A DNA stretch of 64,000 nucleotides from Ereboglobus sp. (GCA_029974595.1 JARKRC010000058.1:1-64000), one strand, 5' to 3'. Positions 1 to 64,000 are shown, counted from the first letter of the stretch. The notes: generated from the sequence alone by a model not told the origin. A program made the numbers and translations.

Positions 1-75
1 CGCCACTGCTGCCCGCCAACTGGCAGCCTCCGGCCGGCCAAGTCGTGGTCAACGGGTAGATTATCGATAGCAATC

Positions 76-103
76 GTCACCATTGATAATCAGAAATGGT
101 GAC
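76..103. repeat. Inverted repeat, 9-bp arms
   Basis: GTCACCATT and AATGGTGAC form perfect 9-bp arms around a 10-bp AT-rich spacer. No T-run follows on either strand, so it is more like a protein-binding site than an intrinsic terminator. It lies beyond the distal end of the minus-strand glycan locus. The remaining bases from 1 to about 185 show no credible gene. Confidence 0.45.
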
Positions 104-189
104 CATGTTTACCCATCATTGGTTACCTTCAACACTCCGCCTGTAGGCACTCGCCCGGTCACTTACGTCCTGTCCGCCGTCGCGCTTGT

Positions 190-600
190 TCAAACCACCC
201 GATCCAACCAACCTGCTGAGCAGCTTGTTCCGCTCGCCCGACCCGATGCTTCGACCTCGCTTTTTCGCCGCTCGAGATTCTCACCGACCGCGTTGACATG
301 ACCCTCGTCATTGATGTCGTCGGGCGCGTGTGCCCCGGCGCTGAGACGAATCCGGCGGTCATTGATTTCCGATTCGGCGAGTTTCACGTCGGCGGTGGCG
401 CGGAGCGCTTTTGTTCCGAAGGCGGTCTCGTCGGCGACGGTCAGCATGCCGTAGTGGACAAAGGCGAGTTTGATCGAGAGAGATTCGGGAAGGAGGACGT
501 GCGAGAGCACGCTGCGCGTGTCCCAGGTGTTCCATCCGTGCGTGCGGGTTGTCGTCAGGCGTATCCGGTTTCCGGTGGCTGGTTCATACTTTGGTGCACG
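190..600 (-). pseudogene. Fragment of an MGH1-type glycoside hydrolase
   Basis: The minus frame is open from beyond 600 down to a stop at 190, but it has no ATG near its upstream end; the ORF track starts it at an internal GTG. The translation contains THGWNTWDTRSVLSHVLLPE, which resembles the N-terminal part of (alpha/alpha)6 glycosidases of the MGH1/GH63-like group. After about 100 residues the sequence loses family character and ends, so both start and catalytic domain are missing. It lies just downstream of the GH127 gene at the tail of the glycan operon. It is probably a decayed former member of the locus; a short real gene cannot be excluded. Confidence 0.4.
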
Positions 601-626
601 GTCTTGGTGATTTATTAATTCATGTT

Positions 627-2690
627 TTATTCGGCAACCGCCGGCGGAAACGCCGAGATGCGCAGCCGCGCCGCGCCCATCGGGATGAGCGTGATGTCCT
701 CAAACTTTCCGTCGGTTCTCGCCGGATAAAGCGGCAGCACGGGGCAGAATCCCGTCGCTGTCGGCGTCCAGTCCGGGACGCGCGCTCCCTTTGCCCTGAT
801 CTCGATCGGCGCGCCTTCGTGCGTCCACGGATAATTGTTCTCCGGCCAGGACTTTTTGACGACCTGAAATGACGACTCCAGATTGTTCATGTCACACGCC
901 AATGCGTAATTCCACGCGCTGCCGGGCTTTAGTTCCCACGCGGGCCACCGGCTCCAGTCAACCTGTTTCTGGATTCTGTTTTTCTCACTTTTCGCAACTG
1001 ACATTGAATCGATTTTATTATAGTTTTCCGCAATCTTGAGCGAGAACGTGAGCGGCCCGTAATTTATGCTCAAGCTGTTCTGGTTTACTTCCCATTGCCG
1101 CGCGCGGAGGCGCATCGAGAGCTTCAACACCACCGTGTCGCCGTCGGCCCACTGACGCTGGATGCGGGCATAGCCGCCCGTCGCCAGCTCCGTCTTTGTC
1201 TCGATGCCATTCACCGCAATGCGCGCGTTATCACACCAGGTGGGAATTCTCACATACAAGGGGAAATCCGCCTTTCGCGGCACCTCGATCCCGAAGCTCA
1301 CCGTCTCCTCAAACGGATAGTTCGTGCGCTCGGTGATGAGCACCTCCACGCCGTCCGCTACCTTTGCCCGGACGGACGATGCGCCGAACAAGACCGCCGC
1401 GAGGCCGTTATCCGCCGTGGCCAGCCACAAATGCTCGGCATAATAAGGCCAGCCCTGCGTGTGGTTGTGCTGGCAGCACCGGTGCGCCGTGGGATTATAT
1501 AAAAAATATCCCGAGCGCTTCGCCTCCACCGAGTGAATCGCGGGATGATGCGTCGTATTGTCGCTAATGATCTGGTTCGGCGCGGAGAAATAGCGCAGCG
1601 CCTTGTAATCCGGCATGAACGCTACCGGATAGGTGTTGAATGCGACATCCTCGCAGTTCTCCGCCCACATCGGGTCGCCCGTGATGCGCAGCAGCAATTC
1701 GTCCGATGCCATCTGTTCGACCATCCCGCAGGTCTCGACCGCCTGGCGCGGGTCGATGTGACCGATGCGCGAATGCTCGTCGCCGCCGAACATCCCGCCC
1801 GGCACTTGCCCGAACGTGCGCCGGATCAGCCGGAAATTATTATATGCCGCGCGCAAATCCGAAGCCTTCCCGCTTTGCATCCACCAGATCGCCGGCTCGC
1901 GGAAGCCCTGCGCGATATCGACATTATGCCAGATGGGCAAGTCGCACTCCTGCCGCCAGTTGGCCGCGCTGCGGTGGATTTTTTCCGCGAGCTCCAGGAG
2001 CCATTTCTCGCCGGTGATATTATACAGCCAGTAAACGCTGTATAGATTGTCCCCGGCGCGGAGTTTTTCCCATGGCCTCGATGTTTTCAGAAACTTGCCC
2101 CCGGGCTGGTTGAGCTGCCATTGGAAATAGTTTTTCATCAGCTTCAGGACACGCCCGTCGCCGGAATGCTCATAATACGACTGGAGGCACCACAGCATGA
2201 TCATGTTGCACCACAAGTCGGGCAGCCCGGCCCGGTCGAACCACGGTCCGAAATAGCCGTCCTCGCGCTGGCTGGCGAGCGCGCCCTCGATCCAGATGCG
2301 TGCTTCCTTGATCACGGCGTCGTCGCCGAGGATGTAGCCCATGCTGGAGAATCCCTTCAGCCAGTAGGGGACCTCCTCGAATTTGTTCTCGCCCTCGCCG
2401 TCGGGGCTCAGCCAGGCGTTGTTCTCCTTGTTCAGATAATTGCTGACTTCGTGAAGGTGGCCGGCGAGGCCGTTGCGCTGCCGGACGAGCACCTCGCGAA
2501 TCCAGCCATCCGGCCGCACCGCGCCCACCGGCAGCTTTATAAAATACGACGGCTGGAGCGGAGCGCGATTTCCGATATAATGGCTATTCCCCGGAGCGGT
2601 TGGCGGGCGCGCCATCCACTCGATATTCGTCTGTGCCGCAAGGGACAGGCATCCGGCAAAGGCGAGGGTCGTTGAAAGCGTTCGGATCAT
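627..2690 (-). CDS. GH127 beta-L-arabinofuranosidase-like protein (DUF1680)
   Basis: A secreted glycosidase of family GH127, known to release terminal beta-L-arabinofuranose with a cysteine nucleophile held by a zinc site. In the ORF-track numbering the zinc/nucleophile residues are visible: E328 and C330 in VETCGMVEQ, and C414-C415 in HRCCQHN, matching Glu338, Cys340, Cys417 and Cys418 of HypBA1. E314 in GGDEHS may be the acid/base. The length (about 690 aa) is normal. The track starts at TTG 2717, overlapping the upstream stop. I prefer ATG 2690, which gives a clean signal peptide (MIRTLSTTLAFAGCLSLAAQ). It is the last intact gene of the minus-strand operon, 23 bp after the GH95-like gene. 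Activity on arabinose rather than another furanoside is inferred. Confidence 0.86.
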   Translation of the reverse strand: MIRTLSTTLAFAGCLSLAAQTNIEWMARPPTAPGNSHYIGNRAPLQPSYFIKLPVGAVRPDGWIREVLVRQRNGLAGHLHEVSNYLNKENNAWLSPDGEGENKFEEVPYWLKGFSSMGYILGDDAVIKEARIWIEGALASQREDGYFGPWFDRAGLPDLWCNMIMLWCLQSYYEHSGDGRVLKLMKNYFQWQLNQPGGKFLKTSRPWEKLRAGDNLYSVYWLYNITGEKWLLELAEKIHRSAANWRQECDLPIWHNVDIAQGFREPAIWWMQSGKASDLRAAYNNFRLIRRTFGQVPGGMFGGDEHSRIGHIDPRQAVETCGMVEQMASDELLLRITGDPMWAENCEDVAFNTYPVAFMPDYKALRYFSAPNQIISDNTTHHPAIHSVEAKRSGYFLYNPTAHRCCQHNHTQGWPYYAEHLWLATADNGLAAVLFGASSVRAKVADGVEVLITERTNYPFEETVSFGIEVPRKADFPLYVRIPTWCDNARIAVNGIETKTELATGGYARIQRQWADGDTVVLKLSMRLRARQWEVNQNSLSINYGPLTFSLKIAENYNKIDSMSVAKSEKNRIQKQVDWSRWPAWELKPGSAWNYALACDMNNLESSFQVVKKSWPENNYPWTHEGAPIEIRAKGARVPDWTPTATGFCPVLPLYPARTDGKFEDITLIPMGAARLRISAFPPAVAE

Positions 2691-2713
2691 ATTCAAGAAT
2701 GATATTATTATTA

Positions 2714-5038
2714 TCAATGGGATGCCGGTTCGATGACGACACTCCCGCCTTTCGCGAGGGAGATTTGCAGACTGCCGTCGGGTGACGCGGTGATTTTACG
2801 GGCGGTGCCATCGGCGCTGGCGGCAATGCGGGTATTGTCCGCCGTCCAGCCGGGGACGCGCAGGCGGCAGGATTCGCCGGCGAGACTTTTGATTTCAACG
2901 CGGACGGCGCGTCCGCCGCGCCACTCGCCGCTGACGAGAAACGCACCTTCCGCGCGCAGGTTTTCAAAACGCGCATCGCGCCACGCGGCGGGCATGGCGG
3001 GGAACACGCGCAGCACGCCACCCTGGCTTTGCAGGAGCAGGTCGTTGACGGAGGAGATGACGGCAAGGGGCGATTCTATTTCGGGGCCGCCGACACCGCG
3101 CTTGGGAAGGTCGGAGGAATAAAATGTGTTCGGATGGAGTTTTTGCCACGGGCGCAGGAACGGGCGGGGGCGGACGGGGAGCGCCATGAAACAGTCAAGT
3201 TGCGCGAGGGCGTCGTCGCCGCGCCCGAGCAGGGCGAGCATGGAGGCGGCGCCGGTGATGGTGAAGGTGGTGCGGTCGTTGCCGGGGACGGTGAGCCAGT
3301 GGTCGAGGGATCGGGTGGCGAGGGCGCGTTGCACGGGGTCGTCGAGGTCGAGCAGGCAGAGCGGATAGAAGGCGAAGAGGTGGGAGTAGTGGCGGTGGGC
3401 ACGGTCGAGCGGGCGGTCGCGGCCGATGAGGAAGCCGGTTTTTTCATCAACGGGAAACGGCGCGAGGCGCGCGAGCGTGTCGCGCCAGAGCGGGAGGCGC
3501 GGATCATCGAGTTTGAGGCGTTCACAGGCGGCGACGAGTGTTTGCAATTCCCAGCGGAAGAGGGCGAGATCGTAGTGCGCGTCGGGCGCGGTGGCGAACT
3601 CGGGCGAGTGGGTGGGCTTGAGATGTATAATGCCGGTGCCGGCGGTGTTTTCCGTTTCAATATGCGTCATATACGCCCCTGCGGAGAGGGCGAGGAGCGG
3701 GAAGAGGCGGTCGCGCAGAATGGCGTCGTCCATTTGCGCGCGATAATATTCCCAATATAAAAAGAGCACCCAGGGGAGGTTGCCGGTTTCCTGGGCGACC
3801 TGCGGGCGGTCGCCGGGGGCGGCGATGTCGAAGGGGGAGCGCAAGTCCTGCGCGGAGGTGCGGCCAATGACGGCGGCGTCGCGCTCCGGACGCGGCGGGC
3901 GGACGTTGTCAATCAGCTGTTCGCGGTGGCGGTCGAGGTTGCGGAAAAGCGACTCGGCGAGTTCGAGGCGGTTGGAGGCGGCGAGCGACTGGTAGGTGAG
4001 CTGGACGTTGAGGTTCCACCAGATGCGGGGGAAGGCGGTTTCACGATACCACGGCCCCATGAGATCGCAAATGGGACCGTCGGGACGCATGGCGGAACCG
4101 AGTTTGTAGATTTGGCGCCAGTAAAATGCCTCCAGCGCGGGGGAGTCGGGCAGTTCAACGCGGCTGAGCCGGTAGTAATCGTGCCACCATGCGCGGTGCG
4201 CGGCGATGAGTCCCCCGGTATCAACGCCGGCGGCATCAAGCGCCGTGCCGGCACGGTCGCGGGCGGTGGCGGCATCGGCGGCGTGCTCCATCGCGACGAG
4301 GAACACTCGCTTGTTACCGGCGGCGGGGAGGGTTTTCGAGGCGACGACAAGAGCGGTGGCGGCATGGACGCGGCGAGGCCCCGCGTCCGCGATGGCGGCG
4401 CGGTCAAGCTCGGTGGCGGCGGCGTCACCCTGTTCCCGGTAGATTTGCGTGCCGACGAAACCGGTGGCGGTCGTGACGATTTCGGCGGGCGGGTGAAGAA
4501 TCTCACCGGGAGCGGGTGTTTTTTTGGTGAACGCAAAATGCGGCGGGAGCGCGGGCGCGGGATGCCAGTCGAGCGCGGGCGGCGGCTCATCCCCGGCACC
4601 CTCGGCCTCAATGAGCAGAACATCCGGCCCGCGCAGGACGGCGGAGCGCCAGCGGACCTCGCCGCGCGTGGTGCGGAGGGTGCCGTGAGCCTCGGCATTC
4701 CAGAGGTCGAGGCGCGTGTCGCCGCCGACCAGTTCGCCAGCCGTTTTGAGCGCGATGCGTCCGACGGGCATGCGTGAGTTGCCCACATAAAAACCGGCGC
4801 GGTTGATTTCCCACGAAAACTGCTCCGAGCCATCGGCGGCGCCGGCTTCCTTTTGGAGGAAAATAGTCGCGCCAAGGTCGCCGTTGCCGATGAAGGCGGA
4901 ATTGCCCCACCCGTTCGGCAGAGTTTGCCAGACAAAGTCATGGCGCGCAAGAAACGCGGGCCAGTCGCCAGCGCCGGCGGTGACGATGGAGGAAAACAAA
5001 AGGAGAAACGCAACTGGCGCCGATTTTATAAAAGACAT
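2714..5038 (-). CDS. Secreted GH95-like / DUF5703 glycoside hydrolase
   Basis: A protein of 774 aa with an N-terminal signal peptide (MSFIKSAPVAFLLLFSSIVTAGA). The mature N-terminus has WGNSAFIGNGDLGATIF, typical of the beta-sandwich domain that opens GH95-like and DUF5703 proteins. The centre (about residues 300-600) is rich in the W/Y/H pattern of an (alpha/alpha)6 barrel, including PRIWWNLNVQLTYQ, and a small beta-sandwich closes the protein. GH95 enzymes are alpha-L-fucosidases or galactosidases, but this protein is distant enough that the substrate is open. The ATG at 5038 lies 18 bp after the esterase stop, in an operon arrangement. Presumably periplasmic or exported. Confidence 0.7.
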   Translation of the reverse strand: MSFIKSAPVAFLLLFSSIVTAGAGDWPAFLARHDFVWQTLPNGWGNSAFIGNGDLGATIFLQKEAGAADGSEQFSWEINRAGFYVGNSRMPVGRIALKTAGELVGGDTRLDLWNAEAHGTLRTTRGEVRWRSAVLRGPDVLLIEAEGAGDEPPPALDWHPAPALPPHFAFTKKTPAPGEILHPPAEIVTTATGFVGTQIYREQGDAAATELDRAAIADAGPRRVHAATALVVASKTLPAAGNKRVFLVAMEHAADAATARDRAGTALDAAGVDTGGLIAAHRAWWHDYYRLSRVELPDSPALEAFYWRQIYKLGSAMRPDGPICDLMGPWYRETAFPRIWWNLNVQLTYQSLAASNRLELAESLFRNLDRHREQLIDNVRPPRPERDAAVIGRTSAQDLRSPFDIAAPGDRPQVAQETGNLPWVLFLYWEYYRAQMDDAILRDRLFPLLALSAGAYMTHIETENTAGTGIIHLKPTHSPEFATAPDAHYDLALFRWELQTLVAACERLKLDDPRLPLWRDTLARLAPFPVDEKTGFLIGRDRPLDRAHRHYSHLFAFYPLCLLDLDDPVQRALATRSLDHWLTVPGNDRTTFTITGAASMLALLGRGDDALAQLDCFMALPVRPRPFLRPWQKLHPNTFYSSDLPKRGVGGPEIESPLAVISSVNDLLLQSQGGVLRVFPAMPAAWRDARFENLRAEGAFLVSGEWRGGRAVRVEIKSLAGESCRLRVPGWTADNTRIAASADGTARKITASPDGSLQISLAKGGSVVIEPASH

Positions 5039-5056
5039 TGGTCTTAATGGTTCGCG

Positions 5057-5950
5057 TTATTTTGGTGGCACGGCATCTGCGAGCGGCCAGACGGCGAGCC
5101 AGTCTCGCAGGAGATCGCGCCAGCGCCAGCTTACGTCCGATGCATAGGCAAAAAGCCGTCCGTGCCCGCCGCGCGGGAAAATGTGCAGTTCGGCCGGCAC
5201 GCCGGCAGACCAGCAGGCGCGCGCAAAGAGGATGCTGTTTTCGGGCGAAATGAGATCGTCGTCCGCCGCGTGGAAGATGAATGCGGGCGGATTTTCCTTG
5301 GTGACGTGAAGTTCGGGCGAGAGGGCGGCCTTCAGGCTTTCAGGGGGCGAGTCGCCGAGGAGGCGGCTGAAGGTTTTCGATTTTCCGGTTTGCCCGAGCA
5401 CGGCGGAGATGACGGGATAGGCGAGAATAAGGCGGTCGGGGCGGGCGGAGACGCTGTCCGCGAGGTCGTCGGATGCATCGCGGTAAAGAGTCGGGCGCGT
5501 TGCGACGAGCGCGGCGAGATGCCCGCCCGCGCTGCCGCCCATGAGCGCGAGGTTTTGCGCGGGCACTTTCAGTTCCGCAGCGCGTGAGCGAAGGAGGCGT
5601 ATTGCGCGCGTGGCATCGGCGTATTGCGCGGGATGGCGGTTGGGCGCAACGCGGTAGTTTACGACGACGGCGGTGTAGCCGAGGGCGCGGAAGTACTCCG
5701 CGAAGAGGCGTTCGTAGGGGCTGAGACTTCCATAACCGCCGCCGGGACAGATGACGATAATCGCGGGAATCGAGTATTTTTCGGAGATCGGATAAAAGAT
5801 CTCCATGTTCGGGCGCGGGCCTTTGGCAGGATTGTTCGGACTGTCGTCCGGCCAGAGGTTGACGACACGGTGGTTAAGTTCGGCGGCGCCCAAAATTGGC
5901 GCAGCCAGAGCAAGGAGCAGCGTTGCGCAGAGGAGTGTGCTTTTTTTCAC
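5057..5950 (-). CDS. Secreted alpha/beta-hydrolase esterase (BD-FAE / acetylxylan esterase-like)
   Basis: An esterase/lipase-fold protein of 297 aa that probably removes acyl groups from glycans. Seen motifs: the oxyanion-hole segment CPGGGYGSLS, the nucleophile elbow GGSAGG, an acidic residue in AADDDLISPENS and the histidine in PRGGHGRLFAY. The ORF track runs upstream to 6037, into the autotransporter. A GTG at 5950 gives VKKSTLLCATLLLALAAPIL, a good signal peptide, and places the start 11 bp after the autotransporter stop, so I use it. Gene order suggests cotranscription with the GH95-like and GH127 genes. Related enzymes include feruloyl and acetyl esterases; specificity cannot be read from sequence. 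Confidence 0.8.
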   Translation of the reverse strand: MKKSTLLCATLLLALAAPILGAAELNHRVVNLWPDDSPNNPAKGPRPNMEIFYPISEKYSIPAIIVICPGGGYGSLSPYERLFAEYFRALGYTAVVVNYRVAPNRHPAQYADATRAIRLLRSRAAELKVPAQNLALMGGSAGGHLAALVATRPTLYRDASDDLADSVSARPDRLILAYPVISAVLGQTGKSKTFSRLLGDSPPESLKAALSPELHVTKENPPAFIFHAADDDLISPENSILFARACWSAGVPAELHIFPRGGHGRLFAYASDVSWRWRDLLRDWLAVWPLADAVPPK

Positions 5951-5960
5951 GGCAATGTTT

Positions 5961-8900
5961 TTACCAGAAGAATCCGCAGCCGAGGTCGAGGCTGAAGCCC
6001 TTGGTGCGCTCGCCGAAGCCGCAGGAGACTTTGGCATTCACGCCGAAGTTGCTGCCGATCTGCATGATTGCGCCGATGTCGACGATGCCTTTGCTGCCGC
6101 CGAGATCGTTGTTATAGACTCTGTCGCCGACGGCGATCCCGGTGGCGCCTTTGAATTCGTAGTGGTAGCTGGCGCGGAGGAAGGGGACGATTTTCCAGCC
6201 GGGTTTGAGTTCGCGTTCGAGCCAGATGCGCATGCCGAGACGGCCTTCAAGGGAGTCGGCGCTGTCGATGGCATAGGTGCGATCCAGATAATCGGTGGCG
6301 TTGTTGATGTCGTGGGTTTGCCAGGTGAACTGGAGTTGGGGTTCCCAGTGGATGGGGCTGTTGGTATTCTTCTTGAAGGAGCGTCCAATTTCAAGGGCGC
6401 CGGCGATGCTGTCTCCGTTGGTGCTGAAGGTTGGGTTGCCGGGGACTTTGATGTCGTAGTCCTCGGAGCCGGCGCGGACGAGGAGATCGACATACCAGTT
6501 GCCGATGACGCAGGTGCCGTAGATGCCGTAGCCGGTGGCCTTGGTCTTGGTGCTGGTATTGCCGGAAATTACGGCGCTTTGGCTCATGTCGGAGGAGATA
6601 TTGTCGTAGAACGCGCCGAGAGTGAGGCGGCCTTTGCCGATTGCTGTGCTCCAGTCAATGCCGACTTGAGCGCCATAGGTGGAGATGTCGGAGTCGCGGT
6701 AGGAGCTGAGTTTGATTTGTTCGTCAGTCATGATGCCGTTGACCCAGGCTTGGAATGTGTGCGGGGCGGTGGCGCGGTTGGTGACGAGGCGCTGGCTGAG
6801 GGATGCCATCGAGGCTTTGCCGGTCATGATGGAGGCGGCATCGACACCGAGGAGGAGGGGGAGGGTGGACGAGCCGCCCTGGCTGTAAGTCCAGGTGCCG
6901 TCGGGATTGCGGATCAGCGTGCGAAGCAGGCCGTTGGTGAGTTCGATGGGGGCGCAGTTGATCTCGGCGGTGACAGATGCGGGGTCGGTGGTGGTGAGCG
7001 GGGTGACGTTGCTCCAGTCGGCGTCCCCGGTGATGGCGGTTTGCTGGCTGAATATGATGTTCACGTTGCCGGTGACGCTGCCGGTGACGTTGAGTTCGTC
7101 GCAGAGCACGGCATTTCCATCGGGAGTGGCGCCGATGGCGAGAAGAATGCTGCCATTGTCAGAGGCATAGTTGCCGTTGATGGAGACTTTGGCGTAACTG
7201 CTGCCGCGGATGCCATCATTGCCGATTTGCAGGACGCCTTTGTTGGTCATGGTGAAGGCGGCACCCCCGGTTGTGAGGGCGGCTGTTGTTGGAATCGCCA
7301 AGACTCCTTGTTTGGCGATGGTGACTGCGTTGGAGGCTCTGACGTTGCCTGTAATTGCCAGCTTTCCGGAATTGACTTCCAGTGTGCCGATATCGGCCGA
7401 ACCGGCAAAGGTCAGCAAACGGGAGCCTGTCTTTGCGAGCGTGGCGTTGGGGCCCGTGACGGTTCCCGAGTAGGTGAAGTAAGCGACGGAATTGTGCAGT
7501 GTCGCGATTTTGCCATCCGCGATAACGATGTTGCTGTCCAGCGAGGCATAGTCCGCGGTTGTCATGAGCGTGCCGCTGCCAACGAAGGTAATGGGCGCGC
7601 CGGCGGTGTAAATCTGGTTGGAATTGGCGAAAGCGATGGCGCCGCCGTGGATGTCAATGCCGCCGGTGAACACATTCCCGGCGGTATTGGCAAAGGCGAG
7701 CGTGCCGGCACCGCGTTTCACGAGTTTTCCCTCGGGGTTGGTGACAGCAGAGACACCGCCGACTTCGATGATGTGGCTGGCATTGGCAGCGATGCCGCCT
7801 GAACCGGTAAAGGTGTAGCTGGCATCGCCCTCAACCCACATGTCGGATACGTTTACGCCGTTGGGGTTGATTTCGACGTTGAGGGCGCCGGCAGCGCTGC
7901 TGAAGATGACACGGTCACCGCCGCCGAAGCGGGTGACGCCGCCGAAATCGGTCCAGTTTTCGCTAGTCAGATTCCATGTCGTATTGCCGCTGGCGCCGGC
8001 CCAGGTCATGTCACGCGACATGTCCGCGCTGGTGATGACGAGGAGGTTGGCTCCGGATTGCATGAGCAAGCCGGACTGGCGTCCGACCTCGGCGGGGACT
8101 TCGCCGTTGATGGTCAGCGTGATGTTTCCGTAGAGATTGCCGATGCTGCCGAGGTTGAAGGTGCCGCTTTGCACGATGCCGATGTCGATGCGGTTGTTGC
8201 CTGCGAGTGCGATCGTGCCGCCACCGGCAAGGTTGATGCGGTCGCTGAGGCCGTAGCCGTCGAGGCCGGCGCCGATGTAAAGATCGATGTCGATTGTCCC
8301 GCCGTCGAGGAGAGTCACGTTGTCGGTGAACGCGAGTGTCTGCGGGGCTGATGTGCCGGAGCCGACGCTGATTTTGGCGGCGGTGAGCGGCGTGGAAAAT
8401 GTGCCGGAGCCGGCGAGCGTGAGGCCCGTGCCGAAGGAAATGGGGGAGGCAGAGTCGAGAGAGACGATTCCGTTTTCGATTGCTTCGAGCACGGTGCCAT
8501 TGGCGAAGGTGATGCTGCCGGCGCGGAGCCGGCCATTGATGGCGAGGGTGGCGCCGGATTTGACTTCAAACGAGCCGGCATTGTTTGACACGCCGTAGAT
8601 GGCCCCGCCGGAAAGCTGGAACGTGCCCTCCTCGACAGTGGTGTTGGCAACGACATTTGACGCATGTTCGCGGAAGATGACCGAGCCGGCGCCGGTTTTG
8701 TTTACGGTGAGCACAGTGGTGTCGCTTGCGGAGATGGCGTCGTGGAAGCGAATGGCCCTGCCGGCCCCGGCATTCAGCGAGAGCGTGCCCGTGGCTGCGT
8801 TAAAGTGGATGGCGTTGCTCGTGCCCGCGGTGGTGATGCTGAGTCCGCCGCCGGTGGCAAGCTGGGAAGAGTCGATCACGGCGCCACTGGTGTTGCCTTC

Positions 8901-10274
8901 GAAGAGGATGTCGCCGCCGGCGGCATTGAGGGCGAGTTCGGATTGTCCGCCGAGGTAGATCGCGCCGCCGTAGGTTCCGGATGTGTTGTTTGCGAATGTG
9001 AGTCCGGCCACGCTGGTGATGATCGCGTTGCCGGTCTGGATGGCGCCGCCGTTGGCACCGGCGATGTTGCTGGAGATGGTGCCTGAGGCGGCGATGTCGA
9101 GCGAGCCGACATTAAGAGCGCCGCCAGCGCTCCCGGCGTGGTTGCCGGCGATGTCGAGAACGCCGCTGCTGATGGTGAGTGCGTTGTTCACGCGAAAAGC
9201 GCCGCCATTGGACACCGCGCTGTTGCCTTCGAGGGAGAGGCGGGCCGCCGAGAAATCAATGGCTCCGCCCATGATTGCGCCGCCTGCGGCGGCGGCGAAG
9301 TTGTCCTTGAAAGTGACGGTGCCTGAGACGCCATTGAATGTGACCTTGCCAGCGCTGGTCGCGTAGATGGCGCCGCCGTCACCGGCCGCCTTGTTGCCTT
9401 CAAGCAGGGCGTCTCCGGAGAATGCCGCCGAGGCGCCACCGACGAGCATGATGGCTCCGCCCGTGCCGTTTCTGGCTGTGTTTCCGATGAGGGCGGCCTC
9501 TTTTTCGAAAACCACTTGACTGCTGGTGTTGGCAAAGATGGCCCCGCCTTGGTTGGCGGCGGTGTTGCTGAAGAAGAAAACGTCGTTTTCGAAAGTGAGC
9601 ACGCAGGTTGCGGCGGCTCCGGCTGAATAGATCGCGCCACCGTTGTGTGTCGTGCTGAACGTGCCGGTGGCGGCCGTGTAGCCTGCGCGACACTGATCGA
9701 AGATGACTGTGCCGGTGAATGTCAGCGAACCGTTTTGTATCGATATGGCGCCGCCTTGCATGGTGGCGCGGATGTTGGTGAATATGGCGTCGCCATTGAT
9801 GACGAGGTGTCCGGCCGCGGCGGAAGCCACGTAGAGAGCGCCGCCTTGGTTATTGTAGACTATGTCACCCAATATTACGCGGTCGAGGGTCAGCGAGGTG
9901 CGCGCGGCTTCGTAGCGCATGAGGCGAACGCCGATCGCGTTGTTTTGCATAAGCGCCCATGTGCCGGGGTCGGCATCCTCCTGTTTGAAGGTGATGTTCG
10001 AGCCGCTGCGGACATCGTAGGCGCCGACGGTTACCCATTCATTCACAGTGAGCGTCCTGCCGTCAGCGAGCGTGACGCTGCCGCTGCTGCCGGAGATTTT
10101 GAAAACGTCACCGTCGGCAAAAGCGGTTGTCGCGGGGATGGGGCTGTCAGAGGTCAATATGTATTCGGCCGCCATGAGCGCCGGGCCGAATGACGCGGAG
10201 AGTAGGAGCGAGCACGCGCAGCCAAGGGCGATCACGTGGTGTTTGACGAAGCGGAGCAGATGAGAGGTTTTCAT
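5961..10274 (-). CDS. Autotransporter with Pmp-type GGAI repeats
   Basis: A type V secreted surface protein of 1437 aa. The start is ATG 10274 (MKTSHLL...), followed by a long signal peptide ending near ALMAAE; the 48 residues added by the track look non-coding. Residues about 100-530 carry at least eleven GGA[ILF] repeats (GGALYVA, GGAISIQ, GGAIYSA, GGAIFAN and so on), as in chlamydial polymorphic membrane proteins. The middle contains autotransporter-associated beta-strand repeats such as GKLVKRGAGTLAFAN. The last 280 residues form a beta-barrel of alternating hydrophobic strands ending in GFFW, a BAM-type terminal aromatic. It likely displays a beta-helix on the cell surface, as adhesin or glycan-binding scaffold; no enzymatic motif was seen. 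Confidence 0.9.
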   Translation of the reverse strand: MKTSHLLRFVKHHVIALGCACSLLLSASFGPALMAAEYILTSDSPIPATTAFADGDVFKISGSSGSVTLADGRTLTVNEWVTVGAYDVRSGSNITFKQEDADPGTWALMQNNAIGVRLMRYEAARTSLTLDRVILGDIVYNNQGGALYVASAAAGHLVINGDAIFTNIRATMQGGAISIQNGSLTFTGTVIFDQCRAGYTAATGTFSTTHNGGAIYSAGAAATCVLTFENDVFFFSNTAANQGGAIFANTSSQVVFEKEAALIGNTARNGTGGAIMLVGGASAAFSGDALLEGNKAAGDGGAIYATSAGKVTFNGVSGTVTFKDNFAAAAGGAIMGGAIDFSAARLSLEGNSAVSNGGAFRVNNALTISSGVLDIAGNHAGSAGGALNVGSLDIAASGTISSNIAGANGGAIQTGNAIITSVAGLTFANNTSGTYGGAIYLGGQSELALNAAGGDILFEGNTSGAVIDSSQLATGGGLSITTAGTSNAIHFNAATGTLSLNAGAGRAIRFHDAISASDTTVLTVNKTGAGSVIFREHASNVVANTTVEEGTFQLSGGAIYGVSNNAGSFEVKSGATLAINGRLRAGSITFANGTVLEAIENGIVSLDSASPISFGTGLTLAGSGTFSTPLTAAKISVGSGTSAPQTLAFTDNVTLLDGGTIDIDLYIGAGLDGYGLSDRINLAGGGTIALAGNNRIDIGIVQSGTFNLGSIGNLYGNITLTINGEVPAEVGRQSGLLMQSGANLLVITSADMSRDMTWAGASGNTTWNLTSENWTDFGGVTRFGGGDRVIFSSAAGALNVEINPNGVNVSDMWVEGDASYTFTGSGGIAANASHIIEVGGVSAVTNPEGKLVKRGAGTLAFANTAGNVFTGGIDIHGGAIAFANSNQIYTAGAPITFVGSGTLMTTADYASLDSNIVIADGKIATLHNSVAYFTYSGTVTGPNATLAKTGSRLLTFAGSADIGTLEVNSGKLAITGNVRASNAVTIAKQGVLAIPTTAALTTGGAAFTMTNKGVLQIGNDGIRGSSYAKVSINGNYASDNGSILLAIGATPDGNAVLCDELNVTGSVTGNVNIIFSQQTAITGDADWSNVTPLTTTDPASVTAEINCAPIELTNGLLRTLIRNPDGTWTYSQGGSSTLPLLLGVDAASIMTGKASMASLSQRLVTNRATAPHTFQAWVNGIMTDEQIKLSSYRDSDISTYGAQVGIDWSTAIGKGRLTLGAFYDNISSDMSQSAVISGNTSTKTKATGYGIYGTCVIGNWYVDLLVRAGSEDYDIKVPGNPTFSTNGDSIAGALEIGRSFKKNTNSPIHWEPQLQFTWQTHDINNATDYLDRTYAIDSADSLEGRLGMRIWLERELKPGWKIVPFLRASYHYEFKGATGIAVGDRVYNNDLGGSKGIVDIGAIMQIGSNFGVNAKVSCGFGERTKGFSLDLGCGFFW

Positions 10275-10360
10275 GGATTTGTCATTCGGGTGTGGGGATT
10301 TACGAAGATGACGCACGGAGAGGTGCAGCCAGAGGGTGATGAATGCAGCTGGAGCAGGAC

Positions 10361-13300
10361 CTATTTTTTTCGGAGCGCGCGAATGAGGAGCAGGCCCGGG
10401 AGCGCGATGATGAGCCATAGCGACGGCGCGCCGCCGCCGCCGCCTTTGTTGGGCGACTTGCCGTCATCGGGCGGCGGTTGGGGGTTGGGCGGAGGATTTT
10501 GCGTGCCGTAAACATACAGTGTGGAAACGGTGTTGTAGTCATCGTCGGCGATGCGGCGGATGGCATGGTTGCCTGTGTCGGCGATCAAGAGGCTGCCGTC
10601 CTCCGCGATTGCGATGGCCGTGGGGTTGTTGAATTGCGCGACGGAGCCGTGGCCGTCGGCAAAACCGGGCGCGCTGCCGGCGATCGTCGTTACCGTGTGG
10701 GAAAAATACGCGCGGATGAGAGAGTTGCCCGAGTCGGCGATATAGACAACGCCCCCGCTGTCCATTACGAGGCCTTTGGGCGCGTTGAAAGCGGCTTGGG
10801 TGAGGGCGTCGCCGTCCGTGGCACCCGGAACGCCGGATGCGCCGGCGAGCAGGCTTACCACGTTTCCGTTGGCGTCCTCATCAGTGAAGTGGGGGTCCGT
10901 GTCGACGAAGCGGATGGTGTGGTTGCCGGTGTCAGCCACATAGAGGTTGCCGGCGATGTCCACGGCGACGCCTGAGGGGCTGTTGAACTTGGCCAGCAAG
11001 GCGGCGCCGTTGGTATCGCCGGCGACACCCGCGCCGGCGACGATGGAGACCGCGCCGTCGGCGGAGATTTTTTTGATCAGGTGGTTTTGTGTGTCGGCGA
11101 TGTAGGTTTCGCCCGATGCGGCGTGGTGCGAGGCCACGCTTGCGGGGGCGGCGAGGGTGGCGTCGGGGCCGGAGCCGGTGGTGGTGACAATCCCGTCGGC
11201 TGTCAGGGAGCGCAGGGCGTTGTTGCCGCTGTCGGCAACGATGAGCATGCCGGCGTTGTTGATGGAAAGTCCCTTGGGCGTGTTGAATTGAGCGGCGGTG
11301 CCGGTGCCGTTTGCCGAGCCTGGCGTGCCCGACTGGCCGGCGAGTGTGGTGATGGCGCCGTTGGGCGCGATTTTCTGGATGATGTGCAGCGTGGCGTCGG
11401 ATACGTAGATGTTATATGAGGTCGTGCCCGAATCGGTGACGACTCCCGACGGGGAGGGCATGTAATTGGGAACAACTTTGATCATGGTGGCTTCGCTGCT
11501 TTGCTGGCCGAGTTCGTTTTGGGCGACGCAGCGATATTGCCAGCCGTCTTTGCCGTCGGGAATCAGTATGGTGAGTGCGTCGGTTGATGTGCCCGCGTAG
11601 TCCGCGCTGTCGGTAATGTCGGTCCACGAGCCGCTGATGCTCGTGCGAACCTGCCAGCGATAGGTGGCCGCGGGGCGCGCGACGGCGTTTGCAAAGATGA
11701 CGACCGTCTTGCCGGACACCACGGTTTGCTGGGCGCCGGTGTTGGGGAAAATGGGGGCGGTGTTGAACAAAATTTCGTTGGGCGCCTTCACCTGGCCCCA
11801 TTCGGTGCGCACGATAACATCGCCATTGCTGGTGCCTGCGGGAGCGTAAACGAGCAGCTGGGAGGCGGTGCTGTTTATGCGATCGATTTCCACGGCCACG
11901 CCGCCGATCAGGACTTCCTTGATTGTGCCGTAACGGACGCCGTTGATCGTGATCAGATCGCCGGGATAAACGCCCGCGCCTTCTTCTTTACCGGTGTAAG
12001 CGACGGAGGTGATCGTGGGTTTGTCCTCGGCGTTGGCCAGGCCGGCTTTCAGGCGAATTGCATAGGTATCGAGGGTACGGCTGAGCCGGTAGGTGTTTGC
12101 GTAGTCGTTGTATTTTCCAACGTAAATGAACATGTGGTGCATGCCGTTCTTCTCATCGACAACAGAACCGCCGGGGTGAAAGCCGTCCTGGTAGGCTTTG
12201 GTGACGCCGGCAGCGGCGACAGCGCTGCCGCCGAGGATGATGCCCTGCCGTTCTATGAGTGTGCCGTCGAAACGCCACTCGGCCGAGCCATTGAGCAGAT
12301 CGACAGGATCAATGCTCCAAATGTTGAGCGAGTTCATCGCCTGGGACGGATCTTCCGAGAGCGGGATTTCCACGCCCGAGCCGTTTGTGGGGCGGGTCTT
12401 GCCAAGGCCGCCGCCCCAGCGGTGGCTTTGTATGACTTCGAGGCGTCCGGTTTCGGGATTATGTATGACTTCGGGCGTGTCGTGGGCTTCCCAAGGCTGT
12501 CCGTTTTTCAGGACGAACGGATCGTAACCATTGCCAACGATGTTGGTTTTCTTGGTGACAAACTTTGTTACTATAGCATCGAAAACGGTGCCTTTTTCGT
12601 GTTTATAGACGTTTTGGGTATATACAAACCGGGGATCGGTCACGGTGAGCGTGCTGCTTACCACGGTGGTGCCGCTTACATAGGTGGACATGCTCATCGC
12701 GGTCGAACCTGTTCCGATAATCGTGGTCTTGAGCGGAATTTTTGCGGAGCCGGTGGTTATCGCGTATGTGGTACCGCTTTCCACCGTGGTGCCGGTGATT
12801 ATGGTCGAAGTGGACGTCCTGGTAGCTCCTAGGAACCCGTAGGTATCCGTTTGTTCGCGGGTGAGTATGAGCATGTGCCCGCTCCCCCAGGTGACCAGCG
12901 TCGGTTCGACACCGCGGTTTACCTGGGTGGCGGAATTTTTCCACCCGGTGCGTGACCATGTCACGCCATTGGTCGTGCGCGCCAATATATTATTATCGTT
13001 CACTCCGGATGTGGATTTGCCAAAAGGCATCAAGAGGCCGAAGTCGGGATGCCGGACCATGTTCGGACCAACGTGGACGGGATCATGGAGCGGGATGTTT
13101 ATTTTGGAGAGCGCCTGGTCCTGCTCGGTCCAGCGCACGCCGCCATCATCGGATGTATAAACACGATAATTAAAGCGCGCCTGCGTGCTGACCGGGGTGT
13201 ATTCCGTGGCATTTGCAGCGTTGTCAATGTCGTATTTTGCAGTCACGACAACAAGGCGCGGCTTCAACGTTGTGTCGCCGCCGGGATAAAGCCAATTCAT

Positions 13301-13840
13301 GGCATGCATGCCAAGATAATCGTAATTGCCGGGGAAGCGGATCGAGGGCGTGCTGGCGTTGTTGTCATGATCGACAACGGGATTTATGCCAAGAACGGGA
13401 GTCGCGGTCTTTACGTTTTCGGGGAGCCAGGCGCCCATGTTTCCGTCCGCGTAGATGACACGCCGGCTGTTGTTGGGCCTGGATTTGTAGCTGGATGGAG
13501 AGTGGTTGAAGAGGTTGCGAATCAGCACCACGGTGCGTTCGTTGCTTGCATTCCCTTCGATCGCCCAGGGGAACCGCGTGGCCACGGGCCAGCCCTGATG
13601 CTTGTACTCCACATTGTCCATGATGGAGGGGCCGCGAAGCACCGGGGCGATTTCCATCAATCCCGCGTTGCGCATCTCCTGCACTTGTGCGGAGCCGCTG
13701 CTGGTGAACTCGAAATCGGCCAGCGTGGTATCGTCAAGGGGATCGGCCTGTGCCTGCATGGAGGACTGGCACAGCATTGAGGCCGCCCAAACGGCGATGA
13801 AGACCCGGAGGGATTTTTTCGCGTTTATTACTGATTTCAT
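10361..13840 (-). CDS. Large exported BNR/sialidase-like protein with TIG, Ig-like and NHL repeats and a CTERM-type tail
   Basis: A 1159-aa protein with a signal peptide (ending near SMQAQAD). Residues about 50-600 resemble a sialidase-type beta-propeller with Asp-box-like segments (YTSDDGGVRWTE, ARTTNGVTWS), but I see no YRIP arginine motif, so catalysis is uncertain. About 615-700 is an IPT/TIG domain (VYPGDLITINGVRYG), 705-795 an Ig-like domain, and 800-1100 a run of NHL repeats (GLSINNAGMLIVADSGNNAL). The C-terminus is proline/glycine rich (PPPDDGKSPNKGGGGGAPS), then hydrophobic (LWLIIALPGLLLI) and basic (RALRKK), like GlyGly-CTERM or PEP-CTERM sorting tails. It lies between the two autotransporter genes, in the same operon. 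Probably a cell-surface glycan-binding or -cleaving protein. Confidence 0.78.
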   Translation of the reverse strand: MKSVINAKKSLRVFIAVWAASMLCQSSMQAQADPLDDTTLADFEFTSSGSAQVQEMRNAGLMEIAPVLRGPSIMDNVEYKHQGWPVATRFPWAIEGNASNERTVVLIRNLFNHSPSSYKSRPNNSRRVIYADGNMGAWLPENVKTATPVLGINPVVDHDNNASTPSIRFPGNYDYLGMHAMNWLYPGGDTTLKPRLVVVTAKYDIDNAANATEYTPVSTQARFNYRVYTSDDGGVRWTEQDQALSKINIPLHDPVHVGPNMVRHPDFGLLMPFGKSTSGVNDNNILARTTNGVTWSRTGWKNSATQVNRGVEPTLVTWGSGHMLILTREQTDTYGFLGATRTSTSTIITGTTVESGTTYAITTGSAKIPLKTTIIGTGSTAMSMSTYVSGTTVVSSTLTVTDPRFVYTQNVYKHEKGTVFDAIVTKFVTKKTNIVGNGYDPFVLKNGQPWEAHDTPEVIHNPETGRLEVIQSHRWGGGLGKTRPTNGSGVEIPLSEDPSQAMNSLNIWSIDPVDLLNGSAEWRFDGTLIERQGIILGGSAVAAAGVTKAYQDGFHPGGSVVDEKNGMHHMFIYVGKYNDYANTYRLSRTLDTYAIRLKAGLANAEDKPTITSVAYTGKEEGAGVYPGDLITINGVRYGTIKEVLIGGVAVEIDRINSTASQLLVYAPAGTSNGDVIVRTEWGQVKAPNEILFNTAPIFPNTGAQQTVVSGKTVVIFANAVARPAATYRWQVRTSISGSWTDITDSADYAGTSTDALTILIPDGKDGWQYRCVAQNELGQQSSEATMIKVVPNYMPSPSGVVTDSGTTSYNIYVSDATLHIIQKIAPNGAITTLAGQSGTPGSANGTGTAAQFNTPKGLSINNAGMLIVADSGNNALRSLTADGIVTTTGSGPDATLAAPASVASHHAASGETYIADTQNHLIKKISADGAVSIVAGAGVAGDTNGAALLAKFNSPSGVAVDIAGNLYVADTGNHTIRFVDTDPHFTDEDANGNVVSLLAGASGVPGATDGDALTQAAFNAPKGLVMDSGGVVYIADSGNSLIRAYFSHTVTTIAGSAPGFADGHGSVAQFNNPTAIAIAEDGSLLIADTGNHAIRRIADDDYNTVSTLYVYGTQNPPPNPQPPPDDGKSPNKGGGGGAPSLWLIIALPGLLLIRALRKK

Positions 13841-13861
13841 GTTTTTCCTTTTCGTTAATTG

Positions 13862-16800
13862 TTACCAGCTCATGCGCACGATGCCGTTGAGGGTGTGGCG
13901 AACCGTGTCGTTGTCGTGAATGCCCATCGGTATGTAGTCGAAATCGTAGGCGAAACCGAAAAACACACGGTGGCTGAGGGCCATGCGCAGGCCGACACCG
14001 CACGTGATGCCGCTGCCGTCGTATTTGTCCCCGCGGATGGGCATGCGCGCGGCGGGATAATCGACCATCGTTGCCCAGATTTCGGATTGGTCGGTGTTGA
14101 GGTTTTCGCGCCAGCCGATGCGGACATCGACCATGCCGGGCTGGCCCCAGGGCATTTTGATCTCGCGGTTGATATCGACGGCGAAGACGGCTTCAAGGGC
14201 ATAGGCGCGCATACCGTCGAGGCGGACGGCGCCGACGCCGGTCTCGCTGTATTTGCGGAGATTCAGGTTCATGTAATGCAGGCCGATATTGGGGCGGAGG
14301 CCGCCGGTTGCGAAGGGATGCAGCATGTAGCCGATTTCGAAGCTGGCTCCGAAGCTGTCGATGTCGTAGCCGCCGGTGACAATATTGCCCTGGTCTTCGC
14401 GGCGCACGGTGTCTGCGGAACCAGAGCCTCCGAGAAGATCGAGCGATGCATAAAAGTCGCCCATGCGCTTCGCGCCATAGGCTCCGAAGTAGATGGTTTC
14501 TATATCGGTGGTGGCATTGTTGGTGGTTTCCAAGTTGGTGTTGTTGAAGCCGCCGTAGACGCCGAGCATGTAATTGTTTTTCGTGATCCAATCGTAGCCG
14601 ACCATGGCGGCATAGGTGCGGTCGGTGTAGCCGAGGTGGTTGATGTCGTCGCCGTATTCGGCGAATGACCCCATGAAACGCGCCCAGGGAGCGCCCGAGG
14701 TGATGCCGGGCTTGCGATCGACGACCGGCGTGAGGAACTCCTCGCTGATGTGCGAATAGATGGCGCGCATCGAAGCGAGCATCGAATCGAAACCGACGAC
14801 GATGTCCTTGCCGGGTTCGAGGGCCATGTTGTAGGCGGTGAGCTGGAGTTTTTTGCCGTCGATAATATCGACAACCATGAACATGCCTTCCTGATTCGGA
14901 TTATAATACGGCATGTTGGGAATGCCGCCTTCGGCGATGGCGGCGGTGTAGATGCCCGTGGGGAGAAGCGCGCCGAGGCGGATCTCGCCGTTGTTGATAA
15001 ACTCCATTGAACCGGCGAGCTTGAGCGCGGTCATTTCGTAATAGTTGGCGAGCACGAGGGCTCCGCCGTCGATGATCATGTTGCGCGCAGTGACTTCGGG
15101 CTTGATGATGCGCAACACACCGCCTTGGCGAACGACAACGTCGGAGCCACTGCCGCCGAGGGCGTTGACTCCTTCGATGCTCAGATGGGAACCGCTGCCG
15201 ACTTCGAAATCGCGCAGCACGTTTGCGCCGCGAAGGGTAAGGGTGCTGGAGGTGAAGAGCACGCGGTCGCCTTTGAGGATGCCATTGACGTCGCCGCCTT
15301 CCACGCCCCGGAATTCAAGCACCGAACCGACCTTTATGGTGACGAGGTCGGAAGCGGATGCAGCGCGGCGCATGATTAGATACGGCACGTCGACGTTGAG
15401 GTTGGCATAGGAATTCCTTCCGGAGAGTATGGCCGTGCCTGTGCCGGCGATGGTGAGTTCGTTATTGCCGGTGATGTCGCCTGAGAACTCAACCTGTTGT
15501 CCGTTGGTCTCGATGGTCGTGCTGTATTCGCCCATCGCAATGCCGTTGGGAATATTAAGACCAGCCGCCTCGATGCTCAAAACGGGATTGGCCGTGTTGA
15601 TGGTCAGCGCGCCGGCGCCGAGCGCGGCACTATTGGCAAGGCCGAGTGTGCCGCCTTCATATGCAATACCGCCGCTGTGGGTGCTGGCGCCCGAGAGCGT
15701 CCATTTGCTCGCGCCCGCCTTGGTGACTTTGCCTTCACCTGAAAAACTGCCGGCAAAGGCCGCATCGCCAGCGTCGATGTTGACCTTCAGATCGGCCGTG
15801 CGGAGCTCGATGGTTCCGACGCCGTCGAGCGTGGCAATCGACTGGTTGTGACCGTTGAGATCGAGTGTGGCGCCCGCGTTTACCACGACGGCTGCCGTGT
15901 TGCCGAGGACGTTTTGGGCGGCAAGTTGCAGAATGCCGCCATTGACGGCGAGCGCGCCGGCGTGCGCGGAAATATCGGCTTCGAGCACAAGCGTGCCCGC
16001 GCCTGTTTTTGCAAGGGTGGAATCGGCCGCGCCGTCCACGGCGCCGCCGAGGGTCATGGTGTTTCCATTGCTGTCGAAGGAGCCGGTTTTTCCGGATGCG
16101 ATGCTTACGGTGTCATTGATGGCAACGGCGCTGCCCGTGGCGCGTATGATGGCATCGCCGGTGAAGGTGATGCCGGCGGTTTCCCCCGTGGCGAGTTGAT
16201 TGCCGTCGCTGATGGCGATGACGCCGCCGCCGATATCGGCGCCGCCCGAGAAGGTGTTCGCACCGTTGGCGAAGGTGAGCGTGCCGGTGCCGGTCTTGAC
16301 GAGCTTGCCGTTGGCGGAGGTGAGCTCGATTTCGCCTGCGGAGTTGGCGAGGACATTGGTTGCGTCGGTGTTGATGCCGCCGCCGGTGAAGGTGTAATCA
16401 GCGCCCCCGCTCACGATCATGTCGGAGATGCGCACTTCGGTGGCGTTGATGAAGATGTTGCGATTGGCCGCGTGGGCGCTGTCGGCGGCGCCGTCAAACA
16501 CAACGTGATCGCCGTAGCTGTAGGCGGTCATGCTGTCGGAGCCGGTCCAGCTGTTTTGCGTGAGATTCCAGACGGTGCCGCTGTTGCCCGTCCAGGTCAT
16601 GAGGCGGGATTTGTCGGACACGGCGGCGAGTTGCAAGATGCCGCTGTTGTTGGACAATGTTGCGGTGAGGCGTCCGCTGGTCGGGAGCGTCATGCCGCTG
16701 ATGGTAACGCTGGTGTTGTTGGCGAGGCCGGTGATATTGCCGAGATTGAACGTGCCCGAGGCGAAGGATTCGAGATCGATGATATTGGAGCCGCTGATTG

Positions 16801-19501
16801 CGGATGTGCCGGTGCCGATCAGGCGGTCGCTCTTTTTGTAACCGACCTCGGCGTCGTCGGAGAAGAGGCCGACGCGGACAATACCGCCGCCGGTCATTTC
16901 GAGGTTGTTTACCGTGAGCGTGCCCGACTGCGCGGCGGAAACACCGGCATCGAGCATCGCGCCGGATGCGATTTTGACGCCGCCGTTTGTGCCCGCTGTC
17001 CCGATGCCGCCGAGTATGACGCCGGAAGCGACAGTGACTTTGCCTCCGAGCGTGGCATTGGCGGTCGCGAGCGTGATGACGCCTGCTTCGAGGCTGGCAT
17101 TGCCGGTGTTTGCAGAGCTGTCCCCAGTGAGGCGGAGGGCGCCGGCGCCGGTTTTGCGGAAGGTGGAATCGGCGCCGCCCGAGGTGAGCGCGCCATTGTA
17201 AACGAGCGTGCCGCCCTGGTCCACGATCAGGTCGGCGGTTTTTCCGGCTGCGATGCCCATGGCGCCGGTGATGGTGCCGCTGGTGTTGACGGATTTCATG
17301 GCGTGGAGTGTGGCGGATTCAATAAACGTGATGCCGCTTGTTCCGGTGCCGAGCTGGCCTGCGTTGCCAAAAGTGATCTGGCCGCCGGAAATATCGATGC
17401 CGCCGGCAAAGGTGTTGGCCGCGTTGTTGGCAAAAACAAGCTCTGCGTTGCCGCTTTTCACCAGTTTCCCGGTGGGGGCGAATTGCGCGCTGCCGACCGC
17501 GCCCGCGCTCGCGGTGATGCCGCCGTCGCCGCGGAACTCGTAGCGCGCGGTGCCGCTCACTTCCATGCCGGAGGTGGAGACGCCGCCGGTTTCGATGGTG
17601 ATGGTGCGGTTGGCGGCGTGGCCTGCATCGGCGGTGCCGTCGAAGATCACGCTGTCGCCGTTGTAGAAACGGTTTTCGCCGCTTGCGGACATGTCGGCCC
17701 AGTTTCTTTCCGTGGCGGTGGGGCGGCGAAACCATGTGGAGCCGTCGGCCCCGGTCCATTTCATCTGGAGGTTGTTCACCGTGTTGCTGACGATGAGCTG
17801 TTTGTTGACACCATCGACGGTGAGAGCGCCGCTGCTGCGCGGATTGGATGCGACGCCGTCGATGGTGAGCGTGAGCTGGCTGAGGTTTACGGCGCCGGTA
17901 TTCCATTTTGCGAGGACGAAGGTACCGGTGGCCAGGAGGCCCAGGTTTATGGTGCCGCTCCCGACGAGGGAGATATCGTTCACTTGGAGAAAGCTGGCCG
18001 AGCCGCTTGCGAACAAATCGTGACTGATCATGAAGCCGTCCAGCATGAGGAGGCTGCCGCTGATGATGAGTTTTTCCGCGTCAACGGCGGTTTCCGTGCC
18101 GACTTGCAGGAATGCATTTGTCGTGGCCGAGACAAAGGTCTGGTTCGGGCTTGCGGAGATCGTGTTGTTTGTCCTGAGCGTGGTCAGCGTGCCCGATCCG
18201 CCGAAAGTGGCGCCTGAATAGATGTTGATCACGCCGCCGAGCGATGCGTTTTGGTTGCCAAGAATCAGCGAGCCAGCCTGCACATTGGTGGTGCCTTGGA
18301 AATGCGAGTTGTCGGCGTTGAATATCAGGCGTCCGGCGCCGACTTTGTCCATGATTGCTTTGTAACCATTGGCTGAGTCGGCCGTGGCGATCGAATCGAG
18401 CGCGGTGTCGTTTCCTGCGCGGCCAATGGAGAGCGTGACGTCCCTGGCGATATTAAAGCGAAGCATGCCGAAGTTATTTGTGAAATAAAAACCGCCGTTT
18501 GCGGCTTTCGGCGTGCGCGTGGCCAGGTATGTGCCGCTGGTCACTTCCGCGGCGGTTATTGTCGATGCGGCGGTTGCCGATGCGGCGGTTCCGAGGGCGG
18601 CATTGTTTTCATATACAATGTGCTGCCCCGCCAGGGCGCTTGATAGCGATATGACGATGGGCTTGGCTGCATTGCCGATGCCCGAGTGGTCGTCGATGAA
18701 GCCGCCGCTCACGCCCACCCAGTTCCCGCTGATGTTTGTGACATCCTGAAGCATCACATCGGAGGTGTTTATCCTGAACAGGATTGCGGCGCCGCTGTGG
18801 GCGGTGCGGTTGTTGATGAAGGCGGAACCGATGACGGTCAGATCCACCGAGCCTGTGGCGAAGTCGAACACGCCGCCGCCGCCGGTGGCGTTTGCGGTAT
18901 GGGTCGAATAGTTTCCAATGAAGGTGCTGGAAGTTATCGTAGAGGGCGGCCTGCCGGCAATGTTGGAGCGGAAGCTGATCACCCCGGCGCTCCCCCCGGC
19001 GCTGTTGCCTTGGAACAGAACATTGGTAATGCGCAAAAGGCCATTGGAGCCAAGCGTAAAGACACCCCCGATGGTCGCTGCATAATTGTTCATTATGATC
19101 CCATTGTTCAGCACGAGCGTTCCCCGGCTGATATGGCCCACGCCCGAATATGCATTGGAACGATTGTTGCTGAATATGAAACGGCCGCTTTGATCCACGG
19201 CGTTTGGCGCCGGGCGGATGAAAAACATGTCCGCGGATGACGATAAACTTAAATCGAAGATGGTGCCATTACCGGCAGCCAGCAACGTGTCCTTGATTTC
19301 AAAGGTGACGCCGTCGGCTATGTCGTAGGCCTGCGAGGTGCCGAAGAGCACGCGTTTTGCCTTGATGATGCTGATGTCGCTGGTGATCAAGCCGGGCGAG
19401 GGCAGGGCGTTGTCCTGCGCCGGCAGGGTCGCATGAAATCCGGCCGCGGCCAATGCAAGAACGAGCAGCCGGGAAAGCCTTGGGAATATTCTATTTTTCA
19501 T
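13862..19501 (-). CDS. Large autotransporter with beta-strand (PATR-type) repeats
   Basis: A surface protein of 1879 aa. The track starts at 19687, inside the TonB receptor frame. ATG 19501 (MKNRIFPRLSRLLVLALAAAGF) gives a signal peptide and has AAGGA nine bases upstream, so it is preferred. The passenger holds several copies of the autotransporter-associated repeat (GKLVKTGTGTLTFANGANTF, GAGTLVLEAD) separated by W-rich linkers (TWNLT, WTGADGSTWF). The first 400 residues have weaker Pmp-like GG motifs. The last 280 residues form an autotransporter barrel ending in VRMSW. It lies between the TonB receptor and the BNR/NHL gene with gaps of 56 and 21 bp. Its role is probably display or adhesion; the ligand is unknown. 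Confidence 0.9.
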   Translation of the reverse strand: MKNRIFPRLSRLLVLALAAAGFHATLPAQDNALPSPGLITSDISIIKAKRVLFGTSQAYDIADGVTFEIKDTLLAAGNGTIFDLSLSSSADMFFIRPAPNAVDQSGRFIFSNNRSNAYSGVGHISRGTLVLNNGIIMNNYAATIGGVFTLGSNGLLRITNVLFQGNSAGGSAGVISFRSNIAGRPPSTITSSTFIGNYSTHTANATGGGGVFDFATGSVDLTVIGSAFINNRTAHSGAAILFRINTSDVMLQDVTNISGNWVGVSGGFIDDHSGIGNAAKPIVISLSSALAGQHIVYENNAALGTAASATAASTITAAEVTSGTYLATRTPKAANGGFYFTNNFGMLRFNIARDVTLSIGRAGNDTALDSIATADSANGYKAIMDKVGAGRLIFNADNSHFQGTTNVQAGSLILGNQNASLGGVINIYSGATFGGSGTLTTLRTNNTISASPNQTFVSATTNAFLQVGTETAVDAEKLIISGSLLMLDGFMISHDLFASGSASFLQVNDISLVGSGTINLGLLATGTFVLAKWNTGAVNLSQLTLTIDGVASNPRSSGALTVDGVNKQLIVSNTVNNLQMKWTGADGSTWFRRPTATERNWADMSASGENRFYNGDSVIFDGTADAGHAANRTITIETGGVSTSGMEVSGTARYEFRGDGGITASAGAVGSAQFAPTGKLVKSGNAELVFANNAANTFAGGIDISGGQITFGNAGQLGTGTSGITFIESATLHAMKSVNTSGTITGAMGIAAGKTADLIVDQGGTLVYNGALTSGGADSTFRKTGAGALRLTGDSSANTGNASLEAGVITLATANATLGGKVTVASGVILGGIGTAGTNGGVKIASGAMLDAGVSAAQSGTLTVNNLEMTGGGIVRVGLFSDDAEVGYKKSDRLIGTGTSAISGSNIIDLESFASGTFNLGNITGLANNTSVTISGMTLPTSGRLTATLSNNSGILQLAAVSDKSRLMTWTGNSGTVWNLTQNSWTGSDSMTAYSYGDHVVFDGAADSAHAANRNIFINATEVRISDMIVSGGADYTFTGGGINTDATNVLANSAGEIELTSANGKLVKTGTGTLTFANGANTFSGGADIGGGVIAISDGNQLATGETAGITFTGDAIIRATGSAVAINDTVSIASGKTGSFDSNGNTMTLGGAVDGAADSTLAKTGAGTLVLEADISAHAGALAVNGGILQLAAQNVLGNTAAVVVNAGATLDLNGHNQSIATLDGVGTIELRTADLKVNIDAGDAAFAGSFSGEGKVTKAGASKWTLSGASTHSGGIAYEGGTLGLANSAALGAGALTINTANPVLSIEAAGLNIPNGIAMGEYSTTIETNGQQVEFSGDITGNNELTIAGTGTAILSGRNSYANLNVDVPYLIMRRAASASDLVTIKVGSVLEFRGVEGGDVNGILKGDRVLFTSSTLTLRGANVLRDFEVGSGSHLSIEGVNALGGSGSDVVVRQGGVLRIIKPEVTARNMIIDGGALVLANYYEMTALKLAGSMEFINNGEIRLGALLPTGIYTAAIAEGGIPNMPYYNPNQEGMFMVVDIIDGKKLQLTAYNMALEPGKDIVVGFDSMLASMRAIYSHISEEFLTPVVDRKPGITSGAPWARFMGSFAEYGDDINHLGYTDRTYAAMVGYDWITKNNYMLGVYGGFNNTNLETTNNATTDIETIYFGAYGAKRMGDFYASLDLLGGSGSADTVRREDQGNIVTGGYDIDSFGASFEIGYMLHPFATGGLRPNIGLHYMNLNLRKYSETGVGAVRLDGMRAYALEAVFAVDINREIKMPWGQPGMVDVRIGWRENLNTDQSEIWATMVDYPAARMPIRGDKYDGSGITCGVGLRMALSHRVFFGFAYDFDYIPMGIHDNDTVRHTLNGIVRMSW

Positions 19502-19557
19502 AAAGAGGTTCCTTCTTTTATTTAAGATTGGGGATGCGTCTGTTCCTGTGCTCCGTG

Positions 19558-22500
19558 TCAGAATGTTCCCTTGATGCCTATCATGATGTAGGAGGGGATT
19601 ACAAAGCGCTGATACTTCTCGGCATAACCCGGCGTGTCCGCGGCGCGCCTGTAAATGATTTTGTCTTTTGCGAATATGTTTCTCCACGTTATATATGCCG
19701 AGAACGATTTGGAGAAGCTGTATTCCGCGCCGAGGTCGTAGGTGGTGTAGGCCGCCTGGTAATCATAGGTGCCCGCCGGTATGTAGGTTTCATATTCTTC
19801 AACCTTGGTTTTCTTCGTTTCCGCCTGGTAGGCGCAACTGAGCGTGATCGAGTATCGGGGACGAATGAAGTTTACGCCGTACGAAAAAGCGTCCGGGGTG
19901 AATCCTGTGAAATCCTCGGCGTTCGGGCCGGTGACTTTCAGGTGGGTATAGTTCACCCAAAGCTGCATGGTTTTCAGCCACGAAGGCAGGAAGAACAAGT
20001 CCTGGCGATAGCTCAGCTCCAGTCCCGTCAGGCTGGCGTCGCCCACGTTTTCCCAGCGCCGCATTATATATCGGTTTTCCCCGTTTATATAATATTCAAT
20101 GGTTTCATCGGACAACCCGTATAATTTAAGACTATCATAGGTCATCGGCACCAAAGTCCTGGCGAAGAAATTCGTGACGTTCTTTTTATATACGCCTACG
20201 GTGCCAAAGCCCCCCTTCAAATGGTACGAATCCAGCGAAAGATGAAAACTGTCCGCTGTCCAGGGTTCCAGGCCGGGATTGCCAACACTGATGATTCGGA
20301 CATTGACCAGCCCTTCCATTTCTTCCTCCGCGTCCGGCGCCGGTATGGTCATCCCGCCCGCCACGTATCTGACATCGGGGCGCCCGATTGTACGTGCATA
20401 GGCGGCGCGCAATATCAAATTCTCCGTGATGGAGAAATTGGCATTGAGGCTGGGGTACAGGTCCTTGTAGGACTGGCCGGCGTGGCTTGCGCGCTCCTGG
20501 TAAACGAGATTGGCGGCCCGCACCGGGTCGTCGTCGATGCCGGGCAGTTTCAGGAAGCGCCCATTCTCATCCTTTATGGGTATGCCCTTGGCATCTTTTT
20601 GATAAATTGCCGACTTGTCCTCGAGCATGCTCCAGCCGTTGAGCTTGGTCCTCTCGAAACGCGCGCCGCCCGTCATGTTGAGGCGGTTTTGGAAAAGCTT
20701 GAGGTCGAAGCGCAGGTAGGCCGAGGAGATGATTTCCTCGAGGCGTACCGAGCCGAGCGCGCGGTCTCTTGGCAGGTCCTGCGCGCCGACGGGAAACCAG
20801 TCCGGATGCTCCTGGTAAAGTTTATACACCTTCGAGGGGTTGATCCAACGGACGGGGTTTCCGTTTATCGTGATATTTACATCCTCATCTATGACATCGT
20901 AATTGCTTGCCCGCAGCGGAAGCGCGCCGCCGGCGGGCGTAAAGGTGCGCCTGAGCATAAAACGGCGATCGTCCTTTTCCTCCCTGCTGTAAGCCCCGCC
21001 GAGCTTGAATGAAAAATTATGCCGCACGTGCCGCTCGATATCGATGCGCCCGGTGTAGAGGGTCGTTTTGTAGGTGCCATCCTCCTCGGCGACTCCCGTG
21101 ATGTCGTAATTGCCGCCATCATACACGTTGAAAGCCTCGCCATAGTCGTTTGTCACGGAATAGAGCACGGGCAGGATGCTATCCGTGGAGTTGATGCCGT
21201 CGCCGCGTATGCTCAGGCTGCTGACCGCGGCGTTCACGCCTGTAAAATAACCCTTGTTCAGGCTGGTGCGGATTCTTGTGGCGGACGAATAGATTGCCTG
21301 TCCGTCAATGTTCCATGCGCCGCGGTGCCTGTAGCGCAGCGTCATGTGGGTCCTGTCCGTGGAGTCTTCATAATTGAGCGCCGCATTACCGCCCATGATC
21401 ATGCCTCCGCGGGTCGAGTTGGTATGATAGGAGGTCTCAGGTTTCTTTTCCGCGTAAGTGGCGTCGCCCCTGGGGTCGTTGCGCACCCTTTCGCTGAAGT
21501 TTGTCGTGATGCGGCTGTTTGCGCGCTCGGTCACATTTTCCCTGTACTGGATTGTATAGGCAAGGGAATCATTCCTGGACATTTTCCATTCGACAGTGGC
21601 CTGCATGTTTTCCGTCGTCGTGAGCTCGGCAAGTTGCGTCCATTGCGCGGAAGTCATGGCGATGTCCTTGGTGCCGTAAAATTCGGGCGGGAAGCTCCAC
21701 TCCGGGCCGCCCAAGTTTATATATTTGTCCTCGGTTCTTAAATTCCATGTCGCGGTTTCCTGCGGTGTGTTGTTGGTGCCGCGTTGCCTCCATGTCCTTG
21801 TGAACCCGAGACTGAAGGCCAGGCGGCTGCTGAGCGGATAGGTAAGGTTCGCGGTAAACGAAGGTTGCTTGAATTTCGGCGATACTTGGGAGATCGGCTG
21901 TTTTGAACCCCCGTCGAAGCCAAGTCCGTTGGCACTGTCGAAATTCATAAAAAGCCGGTAGCTGAAGCTCGGTTTTTTGGTGCCCAGGAGGCTTTTGGTT
22001 ACGAGATTCAATGAGCCGCCCAGGCCTGTCGCCGGCATGTCGGGCGTGGGCACCTTGGTAACCTCGATGCGCTCGATGTTCACCATGGGAACTTCCAGCA
22101 GGGACAGCGTGCGGCTGCTCTCTTCGCCGACGCCGGTGCTGGCGACATTGCCGCCGTCGAGCTGCACGGCGGACATCTCGGGCGGGAATCCGCCGAGCGC
22201 GAGACTGCCGGCGTTTTCTCCGTCGTCAACGATGGCAACACCGGGCATGAAACGTATGTAGTCGCCGATGTTTTCCTGGCCCTGGTCGGAGAGTTCCTCG
22301 AAGGCGATGACGTTTTTGATGTTCGGCGCGTGACGCTGCTCGTTCATCGCCAGCGCCTGGGCGGTCATCAGTCTGTCTGCGACAACGCTGAATTTTTCCA
22401 ATACGATGAGATCGTCTTTTGGCGTCGTCTGTTCGCGCACCAGAACGAAATCGCGTTTTAACGAAGCATTTGGCGGCACCGTAATGGTGGCGGTTTGCTT

Positions 22501-22788
22501 GTCGAACCCGAGATAGGTGACTTCCAATTGTGCTTCGCCGGCGGGAACGCCAGTCAGGCGATAGTAGCCCTCATCATCAGTGAGTGTTGTTTGAAATGCC
22601 GGGCGTATTGTCACCTTGACCTTGCCGATGGGCAGATTCGTGGCTGAGTTGGTGACATTGCCTTCGATTGTGCCGGTGGCCTCTTCTGCGGCACCGGCCA
22701 ATGGCGCGACAATAAACGCGAACAGGCAAAACAGGCCTTGTGCAAAGGCGCGGCATGTGCGGGCGTGACGGGGAGAATTCCTATTCAT
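19558..22788 (-). CDS. TonB-dependent outer-membrane receptor
   Basis: A gated outer-membrane importer of 1076 aa. It has a signal peptide (ending LAGAAEE), then a carboxypeptidase-regulatory-like domain at about 40-125 (GTIEGNVTNSATNLPIGKVK), a plug domain at about 150-270 (DYIRFMPGVAIVDDGENAG; VNIERIEVTKVPTPDM), and a 22-strand barrel ending in the aromatic IGIKGTF. No SusD-like partner is encoded next to it, unlike Bacteroidetes loci. It heads the minus-strand unit that continues with two autotransporters and glycan enzymes; the 295-bp upstream region carries two hairpins, one matching an operator-like palindrome. The substrate is probably an oligosaccharide released by the neighbouring enzymes (inference). 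Confidence 0.92.
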   Translation of the reverse strand: MNRNSPRHARTCRAFAQGLFCLFAFIVAPLAGAAEEATGTIEGNVTNSATNLPIGKVKVTIRPAFQTTLTDDEGYYRLTGVPAGEAQLEVTYLGFDKQTATITVPPNASLKRDFVLVREQTTPKDDLIVLEKFSVVADRLMTAQALAMNEQRHAPNIKNVIAFEELSDQGQENIGDYIRFMPGVAIVDDGENAGSLALGGFPPEMSAVQLDGGNVASTGVGEESSRTLSLLEVPMVNIERIEVTKVPTPDMPATGLGGSLNLVTKSLLGTKKPSFSYRLFMNFDSANGLGFDGGSKQPISQVSPKFKQPSFTANLTYPLSSRLAFSLGFTRTWRQRGTNNTPQETATWNLRTEDKYINLGGPEWSFPPEFYGTKDIAMTSAQWTQLAELTTTENMQATVEWKMSRNDSLAYTIQYRENVTERANSRITTNFSERVRNDPRGDATYAEKKPETSYHTNSTRGGMIMGGNAALNYEDSTDRTHMTLRYRHRGAWNIDGQAIYSSATRIRTSLNKGYFTGVNAAVSSLSIRGDGINSTDSILPVLYSVTNDYGEAFNVYDGGNYDITGVAEEDGTYKTTLYTGRIDIERHVRHNFSFKLGGAYSREEKDDRRFMLRRTFTPAGGALPLRASNYDVIDEDVNITINGNPVRWINPSKVYKLYQEHPDWFPVGAQDLPRDRALGSVRLEEIISSAYLRFDLKLFQNRLNMTGGARFERTKLNGWSMLEDKSAIYQKDAKGIPIKDENGRFLKLPGIDDDPVRAANLVYQERASHAGQSYKDLYPSLNANFSITENLILRAAYARTIGRPDVRYVAGGMTIPAPDAEEEMEGLVNVRIISVGNPGLEPWTADSFHLSLDSYHLKGGFGTVGVYKKNVTNFFARTLVPMTYDSLKLYGLSDETIEYYINGENRYIMRRWENVGDASLTGLELSYRQDLFFLPSWLKTMQLWVNYTHLKVTGPNAEDFTGFTPDAFSYGVNFIRPRYSITLSCAYQAETKKTKVEEYETYIPAGTYDYQAAYTTYDLGAEYSFSKSFSAYITWRNIFAKDKIIYRRAADTPGYAEKYQRFVIPSYIMIGIKGTF

Positions 22789-22884
22789 AATGCAAGAATT
22801 TTTGATGATGCAGTTTTTGAGGCGGATGGGCTGGGCGCTTGGGAGGGCAAAAAAGCGGAGGGCGTATCTTTGTATGACTTAGTC

Positions 22885-22908
22885 TGGCATCCTAGTTGCC
22901 GGATGCCA
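22885..22908. repeat. Inverted repeat upstream of the TonB receptor unit
   Basis: TGGCATCC and GGATGCCA form perfect 8-bp arms around an 8-bp spacer. It lies between the glycosidase stop (23084) and the receptor start (22788), 12 bp from the TGGTTCCC palindrome. It could act as the terminator of the upstream unit or as a second protein site; no U-tract is visible. Confidence 0.4.
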
Positions 22909-22919
22909 TATCTCTCTTC

Positions 22920-22938
22920 TGGTTCCCAAAGGGAACCA
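22920..22938. promoter_or_regulatory. Palindromic operator-like site (TGGTTCCC-AAA-GGGAACCA)
   Basis: TGGTTCCCAAAGGGAACCA is a perfect palindrome of two 8-bp arms around AAA, 132 bp upstream of the TonB receptor start. Two related 19-mers occur in the divergent region 30529-30988 and match 15 and 14 of 19 positions, with the outer TGGT/ACCA conserved. The length and symmetry fit a LacI- or GntR-type dimer site. No regulator gene is in the window. Function is inferred. Confidence 0.5.
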
Positions 22939-23083
22939 TATCGACGGATGCACCTTTACAGATGCTTTACAGGCAACATGTGCGGTTTGATTTGTTAAGG
23001 GAGGGGATTGCGCCTTGGGAGGCGGATGCGGTTTCCGGCAAAGGGGTACAACCGGATGGTGTCAAATCGACCTTTCGCGGGGC

Positions 23084-24769
23084 TTATTTGAGGGGGAAAT
23101 GATCCAGATCCACTCTCAATGACTCCAGGGTTTTCCCGGTGGCGGCCAGTTGGCCATTAATGTAAACATGAAGGCCTGCGCCGCGATTATACTTTTGTCC
23201 GGTCTTGTCATAAATGATTGTCAAATCGCGTTCGTGGTAGCGCACGTTTTCCAAGCAGAACCACTCCCAGCTCTCGGGGATGATCGGGTTGACAAAAAAC
23301 ACGTTGCCCTCCGCCGGACGCAGGCCGGCGAGCATGGAAATGACAATATCGCAAAAGGAGGAATGATTGTAATCTTTGCTGTGCTGCTCGGGCTGGCGCC
23401 ATTGTCCCTTGTTGAAAACCTTGAACCGGGCGCGGGAGAGCCAATCACCATTGAGCGGGTTCAAATTCTCATCGATCCACGGAACCAGGGTGCCGTCGTC
23501 GTGGCGGAGTTTATGCGAGCGGGCGTAGGTAAGGAAATTGTCGAGCCAGATTTGTCTTAATTGCCCGGCGTCGGCACCGGCACTGGCGCGGCGCGGCGCG
23601 TTTATCACATTGGCGAGGGCGGTGAGGGTTTGCGCGGTGGCAAAGGGCCACGAGGGGCCGTTCCATTGGCAGAAACGCCGGCCCGAATAGGCGATCAAGA
23701 ACCACTTCCCGCGACGTTCGCACGTGGTCGGACCGTAGGGCGCGCGGAATCCGTCCCAATCGGCGAGCTGGAGCCAGGCGTCGTCGCGTGCCGGCACGGG
23801 CATGGTGTTATCGAAATACCAAGGTGTGTAGCCGTGGAGTTCGCGGTCGGTGTTGAGGCGGAGAGCGTCGCCGGTGGGCGGCGGGGTTTTCCCGCGAAAG
23901 GCGACTTTGTAGAAGCGGGCGTTTTCATCCCACAGTTTTTCGTCGCGCAGGGTGAGGATTTCGGCGGCAATTTTTTCAAATTCGGCGGCGGTGGCGCCGT
24001 CGCCGGAGCGTTTCGCGAAAGAGGCGATGGCCAGGGCATCGGCGGCCATGTAGGAGTTGATGGTGGCGCGGTAGTGATTGTCGTCGCAGTGGTCTTTGCC
24101 GCCAAATTCGGCAAAGGCGGACGACTCCTCCATGCCGTCGAAGAGGTCCCGCTGCCAGAAGAGGCCGTTGGGGTCGCGGCGGATTTTTTCCCATTCGCGG
24201 AAATTGTGGATGAGTTTGGGCAGGAGTTCGCGCGCGAGCGAGTCGGAGCCGGTGGCACGCGCCTGCTGGAGGAGCGAGTCGGCAAGCCAGACAGAGTAGC
24301 GGCGGAGAAATCTTTTCTCGGCAATGCCTTCGAGCCAGAAGCGCGCGTAGTCGTCGAGGTAGCGCGAGTCGCGCAGCCAGCGGCCTTCGCGGAACTGGTG
24401 GCCAACGGGGCAACTGATGATGTTTTCTGGACCCGCATGCGGCACGGGCGCGAGGAACTCGGTGATGACGTGGCCGCCTGCGGCAGTCTTGCGGATGTGT
24501 TTTCTGAACGTCCACCAGCGGAAGTAATACGTACGCTCGACATCGGCGTCGGGGCACTCAAAGCGCGGGATGTTTTTTATCAGAAAATCGGCAGCGCGAT
24601 CATTGGTGATCGCTTGCGGGTAAAGCTCGTTGTCGTGCGCGTTGAAGGCGGCAACATAGTCGGCGACAATGGATGCGGGGACGAGCGCCGGCGCCGAGGC
24701 GGAGGCAATGTGCAATGAAAAGTGGGCGAGAAGAACTGCGGGCAATGCGAGGAACGGGCTGATTTTCAT
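23084..24769 (-). CDS. Secreted MGH1-type (alpha/alpha)6 glycoside hydrolase
   Basis: A protein of 561 aa with a signal peptide (MKISPFLALPAVLLAHFSLHIASASA). The rest reads as one (alpha/alpha)6 barrel of the MGH1/GH63-like superfamily, with WLRDSRYLDDYARFW, GLFWQRDLFDGMEESS, DDNHYRATINSYMAADA, QWNGPSWPFATAQTL and a short C-terminal beta domain (NRGAGLHVYINGQL). Acidic residues in DLFDGMEE and the Asn/Asp-rich DHCDDNH are candidate catalytic residues by analogy. The superfamily cleaves alpha-linked sugars, but the substrate cannot be assigned. It ends a subunit of the locus: 20 bp after the sulfatase and before a 295-bp gap with hairpins. Confidence 0.75.
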   Translation of the reverse strand: MKISPFLALPAVLLAHFSLHIASASAPALVPASIVADYVAAFNAHDNELYPQAITNDRAADFLIKNIPRFECPDADVERTYYFRWWTFRKHIRKTAAGGHVITEFLAPVPHAGPENIISCPVGHQFREGRWLRDSRYLDDYARFWLEGIAEKRFLRRYSVWLADSLLQQARATGSDSLARELLPKLIHNFREWEKIRRDPNGLFWQRDLFDGMEESSAFAEFGGKDHCDDNHYRATINSYMAADALAIASFAKRSGDGATAAEFEKIAAEILTLRDEKLWDENARFYKVAFRGKTPPPTGDALRLNTDRELHGYTPWYFDNTMPVPARDDAWLQLADWDGFRAPYGPTTCERRGKWFLIAYSGRRFCQWNGPSWPFATAQTLTALANVINAPRRASAGADAGQLRQIWLDNFLTYARSHKLRHDDGTLVPWIDENLNPLNGDWLSRARFKVFNKGQWRQPEQHSKDYNHSSFCDIVISMLAGLRPAEGNVFFVNPIIPESWEWFCLENVRYHERDLTIIYDKTGQKYNRGAGLHVYINGQLAATGKTLESLRVDLDHFPLK

Positions 24770-24789
24770 GGGAGGGGGAGGAGGCGGTG

Positions 24790-26322
24790 TTATTTATTGG
24801 TGGAATTGGCCGGCTTTGTTGCCGGGCGGTTTTTGGAACGTGTTTTTTCCGGCACGGGAGGAGGCTCCTTGCCGAGCTCGGGGCCGTTGTCGGGAGGGAG
24901 GGAGTAGTGCCAGTCCAGCACGGCGCGCGTGAGACGGGCGGTGACTTCGGGCTGGCTGGCGGCGAGGTTGTTGGTTTCGCCGGGGTCGGTTGCTAGCGCG
25001 TAGAGTTCGGCGCGGCTGCCATCGTAGTCGCACAGCAGTTTCCAGCCACCGTCGCGAACAGAAAGGTCGGGCAGCGGACCGGCGTGGTAGGCGTATTTGC
25101 GGTCGGGCGGGCGGCGCCAGAAAATCGGCGCGCGACGAGACGCGCTTGTTTTGCCGAGGAGAACGGATGCGAGGTTTTCGCCGTCGAACGCTGCGTCCTT
25201 GGGCGTTTCGACACCGGCGATGTCAAGGAGCGTGGGCACGAGGTCCATCGCGGCGAACACGGACGCAGTGTTGACCGTTCCGGCCTTGTCGCGCGCGAGC
25301 AGGCCCGGCCCCCATGCGATGAGCGGCGAGCGCACGCCGCCCTCGAAAAGCGTGGCTTTGGTGCCGCGGAACGGACCGGCGCTGCCGGCGCCGACGTCGG
25401 GGCCGTTGTCGGAGCAGATGAGGATAAGGGTGTTGTCGCGCAAGTCGGGCGAGGAACGGATGGCCTCGAAGAGGCGGCCCAGCTGACGGTCCATTTCCTC
25501 CAGTACGGAGAGGTAGAGACGCCGGCGGGAGCCGTCACCCCAGTTTGTGACGGAGGGCCAGAAGGGGGCGTGGACATCATCGGGCCAGACGTTCACATAA
25601 AACGGCTTGCCGGCTCCGGCGGCGCGGCCGATGAAGGCGAGGGCGGCGTCGGCGAAGGCGCCGGTGATGGCGGAGCGCGGGAGCCAGACGACGGGGCCGC
25701 CGAGACGCTCGGCGTCAGCCCAGATGCGTTTGTGTTGTTCGTCGCCGGGCTTGATGGTGAGGGGAAGCAATTTCGGACCCATGCCCTCGAAGTTGGTGAG
25801 CGTTTCGGCAAAGCCGTAGGCGGTGATGGGAGGGGCGTCGTCAACGTCGCGCTGTCCCCCGAGATGCCACTTGCCGAAATGACCGGTGGCATAACCGGCG
25901 CGCGCGAGCTGGCGCGGGAGTGTGGGGGCGGCGGGGTCGAGCCACTGCGCGAGACCGCGGTTTTCGTTGAGCACTCGTTGGGCAAGGTAGGAGGTAATGC
26001 GCCAGTGCTGCGGGTAACGCCCGGTGGTGAACGCACAGCGCGAAGGCGAGCAGATGGGGGCGTTCACATAGAACTGCTCGAAGCGGATGCCTTCGGCGGC
26101 GAGCCGGTCAATGTTGGGCGTGCGCGCGGCGGTGTTTCCAAAGCAGGAGAAGTCGCCCCAACCCATGTCATCAACCAGGACAAATATGATATTGGGTTGC
26201 GGCCGGGCGCCGGTGATGTCGGCGCTGGCTGCGGATGAAATACCGGCGCCGGCAGAGAACGCAGCGGCTGTGGCGAGCAGGCGCGCCGCATGGGAGGGGC
26301 GGAGGTTGTGGTTGTGTTTCAT
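24790..26322 (-). CDS. Secreted type I sulfatase (formylglycine-dependent)
   Basis: An arylsulfatase-family enzyme of 510 aa that removes sulfate esters, probably from host or algal glycans. After a signal region (ending near ISSAASAD) come the metal-binding DD pair (LVDDMGWGDF, D51-D52) and the maturation signature CSPSR with C91 as the residue converted to formylglycine, in ICSPSRCAFTTGRYP. Further family motifs are GYATGHFGKWHLGG and ICSDNGPDVGAG. The C-terminal tail is proline/lysine rich. A sulfatase-maturating enzyme is not in this window. It lies between the BNR gene and the glycosidase with gaps of 39 and 20 bp, consistent with one transcript. Confidence 0.92.
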   Translation of the reverse strand: MKHNHNLRPSHAARLLATAAAFSAGAGISSAASADITGARPQPNIIFVLVDDMGWGDFSCFGNTAARTPNIDRLAAEGIRFEQFYVNAPICSPSRCAFTTGRYPQHWRITSYLAQRVLNENRGLAQWLDPAAPTLPRQLARAGYATGHFGKWHLGGQRDVDDAPPITAYGFAETLTNFEGMGPKLLPLTIKPGDEQHKRIWADAERLGGPVVWLPRSAITGAFADAALAFIGRAAGAGKPFYVNVWPDDVHAPFWPSVTNWGDGSRRRLYLSVLEEMDRQLGRLFEAIRSSPDLRDNTLILICSDNGPDVGAGSAGPFRGTKATLFEGGVRSPLIAWGPGLLARDKAGTVNTASVFAAMDLVPTLLDIAGVETPKDAAFDGENLASVLLGKTSASRRAPIFWRRPPDRKYAYHAGPLPDLSVRDGGWKLLCDYDGSRAELYALATDPGETNNLAASQPEVTARLTRAVLDWHYSLPPDNGPELGKEPPPVPEKTRSKNRPATKPANSTNK

Positions 26323-26361
26323 GACGAGCAGACGACCGCGCTGAAAACACCAGCCGGTGAA

Positions 26362-27600
26362 TTATTTTGCGGCTTTGGTCGCGTGTTTTTGAGGCAGGAA
26401 TTCCCGCAGCGCGGCGTCGGTTTCGGAGAGCTTAAAGCGGACAGCGACGACATAGTTGCCCTCGTCGCCTTCCGTGTATTTGGCGTAGGTGGTGGCCACG
26501 AGGGTGGCGTCTGGGAGGACTTCGAGACCGGGATAGCCGCAGTCGTCCATGAGGCGTCCGGGGAAATTTTTTCCGCGGCGGTGGTTGTGGATGAGTTTGA
26601 CGCGGTAGAGGCCGGGTTTGCCGTTGACGATGTCGTCGTAGCGCCCGACCCATGCGACGAAGTGGTTGTTTGTGGGGCTGGTTTTGCGGCCGACGTCGCG
26701 GAAGACGATGACGAGACGCCCGTCGGGCGTGTATTTGGCCTTGTGGCGGTCGCCCCAGAGGGTCCGGGGGAGTTTTTTCTCCTTCGACCACGTGCGGCCC
26801 TCGTCGTCGCTGGTCATGTAGAGCGACTCGTGTTTGGCGTCCTCGCGGATAAGGCAGAGGAGTTGTTTGCCGTCGGGCGAGCGGACGATCTCGGGCTCGC
26901 AAAGGCGGAGGCCGGGGATGTCGCGGACGATTTCAAACGCCGACCACGTGAGGCCGCCGTCGGTGGAGAAACTTTGCACGAGGATATTGGAGCGTTTTTC
27001 CTTGGTTTCGCCGGGACGGCGGATGTTGGTCATGGCGAGAAGCCGTTTGCCGTCGTCAACGGGTTTCACGTCGGTGAAAGGCATGACGGAGGGGCCGAAT
27101 TCGGCGCCGGCGCTTTGCATGGGCGACCACGTTTTGCCGTCATCCTCGGAGTAGGCGCGCCGCATGACGCCTCCCTTGGCCTGGGCAAAGACGACGAGGC
27201 GCGCTTTTTCCGCCGGATCGACAAGACGGTAGATGGCGGGGCAGTTGTGCGTGGTTTTCCAGTTTTCCGGCACAGGCAGCAGATCGCTCCACGTTTTGCC
27301 GCCGTCGTCGCTGCGCTTCATGGGACCGCAAGGCCCGCCGTGGCCGATGGTCCAGACGCAATAGATGGTCTTGCCGTCGGGCAGCAGCACGGTGGTGGGA
27401 TGGCCTTGGTAAATCTCCGTCGTGCCCTGCGCGACAACGACATGACGCGACTTGTCCGCCGACAAATCCAGCGTGGCGAGTGGAAAATCGGACGTGGGCT
27501 GAATCAATCCGATCTGCGCCATTGCGGTGGCGCTGGCGACAGGCAGAGCCAGCGCGGCACATTGCGCGAAGAAGCATAATTTTATGAGAACGTTTTTCAT
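26362..27600 (-). CDS. Secreted BNR-repeat sialidase-family protein (copy 1)
   Basis: A protein of 412 aa from ATG 27600 (MKNVLIKLCFFAQCAALALPVASATA signal peptide); the track adds 10 residues upstream. The body is a sialidase-like six-bladed propeller with Asp boxes (RSDDGGKTWSD, YSEDDGKTWSPM, STDGGLTWSAF, TSDDEGRTWSK). No canonical YRIP motif is present; the first blade has QGHPTTVLLPDGKTIYC instead, so it may be a non-sialidase member of the superfamily. It is strongly similar along its length to the protein at 29293-30528, from which it is separated by the MFS gene. The MFS stop lies 58 bp upstream, so it probably belongs to the same transcript. Confidence 0.82.
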   Translation of the reverse strand: MKNVLIKLCFFAQCAALALPVASATAMAQIGLIQPTSDFPLATLDLSADKSRHVVVAQGTTEIYQGHPTTVLLPDGKTIYCVWTIGHGGPCGPMKRSDDGGKTWSDLLPVPENWKTTHNCPAIYRLVDPAEKARLVVFAQAKGGVMRRAYSEDDGKTWSPMQSAGAEFGPSVMPFTDVKPVDDGKRLLAMTNIRRPGETKEKRSNILVQSFSTDGGLTWSAFEIVRDIPGLRLCEPEIVRSPDGKQLLCLIREDAKHESLYMTSDDEGRTWSKEKKLPRTLWGDRHKAKYTPDGRLVIVFRDVGRKTSPTNNHFVAWVGRYDDIVNGKPGLYRVKLIHNHRRGKNFPGRLMDDCGYPGLEVLPDATLVATTYAKYTEGDEGNYVVAVRFKLSETDAALREFLPQKHATKAAK

Positions 27601-27658
27601 GGGGGAGAGATATGAGAGCCTTGTATGCATATGAAAGACGGAGGCACCGCCGCCCGGT

Positions 27659-28948
27659 TTACACTACCGGGGACGGGACATGAGGACTTTTCTGTTTGCG
27701 AAACAACACGAGGGCGATTGCCGCGAGCGCCGTCAGGTGCACCACGCTCATGCCGGTGAAGACGGGCATGTAGCCGTAGTGCTGGACGGCCCGTCCGATC
27801 AGGAACATGGCGACAATGCCGCCGATGGAGCCGCCCATGGCTGAAATGGAGACCACCGTGGCGACCGCGCTCCTTGGAAAAGACTCGGAGAGAAGCGAGA
27901 GCTGGTTTGCCATCCAGCAAGTCTGGCCGGCAAACATCACGGCGATAAGGGCGATGGCGAGCCATGTGATCTCCGTTCGGACGGCGAGATTGCCCAGGGG
28001 CATCAGCATGGCGGCGGCGGACAGGAGCATGAAACGGGCGCGAAGCGGCGTGATGCCGCGGCGCACCAGCCAGTCGGAAATCGCGCCGCCGCCCGGCCCG
28101 CCGATCTCGGCGCCGAGGTTGGGCATCCAAGCCACGAGTCCGATGAGGGCGAGGGAGAAACCCCGTTCGCTCACAAAATAGTCCGGCAGCCAAAAATTGA
28201 AAAAATACGCGAACGGATCGGTGAGGAATCGCGCGAAAAAGAACACGATGCAAACGGGATGGGTGAGCAGCTTGATGAAGGGGATTTTTTCCGCGGAGGC
28301 GGTGCCGCGCGTGGCGAGAATGTGCTGCCGCTCCTCCGGAGAGATGCCCTTGTGGCGTTCGGGGCTTTCGTAGAATTTCAACCAAAGGGCAAGGAGCATG
28401 AAACCAAAAAAGCTGGGAATGAGAAAACCGAAGTGCCAGGAGGAGCGGAGGGTGACAAAGGCGACGAGGGGCGCGGCGATGATGGCGCCCCAGACATAGC
28501 CGTTGTTGAAGATGGCGACGCAAAGACCTCGCTCGCGGGTGGGCGTCCACTCGCTCAGGGCCTTGATCCCGCCGGGGGAGTTAAAGCTTTCGAAAAGGCC
28601 GAGTATGCAACGAAAGACGAACAGGCTGACCCAGCCGGCGACTACGGCGTGCAGCATCGAGGCAATGGTCCATGCCGCGAGGGCGACAGCCATGCATCGC
28701 TTGACGCCGAAGCGGTCGAGGAGGCGTCCGCAGAAGAGGTAGCCGACGGTGTAGGCAACGAGAAATCCCATGAGGATGTAGGAGTACTCGACTGAGGTGA
28801 AGCCGAGCTTGTCCTTCAGGACGGGCGCGAGGACGGAAAGGGTCTGGCGGTCGAGATTATTGGTGACGGAAAAACAAAACAGGATTCCGACAATCAGCCA
28901 GCGCTGGTGACTTGCAAAAAAACGGCGTACAGGGTTTTGGGTTTTCAC
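27659..28948 (-). CDS. MFS transporter, anion:cation symporter (ExuT/hexuronate-like) family
   Basis: An inner-membrane permease of 429 aa with 12 predicted hydrophobic segments. The N-terminus (NNLDRQTLSVLAPVLKDKLG) and the loop GRLLDRFGVKRCMAV match the ACS family, which imports hexuronates, sialic acid and related sugar acids. FNSPGGIKALSEWTPTRERG is the usual TM4 region of the family. It lies between two BNR paralogues. Import of a sugar acid freed by them is a reasonable inference, but the substrate is not readable from sequence. Confidence 0.88.
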   Translation of the reverse strand: MKTQNPVRRFFASHQRWLIVGILFCFSVTNNLDRQTLSVLAPVLKDKLGFTSVEYSYILMGFLVAYTVGYLFCGRLLDRFGVKRCMAVALAAWTIASMLHAVVAGWVSLFVFRCILGLFESFNSPGGIKALSEWTPTRERGLCVAIFNNGYVWGAIIAAPLVAFVTLRSSWHFGFLIPSFFGFMLLALWLKFYESPERHKGISPEERQHILATRGTASAEKIPFIKLLTHPVCIVFFFARFLTDPFAYFFNFWLPDYFVSERGFSLALIGLVAWMPNLGAEIGGPGGGAISDWLVRRGITPLRARFMLLSAAAMLMPLGNLAVRTEITWLAIALIAVMFAGQTCWMANQLSLLSESFPRSAVATVVSISAMGGSIGGIVAMFLIGRAVQHYGYMPVFTGMSVVHLTALAAIALVLFRKQKSPHVPSPVV

Positions 28949-29292
28949 GAAATATTATGCTGGCAGGATTTGATGGGAACGGAAGCAGCACAGGAAATTA
29001 AAAGCGTGCTGCTTTCCGTCATGGGATGTTTGCGAGGGATTTTTTTCCGGCATGGCCGAAGGGTGGTCAAGGGCATGGTGTGTAATAATACCGACAATGA
29101 TATAAATTCTCAGCGATTGTCATTTGTCTGCCGGCGTGCTGGCGCTCCAGGCTCCTTGTCATGCAAAGGTCGCGAGGACGCGGGGCGATCCGCCTTCCGG
29201 GTCGCCCGCCTCTCCCTTGAAGACCATTACACGCGCAATGGCATCATTACAGGGGGGCTTCGTTTCATTGCCGCATGGCATCGGGGTCACGG
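28949..29292. other. Intergenic region, 344 bp
   Basis: No credible gene. The stretch has GGGCGA ... TCGCCC arms near 29186-29212, downstream of the BNR gene copy 2 on the minus strand, that could fold but lack a clear T-run. It probably holds the promoter of the MFS-BNR-sulfatase-glycosidase unit, yet no strong -35/-10 pair was seen. The TGGT...ACCA palindrome found at other promoters of this locus is absent. Confidence 0.4.
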
Positions 29293-30528
29293 TTATTTTT
29301 TGTTTTTGCGGGAGAGCGAGGCGAACAGCGCATCGGTCTCGGCGAGCTTGAAGCGGACGCTGACTACGGAATTCAATTCGGGGCCGTCGGTGTATTTGGT
29401 GTAGGTCGTGGCGACAACCGTGCCGTCGGGCAGGACCTCGACGCCGGGATAGCCGCAATCCCAAGTGCGGGAGCGGCCGTTCGGCATGTCCCAGCGATGA
29501 TTGTTGATGAGCTTGATGCGGTAGAGACCTTCCCTGCCTTTGATAATGTCACCATAGGTGCCGACCCAGGCCACGAAATGATCCTTTGTCGGGCTTGGGC
29601 GGCCTGTGTCGCGGAAGCAGACGACGAGGCGTCCGTCGGGTGTGTATTTGGCCTTGTGGCGGTCGCCCCAAAGGCCTTTCGGAAGGGTCCTGGGTTTCGA
29701 CCAGGTGCGGCCTTCGTCATCACTGGTCATGTAGAGGGATTCGTGCTTGATGTTCTCGCGCATGAGGCAGAGCAGTTGCCTGCCGTCGGGCGAGCGGATG
29801 AGTTCGGGTTCGCAAGGCTTGAGTTTGCCGAGGTCGAGCACGATGCGCCAGGGCGCGCTCCAAGTGAAACCGCCGTCTTCGGAAATGCTCTGCGCGATGA
29901 CATTGGAGGTTTTGTCCTTTGTTTCGCCGGGGCGGCGGATGTTCGTGATGCCGAGGAGACGTTTGCCGCCGTCGATGGGTTTGATGTCGCAGAAGGGCAT
30001 TGCGGTGCCTCCGAGACCGGAAGGTTTCATGTCGGACCAGGTTTTGCCGTCATCCTCGGAATACGAATAGTGCATTGTCTTGCCTTTGTCGGGCCCGTGG
30101 CCGGCGAAGACAAACAGGCGGGCGGCGCCTTTGGGATCGACGAGGCGATAAATGGTCGGGCAGTTGCTGGCTTGCGTCCAGTTTTTCGGGGTGGGGAGCA
30201 AATCGCTCCAGGTTTTGCCACCGTCGTCACTGCGCTTCATCGGTCCGCACGGCCCGCCGTGGTTGATCGTCCACACGCAGTAGATGGTCTTGCCGTCGGG
30301 CAGGAGCACGGTGGTCGGATGGCCCTGGTAAGTTTCCGTTGTGCCGGCAGCCACGACGACCTGGCGCGCTTTGTCGCCGGAGATATCAAGGGTGACGAGT
30401 GGGAAGTTTTGCGTCGGGGCAATGATGGCGGCATTTGCCACGGTCTTTTTTTGCGCGCATGTTTGTGTCGGAAGGCAAGTTGCGGCGAAAATGGCGGCAA
30501 TAACGGAGAGCGTTTTTGTCGGGAACAT
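29293..30528 (-). CDS. Secreted BNR-repeat sialidase-family protein (copy 2)
   Basis: A protein of 411 aa with a signal peptide (MFPTKTLSVIAAIFAATCLPTQTCAQ). It is a clear paralogue of the protein at 26362-27600: long stretches are near identical, for example YQGHPTTVLLPDGKTIYCVW and GPCGPMKRSDDGGKTWSDLL. Asp boxes occur at RSDDGGKTWSD, YSEDDGKTWSD, SEDGGFTWSA and TSDDEGRTWSK. As in copy 1 there is no YRIP arginine motif. It is the first gene of the minus-strand locus, with a divergent 460-bp region upstream that carries two operator-like palindromes. A gap of 344 bp separates it from the MFS gene. Confidence 0.82.
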   Translation of the reverse strand: MFPTKTLSVIAAIFAATCLPTQTCAQKKTVANAAIIAPTQNFPLVTLDISGDKARQVVVAAGTTETYQGHPTTVLLPDGKTIYCVWTINHGGPCGPMKRSDDGGKTWSDLLPTPKNWTQASNCPTIYRLVDPKGAARLFVFAGHGPDKGKTMHYSYSEDDGKTWSDMKPSGLGGTAMPFCDIKPIDGGKRLLGITNIRRPGETKDKTSNVIAQSISEDGGFTWSAPWRIVLDLGKLKPCEPELIRSPDGRQLLCLMRENIKHESLYMTSDDEGRTWSKPRTLPKGLWGDRHKAKYTPDGRLVVCFRDTGRPSPTKDHFVAWVGTYGDIIKGREGLYRIKLINNHRWDMPNGRSRTWDCGYPGVEVLPDGTVVATTYTKYTDGPELNSVVSVRFKLAETDALFASLSRKNKK

Positions 30529-30617
30529 GGGTTTCTATTAGGTCGGGTTGTGCAAAAAGGGAACTGTGACGGCGGAGATTAACATGCCGCGAATCGACCG
30601 TCGCAAATATTTGCTCA

Positions 30618-30636
30618 TGGTTTCCCGCGGGAACCA
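30618..30636. promoter_or_regulatory. Operator-like palindrome, site 2
   Basis: TGGTTTCCCGCGGGAACCA, a near-perfect palindrome, matches the site at 22920 in 15 of 19 positions, including all of GGGAACCA. It lies 90 bp upstream of the BNR gene copy 2 (minus) within the divergent region. Confidence 0.5.
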
Positions 30637-30756
30637 CGTGTCCATGCTGATATTGCGTGGCGGGACATTCGGGGAACAGCGGCTTTGCGCGAAACAAAGG
30701 AGCCGCATCAGGGGAGGCAGTTCCCAATCACCGTTTCACAGCCAAACACAGGCAAA

Positions 30757-30775
30757 TGGTCCCCTCAGGATACCA
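30757..30775. promoter_or_regulatory. Operator-like palindrome, site 3 (degenerate)
   Basis: TGGTCCCCTCAGGATACCA keeps the outer TGGT/ACCA and inner CCC/GG of the other two sites and matches the 22920 site at 14 of 19 positions. It lies about 214 bp upstream of the AmpG-like permease gene. It is the weakest of the three and could be chance. Confidence 0.35.
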
Positions 30776-30988
30776 ATTGGCTTTGGTTGAGCATTTTATG
30801 TTTGGCGGGTTCAACATGTGGACATCCCGATTTCCGGACATAAAAAACACCCATGAGTCACCCGATTGCCGATTTTACCCACGTGCTAATGCCCGAGGCG
30901 CCTGTGCTCAGTCTGTCGCTCCGCCATCACGGCCTGCGCCGCCTTTTTCTTCCGCTGCCGGACACGGAAAGCAACCGTTTATAAAATC

Positions 30989-32371
30989 ATGAAAAACCCG
31001 GAATCACCCGCGCACGCGCCGGATCCTTCACATGGCAACATCATTGCGGATCCGCTTGGCCGCGGCGCGCATCCGAGTCCGTGGCGTTTTGAGCCCTGCA
31101 TCGGGGCGTGGCAGGGGCTCATCAATCCCGTGCTGGTATCCGTGCCGGTGATCATGCTCAAGTCGATGGGAGTTTCGAACTCGGTGATCGGCTGGGCGTC
31201 GTTTGTCACGCTGCCGATGGCCGTCAAATTCCTGTTCGGGCCGGTTGTCGATGCCAACAAAACCAAACGCTGGTGGATTTTGCGTTCCGGCGAATGGCTC
31301 ATGGTGGCGCTGGCGCTGCTGGGTCTGTCTTTGATGCAGGAGACGTTTTCCATCTGGCTGTATTTGAGCGCGCTCACGGTTTTGGCGGTGGTGAAATCAT
31401 TCCAGCAGATCGCGCTGCAGGGTTTTTTCACGATCTCGCTGACGAAGGGCGAGCAGGCATTGTTTTCGGGGCTCGATCCGGTGTTCGGGCGCGTGGCGAC
31501 CGTGTTTTCCGGCTCCGTGCTCATCGCGATGGCGGGCATCGTGGGCGAGCGGTATGGCGACCCGCGCATTACGTGGGGCAGTTATTACGGGATACTGATT
31601 CTGATCTTCGGCCTGCTATACATATATACGCGCAGGGTGTTTCCGTTTCCCGTCGCGGATCATCCGCAGCGCGACAAATCGGGCGCGGCGGGCGCGATTC
31701 CGTTTTGGGATGTGCTGAAAAGTTATTTCAAGCTGCCGCATTTGTGGGCCGGAATCATATATATATTTTTTCTGCGCTCGGGGGAGACATTCATCGCAAA
31801 AATGGGGCCGGCATTCCTGATGGATAATGCCGGCGCCGGTGGCCTCGGCATGACGATTGCCGAGGTGGGCGTGGCAACCGGGGTCATATCGGTTTGCGCG
31901 ATGGCGGGCGGCACGATTTCGGGCGTGCTGCTGAAGCGTTACGGCCTGCGCAAAGTCACATGGCCGTTCACCCTCGCGGCGATCATACCGAGTTTCATTT
32001 ATGTATACCTGGCTGTTCACCGGGGGGATTACCACGTGGTGAACTGGAGTTTCGCATGGGTCGGGATCGATTATGTGTGGCGTTTTGACTGGCTGCTCAT
32101 GCTGCTGCTCGGCCTGGAGAATTTCGGCTTCGGCCTTGGGTTCACCGTCATGAATTTTTATATGTTCCGCATGGCGGCGGGATCGAAATATCCCGCGTCG
32201 TTTGTGGCGCTCAATGCCTCCGTGATCTACGTTAGTTATTTGATTTTTGGCGCGATCAGCGGCGTTGTACAGGAAGCAGTCGGCTATGCATGGCTGTTTG
32301 GCTTGAGCATTATTGTTTCGATTCCGGCGTTTTTCGCGATTCCATTCCTGAACTATAAACTCGATGAATGA
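30989..32371 (+). CDS. AmpG-like MFS permease
   Basis: An inner-membrane transporter of 460 aa with about 12 hydrophobic segments. GWASFVTLPMAVKFLFGPVV and the DPRITWGSYYGILIL region resemble the PAT/AmpG branch of the MFS, known for importing muropeptides and other amino-sugar compounds. The gene starts the plus-strand unit divergent from the glycan locus, and its stop overlaps the sialidase start (ATGA), implying translational coupling. Given its partner, a sialic acid or anhydro-sialic acid substrate is plausible, but that is inference. No clear Shine-Dalgarno precedes ATG 30989. Confidence 0.8.
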   Translation: MKNPESPAHAPDPSHGNIIADPLGRGAHPSPWRFEPCIGAWQGLINPVLVSVPVIMLKSMGVSNSVIGWASFVTLPMAVKFLFGPVVDANKTKRWWILRSGEWLMVALALLGLSLMQETFSIWLYLSALTVLAVVKSFQQIALQGFFTISLTKGEQALFSGLDPVFGRVATVFSGSVLIAMAGIVGERYGDPRITWGSYYGILILIFGLLYIYTRRVFPFPVADHPQRDKSGAAGAIPFWDVLKSYFKLPHLWAGIIYIFFLRSGETFIAKMGPAFLMDNAGAGGLGMTIAEVGVATGVISVCAMAGGTISGVLLKRYGLRKVTWPFTLAAIIPSFIYVYLAVHRGDYHVVNWSFAWVGIDYVWRFDWLLMLLLGLENFGFGLGFTVMNFYMFRMAAGSKYPASFVALNASVIYVSYLIFGAISGVVQEAVGYAWLFGLSIIVSIPAFFAIPFLNYKLDE

Positions 32372-33567
32372 TGCAAACAATGAAACACAATAACACGACA
32401 ATCATGGGAAAGATAATCGGCCTCGCAATCGCCCTCGCGACGTGCGTGGCGCTGGTCTCATGCAAGGACGAGGCGCCGGCGACTGCCGGACAAACGGTTG
32501 TTTTTGGGGCCGGCGAGGGCGGATATCACACGTATCGAATCCCTTCGATCCTGAAGGCGGCGAATGGCGATCTGCTCGCACTCTGCGAGGGTCGCAAAAC
32601 AAGCGCCAGCGACCGCGGCGACATCGATATTCTGCTGAAACGCTCGACTGACGGCGGACGCACTTGGGGCCCGGTCCAGATTGTTTGGGACGATGCCGGA
32701 AATACCTGCGGAAATCCCTGCCCCGTGCTCGATGAGACGACGGGCACGCTGTGGCTTTTGCTGACGCACAATATCGGAACCGACCGCGAAAAGGATATCA
32801 TCGCAAAGACAAGCAAAGGCACGCGCACCGTCTGGGTTTCGCAATCCGCGGACCACGGCAAAACATGGAGCGCGCCGGAAGACATTACCGCTGACACGAA
32901 GAGCGCCGACTGGGGCTGGTATGCCACCGGGCCGGGTGTCGGCATCCAAATCAAACAAGGGCCGCACGCGGGACGCCTCGTGATTCCGTGCGATCACAGC
33001 TTTACCGTGACGGACGGTGATGCTTCGGCGGGCGCGGGTTACGGGTCTCACGCGATTTATTCCGACGATCATGGGAAAACGTGGAAATTCGGCGCGCCGA
33101 TTCAGCCGCGGGTGAACGAGTGCCAGGTTGTCGAACTGTTCGACGGCAAGGGGACACTGCTCATGGACATGCGTTCGTATGCGAAGCGCGGATGCCGGGC
33201 GCAGGCCGAGAGCACCGACGGCGGCGCGACTTGGGGACCGATGCGCGATGCGCCCGCGCTTGTCGAGCCGGTATGCCAGGCCAGCATTTTGCGCTGGGAG
33301 CGCAAAGGTCTGAAGCCGTCGCAAGTGCTGCTGTTTTCAAATCCCGCCGATGCAAAAAAGCGCGTGAACATGACCGTGCGCGCGAGCCTCGACAACGGAC
33401 GGACTTGGCCGCTTTCGCACGTGCTCGCCGCGGGGCCGGCTGCGTATTCGTGTCTTGTCGCAATCGACGCGAAGACGGCCGGGTGCCTGTATGAGACGGG
33501 CGAGGCGAAGCCATACGAACGCATTGTCTTTGCGTGGTTTTCAGCCGGGGCCCTGGGCGGAAAATAG
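32368..33567 (+). CDS. GH33 exo-alpha-sialidase lipoprotein
   Basis: An enzyme of 399 aa that releases terminal sialic acids. Unlike the two BNR proteins on the minus strand, it has the diagnostic arginine motif YRIP (R57), the acidic SDRGDID segment near D82, and four well-formed Asp boxes (RSTDGGRTWGP, SADHGKTWSA, YSDDHGKTWKF, STDGGATWGP). Glu in NECQVVELFDG and Tyr in PAAYSCLV are candidates for the Glu/Tyr nucleophile pair. The N-terminus ends in a lipobox (ALVSC, C32), so it should be lipid-anchored. ATG 32368 overlaps the permease stop by 4 bp; ATG 32404 is an alternative that keeps the signal peptide. Confidence 0.92.
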   Translation: MMQTMKHNNTTIMGKIIGLAIALATCVALVSCKDEAPATAGQTVVFGAGEGGYHTYRIPSILKAANGDLLALCEGRKTSASDRGDIDILLKRSTDGGRTWGPVQIVWDDAGNTCGNPCPVLDETTGTLWLLLTHNIGTDREKDIIAKTSKGTRTVWVSQSADHGKTWSAPEDITADTKSADWGWYATGPGVGIQIKQGPHAGRLVIPCDHSFTVTDGDASAGAGYGSHAIYSDDHGKTWKFGAPIQPRVNECQVVELFDGKGTLLMDMRSYAKRGCRAQAESTDGGATWGPMRDAPALVEPVCQASILRWERKGLKPSQVLLFSNPADAKKRVNMTVRASLDNGRTWPLSHVLAAGPAAYSCLVAIDAKTAGCLYETGEAKPYERIVFAWFSAGALGGK

Positions 33568-33574
33568 ACGCGTC

Positions 33575-33591
33575 CGGCGGACTGTCCGCCG
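33575..33591 (+). terminator. Possible terminator hairpin after the sialidase gene
   Basis: CGGCGGAC-T-GTCCGCCG forms a perfect 8-bp GC stem, eight bases after the sialidase stop. The loop of one base is too tight, so the real stem is shorter, and only a weak T-rich stretch follows. It may end the permease-sialidase transcript. Confidence 0.35.
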
Positions 33592-33642
33592 CCGTGTTTA
33601 TGTGATTGCACAACGGCGGGGCGGGGGCGTTTATTGAGGCTC

Positions 33643-34227
33643 ATGAGCCGAGGTGGCAAAGATTTTTCCGACAAAAAAAAGCGTCCGCTCGCAGGGTCGC
33701 TTTTGCTCGCGCATCCGTCGATGGGCGAGGGGATTTTCCGTCGCTCCGTCATCCTGTTGCCGGCCCACGATGAAAACGGCTCGATGGGCATCGTGCTCAA
33801 CCATCCGCTGCACAAACGCGTCGGCGATATCAGCGGCGAATTTGCGGTCGGGCCGCTGTCGGACGTGCCGGTTTACCAAGGCGGGCCGGTCGCGATGGAC
33901 AAACTGCTTTTTTGCGCGTGGCGCATGCATCCGCAGGGGCTTGGGTTTCAACTGATGTTCGGCATTGATCCGGAGAAGGCGATAGAGCTTCGCGACGAGC
34001 AGGGCATGGAATTGCGCGCGTTTTACGGTTATGCGGGCTGGTCGTCGGGACAGCTGGAGGGCGAATTGAAACGCAACACCTGGGTCGTCGCGCCGCTCCT
34101 GCCGCATTTGCTGGCGAAGGGGGACGCCGCCGAATACGATGAGCGGATGTGGAAAAAAATCCTCGGCGGCCTGAGTTACGAGTGGTTTCTGTCCGCCGGC
34201 GAGCCGGATGATCCGTCTGCAAATTGA
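33643..34227 (+). CDS. yqgE: YqgE/AlgH family protein
   Basis: A cytosolic protein of 194 aa of the UPF0301 (DUF179) family, whose molecular role is not settled. The family signature is clear: AGSLLLAHPSMGEGIFRRSV, HDENGSMGIVLNHPL, VYQGGPVAMDKLLF and FYGYAGWSSGQLEGELKRNTW. The track starts at TTG 33634; ATG 33643, with TGAGG six bases upstream, is the better start. It lies 75 bp after the sialidase but probably forms its own unit and converges with the AmaP-like gene 21 bp downstream. Confidence 0.93.
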   Translation: MSRGGKDFSDKKKRPLAGSLLLAHPSMGEGIFRRSVILLPAHDENGSMGIVLNHPLHKRVGDISGEFAVGPLSDVPVYQGGPVAMDKLLFCAWRMHPQGLGFQLMFGIDPEKAIELRDEQGMELRAFYGYAGWSSGQLEGELKRNTWVVAPLLPHLLAKGDAAEYDERMWKKILGGLSYEWFLSAGEPDDPSAN

Positions 34228-34248
34228 ACCGGGAAAACAATGCCGGCG

Positions 34249-34662
34249 TTACAACGGTTTCTCGTCGGCAACGACTCCGGTGACTTCGATTTCGATGCGG
34301 CCTTCGTTGGGGATGCCGAGATCGTTGCGGTAAATGGAGGCGATTTCCTGCGCGAGGTAGCTTTGGATGGCGTCGAGTTTGGCGCCGGGATGGACTTTCA
34401 GGCGGATGCGCGTCGCAAGATTTCCGGAGCGTCCCTTGACGCGGGCGCGCGCGGCGGCGACGCCTTTGACTTGCTCGCAGCAGGTTTCGATCAGCTTGTG
34501 CAGGGCGTGGCGGGAGATGCGCAGGCTGCCGTTGTCGTCCTTGGACAGAAGGAGGCGCCGGGGGCGCAGGATGACGAGGAGCATCGCGGGCACCGCGAGC
34601 ACGAGCCAGAGGATGGCAAGCTGGACGGGCGATTCGAGAAGGTGCTGGAGCATTTGTTTCAA
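34249..34662 (-). CDS. AmaP-like membrane anchor of the Asp23 family
   Basis: A protein of 137 aa with one hydrophobic segment near the N-terminus (LAILWLVLAVPAMLLVIL) followed by a cytoplasmic domain with the Asp23-like pattern (ISRHALHKLIETCCEQVKGV; ATRIRLKVHPGAKLDAIQSY). In Gram-positive bacteria AmaP tethers Asp23 to the membrane. The Asp23 gene is directly upstream with a 19-bp gap, which supports the same pairing here. Presence in a diderm is less studied. The call rests on fold-like pattern and gene context. Confidence 0.65.
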   Translation of the reverse strand: MKQMLQHLLESPVQLAILWLVLAVPAMLLVILRPRRLLLSKDDNGSLRISRHALHKLIETCCEQVKGVAAARARVKGRSGNLATRIRLKVHPGAKLDAIQSYLAQEIASIYRNDLGIPNEGRIEIEVTGVVADEKPL

Positions 34663-34681
34663 TGCGGGAGCGGAGGCGCGG

Positions 34682-35128
34682 TTAATCGGTCGCGATTCCG
34701 GGCCAGAGGCTGTCGGGGCGCGCCGGCGCGCCGGGAGCGGCGGGGAGGCGCACGCCTTCGACGATCACGTCCACGCGGTGGACGTTCTTGCCGGTCATGC
34801 CGGTGATTTGTTTGCGCACGGAGACCTGCACGTCGTAGGCGGTGCGCGCGATCTCGTGGCCGTAGGTGATGATGATGCGCACTTCGATGGCGTAGGCGTC
34901 GTCCGTGTCCTCGACGATTTTGACGCCGCGTTTGCTAGCTTCGCTTTTGGAAAGGAGATCCGTGATCTCGTCGGCAATGCCTCCGCCGACGGCTGCGACT
35001 CCGGGGACTTGCTGGGCGGCGAGGCGGACGATGGCGGCGACCACGTCGTGGTTGATCTTGATGTCGCCGAGCTCGGGTTGGTTGTCGGGATAAACAACGG
35101 GAGGCGTGTTGTAGTCGTTGCCGGGCAT
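34682..35128 (-). CDS. Asp23/Gls24 family envelope-stress protein
   Basis: A soluble protein of 148 aa. GDIKINHDVVAAIVRLAAQQVPGVAAVGGG is cut from the typical family N-terminal segment, followed by IEVRIIITYGHEIARTAYDV and VRKQITGMTGKNVHRVDVIV. The family is linked to envelope homeostasis and, in Firmicutes, binds the membrane via AmaP. It is followed by the AmaP-like gene in the same direction. Its start is 110 bp from the divergent rsmB start. Confidence 0.9.
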   Translation of the reverse strand: MPGNDYNTPPVVYPDNQPELGDIKINHDVVAAIVRLAAQQVPGVAAVGGGIADEITDLLSKSEASKRGVKIVEDTDDAYAIEVRIIITYGHEIARTAYDVQVSVRKQITGMTGKNVHRVDVIVEGVRLPAAPGAPARPDSLWPGIATD

Positions 35129-35238
35129 ATGCGGAGGAGGCGGAGTTTTCAGTTTGCTGTTTGCAGTCTGGCCTCGCCGGGCCGCGGGGTGGGAGGATTT
35201 TCTTTGATTTGCGGGGCGGGGAAGGCGAGTTTTACGCG

Positions 35239-36570
35239 ATGCTCACAAATGAACAGCCCACAACGCCCTGGTCGCTCGCAGTGATGTTGCTCACGCGCTG
35301 GCTCGAAAACTTCGAGCGCGTGGACACGCTGCTGGATTCGCTGCCGCGCACGGTGGCGGGAGTGGAGCGGGCGCGGTGCCAGCATTTGCTGTTTGGCGCG
35401 GTGCGGCACAAGGGGCGCATCGAGGCGAGGCTGTGGCATTTGGTGGAGCGCGCGCCGAGGCCGCGCTTGAAGGCGATTTTGCTCGTGGCGGGATTTGAGC
35501 TGATCGAGGGCGGCGGCGACGGCCACGCGGCGCGCGTGGTGCATCACGCGGTCGAACAGGCAAAGACGCTCGCGAGCATGCCGGAGTCGCGGATGGTGAA
35601 CGCCGTCGTGCGCAAGCTCGCCGCGGCGCTTGTCGAGGAAAAGGCGCCGGTGAAACTGGCGGGCGCGGAGCAACTGGCGTCTTGGTTTTCGCATCCGGTC
35701 TGGCTCGTGCAGCGGTGGCTCGCGCAATTTGGCGCGGCGGGAACGCGCGCGTTGCTTGAGTGGAACCAGCAGCCGGCTCCCGTGCATGCGCGCTGGCGGG
35801 CGGCCGGGCGTTCGCCGGGCGAGGCGGAGCTGGCGTGGCTCGCGCCGACGCGCTGGGAAAATTTTTATGAGGTGAAGCCGGGCAACTGGAGCGCGGTGGA
35901 GGCGGCGATCGCGCGCGCCGATTTGTATTTGCAGGATCCGTCCACCCGCCTGGCGGTCGGGCTGCTTGCGCCGCGGGCGGGCGAGTCGATTCTCGATGCG
36001 TGCGCGGCGCCGGGCGGCAAGAGCGTGGCGATGGCGGATGCGATGCGCGCGGGCGGCGCGGCTGATGGAAAATCGCTCATCGTGGCGATGGATCTGCCGG
36101 GCGCGCGCGTGGACCGGCTCAAGGAAAACCTGTCGCGCGCGCCGGCGGGCGTCGAGGTGGCGCTGGTGCAGGGCGATTTGCTGAAGGCGGGCGCGGTGTT
36201 GTTCGGCGAGCATGACCTGCCCGCGGAGTATGACGCGGTGCTGCTCGACGCGCCGTGCTCAAACACGGGCGTGATGCGGCATCGCGTGGACGTGAAATGG
36301 CGGTTGCAGTTGAACGATTTTGCGAAGCACGCGCGGCAGCAACTCGGCTTGCTCGAAGCGGCGGCGCGGCGCGTGAGGCCGGGCGGGCGGCTGGTTTACA
36401 GCACGTGCAGCATCGACGCCGAGGAAAACGAACAGGTGGTCGCGGAGTTTTTGAGGCGCCCGCACGGGCCGGGTGGCGGTGGGCGGTTTGCGCTGGAGAA
36501 ATCGGCGCAGGCGCAGCCTTGGGTGGACGGGCACGACGGCGCGGCGGCGTTTTTGCTGCGGCGGAAGTGA
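35239..36570 (+). CDS. rsmB: 16S rRNA (cytosine967-C5)-methyltransferase RsmB
   Basis: A rRNA-modifying enzyme of 443 aa. An N-terminal NusB-like helical domain (about 1-150, TRWLENFERVDTLLDSLPRT) is followed by a Rossmann methyltransferase domain. Visible motifs: SAM-binding DACAAPGGKSVAMADAMR, motif IV DAPCSNTGVMRHRVDVKWR and motif VI VYSTCSIDAEENEQVV with the two conserved cysteines. The track starts at 35161; ATG 35239 (MLTNEQPTTPWSLAVMLL) fits the family start. It stands alone on the plus strand, divergent from asp23. Confidence 0.92.
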   Translation: MLTNEQPTTPWSLAVMLLTRWLENFERVDTLLDSLPRTVAGVERARCQHLLFGAVRHKGRIEARLWHLVERAPRPRLKAILLVAGFELIEGGGDGHAARVVHHAVEQAKTLASMPESRMVNAVVRKLAAALVEEKAPVKLAGAEQLASWFSHPVWLVQRWLAQFGAAGTRALLEWNQQPAPVHARWRAAGRSPGEAELAWLAPTRWENFYEVKPGNWSAVEAAIARADLYLQDPSTRLAVGLLAPRAGESILDACAAPGGKSVAMADAMRAGGAADGKSLIVAMDLPGARVDRLKENLSRAPAGVEVALVQGDLLKAGAVLFGEHDLPAEYDAVLLDAPCSNTGVMRHRVDVKWRLQLNDFAKHARQQLGLLEAAARRVRPGGRLVYSTCSIDAEENEQVVAEFLRRPHGPGGGGRFALEKSAQAQPWVDGHDGAAAFLLRRK

Positions 36571-36654
36571 AGCGGCGCGATGGCGCGCCGAAGTGAGAAT
36601 TGCAGGGCAATATGGAAAGCCGCGGCACGCCAAGGGCGTGTGCGGGCATCACCC

Positions 36655-36874
36655 GAAGATTACCCGCAAGCCAGCGTGGACATATTCGGGATGCGAGGGA
36701 TTGGTGGTCCGGGGGAGCGCACGCGTCTCGCGTGCCGGCTTAGGCGTCCCGCCGAAGCCCGACACGGGCGGAGCGTCCGTCCGTCTGCCCCGAAAGCGTT
36801 GGGCGGGACGCCCAACGCGGCACGCGGGCGCTCCCCGGAGCATTCGATTCCCGACTGACTTGCGGGCAATCTTC
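36655..36874. repeat. MITE/REP-like palindromic element, 220 bp
   Basis: The ends GAAGATTACCCGCAAG and CTTGCGGGCAATCTTC are inverted repeats of 16 bp with one mismatch. Inside are more nested palindromes: GGCGTCCCGCC pairs with GGCGGGACGCC, and GCGTTGGGCG-GGA-CGCCCAACGC (36795-36817) is a perfect 10-bp-arm hairpin. The element is GC-rich and has no credible gene. Layout fits a non-autonomous miniature element or REP cluster. It lies between rsmB and the convergent ftsH. Confidence 0.6.
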
Positions 36875-36939
36875 AGGGCATTACAATGCGATCTTCTGCT
36901 TTTATATTCCGGAGGGTTTTGCGTCCGTCGCCTTGAAAT

Positions 36940-36972
36940 AAAAAACGCAGACTGGTTGTCCGCGTTTTTTTT
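36940..36972 (-). terminator. Bidirectional intrinsic terminator downstream of ftsH
   Basis: AAAAAACGCAGAC and GTCCGCGTTTTTTTT form a stem with one A/C mismatch and a 5-base loop, ending in T-runs on both strands. It is 6 bp from the ftsH stop on the minus strand and may also end rsmB transcription from the other side. Confidence 0.75.
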
Positions 36973-36977
36973 GGCCG

Positions 36978-39000
<2,023 letters not shown>

Positions 39001-39011
<11 letters not shown>

Positions 39012-40524
39012 TTCTTTGTTTCGGTGATTGTAATAAAGACTGGGCGTGCACGGTGCAGGTTCCGCAGTGATATGTCAAATGCAGGGCCTGTGGAGTTTGC
39101 GCGTCAATTTTCCACGCGTCGGCGGGAGGAAAACCGGGAATCCAGACGAGTTCGCCGGCGCCATCGCGGACGATGCAGACAACCGGCAGGGCGAACCTGC
39201 GCCCGTGGGGGATTTTGCGGTTGATGAAGAGATCGGAAACTTTTGCCGAGCCGGGCGCGCCGAGCGGCTGATAGCGGTCGCCAGGCTCCCACGAGCGAAT
39301 GATGAGCGGAGTTTTGGGGGGAGGCGGCGCGATAAAAAGAGTGTGAATAGGATCGCAGTGACCGGCGAGGATGCCGGCGCGGAGTTCATCGGTGAGCGTG
39401 ACGATCTCGGCCTTGAGTGTCGCGCCATCGGGCAGGGCGAGATCAAAAGGCGGGACGTGCGAATAGTTGAATGCCTTTTGTAGCGCCAGAGACGCCGCGG
39501 CCTCGATGCGGAGAATGCCGTTTTCAAAAAGGGCAACGGCGTTGCCAATGCTGGTCCGGCCTTCTCCCTCGACGCACATTTCGAGAAGCGCCTCGAAGCC
39601 GGCCCGCGCGAGTTCCGCAGCGGGCGGCCAGCGGCGCAGCGCGCGTCGGAGAAGCGCGCGTGGTTTTCCCGCGAGAGCGCGCAGGTCGAGCGAATCGGGA
39701 GTGATCGCCGGGGCGGGCAGGATTTCATCGAGCCAGCAGTCGAGCGCGGCGGCGTCTTCTTCGAGGAGATCGCGGGTGAGAGCGGCTCCGGCGAGCGCGT
39801 CGTTGTTCTGGGATGCGGCAATGAAGGCGGGCAGAACATCGCGGCGAATGCGGTTGCGAAAAAAATCACCGGAGGGATCGCCCACCGGTGCGGTGTTGGT
39901 GGCGTCCTCGCGCCACGCCAAGCCGCGTGCAGCGAGCGCATCGGTGATTTGCTTTTTCGAAAGTGTGAGAAGCGGGCGCAAAAACACGCGCCCGTCGGCG
40001 TGGAGATGGACGGGACGTGGCGCAGCCAGCCCGGCGGCGCTGCTGCCGCGCGCGAGACGCATGAGCATCGTCTCGGCAACATCGTCGCGCTGGTGGCCGA
40101 GAAAAAGCGCCTTCGCGCCAAGCGCGGACATTTCGCGAGCGAAGAATGCATGGCGTGTCTCGCGCGCATCGGCCTCGCTGATGTCAGCGACAGGCGATGC
40201 GCTGCCGCCTTCGCGCTGCCAATGACCGACGCGCAGCTCGACGTCGAGCGCCGCGCACATTTCGCGACAGAACAATTCGTCACCGTCGCTCGCCGCACCG
40301 CGCAGGTGATGATTGAAGTGGAGCGCGACAAATTTCCCGTTTGCGCGGCGTTCAGGGAAGTGCGCGCAGAGCGCGAGAAGGAGCGCGAGCGAGTCAGCGC
40401 CGCCAGAAAAGGCGATGCACCACGGCGCGCCGTCATTCGCGTGCCCGTCCGCCCACGCGAGCGCGGCGGGATGCAGCGCGGTACGCGGAAAAAGCGGTGA
40501 GGTGGCAGGTCGGACGTATGACAT
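39001..40524 (-). CDS. tilS: tRNA(Ile)-lysidine synthase TilS
   Basis: An enzyme of 507 aa that converts C34 to lysidine in the AUA-reading tRNA(Ile). The PP-loop signature is SGGADS (residues 40-45), followed by FVALHFNHHLRG and LFLGHQRDDVAETMLMRLARG, with substrate-binding and C-terminal TilS domains (IIRSWEPGDRYQPLG). The track extends to 40647, but ATG 40524 (MSYVRPATSPLFPRTALHP) lets the enzyme begin just before its PP-loop domain and leaves 137 bp of divergent promoter region to the gene at 40662. It is followed by ftsH with an 11-bp overlap. Confidence 0.93.
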
Positions 40525-40661
40525 TCGCCCGCAAATATCGCGAAGATCGCGCCATCTGCCAAGCCTCGGAAAAAGCGGGCGGTGGAGTTTGGCGGCAGGA
40601 AGGCTTTGTGGCACAGAGTGATTGCGGCGCTTGTTATCTCCGCTCAAACATTACGGGCACC

Positions 40662-41903
40662 ATGGCCTGGCGAATTGAAGAGAATATTCTGCGCGGTGAA
40701 ATCGACAACCGCGTTCGTGGGCGCGTCACGGCGCGCCTCTGGTTTTGCGGCCATGAAGACCGCCCGATGGATATTTTGCTGCAAGGCGACGCCGAGCCTG
40801 ACTTGCACGGGCATCTCATCACGTTCACCAATCCCGACCCGAAGCCGGGTTTGCCGCAGGGTCTGTGCCTGGAGCAGCGCGGTCACGCCGGGCACATCAC
40901 CGCGTCGCGCAAAGTGAAGATTCCCGACGTGCCGCCCGACCGGATTCACGAGTATTACAAGACGGGCAAACGACCGCCGTATCACTGGGGCAATGTGCTT
41001 TACTTTGAGTGGTTCAGCAAAACGAACGGGTGCGTCGTGATCGAAGCCTCATACAATTTATCCATCTCGGCCGATGCCCCGACATGGGAACTTACGCCCG
41101 AGGAAAAAGCCGCGCGCGATGCCGAGCTCGCCGCCGCCGCCGAAAGCGATCCGATCACAATCGTGCGCAATCCGGACATTGATGACGGTGGTGATTTCGA
41201 CGATTGGATTCCACCCACCGAGGAAGAAGCCGACCGCGACCAAGAGCGCTCGGAGATTTTGATGGACCGTGTCGAGGCGCGCATGGAGCGCGAAGGGCCG
41301 GATGCCGATTACGAAAAAATCCTCGATGAGGAAATCACACGTCTTCGCAAGGAGCGCGGCGAACCCGAGCCGACGCCGGAACAGCTTGAGGAAAATCAAC
41401 GCAGGCTCGACGAAATGAACGGCGGCGCCGAGGGGGTGCTGGAGGGCATGGAAGCCGGGTCGTCGCAAGCTGACGAATGGGCGGATGGGGAATGGGAGGA
41501 GCGCGAATGGCATCCGCTGGTGAGACGCGCGCGAGATTTTTCGCTGCGCGTGCATCGCGATATAGAGGCGCGCGGCTGGATGCCGCCGGACGTGCATCGC
41601 GAGCATCCCGTCGCCCAATTATGCGGCAGCCTGATGTGTGTCGGGCCCAAACTTGCGGGCGCATTGGGTCACGAAGGCGACTGGCCGCGGGCGTTGTTTT
41701 TCACGGCGCATGCAATCGTGCGCCTGAAAAAGGCGCTCGATTTTGTGGAGGACGCGCTGCTTGCCGCCGAATGCTGCGCCGAGCAAAACCTGACCGATGC
41801 GGCGTGGCTCGACGAAGTCATGCGCGAAACAAAATCCCTCGCCTGTGAAATCGAAAACATCATCGCCGAGCAGAGGAGGCGATTAAAAGAACATGACGAG
41901 TAA
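40662..41903 (+). CDS. Conserved hypothetical protein, 413 aa
   Basis: I do not recognise the family. The track starts at 40341, antisense to tilS; ATG 40662 (MAWRIEENILRGEIDNRVRG) is the sensible start. The first 170 residues form a beta-rich domain with well-placed glycines (ARLWFCGHEDRPMDILLQGD; GLCLEQRGHAGHITAS). The middle (about 200-300) is very acidic and probably disordered or coiled (EEEADRDQERSEILMDRVEA). The C-terminal 125 residues look all-helical (HAIVRLKKALDFVEDALLAA). It has no signal peptide. It is convergent with mcrC, 23 bp away, and divergent from tilS. A role beside the McrBC system is possible but has no direct support. Confidence 0.7.
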   Translation: MAWRIEENILRGEIDNRVRGRVTARLWFCGHEDRPMDILLQGDAEPDLHGHLITFTNPDPKPGLPQGLCLEQRGHAGHITASRKVKIPDVPPDRIHEYYKTGKRPPYHWGNVLYFEWFSKTNGCVVIEASYNLSISADAPTWELTPEEKAARDAELAAAAESDPITIVRNPDIDDGGDFDDWIPPTEEEADRDQERSEILMDRVEARMEREGPDADYEKILDEEITRLRKERGEPEPTPEQLEENQRRLDEMNGGAEGVLEGMEAGSSQADEWADGEWEEREWHPLVRRARDFSLRVHRDIEARGWMPPDVHREHPVAQLCGSLMCVGPKLAGALGHEGDWPRALFFTAHAIVRLKKALDFVEDALLAAECCAEQNLTDAAWLDEVMRETKSLACEIENIIAEQRRRLKEHDE

Positions 41904-41926
41904 AACGCTGGCGTATCAGCCAGCGC

Positions 41927-42970
41927 TTATGAGCGGATTGCGCGCAAAAGCTGGGTGTGAATTGCTTGCCATGATTGCGTGAGGTCCAATGTCAGAGCAC
42001 GCATGCGGTGGCCGTGGGTTGTGAATGCAGCATCAAATTCGTATTCGTTTTTAGGGTATAACAAAATGCCATCGGCGTGTTCCCAGCGGGGTTCTCCGGA
42101 GCGTTGGCGCAGATAGGTGAAGAGTTGGTAGAGGTTTCCAGACGAGAGCCTCGCGGCGCCGTGCCTGCCGGCTGCGAGCGCATTGGCATAAAATTTTGTG
42201 TCGAGAATAATAGCTCGATTCTCGCCGGGATTGCGCAGGCAGATATCGGTTTGCATGTCCGGCAAATATCGGCGGGCGTCTTCATTTTCGTCGAGGCGAT
42301 CCCATTTGATTTTGAATGATTCGACTTTCCAGTCCGGCAGTTCGCGGCGATAGAAATTGAGCACGAATTTTTCGAAGAGCCTTGGCAGGGCGTCCCTCTC
42401 GAAATCGCGAAAGCGGCGTCCGCCGTTTTGCTCGTCGGGAAGCCACTCTTCGTGAACGAGCTCGCATATGTGCAAGAGCAGCGCGTAGGCGCGGTTGTTG
42501 CCGTGAAGTTGAATCCGGCGGAAGTCGCGCGCGTTAAGGCGTGTGTCTTGGACGGGAGAAAACCAGAGGAGAAGGTCGCGGAGGTCGTCGCATAATGCGC
42601 GATTGAGTCCGCAATGGTCATGCAGTTTGCGCATGGTCGCCTTGAGGATTCGGTTGGGCTGGGTGTCGAATACGAGTTCATCCCATTCGCAGGCCGCGCG
42701 TCCGTGCGCAGGCAAGTTGCGGCGGTAGGTTTGCCCGAGGAGGAGCTTGCCGCGTATGCCGGCAATCTCGTCGCGGCGTGGTTGATAAGCACGGTCAAGC
42801 CCGCGCCGGATTGCCGCCCGCGTGCCGCTGATGAGCACCCGAGCCAGGAGTTCCTGCTGGCTGGTGGCGCTGTCGATCACATCGGCGGGAACGGTGTCGC
42901 GTGTTTCGCCCAACACATCCCATGCGTAACAGAGCAAGTAGTAGATGTTGGCTATGGGGATTGGCTTCAT
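41927..42970 (-). CDS. mcrC: McrC-type nuclease subunit of a type IV restriction system
   Basis: A 347-aa endonuclease subunit that pairs with McrB to cut modified DNA. The N-terminus MKPIPIANIYYLLCYAWDVL is typical of the McrC family. The PD-(D/E)XK core is visible as D in MQTDICL and DTK in AIILDTKFYANAL. It lies 30 bp downstream of mcrB in the same direction, the usual order. It converges with the hypothetical gene at 40662-41903. Confidence 0.92.
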   Translation of the reverse strand: MKPIPIANIYYLLCYAWDVLGETRDTVPADVIDSATSQQELLARVLISGTRAAIRRGLDRAYQPRRDEIAGIRGKLLLGQTYRRNLPAHGRAACEWDELVFDTQPNRILKATMRKLHDHCGLNRALCDDLRDLLLWFSPVQDTRLNARDFRRIQLHGNNRAYALLLHICELVHEEWLPDEQNGGRRFRDFERDALPRLFEKFVLNFYRRELPDWKVESFKIKWDRLDENEDARRYLPDMQTDICLRNPGENRAIILDTKFYANALAAGRHGAARLSSGNLYQLFTYLRQRSGEPRWEHADGILLYPKNEYEFDAAFTTHGHRMRALTLDLTQSWQAIHTQLLRAIRS

Positions 42971-43000
42971 GCGCTGGGTTGTGCGGCGCGGTCGCGGGAT

Positions 43001-45361
43001 TTAGAGCGGTCGCTTGAGCGCTGTGATGTGTTCGTCGACTGTCGCGGGGTCATCGAAATACTCCGCGAGGAGGGGGCGGATTTCGCCGTCAATAATTTCG
43101 TTATACCACGCCGTGTCGCGCAGGCAGGCCTTCTCCTCGGCGTCGCTCGCATCCGAGTCATCGTCATCGGTGACTGGCGTCTCAAGCTGGCAGAAAAAGC
43201 TGTGGCCGATCTGACATCCGCGACCGAGGCTTTTTTCCTGCGTGATGGTGTCGTTTAGCGCACCGATGCGCTTGCGGATTTTTTCGACAAGCTCGCCGAG
43301 GGCTCCGTGTTTTACGAGCCATGTTTTGAATGCGGGCGTTTCAAAGGCGGGTGCGAGTGTTTCAAACGCGAAGCGGCGGCGCAGCGCGTAATCCATCATG
43401 GCGAGTGAGCGGTCGGCTGTGTTCATCGTGCCGATGATGTGGAGATTGGGTGGAATATAAAAGCGGGCGCTGTCTTTTTCCGGGTCGTGATAGGCGAGTT
43501 GAACCGCGTATTCGGGCGAGCGTTTGTCCGCCTCGATGAGCATGAGCAATTCGCCGAATATTTTGGCGAGATTTCCGCGATTGATTTCATCAATGATAAA
43601 CACGTAGGCGTTGTCGGGGTCGTTGCGCGCCTTGGTGACGAATTCGAGAAAGATGCCATTTTTGCGGGCGAAGCCGCCTTTGCCGTCGGGGCGGTAGCCT
43701 TGGACAAAATCCTCGTAGCTGTAATTGGGATGAAACTGCACCATTTCGATGCGATTGCTGCTTTTCTCTCCCATGTGCACGTAGGCGATGCGGCGGGCCA
43801 CAAAGGTTTTTCCGACACCGGGCGGCCCTTGAAGGACGAGACATTTTTTGCGGTCAAGGCGGTCAATAATAGTCTCCAGCGCGGATTGTTCCATGAACAG
43901 GTCTTCCATCGCGTGAGCGATCGGATAAGGGTCCGGTCGCGGCGGCGGCGGCGTGATTTTATCGTCTTCAAGCAACTTGCGGAACAGGTCGATCCGTTGC
44001 GGATTTTTGATGCGAGTGAGCGTTTTCAGGGGGAGTATTTTCGCGTCATCGGGTAGTTGCTTCTCAATGATAGTTGTCCATTTGACATCGCGAACATGGC
44101 GATGGGTTTTGCGTGACGGGTCGTAGCGATAGTCGCCTGTCACGGTGCCAACGCCCAACAACGTGCTCCTGCCTTGTTTCACGAAAATGACGTCACCGGT
44201 TTTTATTCCATTCAAAAAGCCCCAGCAGGTTTTGGCGTTAAATATAGGTTCTCTTTCGCCCTTCCAAATCGTTTTCATTTTTTCGAGCATGGTGTCAACG
44301 TCCGCATAGGCGTTGAAATCACCGAGCTCGTCCCAGCCGAGGGACATGATGCCAAGTTTGCGACACTCGGCCCAGTAGCGTGCATTTTCGCCCGGTGCAT
44401 AGAGCCAGTATTGAGGGCCATCAGCATCGAGCGGCAACGTGACGGCGCCAATTTTTTCCTCTTGTTTCATTTCGTAGAGCCAACTGAAAAACTGATCCAG
44501 TTCCAGATTGAGCGGCAGGTTCGTTTGCTGCCTGACAATTTGCTTATAAGCCTCGGCAAGCGGGCGTGTGGCTTCATGAAAAGCACGCATGCGTCCCACA
44601 CGATCGCCGGTGTCGGCGGAGGGGATGGAAATATCAAGATAATCCGCGCCGAATTTATCGCGTGCGTTATAAAACATGAACTGATCTGGAAAGAGATAAC
44701 CGACGATTTCACTGACGGCGGATTCCCCGAAGCCTAGCAGCCTGTATTGCTTGTCGCTGCTGAACCGACGAATGCGTTCCGTCGTTTCATCGGAGCCGTG
44801 TGCCAGATAGGTGAAACTGTCGCGGTAATGCTCGATGCTGTGATTCGGATGACCGGTAGCGCGTTTTTTGGCCAGCGCGTGTGAGCCGAAGCAGTGCAAA
44901 TGCTCGCCAAACTCCTGGACTTTCGGCCAGTCCAGTTTGGCGAGGTTATCTGGTGCGAAAAATTTTTTGAAGAACTCATAGTTCCTGCGAAGGAATGTGG
45001 ACTTCTGGAACCAATCGGCTGAGACTTCGGCAAAGGCTTCGAGCTCGGCTTGGGTTTTTTCGTTCGTGGTCAAGCCCGAGTGCGATGATGCGTCTGCGTC
45101 GGCCCCGGCCGTAATGCGTCTGCCGATGCCGTTGAATCGTCTCCAGTATGAATGCTGGGTTGAAAGCGTGTTCCCTCTCATGGTGTCGCCGAAATGGGCG
45201 ACGATCTCGGCGCGGGAAACAGGCGAGCCTTTTTGAGCGGTGAGTTGCTCGCAGGCGTCCCAGATTTTTCGAGTGAGTGTGCCTTCCCTGGGTTTGCGCA
45301 CGCCATTTTGTTCGATGCGAGCGGAGTTGTGGGGAGTGGGTTGAGCTTCGGGATTTGTCAT
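43001..45361 (-). CDS. mcrB: McrB-type AAA+ GTPase with EVE-like DNA-reader domain
   Basis: A 786-aa motor subunit. Approximate layout: residues 25-85 a helix-turn-helix-like segment (GTLTRKIWDACEQLTAQKGS); 100-270 a helical region of unclear family; 315-425 an EVE-like reader domain (QYWLYAPGENARYWAECRKL; VGTVTGDYRYD) that in relatives binds modified bases; about 490-750 the AAA+ core. The core has Walker A GPPGVGKT (near residue 511), Walker B FIIDEINRGNLAKIFGEL and the McrB signature IGTMNTADRSLAMMDYALRR. GTP use is inferred from the family. mcrC follows after 30 bp. No adjacent methylase gene is present, as expected for type IV. Confidence 0.92.
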   Translation of the reverse strand: MTNPEAQPTPHNSARIEQNGVRKPREGTLTRKIWDACEQLTAQKGSPVSRAEIVAHFGDTMRGNTLSTQHSYWRRFNGIGRRITAGADADASSHSGLTTNEKTQAELEAFAEVSADWFQKSTFLRRNYEFFKKFFAPDNLAKLDWPKVQEFGEHLHCFGSHALAKKRATGHPNHSIEHYRDSFTYLAHGSDETTERIRRFSSDKQYRLLGFGESAVSEIVGYLFPDQFMFYNARDKFGADYLDISIPSADTGDRVGRMRAFHEATRPLAEAYKQIVRQQTNLPLNLELDQFFSWLYEMKQEEKIGAVTLPLDADGPQYWLYAPGENARYWAECRKLGIMSLGWDELGDFNAYADVDTMLEKMKTIWKGEREPIFNAKTCWGFLNGIKTGDVIFVKQGRSTLLGVGTVTGDYRYDPSRKTHRHVRDVKWTTIIEKQLPDDAKILPLKTLTRIKNPQRIDLFRKLLEDDKITPPPPRPDPYPIAHAMEDLFMEQSALETIIDRLDRKKCLVLQGPPGVGKTFVARRIAYVHMGEKSSNRIEMVQFHPNYSYEDFVQGYRPDGKGGFARKNGIFLEFVTKARNDPDNAYVFIIDEINRGNLAKIFGELLMLIEADKRSPEYAVQLAYHDPEKDSARFYIPPNLHIIGTMNTADRSLAMMDYALRRRFAFETLAPAFETPAFKTWLVKHGALGELVEKIRKRIGALNDTITQEKSLGRGCQIGHSFFCQLETPVTDDDDSDASDAEEKACLRDTAWYNEIIDGEIRPLLAEYFDDPATVDEHITALKRPL

Positions 45362-45427
45362 GGCGAGGATGAGTGTTCAGTGGGTGTAGAGGAGGTAAAA
45401 TCAGGATTTTCGCGTATCATGTCGAGT

Positions 45428-45619
45428 CTAGTTAATAGTGAGCAGACGTTCATTTGCAAAACCTGGAGAGATTCTTTCCTGCTCCGGAATTGTCTCTTCG
45501 GTTTGGAGCTGTTCATAAGTTTTTCGTTCATCTGCGGGCAAGTTTTGGGTCGCTTCATACGTCGCTTCGCCTGCCTTTTGGCTGCAGTGTTTAAAGGTAT
45601 TCAATGTCTCCTTATCCAT
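45428..45619 (-). CDS. Small hypothetical ORF, possibly the tail of a decayed regulator
   Basis: An ORF of 63 aa from ATG 45619 (MDKETLNTFKHCSQKAGEATYEATQNLP). It has a plausible charged, helical composition but no recognised family. It lies 66 bp upstream of mcrB in the same direction and just downstream of a frameshifted WYL-type regulator remnant, so it may be the out-of-frame continuation of that gene. Confidence 0.22.
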   Translation of the reverse strand: MDKETLNTFKHCSQKAGEATYEATQNLPADERKTYEQLQTEETIPEQERISPGFANERLLTIN

Positions 45620-45697
45620 GAGAATGCTTTTCGTTTTCGGGTATGCGCATTGCAAGCGCGCGAGAATATGAAAGCCGTGAGAATGAGCGTGAGCGCT

Positions 45698-45942
45698 TCA
45701 TCGGCGGCTAGTGGCAAGCGAGAGATTCAATGGACGGGTATAGTAATAGGTTTTACGCGAGGCATCCCATTCAATGGGTGTGCCGAAGTGATCGCGCATG
45801 AGGTCGATAGCGCGTTTGGGCTGGGCGTGTGGGAGGACGTTTCCAGTTCGTGAACGAGCGACTCGGCGTTGACCGGACGATTTGAGGAAAGAGGTGAATG
45901 AAGACGATTAGAGCAGTTCCGTTTTATTTGATCGCATAACAA
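45698..45942 (-). pseudogene. Frameshifted remnant of a WYL-type HTH regulator
   Basis: Two minus frames must be joined. The first (to about 45825) reads SNRPVNAESLVHELETS, like the HTH of WYL-family regulators. A shift of one frame then gives AIDLMRDHFGTPIEWDASRK followed by TYYYT, a close match to the segment just after the HTH in that family, and ends in TGA at 45698. The WYL ligand domain is missing or further scrambled in 45428-45697. WYL proteins often control phage-defence operons, and this remnant lies upstream of mcrBC, so it may be its former regulator. An 11-bp repeat arm and then the IS481 copy border its N-terminal side. Confidence 0.55.
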
Positions 45943-46045
45943 GGTAGGGCGAAGCTTCCGGCTGAGTCGCGAATACGGAACGGCTCACTCAGAGTGTTTT
46001 GTTACGGCAGATGGGTAACAGGTGTAACGGCACATGGGTAACACC

Positions 46046-46095
46046 TTCCCAAGGCATGAGGAAAGGGCCATGGCCCTTTCCTCATGCCTTGGGAA
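46046..46095. repeat. 50-bp perfect palindrome before the transposase start
   Basis: The sequence TTCCCAAGGCATGAGGAAAG... continues to the centre CCATGG and is mirrored exactly on the other side, giving 25-bp arms with no mismatch. It spans ATG 46084 and ends 13 bp before the preferred start ATG 46108. As RNA it would form a long hairpin over the leader of the transposase message. Confidence 0.85.
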
Positions 46096-46107
46096 AATCG
46101 CTCTTCT

Positions 46108-47268
46108 ATGAAACAACGTTTGGATTTTGTAACTTTGGCCCGTTCGCATCGCGGTGGGTTTTTCGCCGAGCTTTGCCGGCGTTTTGGCATCAGCCGAAAG
46201 ACCGGCTACAAGTGGCTCTCGCGCTTTGGAAATGAAGGTCAAAGCGGCCTGATGGATCGTTCCCGAAGACCCCATCGCCAACACCGTCGCACCGCCGAAG
46301 CGACCGAACGGCTGGTGCTTGATGAGCGTTCCTTGCACCCGGGCAACGGCCCTTGCAAGCTCCAGCGCAGGCTTCAAAACAAGGGGCATCTTGTTTTGCC
46401 CAGCGCGACCACCTTCGCGCGCATCCTCAAACGCCATGGCTTCATCAACCCGCTTGAGTCGCAAAAACATGTTGCTTTCCGGCGTTTCGAACGCCTCGGG
46501 CCAAACGAGTTGTGGCAAATGGACTTCAAGGGCCATTTTGCCCTCGCCTCGGGCCAGCGCTGCCATCCGCTCACCTTGCTCGACGATCACTCCCGTTTTC
46601 TTCTGTGCCTGCAAGCCTGCGCCGATGAAACTGGCCCGACGGTGCGCGAGCACTTGCTCGCGCTTTTCCATCTCTACGGCCTTCCCATGCAGATACTCTG
46701 TGACAATGGCTCGCCTTGGGGCTGCCCGACTAGCGAATACACCTCCCTGGCCTTCTGGCTCCTGCGCCAAGGCGTGCATGTTATCCACGGCCGCCCTTTG
46801 CATCCCCAGACCCAGGGCAAGGACGAACGCTTCCATCGCACCCTCAAAGACGAACTGCTTTGCCGCCATGACTGGCCCTCCATGGATGTCACCCAAAAAC
46901 GCTTCGACGCGTTTCGCGAAGATTACAATCATCACCGCCCCCATCAGGCTCTCGACATGCTTGCTCCCATCTCCCGTTACCGCGTGAGCGCAAGGCGCTT
47001 TGTCGGCGAAAACCCACCCCTTGAATACGACTGCTCCGAGATAACCCGCACTGTCAAATCCAAGGGCGAAATCACCTTTCGAAATCGCTTTTATTACATC
47101 GGCCGTGCCTTCCACTCCCACACCCTGGCCCTGCGTCCTTACAAGCGTGACGGCCTCTACTCGGTATGCCTCGGTTCCATCGCCCTTGGCCTCATTGATC
47201 TGTGCGAACCGACTTCAAAACCAAAGGGCCATTACTTGCCCTTGCTCGCTCATCCTCACTCCCTTTGA
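46108..47268 (+). CDS. IS481-family DDE transposase
   Basis: A 386-aa transposase. The N-terminal helix-turn-helix (FFAELCRRFGISRKTGYKWL) is followed by an rve-type integrase core with the DDE residues in LWQMDFKGHF, ILCDNGSPWG and QGKDERFHRTLKDE. The C-terminal part (about 300-386) is the usual IS481 beta-rich tail. The track starts at ATG 46084 within a large palindrome; ATG 46108 (MKQRLDFVTLARSHRGGF) matches family N-termini better. The frame is intact, so the element may still be active. Confidence 0.92.
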   Translation: MKQRLDFVTLARSHRGGFFAELCRRFGISRKTGYKWLSRFGNEGQSGLMDRSRRPHRQHRRTAEATERLVLDERSLHPGNGPCKLQRRLQNKGHLVLPSATTFARILKRHGFINPLESQKHVAFRRFERLGPNELWQMDFKGHFALASGQRCHPLTLLDDHSRFLLCLQACADETGPTVREHLLALFHLYGLPMQILCDNGSPWGCPTSEYTSLAFWLLRQGVHVIHGRPLHPQTQGKDERFHRTLKDELLCRHDWPSMDVTQKRFDAFREDYNHHRPHQALDMLAPISRYRVSARRFVGENPPLEYDCSEITRTVKSKGEITFRNRFYYIGRAFHSHTLALRPYKRDGLYSVCLGSIALGLIDLCEPTSKPKGHYLPLLAHPHSL

Positions 47269-47456
47269 ACCTGTTACCCATGTGCCGTTACACCTGTTAC
47301 CCATGTCTTGACTCCATACACAGAGGGTTCGCCCTACCCAAAGTCGCCATTCTGTGCTCAGGATGCGACAGATTTCCTCGAAAATGCTTTAATGCTAACA
47401 AAATATGCAGGACTGCGCGTGCTTAATATATTGAGGAAGCAGGTTTTTGTTGGCAT

Positions 47457-47488
47457 GGAAAAAGCGCACCGGAATTCCGGTGCGCTTT
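47457..47488 (-). terminator. Intrinsic terminator of the sdh operon
   Basis: AAAGCGCACC-GGAATTCC-GGTGCGCTTT is a perfect palindrome. On the minus strand it is followed by a T-run (CTTTTTCC). It lies 76 bp after the sdhB stop. Confidence 0.85.
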
Positions 47489-47564
47489 GTTGGGTGTAAG
47501 AAGTGAGTTGATTGGGCCGTTTTTGGCGGAGGAGAAGGAAAAGCGGCGGGATGCCGCTTCTACC

Positions 47565-48380
47565 TTACGCGCCACCGGCGACGGCGGCGCTCTTCGGCTT
47601 GAAGGTCTGGCGGAAGGTCGCCGCGATGTAGTCGCGGTTCATGCGGGCGATGAAATCGTGGCTGATGAGCTTCGGGCACGCGGCGCTGCATTCGTATTGG
47701 TTGGTGCAACTGCCGAAGCCGAGTTCGTCCATCTTCGCCACCATCGCGAGGACGCGCTGGTCACGCTCGGGCTGGCCTTGCGGGAGGAGGCTGAACTGGC
47801 TGACTTTCGCAGCGACGAAGAGCATGGCGCTGGCGTTTTTGCAGGCCGCGACACACGCGCCGCAGCCGATGCATTGGGCGGCGTCCATCGCGAGGTCGGC
47901 GGCATCCTTTGCCACGGGAATTGCATTGGCGTCCTGCGGGGCGCCGGTGCGGACGCTGATGAAGCCGCCGGCTTGCTGGATCTTGTCGAACGCGCTGCGA
48001 TCGGTGATGAGATCCTTGATGACGGGGAAGGGTTTTGCGCGGAAGGGTTCCACGGTGATGACCGCGCCGTCGGCAAAGCTGCGCATGTAGGTCTGACAGG
48101 TGGCGACGCCTTTGTGCGGGCCGTGAGGCTTGCCGTCGATGACGAGATTGCAGGTGCCGCAGATGCCTTCGCGGCAGTCGTGCGCGAATGCGATCGGCTC
48201 CTCGCCGGCGTGGGTGAGTTCCTCGTTCACCACGTCGAGCATCTCGAAGAACGACATGTTCGGGTTGCAGTTGCTGGCTTTGTATTCAACGAACTTGCCG
48301 GGTTGGCTGGGGCCGGCCTGGCGCCAGACGCGCAAGGTGACGTTGATGTTTTTTTCGGTGGTGTGGTTTTCGGCGACCAT
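47565..48380 (-). CDS. sdhB: Succinate dehydrogenase/fumarate reductase iron-sulfur subunit
   Basis: A 271-aa subunit that passes electrons from the flavoprotein to the membrane quinone site. The [2Fe-2S] cysteines are C69, C74 and C77 in [10 protein letters not shown] plus C95. The [4Fe-4S]/[3Fe-4S] ligands lie in [11 protein letters not shown] and [12 protein letters not shown]. Sequence type fits the non-classical (type B) complex. It is the last gene of the minus-strand sdhCAB operon, but is separated from sdhA by an inserted four-helix-bundle cassette of about 480 bp. Confidence 0.95.
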
Positions 48381-48389
48381 GGGATGTGA

Positions 48390-48871
48390 GATTTACGATT
48401 TACAAATTACGATTTACGATTGAAGGAGCTTCGGCGGGGAGCGCCGGTGTTTTTTTAGGAATAGTTTTGCTGGCGGGTGCGGGTGGTGCGGAGGGCGGAG
48501 ACGATGATGGAGAGGATTTCAGTGGCTTCTTGCATGAGGGATTCGAGACGTTTTTGCGGAAACGTCCCGGATTCGGCGAGGAGTTCCATCCAGTAGCGGG
48601 TTTCGTCGCATTCTTCCTCCACGATCTTGAGTTTGTTCACGAAATCCGAAGTCGATTTGGCGCGGCAGGCGGCGCGATAATTCGCGCCGACCGATGTGCC
48701 GGAGCGGAGCATCTGGCGTCCAAGAATGTCGGGAACGCCGCCCTTGGGCGGCGCGTTCACGGCCTTGATGACACGCAGGGCGAAGGCCTTGGTGCGCTTG
48801 AGCATTTCTTCCTTGGTCATCGTGTCACTCCTTTCCGGCATTCGTAAATCGTAATTCGTAAATCGTAAATC
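48390..48871 (-). mobile_element. Intervening-sequence-like cassette between sdhA and sdhB
   Basis: A 482-bp block bounded by 33-bp inverted repeats (48390-48422 and 48839-48871) with two mismatches. Each repeat is built of iterated AT-rich units (GATTTACGATTTAC...). Inside is one gene of the 23S rRNA intervening-sequence protein family. In a transcript the repeats would pair into a stem with the gene in the loop. No transposase is present. Confidence 0.6.
48455..48820 (-). CDS. Four-helix-bundle protein, 23S rRNA intervening-sequence (IVP) family
   Basis: A protein of 121 aa from ATG 48820 (MTKEEMLKRTKAFALRVIK); the track adds seven residues. It has the family core ILGRQMLRSGTSVGANYRAA followed by EEECDETRYWMELLAES. 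Homologues are encoded in intervening sequences of some bacterial 23S rRNA genes and as accessory proteins elsewhere; their biochemical role is poorly known. Here it lies within sdhCAB, in the same direction as the operon, and is bounded by inverted repeats. A second, related gene occurs at 63553-63933 in the atp operon. Confidence 0.85.
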   Translation of the reverse strand: MTKEEMLKRTKAFALRVIKAVNAPPKGGVPDILGRQMLRSGTSVGANYRAACRAKSTSDFVNKLKIVEEECDETRYWMELLAESGTFPQKRLESLMQEATEILSIIVSALRTTRTRQQNYS

Positions 48872-48880
48872 CGCGTGTTC

Positions 48881-50806
<1,926 letters not shown>

Positions 50807-50816
50807 GACGAAAAAA

Positions 50817-50844
50817 GTTTAAGTTTAGAGTTTAAGTTTAAGTG
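50817..50844. repeat. Short iterated repeat at the sdhC-sdhA junction
   Basis: GTTTAAGTTTAGAGTTTAAG continues as TTTAAGTG: two copies of GTTTAAGTTTA around GAG, ten bases before the sdhA start on the minus strand. It resembles, in type but not sequence, the repeat arms of the cassettes in this and the atp operon. Confidence 0.5.
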
Positions 50845-50871
50845 ATGAGGTTTTGCGCGGTGAGGGGCGGG

Positions 50872-51675
50872 TCATTTGTGGGCGGCGCAACCGGCGCATT
50901 TGGCGGCGGCGACCTGGGCGGCGATCGTGCCGGCGGCGGGTTTGGCGATGCCGCTGACGATCAGGCCGGGCATGGCGACGTTGGCGATCAGGTAAGCGAG
51001 GGCGAAGACGCCGGCGACCGTGCGCAGGGCGCAGGACCATTTGTGATTGCGCCAGCCGATGGTCTGGAAGAGCGAGTCAACGCCGTGCCAGAGGTGCATG
51101 GCGAGCAGGGCGACGGAGATGATGTAGAAGCCGGCGACATACGGGTTCATGAAGCCGAGGAAAACCATGCTGTAAACGTCGTGGACGGATTCGCCCTTGG
51201 TCGCGAGCGGGATGCCGAACTCCTTGACGCTTTCAGTCATTTGCCAGTGCGGGAGCGCGTCCTTGAAGGTGCCGGCCTGCGCGACGCCGACGGTGAAATG
51301 GAGGATGTGGTAAATGATGAAGGCGAGCACCACGAGGCCGGTCAGGCGCATGTAACGCGAGGCTGTGGAGGCGGCGAGCCACTTGTGCTTGCCGTATTTC
51401 TCGGGGCCGCGGGCTATTTTGTTTTCACGCCAGAGTGTGATGGCGGCCCAAACGTGAACGACCACGCAAAGGAGCATGACGAGGCGGAAGGCCCAGAGGC
51501 CGGGCCCGAGCCCTTGGAGGAAATGGGCGTAGCCGTTGATGTGGTCGGGCGGCAGAAAGATCTGCAGGTTACCCACCGTGTGACCGGCGACGAAGCCGGT
51601 GAGCACGAGGCCTGTGATGGCCATGAGGAATTTTCGACCTATGGAGGATTTTACGAGGTTGGCGATGGGTGTCAT
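50872..51675 (-). CDS. sdhC: Succinate dehydrogenase cytochrome b subunit (type B, five-helix)
   Basis: A 267-aa membrane anchor from ATG 51675 (MTPIANLVKSSIGRKFLMAI); the track extends 32 unlikely residues upstream. Five hydrophobic helices carry candidate haem-b ligands (His in VAGHTVGNL, VVVHVWAA, IIYHILHF and AMHLWHGV), matching the di-haem single-subunit anchor of type B complexes. The C-terminal tail ends in CAGCAAHK, with a CxxC pair of unknown meaning. It is the first gene of sdhCAB. Confidence 0.93.
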   Translation of the reverse strand: MTPIANLVKSSIGRKFLMAITGLVLTGFVAGHTVGNLQIFLPPDHINGYAHFLQGLGPGLWAFRLVMLLCVVVHVWAAITLWRENKIARGPEKYGKHKWLAASTASRYMRLTGLVVLAFIIYHILHFTVGVAQAGTFKDALPHWQMTESVKEFGIPLATKGESVHDVYSMVFLGFMNPYVAGFYIISVALLAMHLWHGVDSLFQTIGWRNHKWSCALRTVAGVFALAYLIANVAMPGLIVSGIAKPAAGTIAAQVAAAKCAGCAAHK

Positions 51676-52152
51676 CGTGTTGTAGGTGGTGGCTGGTTCT
51701 GAGAAAAAGTTTATGGCACGCCAGACAGCGCGAGCCGGAAAGGACTTTGGTAATGCGTGGGCGCCGTCCAAGTAAAGGGGATGCGTTAAATGAGATTTGT
51801 CCAGACTTCATTATTAGAAAACCTGAACTTTTGCAGTAGAATTTATTGTCGATTACAGAGACATTGTCTCATTAGAGCCGCTGAATTTTACATATAGGCC
51901 TGCTATCATGTATCGTGACGCAGTCTCATTTAGGCGGGAGGGCGTTTCATGTAATTTTCGCTCCAATAATGAACGGAGGTTTTTCGCGTGATTGTGCGCA
52001 TCCTGCGATCATACGAATGCCTGAAAATATGTGCTCTCCTGCCTTCAAAAATGGAGGCCATGGAGACGCCAGCCATCGCCGGCAATGAAGCGAGAGGGAA
52101 GGCGTTTTTGAAGGTGCGGAATCAGGCGCACGACAGGATGCCGGCGCACGAT
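51676..52152. other. Intergenic region upstream of sdhC, 477 bp
   Basis: No credible gene. It is more AT-rich than its surroundings, as expected for the sdh promoter. GAGAC-ATT-GTCTC (51858-51870) is a small perfect inverted repeat about 183 bp upstream of sdhC and might be a regulator site. The rightmost part follows the stop of the oxidoreductase gene; no clear terminator was seen. Confidence 0.4.
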
Positions 52153-53463
52153 TTATGGCACGATTGCGCCGTGGGTTTTGAGCAGGGCGCGGATTTCCTC
52201 GAATGGCACATCGAGCGGACTGCACCGTTTTTTGGCGGCGAGGGTTGCCGTCGCGCCCGCGGCCTGCCCCATGGCCATGCAGGGCGCCTGGACGCGAAGG
52301 CCGGAGTTCGCGAGGCGGTCGCTGCCGACCGAGCGGCCGGCGACCATGATGTTTTTACCGCCTTTGGGAACGAGCGCGCGGAGGGGAATCGTCGGAACGG
52401 TGTCGGGGCTCAACTGCTGCGGGCGAACACCGGTTTTGGTGTGCAGATCGACCGGATAAAACGCATTGCAAACGGCGTCCGGGAATTTGCGGCCCGAGCG
52501 GTAGTCCTCGACCGTGATCATGTATTCGGCGTCGATCCGCCAGCTTTCGCGGATGGAGACCTCGGGTTGCAGGTGGAAAAGCCGGGGGTTGTCGCCGGGC
52601 TTTTCCTTTGCCTTGCGCAGTCGAGCCAAGAGGGCGCGGCGGCCCGTGCAGTTGTCGCGTGTCCGCGTGAGGGCCGACGAGGAATCGGCGCCGTGCACGT
52701 AAATGGCCTGGAGTTGCTCGCGTCCGGGTTGGTAGTTCGAGCGGGTTTTGAAGAGGATCGAGCCCGGCTGGGTTTCGTCTTCGCGAAGCCTTGGGAGGCC
52801 GGCCATGCCGACGATGTCCGCGCCTCCGGTGGCGTCGATCAACTGGCGCGCGCGGATGGTGCGGCAGACGCCGGGGCCCGCGGTGGCAACGCTCCATCCG
52901 TCCGGCTCGCGCTGAAGGCCCAGCGGAAATTCGTAATAACAAATGGAGACTCCCGCATCGAGCGCCTCTTCCTCGGCGAGCAGGGCGTACAAAAACGGGT
53001 TGATCGTGAGCTGGTGCTGCCAGTGTTTGCGTCCCTCGTAGGGCGTCATGAAATCGGGCATGCGCCCGCCGTCGAATTCGACGGCTTTTTCCACGAGTTT
53101 CCAGCCGATGCCGTCGATGATTTGCACGCCCCAGGCATGAAAAATCCCCGGGTAGGCCACGCCGCCCACGGTCATGTTTCCGCCGAGCATCGAGGTGCGT
53201 TCGATCAGGAGCGTCTTCGCTCCGGCCCGCGCCGCCTGGATGGCCGCGACGTGCCCGGCCGTTCCGCCGCCGACGACGAGGACATCGACTTCGTTTTCCA
53301 AAAATTGCGTATTCGCCGAGCGGCGTCCCAAGGCCTGCGCCAGCGTGTCCTTGTCCGCCGTGTTTTGGGCGCCGAATGCGATGCCCGTCCAGGCGGCCAC
53401 TCCCGCTCCCAATCCCGTTCCGATAAACGTGCGCCGCGACAAATGCCTTGGTGTGGATTTCAT
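52153..53463 (-). CDS. Tat-exported FAD-dependent oxidoreductase
   Basis: A protein of 436 aa from ATG 53463. It has a twin-arginine signal (HLSRRTFIGTGLGAGVAAW), then the dinucleotide-binding motif VDVLVVGGGTAGHVAAIQAA and GKTLLIER-like second strand, and a C-terminal FAD_oxidored pattern (MVAGRSVGSDRLANSGLRVQ; AMGQAAGATATLAAKK). Family members are often found in sugar-degradation loci of Verrucomicrobiota and Planctomycetota; the substrate is not predictable. It is divergent from nuoA, 150 bp away. Confidence 0.85.
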   Translation of the reverse strand: MKSTPRHLSRRTFIGTGLGAGVAAWTGIAFGAQNTADKDTLAQALGRRSANTQFLENEVDVLVVGGGTAGHVAAIQAARAGAKTLLIERTSMLGGNMTVGGVAYPGIFHAWGVQIIDGIGWKLVEKAVEFDGGRMPDFMTPYEGRKHWQHQLTINPFLYALLAEEEALDAGVSICYYEFPLGLQREPDGWSVATAGPGVCRTIRARQLIDATGGADIVGMAGLPRLREDETQPGSILFKTRSNYQPGREQLQAIYVHGADSSSALTRTRDNCTGRRALLARLRKAKEKPGDNPRLFHLQPEVSIRESWRIDAEYMITVEDYRSGRKFPDAVCNAFYPVDLHTKTGVRPQQLSPDTVPTIPLRALVPKGGKNIMVAGRSVGSDRLANSGLRVQAPCMAMGQAAGATATLAAKKRCSPLDVPFEEIRALLKTHGAIVP

Positions 53464-53613
53464 GATGGCGAATGAGGTTTTATTCCGCACGGGGCGTCAA
53501 GCTGCCGGTGCGCCGGTTCGCGCGCAAAACGCAACCGGCCAAAAAATCCCTTGTCTCCAAGGCGCTTCTGCTCCCATTTAGCAGGCTTTCGCTCATCCAT
53601 TCACGACTTCATC

Positions 53614-53988
53614 ATGTCTTCGGCGGCCTATTTACCGGTTCTCATCCAAATCCTCCTTGCGGCGGGAGTCGCGACGGGGGTTGTTTTTGTCTCGCAATTT
53701 CTCGGGCAGCGCGCGCGGAAAAACGCCATCAAGGACACGCCTTACGAGTGCGGGGTCAAGCCGGACGGATTCGTGCACACGCGCTTCTCGGTAAAATTCT
53801 ACGTCACGGTGATGCTGTTCATCCTGTTCGACATCGAGGTGGTGTTTCTTGTCCCGTGGGCGTTTGTCTACCGCGAATTTCTTGCCAGCCATATTGAAAT
53901 CGTCGTGCCGATCCTGGTGTTCATCGGGGTCATCGTGCTCGGCCTGTTCTATGAGGTGAAGAAGGGCGCTCTCGAATGGGAAAAATAA
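53614..53988 (+). CDS. nuoA: NADH-quinone oxidoreductase subunit A
   Basis: A 124-aa membrane subunit of complex I with three hydrophobic helices. The signature TPYECGVKP and LFILFDIEVVFLVPWAFVY is unmistakable. ATG 53614 (MSSAAYLPVLIQILLAAGV) is preferred to the track start at 53551. No nuoB or other nuo gene follows: the next gene, 36 bp downstream, is the EIIA-DAC fusion. So either the remaining subunits are elsewhere or the operon has been split. Confidence 0.93.
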   Translation: MSSAAYLPVLIQILLAAGVATGVVFVSQFLGQRARKNAIKDTPYECGVKPDGFVHTRFSVKFYVTVMLFILFDIEVVFLVPWAFVYREFLASHIEIVVPILVFIGVIVLGLFYEVKKGALEWEK

Positions 53989-54024
53989 TCCGGCGTTTCC
54001 GCCGCCCGCATTGACCAGTGCCCC

Positions 54025-55389
54025 ATGCGCCTCGAAAAAATCATCGCCCGCCGCCGCATCGTTGAACTCGGCAGCCCCGACATAACAAGCGCGCTCGAAG
54101 AGCTCCTCGAAGTTTCCGTCAGCCGCTTTCCCAACCTAAAGCAGGACGTGCTCCTCAAGGGCCTGCTCCAACGCGAGAGCACGATGACTACGTACCTCGG
54201 CCACGGCGTCGCGCTCCCGCATGTGCGCGTAAGGCTCGGCGGCGACCGCCGCTACATCCTCGCCGTGGGGCGCAGCGTGGCGGGCATTCGTCACGACGGC
54301 ACGAGGGCCGACGAGGCGATCCACCTCATTTTCATGCTCCTGGCCGATGAGCGCGCGCGCGATTACCTGCAAGTGCTCGCGGCCATCGCGCGCCTGATCG
54401 ACGACGAGCAATTCGTCAAGACGCTGCTCGTCGCGCCCAAGCTGGACGACGTTTACGAGTGCCTCTACGCGGCATTCGGCGGCGTCACGGCGCGCCCGCC
54501 GCAGGTTCCGCAAAGCAGCATGAACCGCATGATGATCGCCGAATCGGAACGCGTGGCGAAAGGCACCGCGTGCGGCATGATCATGGTGTTTGGCGACACG
54601 TTCAACGGCGCAGCCGAGCTCGGGCACTGGTCGCTGAAGACAAAATCGATCCTCGTCACGCGCAACCTGATCGACCCCGTGCAAACGCACGGGAAATTCG
54701 CGGAGATCATCCAGGTACGCTCGTTTTCGAGCCAGCGGCTCGCGCAGCTGCGCAGCGCGATCATCGTCGGCCTCACGCGCGGCATCATCTCCTTCAAGGA
54801 CCGCATCTGCTGCCTTGCGGGCCTCGCCGGCAGCAACCAGTTCGACACGATCGTCGTCGTCGATGTGGGCCGCGAATTCCAGACGCTCCTCACGCACAAC
54901 ACCGACCTGCTCCCCGACGACGTGAAGCCCGAGGTGCTCGAGCGCGTCATCGCCGTCGCGAGCGAGCTCGCCGTCGAGGGGCGCGAAGGCAAGCCCGTGG
55001 GCTGTCTCTTCGTGCTCGGCGACACCGCGCGCGTGGACAAGCTCACCAAGCCCCTCGTGCTGAATCCATTTTTTGGATACAAGGAGGAGGACCGCAACAT
55101 CCTCAATCCGTTCATGGACGAGACCATCAAGGAGTTCTCGTCGATCGACGGCGCCTTTGTGATTCGCGGCGACGGCGTCGTCATGAGCGCCGGCAGCCTG
55201 ATCCAGGCGGCGGACAACAGTCACGCGCTTCCCGGCGGGCTTGGCAGCCGCCACGCGGCGGCGGCGGCGATTTCCGTGGCGACGGGTTGCATCGCCATAG
55301 CTGTTTCATCGAGCACCGGCCAGGTGACGCTTTTCCGCCGCGGCGTGATGCTCACGCTGATGGAAAAAGGCAAACTGGCCAAGGTTTGA
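54025..55389 (+). CDS. PTS EIIA-like domain fused to a diadenylate cyclase (DAC) domain
   Basis: A soluble 454-aa fusion. Residues 1-155 form a fructose/mannitol-type EIIA domain with the phosphorylatable histidine H66 in GHGVALPHVRVRLG. Residues about 180-300 are a linker domain of alpha/beta type, possibly a degenerate nucleotide-binding or EIIA-like unit. Residues about 360-445 are a DisA_N/DAC domain: DGA (375-377) and GSRH (407-410) stand for the family's DGA and RHR motifs, followed by AAISVAT and VSSSTGQVTLFRRG. DAC enzymes make c-di-AMP from two ATP. The second motif is GSRHAAA rather than GTRHRAA, so activity needs testing. It follows nuoA by 36 bp. Confidence 0.85.
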   Translation: MRLEKIIARRRIVELGSPDITSALEELLEVSVSRFPNLKQDVLLKGLLQRESTMTTYLGHGVALPHVRVRLGGDRRYILAVGRSVAGIRHDGTRADEAIHLIFMLLADERARDYLQVLAAIARLIDDEQFVKTLLVAPKLDDVYECLYAAFGGVTARPPQVPQSSMNRMMIAESERVAKGTACGMIMVFGDTFNGAAELGHWSLKTKSILVTRNLIDPVQTHGKFAEIIQVRSFSSQRLAQLRSAIIVGLTRGIISFKDRICCLAGLAGSNQFDTIVVVDVGREFQTLLTHNTDLLPDDVKPEVLERVIAVASELAVEGREGKPVGCLFVLGDTARVDKLTKPLVLNPFFGYKEEDRNILNPFMDETIKEFSSIDGAFVIRGDGVVMSAGSLIQAADNSHALPGGLGSRHAAAAAISVATGCIAIAVSSSTGQVTLFRRGVMLTLMEKGKLAKV

Positions 55390-55514
55390 GGCGGGCAAAG
55401 GGAAGGGTGAAAAAGGAAGGGAGAAACCGGAATCCGCCTTTGGCGTGCTTCTCCTTTCATCTTCATGTTTCGGCTCAGCCCTGAGCCCCGCGCTGCTTGT
55501 CTTGCATCTGCGAT

Positions 55515-56270
55515 TCACATCCGGCCCAGATGCGCGAGCACTTGGGCGAGCGCGGCGGTGACCGCCGTCTCGGTGCGCAAGACCCGGGGGCCGAGATGCG
55601 CGAAATCGAACTGCGCGGCGCGCAATTGCCCGCGCTCGGCGGCCGTCCAGCCGCGCTCGGAGCCGAGCGCCAGCACGAACGCGGAATGACGGCCCGTCGC
55701 GAGCGTTTCGCCGAGCGAGGCGGGCGATTCGTAGTTGTCGAGCGCGATGCGGCGCGCGCCGGGCCGTTCCGCCGCGAGCGCGGCGATGGTTGCCGCGAGC
55801 GTATTCGAAAACGTGATGCGCGGGATGCGCGTGCAGAAGGCTTGCGCCGCGCCGGCGACGAGGTGGCGCCGGTATTCGCCGGTCGTCCAGAGCGTGCTTT
55901 GCGCGTAAGAGGGCTCGCCGCGTTCGGTCGCGACGAAGTGCATTTCCGAAACACCGAGCGCGGCGGCTTCGTTGAGAATCTTGCGCGCGGTTTGCGGGCG
56001 CGGGAGGCCGATGATGAGCGCGACGGGCGGAAGGGGCGGGGGTGGCGAGGCCCAGCGAAAAGTGAGCGCGAGGGCGGCGGAGCCCGAAGTGATGGCGGAG
56101 AGGGTCGCCTTGCCCCGCGGGCCGTCGATGAGGCCGGCATCGAAGGTGTCGCCCGGTTTGCGGCGGAGGACGTCGATGATGTGCGCGGCGCGCGGATCGG
56201 CTTGCGGCAGCGAGAGCGAATCACATGCGGGGGACGAAAACTCGCCGGAGTCGAAGAGGATGATGTTCAT
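55515..56270 (-). CDS. rsmE: 16S rRNA (uracil1498-N3)-methyltransferase RsmE
   Basis: A SPOUT-family methyltransferase of 251 aa. A short N-terminal PUA-like part (HIIDVLRRKPGDTFDAGLID) is followed by the SPOUT knot with FVLALGSERGWTAAERG and the signature LGPRVLRTETAV near the C-terminus, which binds SAM. Residues IALDNYES fit the family's core. It is convergent with the EIIA-DAC gene, 125 bp away, and 47 bp downstream of the hypothetical gene in the same direction. Confidence 0.93.
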   Translation of the reverse strand: MNIILFDSGEFSSPACDSLSLPQADPRAAHIIDVLRRKPGDTFDAGLIDGPRGKATLSAITSGSAALALTFRWASPPPPLPPVALIIGLPRPQTARKILNEAAALGVSEMHFVATERGEPSYAQSTLWTTGEYRRHLVAGAAQAFCTRIPRITFSNTLAATIAALAAERPGARRIALDNYESPASLGETLATGRHSAFVLALGSERGWTAAERGQLRAAQFDFAHLGPRVLRTETAVTAALAQVLAHLGRM

Positions 56271-56317
56271 GGGCGCGCGTTGCCAAATACTGCGGGTGCC
56301 GGCGATGCGCGTCCCCG

Positions 56318-57544
56318 TTACTTTGTTTTTTTGCCGCCCTGGCTTTTGGAATTTTTGCCGCTTTTTGTGGCGGGGCGGGCTGTGATTTTCCCGGTGGGGG
56401 AGGCGTTGAGGACGTTGCCGTTGGCAAGGCTGTTGAGCCAGGTCATGTTTTTTTCGAGGTAGGCGCTGCCGACTTCGTCGCCGAGACTGGCGCGCACGTC
56501 GTTGCGGATTTGGTTGGAGAGGCTTCTGAGGGCTTGCTGCCTGTCCCCTAGCGAGAGGCTTTTGTCGGATGCGATTTGTTGCGAGAGGCTGACGGCCTGG
56601 TCGCGCAGGCCGTAGACCTTGTCAACGGTGGACGCGGGGATGTCGAAGCGGGTGGCGGCGCCTTGGAGCGCGGCGTAGTCGCTGTCGTTGGCGCGGAGGA
56701 ATGCGGTGTAGCGCTCGGGGCCGAGGAGGTCGCGGAGCTGCTGCGCGGCGAGGGCTTGGGCGGCGGAATTGTTTTTGGAGTTGTTCAGGCTTTGCGCGAT
56801 GTCGAAGGCGGCTTTGTATTCGGCTTCGGTGGAATCGGGGAGGCCGGAGAAGTGTTTGCGGAGTTCGTGGGACGTGGGGGAGTAGCGCAGGTCATATTCG
56901 GCGAGTTCGGCGGGGGAGAGGATGGCTTCGAGGTCGCGGCGTTGTTCCTGCCGGAGGAGCCTGCGGCTGGCGTCGTCGGAGGGGACGCGGAAGGCCGAGG
57001 TTTCGTCGGCGATGTTGTCTTGCATGCTGCCGTAGTCGCGGCGGAGTTGCTGGATGGCGGCGGCTTTTTCGGGAGGGAGGAAGGCATAGCGGGTCGCGGC
57101 GGCGCCGGCGTATTCGTCGCCGAGGACGTTGGCGGCGCGGGCTTCGATTTGCTCGGAGAGGGAGCGGAGTTCGGAGCGTTCGGCGGCGGTGAGCTGGTTT
57201 TTGCTGGTGGCGGTTTGCTGCCAGTAGGGTTTGCCTGCGTTTTTGGCGTCGAGCATGGCGCGCTGGCGGTCGCGAAGGGGTTTCCAGAGCATGGCGCGCA
57301 CGACTTCGCGGGCGATCTCGTCGGAAAAGCCCGCGGCGGTGAGTTTGTTCTGGAGGGTGGCGAGTTCGGCGTCGTCGGGGAGGCTGGCGACGGCCGCCGC
57401 GGCGCGTTCGGCGGCGGTCTTTGGGGTTTTGGTGGCGCGCGCGCTGGCGGATGGGGCGGGGGATTTCCCGCCGGGACGCGTGATGATGAGCGCGGCGTTT
57501 GCGACGAGGGAGAGGGCGAGGAGGAAGGGGATGAGTTTCTTCAT
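56318..57544 (-). CDS. Hypothetical exported or membrane-anchored protein, 408 aa
   Basis: I do not recognise the family. It begins with a hydrophobic segment (MKKLIPFLLALSLVANAALI) that is either a signal peptide or an anchor, followed by a low-complexity A/S/T/K linker (residues 28-55) and a long all-helical, charged region (about 55-380) that looks like a periplasmic coiled or helical-bundle protein, e.g. QLTAAERSELRSLSEQIEAR. The C-terminus is basic (GKNSKSQGGKKTK). It is divergent from trmB and upstream of rsmE. Confidence 0.75.
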   Translation of the reverse strand: MKKLIPFLLALSLVANAALIITRPGGKSPAPSASARATKTPKTAAERAAAAVASLPDDAELATLQNKLTAAGFSDEIAREVVRAMLWKPLRDRQRAMLDAKNAGKPYWQQTATSKNQLTAAERSELRSLSEQIEARAANVLGDEYAGAAATRYAFLPPEKAAAIQQLRRDYGSMQDNIADETSAFRVPSDDASRRLLRQEQRRDLEAILSPAELAEYDLRYSPTSHELRKHFSGLPDSTEAEYKAAFDIAQSLNNSKNNSAAQALAAQQLRDLLGPERYTAFLRANDSDYAALQGAATRFDIPASTVDKVYGLRDQAVSLSQQIASDKSLSLGDRQQALRSLSNQIRNDVRASLGDEVGSAYLEKNMTWLNSLANGNVLNASPTGKITARPATKSGKNSKSQGGKKTK

Positions 57545-57633
57545 GGAGGCGGATGGGCGCAGGTTTTCGAGACGGCGCTGGCAGGGAGATGGTTACGGAG
57601 ACGGCGGGGGCACAACACAATTCTTGCGTCCCG

Positions 57634-58293
57634 ATGCGGGGCGGGCAACGTAGCGCGCTCGTGGAAAATCCCGTTCGCACCGCCAACTATCTCGCCGAGC
57701 GCGATTCGCGCATCGCCGCGCTTCGCGGTTTGCTCGCGTCGCTTTTGCGCGATCATGAGCGCATCGTGTTGGAAATCGGCTGCGGGCACGGGCATTTCCT
57801 GACGGCGTATGCGAGCGCGCATGCGGGCGCGCCGTTTTGCGCGGGGCTGGATATCATCAGCGAGCGGGTGCGCCGGGCGAATCGCAAGTGCGCGCGGGCG
57901 GGGCTGGATGCCAGGCTGGCGTTCATTCATGCGGAGGCGGCGGAATTTTTGTCGGTGTTGCCGGGGCATGTGAGGCTGGCGGATGTTTTTGTTTTGTTTC
58001 CCGATCCGTGGCCGAAGCGGCGGCACCACAAGCACCGTTTGATTCGCGGGGAGATTCTCGACGGGCTTGCGGAGCGCGCGGCACCCGGAGCGCGCCTGTG
58101 TTTCCGCACGGATGACCGCGAGTATTTCACCGCGGCGCGCGCGACGATCGGCGGGCACGCACGCTGGCGCATCGCGGGGGGCGACCCGGCGGCGTCATGG
58201 CCGTTTGAATACGCGACCGTCTTTCAGGAGAAGGCGGCGGGATATCAGTCGCTCGTGGCGGTGTGTGAATCAAGTCGCGGGGCGTGTGGATGA
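57634..58293 (+). CDS. trmB: tRNA (guanine46-N7)-methyltransferase TrmB
   Basis: A SAM-dependent methyltransferase of about 219 aa that makes m7G46 in tRNA variable loops. It has the SAM-binding LEIGCGHGHFLTAYA and the family signature FVLFPDPWPKRRHHKHRL, plus RTDDREYFTAA. The track starts at 57553; ATG 57634 (MRGGQRSALVENPVRTANYL) or GTG 57661 are better starts. It stands just upstream of the atp operon on the same strand, with a 225-bp gap. Confidence 0.92.
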   Translation: MRGGQRSALVENPVRTANYLAERDSRIAALRGLLASLLRDHERIVLEIGCGHGHFLTAYASAHAGAPFCAGLDIISERVRRANRKCARAGLDARLAFIHAEAAEFLSVLPGHVRLADVFVLFPDPWPKRRHHKHRLIRGEILDGLAERAAPGARLCFRTDDREYFTAARATIGGHARWRIAGGDPAASWPFEYATVFQEKAAGYQSLVAVCESSRGACG

Positions 58294-58518
58294 TGCGTCG
58301 CGGACAATGGGCGGGCAGCGTGTCCGCCGGCCGGGTTTGGCAGCCGTTGATTCCCGAAAAATTACCGTCCGAACGTTTTTTTCCTAGCGTCTTGGGCTCA
58401 ACTGGTAAACATTCGATCAAATTTTTTTCTTCCGTTGACGCGATGCAAGCCCTTCGCCTACGTCGCGCCCCTTTTAATCAACAACTTCAGCCAATACCAG
58501 TTCGCTTGCATCAAAAAT

Positions 58519-59397
58519 ATGTCCCGCCGGAAAAAATCAGCCCTCGCTTTTTTAAGTAGTTTCCCGTTTGCGACAGCGGCGTTTGCGGCAGGAGAAGGCG
58601 GACATGGTGTTTCGTCGGCCCCCGCGCCTCTCATTGATTTCGGCGGGGGATGGCATATCACGAACAGCATGGCGACGGGGTGGCTCGTATCGCTCGCGAT
58701 CATTTGTGTGGTCATTTTTGCGTTGCGCCGGCCAAAGCTGTTTCCGACGAAAACGCAGGCGGTCTTTGAATCGCTTATCGAGGCCTTGCGCGATTTGTTC
58801 GAGCCGATTGTGGGCAAAAAGGCTTTTCCGGCGGTGTTTCCGCTCCTCATTACATTCTTTCTCTTCATCCTCATGCAGAATTGGATGGGGCTGCTCCCGG
58901 GCGTGGGCACGCTGGGTTTTGGGCATGAGGAGAATGGCCATTTTCATCTGACGACACCGCTTATCCGGCCTTTCACGGCGGATTTTAACGGCACGATCGC
59001 GCTTGCGCTGATTTCCTTCGGTGCGTTTTTGATTATCATCTTCAAATACGCCGGACCGAAGGCCGTTTTTTATGACTGGTTTGGCAACAAGGCCGACAAA
59101 AAAGAGACACCGGCGGTGCTGTATTTCGTGCTTACGATTGTGTTTTTGCTCGTCGGTGTGATTGAGATTTTCTCGGTCGCGATCCGTCCCTTCACGCTTT
59201 CGGTGCGTCTTTTCGGCAATGTTTTCGGCGGCGAAAACCTCCTGCACGGCACGGGCTACTTCTTTATCTTCTATTTCATGGAATTGCTCGTCGGGCTCAT
59301 CCAGGCGCTCGTTTTCACGCTCCTTAGCGCCACTTACATCGGCCTTATTTGCAATCATGACAGTGGCGAGCATGCCGAAGGGCACGCGTCACATTGA
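58519..59397 (+). CDS. atpB: F1Fo ATP synthase subunit a
   Basis: A 292-aa integral subunit forming the proton half-channels. ATG 58519 (MSRRKKSALAFLSSFPFATA) begins a likely signal-like leader; the track start at 58435 is rejected. The essential arginine lies in FTLSVRLFGNVFGGENLL, and the C-terminal helix pair (LLVGLIQALVFTLLSATYIG) is typical. No atpI or atpZ gene precedes it. It opens the operon atpB-E-F-H-A-G-D. Confidence 0.95.
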   Translation: MSRRKKSALAFLSSFPFATAAFAAGEGGHGVSSAPAPLIDFGGGWHITNSMATGWLVSLAIICVVIFALRRPKLFPTKTQAVFESLIEALRDLFEPIVGKKAFPAVFPLLITFFLFILMQNWMGLLPGVGTLGFGHEENGHFHLTTPLIRPFTADFNGTIALALISFGAFLIIIFKYAGPKAVFYDWFGNKADKKETPAVLYFVLTIVFLLVGVIEIFSVAIRPFTLSVRLFGNVFGGENLLHGTGYFFIFYFMELLVGLIQALVFTLLSATYIGLICNHDSGEHAEGHASH

Positions 59398-59484
59398 CAC
59401 TTTACCGTCGGGAGCGTGCCAAAGAGCGCGCACGGCGGCACCTCCAACCAACCAGATACAATAGCATAGCTAACAATAACTAAC

Positions 59485-59706
59485 ATGAACATCATCGCCC
59501 AAGTCGTTTCTTCCGGAATCACCGGCAATATCGCCAGCGCCCTCGGCCTCCTCGGAGCCGCCATCGGCGTCGGCATGATCGGCACCAAGGCCGCCGAGGC
59601 CGTGGGTCGCAATCCCGGCGCGTCCGGCAAAGTCCTCGTCCAAGCCATCATCGGCATGGCGCTCGCAGAAGGTCTCGGCATTCTCGCCCTCTTCCTCGCC
59701 CGATAA
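59485..59706 (+). CDS. atpE: F1Fo ATP synthase subunit c
   Basis: A 73-aa hairpin of two helices forming the rotor ring. Helix 1 is glycine-rich (ALGLLGAAIGVGMIG), the polar loop is GRNPGAS, and the ion-binding carboxylate is E62 in MALAEGLGIL. The Gln and Ser/Thr of Na+-type rings are absent, so a proton-driven enzyme is inferred. It is followed by an intercistronic hairpin. Confidence 0.97.
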   Translation: MNIIAQVVSSGITGNIASALGLLGAAIGVGMIGTKAAEAVGRNPGASGKVLVQAIIGMALAEGLGILALFLAR

Positions 59707-59724
59707 GACAATGCGAATGTGGCT

Positions 59725-59746
59725 GGCGCATGGCTTCTCATGCGCC
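59725..59746 (+). promoter_or_regulatory. Intercistronic hairpin after atpE
   Basis: GGCGCATG-GCTTCT-CATGCGCC is a perfect 8-bp stem with a 6-base loop, 19 bp after the atpE stop. No T-run follows. Such hairpins often stabilise or partly terminate the atpE message, helping to supply many c subunits per enzyme (known in other bacteria; inferred here). Confidence 0.5.
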
Positions 59747-59804
59747 CGCCGCAAGCGCTTCCCCTCCGTTTTAGTCAGTAAGCAACCGCTCCTCGCCAAA
59801 CAAT

Positions 59805-60374
59805 ATGCTGCATACGCTCACACTCGCAGTCGTCGCCACACACGAAACCGCACAAGCCTCCGGGATATTGGACCAGCTCGGACTGGGTAAATTTGGCATC
59901 GAATGGCAGGCCGTCGTTTTCCAGATGATCAGCTTTCTGATCCTCTTTGGCGTGCTTTACTGGTTCGGCATCAAGCCCATCATCGCCACAATGGGCGAGC
60001 GCCAGAAAAAAATCGAGTCCGGCGTCGCCTATGCCGAACAGATGAAAAAAGAGCTCGAAGCCTCGCAGCAAAAACAGGAAGCCATCCTGCGCGAAGCCCA
60101 GGCCAAGGCGCAGCAAATCGTCGCCGACACCCAAAAAGCCTCCAAGGAATACGCCGACAAACAGCAGCAGGAATCCATCGCCAAGGCCGCCGACATCGTC
60201 GCCAAGGCCCGGCAGGCTGTCGAACTCGAGCACAAGAAAATGCTCGCCGACGCCCGCGGCGAAATCGCCCGCCTCGTCGTCGCCACCACCGAGCGCGTCC
60301 TTGCCAAACGGCTGACCGATGCCGACCGCGCCGCGTATAACGAAACCGCCGCAAAAGAACTCACCAACGTCTGA
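59805..60374 (+). CDS. atpF: F1Fo ATP synthase subunit b
   Basis: A 189-aa peripheral-stalk subunit. One membrane helix near residues 35-57 (VVFQMISFLILFGVLYWFGI) is followed by a long charged coiled-coil (about 60-170) that reaches the delta subunit at the top of F1. The N-terminus before the helix is extended. It is separated from atpH by a 195-bp gap filled by a repeat-bounded element. Confidence 0.95.
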   Translation: MLHTLTLAVVATHETAQASGILDQLGLGKFGIEWQAVVFQMISFLILFGVLYWFGIKPIIATMGERQKKIESGVAYAEQMKKELEASQQKQEAILREAQAKAQQIVADTQKASKEYADKQQQESIAKAADIVAKARQAVELEHKKMLADARGEIARLVVATTERVLAKRLTDADRAAYNETAAKELTNV

Positions 60375-60376
60375 AA

Positions 60377-60562
60377 AAAGTAGGAAGTAGGAATTAGGAA
60401 TTAAGAAGTGCCAAGTCCGCGCGTTTCACGCGCAGAATCAAAAAAACGCCACGACCAACTCACAACTTCACATCAAGCCGTCACACCCATCTGCGCGCGA
60501 AGCGCGCGCTGTTGGGGCTGCAAGCCCCCACTTCTTAATTCATAATTCTTACTTCTTAATTT
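60377..60562. mobile_element. Gene-less cassette-like element between atpF and atpH
   Basis: A block of 186 bp bounded by 34-bp inverted repeats with four mismatches (60377-60410 and 60529-60562). The left arm, AAAGTAGGAAGTAGGAATTA..., is nearly the same as the arm of the atpG-atpD cassette. The core has no gene; it holds two GC-rich hairpins (GCGCGCGAAGCGCGC near 60493-60507, and GGGGCTGCAAGCCCC). It may be a deleted or solo form of the cassette. Confidence 0.6.
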
Positions 60563-60569
60563 CCCTCTG

Positions 60570-60971
60570 ATGAAAGCCGACAAACGCACGACACAACTCG
60601 CCCGCCAGCTCCTTAAATTGAGTCTCGACGCTGATGGACGCCCATCCGCTGAACGCGTTGCCGGAGTCCTCGCCTATATCGAAAAAACAAAACCCGCGCG
60701 CGCCCTTGCCCTCCTCCACGCGTATCACCGCCTGCTCGCCGTCGAAGTCGCGCGCACGCAGGCCGTCATCGAGCACGCCGGTCCCGTCAGCGACGCCATT
60801 GTCGAGCAAATCGCCGCCGTGATGACCCAAAAATACAACCGCCCCATCGTCGCTGCGCCCAAACCCGCCCCCGCGCTCATCGCGGGCCTCCGCATTCGTG
60901 TCGGCGATGACGTTTACGACAATTCCGCCCTCGGCGCCCTCAAGGAACTCGCCGACGCAACCGCCATTTGA
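60570..60971 (+). CDS. atpH: F1Fo ATP synthase subunit delta, short form
   Basis: A 133-aa subunit linking the stalk to F1. The C-terminal part is typical ([20 protein letters not shown]). Most delta subunits have about 175-180 aa; here the N-terminal six-helix domain is reduced to some 35 residues before the C-terminal-like region. The gene starts 8 bp after the repeat-bounded element in the atpF-atpH gap, so the truncation may stem from that insertion, or short deltas may be normal in this lineage. Confidence 0.88.
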
Positions 60972-60992
60972 AAGCCCCCCTCCGCCGCCATC

Positions 60993-61037
60993 CGTTTTTC
61001 CAAATCCTGATTTTCCACATTCCATTTTTCCAATTCC
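60993..61037. repeat. Iterated T/C-rich repeat at the atpH-atpA junction
   Basis: Three imperfect copies of a unit like TTTTTCCAAATCC (TTTTTCCAAATCC, ATTTTCCACATTCC, ATTTTTCCAATTCC) fill the gap before atpA. They are direct, not inverted. The pattern recalls the repeat arms of the cassettes in this operon, with another sequence. Confidence 0.45.
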
Positions 61038-61041
61038 AGCC

Positions 61042-62565
61042 ATGACCGTCCTCGAACAAGTTGAAGCCCAAATCGCCCAACTCAGCAACCGCACCACAAA
61101 ACGCAACACCGGCACCATCCGCGCACTCGCCGACGGCGTCGCCCAAATCGACGGGCTTTCCGGCGTCATGTATAACGAAATGGTGCAGTTCCCCGGCAAC
61201 GCCATCGGCATCGCCCTCAACCTCGGCCAGGACGAAGTTGGCTGCGTCATCCTCGGCGACATCGCCAAGCTCAAGGAAGGCGACGAGGTCCAGACCACCG
61301 GCAAACTCCTCTCCGTCCCCGTCGGCAAGGCGCTCCTTGGCCGCGTCGTTGACGCTCTCGGACAGCCGGTTGACGGCAAAGGCCCCATCGACGCCAGAGA
61401 AACCTATCCCGTCGAACGCATCGCCCCCGGCATCATCGCCCGCAAATCCGTTTCCCAGCCCGTCTTCACCGGCATCACCGCCATCGACTCGATGATCCCC
61501 ATCGGACGCGGACAGCGCGAACTCATCATCGGCGACCGCGGCACTGGCAAGACCACCATCGCCATCGACACCATTCTCAATCAGGCCAAGATCAACAAAG
61601 TCGGCCTCGCCAGCGGCGACCCCAAGTTCCGCCCGATCTACTCGATCTACGTCGCCGTCGGACAAAAGAATTCCAATATCGTCCGCACCATCGCCACCCT
61701 CGAAGCGGCCGGCGCCCTCGAATACACCGTCATCGTTGCCGCCCCCGCCGCCGACAACGTCGCCAACCAATACATCGCCCCCTTCGCCGGCGCTGCCATG
61801 GGCGAGTGGTTCATGGAAAACGACATGGACGCGCTGATCATTTACGACGATCTCTCCAAGCACGCCGTCGCCTACCGCCAGATTTCGCTCATCCTCAAGC
61901 GTCCCTCCGGACGCGAAGCCTATCCCGGCGACGTTTTCTATCTCCACTCCCGCCTCCTTGAGCGCGCCGCGCGTCTCGACGGCAAAGGCTCCCTCACCGC
62001 GCTGCCCATCGTCGAAACCCTCGCGGGCGACATCTCCGCCTACATTCCGACGAACATCATCTCGATCACCGACGGGCAAATCTTCCTCGAAACCGACCTC
62101 TTCAACCAAGGCACCCGCCCCGCCGTCTCCGTCGGTCTCTCGGTTTCCCGCGTCGGCTCCGCCGCGCAAATCAAGGCCACCAAGCAAGTCGGCGGCAAAC
62201 TCAAGGGCGAACTTGCCCAGTTCCGCGAACTCGCCGCCTTTGCCCAATTCGGCTCCGACCTCGACGAACGCACCAAGAAGCAACTCGACCGCGGCTCCCG
62301 CATCGTCGAACTCTTCAAGCAACCCGCCAGCGCCCCCATTCCCATCGAGCAGCAATGCGTGACCCTCTGGGCCATGCAAAAAGGCTATTACGACGCCCTC
62401 GAAATCAAGGACATCATCCCGGCGGCGCGCAGCCTCCGCGAGTTCTTCGCCACCCGCAAGGACGCCCTCCTCGCCGAAATTCGCACCAAGGCCGCTCTCG
62501 ACAAGGACCTCGAATCCAAGATCAAAGCCGCCGCCGACGAGTGGAAACTCACGCAAAAAGCCTGA
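61042..62565 (+). CDS. atpA: F1Fo ATP synthase subunit alpha
   Basis: A 507-aa F1 subunit. The track begins at 60898, but ATG 61042 ([20 protein letters not shown]) is the family start. Walker A is GDRGTGKT (164-171), and the family signature [17 protein letters not shown] is present. No clear Shine-Dalgarno precedes the start: the upstream gap is filled by T/C-rich repeats. Confidence 0.97.
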
Positions 62566-62577
62566 TCACATACATTC

Positions 62578-62609
62578 CGACTTAAATCGACTTAAGTCGA
62601 TCTAAGTCG
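62578..62609. repeat. Near-palindromic iterated repeat at the atpA-atpG junction
   Basis: CGACTTAAATCGACTTAAGT followed by CGATCTAAGTCG: three and a half 10-bp units that together are a 32-bp inverted repeat with only one mismatched pair (two positions), centred on the palindrome TCGACTTAAGTCGA. It begins 13 bp after the atpA stop and could be two cassette arms without cargo. Confidence 0.55.
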
Positions 62610-62621
62610 ACTCCCGCACCG

Positions 62622-63515
62622 ATGCCATCAACCAGAGACATTCGCCGCCGAATAAAATCGGTTAAAAACACCCGCCAAATCACGAAAGCCATGGAGCTTG
62701 TCGCCTCTTCGAAGATGAAGAAGGCGCAGCAAGCCGCGCTCGCGGGCCGGCCCTACGCGATACTCCTCGCCTCGATGCTCGCCAATCTCGCGCCCCGCCT
62801 CGAAGAAGCGGACGACGTGCATCCCTTCCTCGCCAAGCGCGAAGTCAAAACCCGCGGTATCCTCCTCATCACGACCGACAAAGGCCTCTGCGGCCCCCTC
62901 AACACCAATCTCTTCAAACTCGTTTCCGACAACGTCCCGCGCTCCACTCCGGCCAAGTTCGTCTCCGTCGGACGCAAAGGCACCCAATACCTTGCGCGCA
63001 TGGGCCGCGACATGATCGCCGATTTCACCGTCAGCGACCGCATCACCTTCGCAGAGACCCGCGCCATCGCCCAATACATGGTGAAGCAATACCTCGAAGG
63101 CGCGATCGACACCATCGAAGTCATCTTTGCCGGATTCAAAAACACCCTCGTGCAAGTCCCCCGTCTCATGCCCGTGCTTCCCCTTGCGGATCTCGCCGGC
63201 ATGGTTCAAACGCTTCGCACGCAGGACGCCGCGGCCGGCCACGCTCCCGACACGCGCGACCTCATTTACGAGCCCAGCCCCAAAGCCGTGCTCGACGCCC
63301 TGCTTCCCTTCTACGTGAACCGCGTCGTCCACCAATACTTCCTCGGCGCGCGCGCTTCCGAGCACAGCGCCCGCATGGTCGCGATGAAAACCGCCAAGGA
63401 CAACGCCACCAAGCTCCTCGACAACCTCACGCTCAAATACAACAAGGCCCGCCAGACCGCGATCACCAACGAAATCCTCGAAATCGCCGCCGCCAGCTTT
63501 GCTGCGCAAAGCTGA
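62622..63515 (+). CDS. atpG: F1Fo ATP synthase subunit gamma
   Basis: The 297-aa central shaft of F1. The N-terminal signature STRDIRRRIKSVKNTRQITK and AMELVASSKM is clear, as is the C-terminal coiled-coil helix (NATKLLDNLTLKYNKARQTA). The C-terminal residues ITNEILEIAAASFA match the family. It is followed within 4 bp by the left repeat of the second intervening cassette, which separates it from atpD. Confidence 0.96.
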   Translation: MPSTRDIRRRIKSVKNTRQITKAMELVASSKMKKAQQAALAGRPYAILLASMLANLAPRLEEADDVHPFLAKREVKTRGILLITTDKGLCGPLNTNLFKLVSDNVPRSTPAKFVSVGRKGTQYLARMGRDMIADFTVSDRITFAETRAIAQYMVKQYLEGAIDTIEVIFAGFKNTLVQVPRLMPVLPLADLAGMVQTLRTQDAAAGHAPDTRDLIYEPSPKAVLDALLPFYVNRVVHQYFLGARASEHSARMVAMKTAKDNATKLLDNLTLKYNKARQTAITNEILEIAAASFAAQS

Positions 63516-63518
63516 CCG

Positions 63519-63957
63519 AAAGTAGGAAGTAGAAATTAGGAATTAGAAAGTCATGAGCACTGAAAAAACAGACCTGAAAGATCGCACCTTCCTTTATGCA
63601 AGGCGCATCATTCGTCTGTTCTCGGCGCTCTCGAAAACCGACGTTGCGCGGATATTGGGAAAACAATTTCTCCGCTCGGGCACCTCGGTCGGCGCCAATT
63701 ATCGTGAGGCCTTTCGTTCCCGCTCGCGTGCCGAGTTCCTTGCAAAAACAGGCGACAGCCTGAAAGAAATCGAAGAGACCGCCTACTGGCTCGAACTCCT
63801 TGAAGCCGAAAACATCGTCAAGCCAGCGCGCCTCGCCCCTCTCATTGATGAAACCCGCCAACTCATCGCCATTTTCGCCACCATTACCAAGACAACCAAA
63901 ACGCGCAGTCTGTCAGTCTTACCCACTTCCTAATTCCTAATTTCTACTTCCTACTTT
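63519..63957 (+). mobile_element. Intervening-sequence-like cassette between atpG and atpD
   Basis: A 439-bp block bounded by 33-bp inverted repeats (63519-63551 and 63925-63957) with one mismatch. The arms are made of AT-rich iterations (AAAGTAGGAAGTAGAAATTA...). The enclosed gene is of the IVP four-helix-bundle family. The block begins 4 bp after the atpG stop and ends 3 bp before the atpD ATG, so it fills the whole junction and has displaced any native atpD ribosome site. Confidence 0.65.
63553..63933 (+). CDS. Four-helix-bundle protein, 23S rRNA intervening-sequence (IVP) family
   Basis: A 126-aa protein with the same core as the gene in the sdh operon: ILGKQFLRSGTSVGANYREA and EIEETAYWLELLEAEN. 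The start codon lies one base after the left repeat arm, and the TAA stop lies inside the right arm, so gene and repeats form one compact unit. It is transcribed in the direction of the operon. The role is unknown; RNA or ribosome association has been suggested for relatives. It is not a normal member of atp operons. Confidence 0.87.
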   Translation: MSTEKTDLKDRTFLYARRIIRLFSALSKTDVARILGKQFLRSGTSVGANYREAFRSRSRAEFLAKTGDSLKEIEETAYWLELLEAENIVKPARLAPLIDETRQLIAIFATITKTTKTRSLSVLPTS

Positions 63958-63960
63958 ATT

Positions 63961-64000
63961 ATGACCGGCAAAATCACCCAAGTCCTCGGCGCCGTCGTTG
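63961..64000 (+). CDS. atpD: F1Fo ATP synthase subunit beta, 5' end only
   Basis: The frame MTGKITQVLGAVV opens at ATG 63961 and runs to the window edge. It matches the N-terminus of the beta subunit, which carries the catalytic sites. The bases just upstream are the right arm of the cassette and give no Shine-Dalgarno sequence. Confidence 0.9.
   Translation, partial: MTGKITQVLGAVV

Follow-up and report, generated by a model that had tools for sequence, protein, structure and literature searches.

A probable glycan-uptake locus without SusD-like_3 in Opitutaceae, with autotransporters beside a large TonB-dependent receptor

The window, i.e., the whole stretch of 64,000 nucleotides that was analysed, belongs to a genome of the Opitutaceae (Verrucomicrobiota; 4.07 Mb, 77 contigs, 96% complete; G000, hereafter the host genome). 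A run of seven genes extends along its minus strand from position 22788 to position 627, and the features are, in reading order:

22789..23083, no strand: 295-bp gap 5' of the receptor gene, candidate promoter/operator region (sequence, pattern scan)
19558..22788, minus: TonB-dependent receptor (TBDR), 1076 aa, first gene of the run (PF00593 4.3e-23, PF13620, PF07715; TIGR01782 273 bits, slightly under the cut-off of 310)
13862..19501, minus: autotransporter AT1, 1879 aa counted from an ATG within a longer ORF (PF03797 9.7e-33, PATR 4.5e-21)
10361..13840, minus: protein with BNR-like, IPT/TIG-like (by eye), Ig and NHL parts, 1159 aa (PF01436 1.8e-27, PF07679, PF13088 weak)
5961..10274, minus: autotransporter AT2, 1437 aa (TIGR01414 3e-25; PF03797 5.6e-30 in the genome search; PF02415 Chlam_PMP 1.2e-13; TIGR01376 2.5e-12)
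5057..5950, minus: alpha/beta-hydrolase esterase (BD-FAE; pectin acetylesterase PaeX-like), start codon inferred (PF20434 1.3e-26; NF041902 139 bits, cut-off of 550 not reached)
2714..5038, minus: GH95 glycosidase (PF22124 1.7e-18, PF21307 1.6e-13)
627..2717, minus: GH127 glycosidase of the beta-L-arabinofuranosidase / aceric acid hydrolase type (PF07944 1.4e-46, PF20736; NF049879 93 bits, under cut-off)

An initial sequence-only reading had placed two very large autotransporters (ATs) in one run with a TBDR, a BNR/NHL protein, an esterase and two glycosidases, and this description was borne out: all of the genes were found, and the stated lengths and gaps are correct. Counted from the probable start codons, the intergenic gaps along the run measure 56, 21, 86, 10, 18 and -4 bp, and the seven genes are presumably co-transcribed. 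The TBDR has an N-terminal CarboxypepD_reg domain followed by plug and barrel. The 295-bp gap contains two inverted repeats, TGGCATCC-8-GGATGCCA at 22885-22908 and GGTTCCC-3-GGGAACC at about 22920-22937, possible operators or the possible terminator of the preceding gene; promoter and terminator scans gave results near shuffled expectation. Upstream of the gap, the same strand encodes an MGH1-like glycosidase (23084-24769) and then a sulfatase (24790-26322). Further on, at 27659-28948, 30989-32371 and 32368-33567, come two genes for MFS transporters and one for a BNR sialidase-like protein (PF13088 2.8e-43), which possibly belong to a larger glycan island. Elsewhere in the window, the minus strand carries McrBC-type restriction genes, i.e., a McrBC-family protein (41927-42970) and an AAA_5 ATPase (43001-45361).

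SusD-type surface proteins serve sugar-uptake loci of Bacteroidetes. The absence of SusD from the present locus, as noted in the initial reading, holds beyond the run: none of its seven genes has a SusD match in Pfam, and PF14322 (SusD-like_3), the one SusD family searched genome-wide, has zero matches across the host genome with a positive Bacteroides control. To our knowledge, SusD is not expected in Opitutaceae, and its absence is thus a trait of the lineage rather than an oddity of this run. The resemblance to SusCD-type polysaccharide-utilisation loci is otherwise considerable, in that a large TBDR with N-terminal CarboxypepD_reg, neighbouring genes for surface proteins, and glycosidases stand in one run, and in that the unit of TBDR and surface partner occurs many times per genome. 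The differences are that the surface partners are here type Va autotransporters and GlyGly-CTERM proteins in place of SusD-like_3, and that AT and TBDR do not stand in a constant order.

Three carbohydrate-active enzymes are co-localised in the run (GH127, GH95 and the esterase), and their families suggest that the substrate is most likely a plant pectic glycan. The earlier suggestion of a mucus-like substrate is not supported in detail, as plant pectic glycans, or glycans containing arabinose or fucose, would suit GH127, GH95 and the pectin-acetylesterase-like enzyme no less well than mucin. A sister locus (L084) encodes a TBDR, an alpha-galactosidase, a BNR/SASA protein, an AT1 relative, a BNR protein, GH95 and an esterase, and a rhamnogalacturonan lyase is found at the L076/L109 locus. 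Since genes of sialic-acid type (NanM, DHDPS, BNR, SASA) stand beside other pairs of AT and TBDR, different pairs probably serve different glycans.

In both AT1 and AT2, the C-terminal PF03797 model is matched almost end to end and the passenger is N-terminal in the same polypeptide. AT1 consists of a signal peptide, a variable beta-helix-like head (residues about 30-350), a conserved PATR stalk and the C-terminal barrel. Its relatives of 1855-1899 aa, which accompany window-like TBDRs in three genomes, are 46-53% identical over the full length; conservation is lowest in residues 30-350 (0.31-0.40) and highest in residues 351-1300 (mostly 0.5-0.69). This is the pattern to be expected if a variable and putatively binding head is mounted on a conserved stalk. 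The passenger of AT2 contains GGAI/FxxN repeats of the Chlamydia Pmp type (PF02415 1.2e-13; TIGR01376 46 bits), which are also present in other ATs of the host genome; a search of the PDB with the AT2 sequence yielded no match. Pfam detects no carbohydrate-binding module in either passenger.

The third gene of the run provides a putative second surface partner. The C-terminus of the BNR/Ig/NHL protein is a GlyGly-CTERM tail (TIGR03501 17.1 bits against a cut-off of 15.5), and the host genome has two rhombosortases (TIGR03902, both over cut-off). Once cleaved by rhombosortase, Vibrio proteins with such tails become associated with the membrane, and crossing of the outer membrane needs a further secretion signal (PMC13393428). 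Type II secretion may export the proteins described here; the candidate secretin covers the whole GspD model but scores 287 bits, short of the cut-off of 351. In common with GlyGly-CTERM/rhombosortase proteins such as Vibrio VesB (PMC6219818, PMC13393428), the proteins of the host have a tripartite tail, Gly-rich, hydrophobic and basic, and a rhombosortase is present; unlike in VesB-type proteins, the tails are attached to Ig/NHL/BNR proteins beside TBDRs and, at several loci, lie within an ORF that continues into the TBDR.

Throughout the host genome, large TBDRs have, as a rule, an AT as their neighbour. The host genome encodes 44 PF03797 autotransporters and 34 PF00593 TBDRs, of which 24 are large (ORF > 780 aa) and 10 small. 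A same-strand AT lies within 10 kb of 18/24 large TBDRs, compared with a mean of 2.7 and a maximum of 9 in 5000 random placements, which take no account of general gene clustering; no large TBDR (0/24) has just an opposite-strand AT within this distance, and 1/10 of the small TBDRs has a same-strand AT. In most pairs, the two genes are only 1-100 bp apart. The pairing is repeated in G001, a genome of the same genus in a single contig of 4.17 Mb (9/20 paired, p about 5e-5), and in G003 (7/11 paired). Of the six large TBDRs that lack an AT within 10 kb, three are neighbours of GlyGly-CTERM giants or fused with them, so that 21/24 large TBDRs have a partner of either kind. Genes around the pairs are related to glycans and include BNR_2 (12/47), SASA, melibiases, pectic acid lyase and NanM. 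For 17/44 ATs of the host genome, no TBDR was detected within 15 kb on their own contig, and ATs thus also have other roles. Just beyond the window, on contig C37, lies a lone AT of 5369 aa with no TBDR near it (L104:2515-18624), and similar giants (4500-7000 aa) are present in G001 and G003. Several TBDRs of G001 (L097:10997-18943, L098, L171 and L178), and the AT1 relative in L097, are each split into two ORFs, reflecting either sequencing errors or decayed genes.

Among named genomes, window-like TBDRs were found at 45 loci, and each of these carries the label Opitutaceae, Opitutus, Lacunisphaera, Opitutae/Opitutia or Verrucomicrobia. The pair recurs in three genomes of the same genus, G001 and G003 among them, and in a second genus. 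In Gx485, Ct408 and Nm470, which the sample codes suggest to be termite-gut MAGs, an AT1 relative stands behind the window-like TBDR, two of the cases being truncated by a contig end; two contigs of G002, of the same genus as the host, are identical to contigs of the MAG Gx485_bin97. Four genomes of the genus have 45, 44, 30 and 23 PF03797 matches, nine other genera of the family have 0-1, and five of these nine AT-poor genera have 16-49 TBDR matches. Compact ATs are present in 14/150 genomes and 8/49 genera of the family, and in three genera such an AT directly adjoins a TBDR. In genus g52, ATs of 787-923 aa lie 57-113 bp behind the TBDR (57-100 bp in G054 and G106; in G084, of the same genus, the neighbour of the AT is not scored as a TBDR). 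G006 has a single AT, which follows its TBDR at a distance of 10 bp and can be aligned from end to end, at 37% identity, with a partner AT of G003. Given the distribution of compact ATs and the pairs in g52 and G006, the pair probably predates the genus and has probably multiplied in gut lineages.

In free-living Opitutaceae, no AT was found in the flanks of the orthologous TBDRs. Transport does not, therefore, require the AT, which is a lineage-specific addition and not an obligate equivalent of SusD. The proposal that the ATs form the surface glycan-handling part of the locus accordingly stands in part: that they belong to the locus follows from the genome-wide rule, the recurrence and the conservation of AT1 with its TBDR, whereas not every AT is tied to a TBDR and the AT does not take the obligate place of SusD.

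Distances between AT barrels correlate with those between TBDRs (r = 0.76, 29 pairs; r = 0.64, 15 pairs within the host genome), and this is due largely to recent relatives. Leaving out the AT1 family lowers the correlation within the host genome to r = 0.30 (p = 0.02); by ranks, the correlation over its 15 pairs is 0.20. The unit probably co-duplicates at shallow depth, with partners possibly swapped at greater depth.

Our preferred reading, to which we assign a probability of about 0.58, is that the run is a glycan-uptake locus without SusD, one of about 20 in the host genome, in which a large TBDR is combined with surface partners (ATs and GlyGly-CTERM proteins) that are delivered by other routes. 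Each AT would use its own barrel to present a beta-helix head outside the cell at the end of a long stalk, and rhombosortase would process the GlyGly-CTERM proteins, with their Ig/NHL/BNR modules, which would remain attached to the envelope. The heads, presumably exposed, and the GlyGly-CTERM protein would then bind the polysaccharide and hold it near the TBDR, possibly in contact with it, while cell-associated enzymes (esterase, GH95, GH127) would trim it and the TBDR would import the resulting oligosaccharides. Points that speak against this reading are the ATs with no TBDR nearby, the AT-free orthologous TBDRs of free-living Opitutaceae, the low correlation once the AT1 family is set aside, the absence of a Pfam carbohydrate-binding module from both passengers, the weak structure models of the heads and the sub-threshold secretin match.

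The main rival explanation, which we consider rather unlikely though still serious, is that the ATs are adhesins or self-aggregation factors resembling Ag43, pertactin or Pmp, which fix the cell to food particles, the gut wall or neighbours; sharing an operon would tie adhesion to the matching diet, with no direct hand-over of glycan to the TBDR. The architecture is that of type Va autotransporter adhesins (AIDA-I, Ag43, pertactin, IcsA), with signal peptide, a predicted beta-helix-type passenger, PATR repeats and PF03797 barrel, and the AT1 stalk matches IcsA by sequence (5ke1, 5.8e-07). AT2 shares with the chlamydial Pmp proteins, from the same PVC superphylum, the GGA(I/L/V) and FxxN repeats (PF02415, TIGR01376) and an autotransporter barrel. 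The heads were predicted by AlphaFold to be all-beta, in models of low confidence (pLDDT 58 and 54); the best fold matches of these models are to generic beta-helix proteins, pertactin, Ag43 and TibA among them, and are not significant (E > 0.001). The many ATs away from any TBDR also favour adhesion, as does the high share of fibrillar-adhesin-like proteins in Ereboglobus luteus and Opitutaceae bacterium TSB47, which are among the species rich in them (PMC8286594). The genomic setting is, however, different: the ATs of the host stand in glycan operons beside TBDRs, dozens per genome, and AT2 belongs to a carbohydrate operon of a gut-type Verrucomicrobium and has PATR repeats mixed in. The adhesin explanation is opposed by the tight pairing of ATs with large TBDRs and not with small ones, by the compact ATs directly beside TBDRs in three genera, and by the correlated distances of the two families. 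Akkermansia muciniphila is also a gut Verrucomicrobium with several autotransporters, nine autotransporter-barrel proteins having been detected in its outer membrane, and in the accessible portion of that report pairing with TBDRs is not described (PMC4960237).

That the passengers are themselves enzymes, i.e., beta-helix lyases or glycosidases displayed on the surface to degrade the polysaccharide, is improbable. The enzymatic character of the locus would agree with such a function, and beta-helix enzymes (PL6, GH110, GH28) occur among the fold matches of the heads; these matches are weak and generic, however, no catalytic family is matched in the passengers in Pfam or NCBIfam, and conservation in AT1 is lowest in the head, where an active site would lead one to expect the reverse. 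Accidental neighbourhood, which the abundance of both families (44 ATs and 34 TBDRs) might be expected to produce, can be dismissed, as it is refuted by the excess over random placement and by the repetition of the pairing in other genomes and another genus, and as the shared strand and gaps under 100 bp make a chance linkage untenable even though the placement ignored gene clustering.

Glycan uptake through TBDRs is understood mainly through SusD lids. No prior description of AT-TBDR pairing was found in the literature on autotransporters of Verrucomicrobia and Opitutaceae, searched largely among papers free of subscription, and SusD-less glycan-uptake loci with AT partners are apparently a variant of TBDR-based uptake loci that has not been described before. 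If the preferred reading is correct, nutrition is among the functions of secretion systems that are best known from virulence adhesins, and gut Verrucomicrobia have a use for their large sets of autotransporters. It also raises the question whether the AT head sets which glycan the neighbouring TBDR imports.

At several loci, a GlyGly-CTERM protein reads without a stop into a TBDR that has a signal-peptide-like stretch of its own. Such ORFs were found in the host genome, G001, G002, G003 and G054, i.e., in two genera, whereas in five other genera no TBDR ORF exceeds 1301 aa; on contig C25 of the host genome, a GlyGly-CTERM protein reads in the same manner into a second NHL protein. The cases are:

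L159:1582-15441, GlyGly-CTERM protein and TBDR in a single ORF
L076:9773-18985, GlyGly-CTERM protein and TBDR in a single ORF
L183:3781-13002, GlyGly-CTERM protein and TBDR in a single ORF
L184:3228-14354, GlyGly-CTERM protein and TBDR in a single ORF
L185:2710-12030, GlyGly-CTERM protein and TBDR in a single ORF
L186:3664-13758, GlyGly-CTERM protein and TBDR in a single ORF
L199:10245-17999, GlyGly-CTERM protein and TBDR in a single ORF
L205:2-9430, GlyGly-CTERM protein and TBDR in a single ORF
L161:2204-17011, GlyGly-CTERM protein and second NHL protein in a single ORF

The junction consists of the Gly-rich tail, a hydrophobic stretch, basic residues and a second hydrophobic stretch that mostly ends in a signal-peptidase-like site, and by these features the GlyGly-CTERM-TBDR ORF looks like a polyprotein. 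Several of the cases apparently arose independently; L076, L183 and L185 (in the host genome, G001 and G003, each with an adjoining compact AT) are mutual nearest relatives. The 3070-aa ORF of L076 had seemed, by Pfam, to be a fusion of a passenger-repeat domain to a TBDR, an interpretation rejected in view of the GlyGly-CTERM tail and the second signal-peptide-like stretch behind it, which indicate two proteins in one frame. As a tentative extension, which we regard as possible but somewhat doubtful, gut Opitutaceae may have an alternative to SusCD in a three-part outer-membrane machine of TBDR, partner AT and rhombosortase-anchored Ig/NHL protein, in which the surface protein and the TBDR are made at several loci as a polyprotein; rhombosortase and signal peptidase would cleave it at the internal GlyGly-CTERM and the signal peptide that follows, so that the two products would arise in equal amounts. 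Directly upstream of a putative TBDR polyprotein, L109:5080-11427 encodes a protein of 2115 aa with a family 11 rhamnogalacturonan lyase, Ig, a PATR repeat and NHL repeats, which has a GlyGly-CTERM-like tail followed by extra residues.
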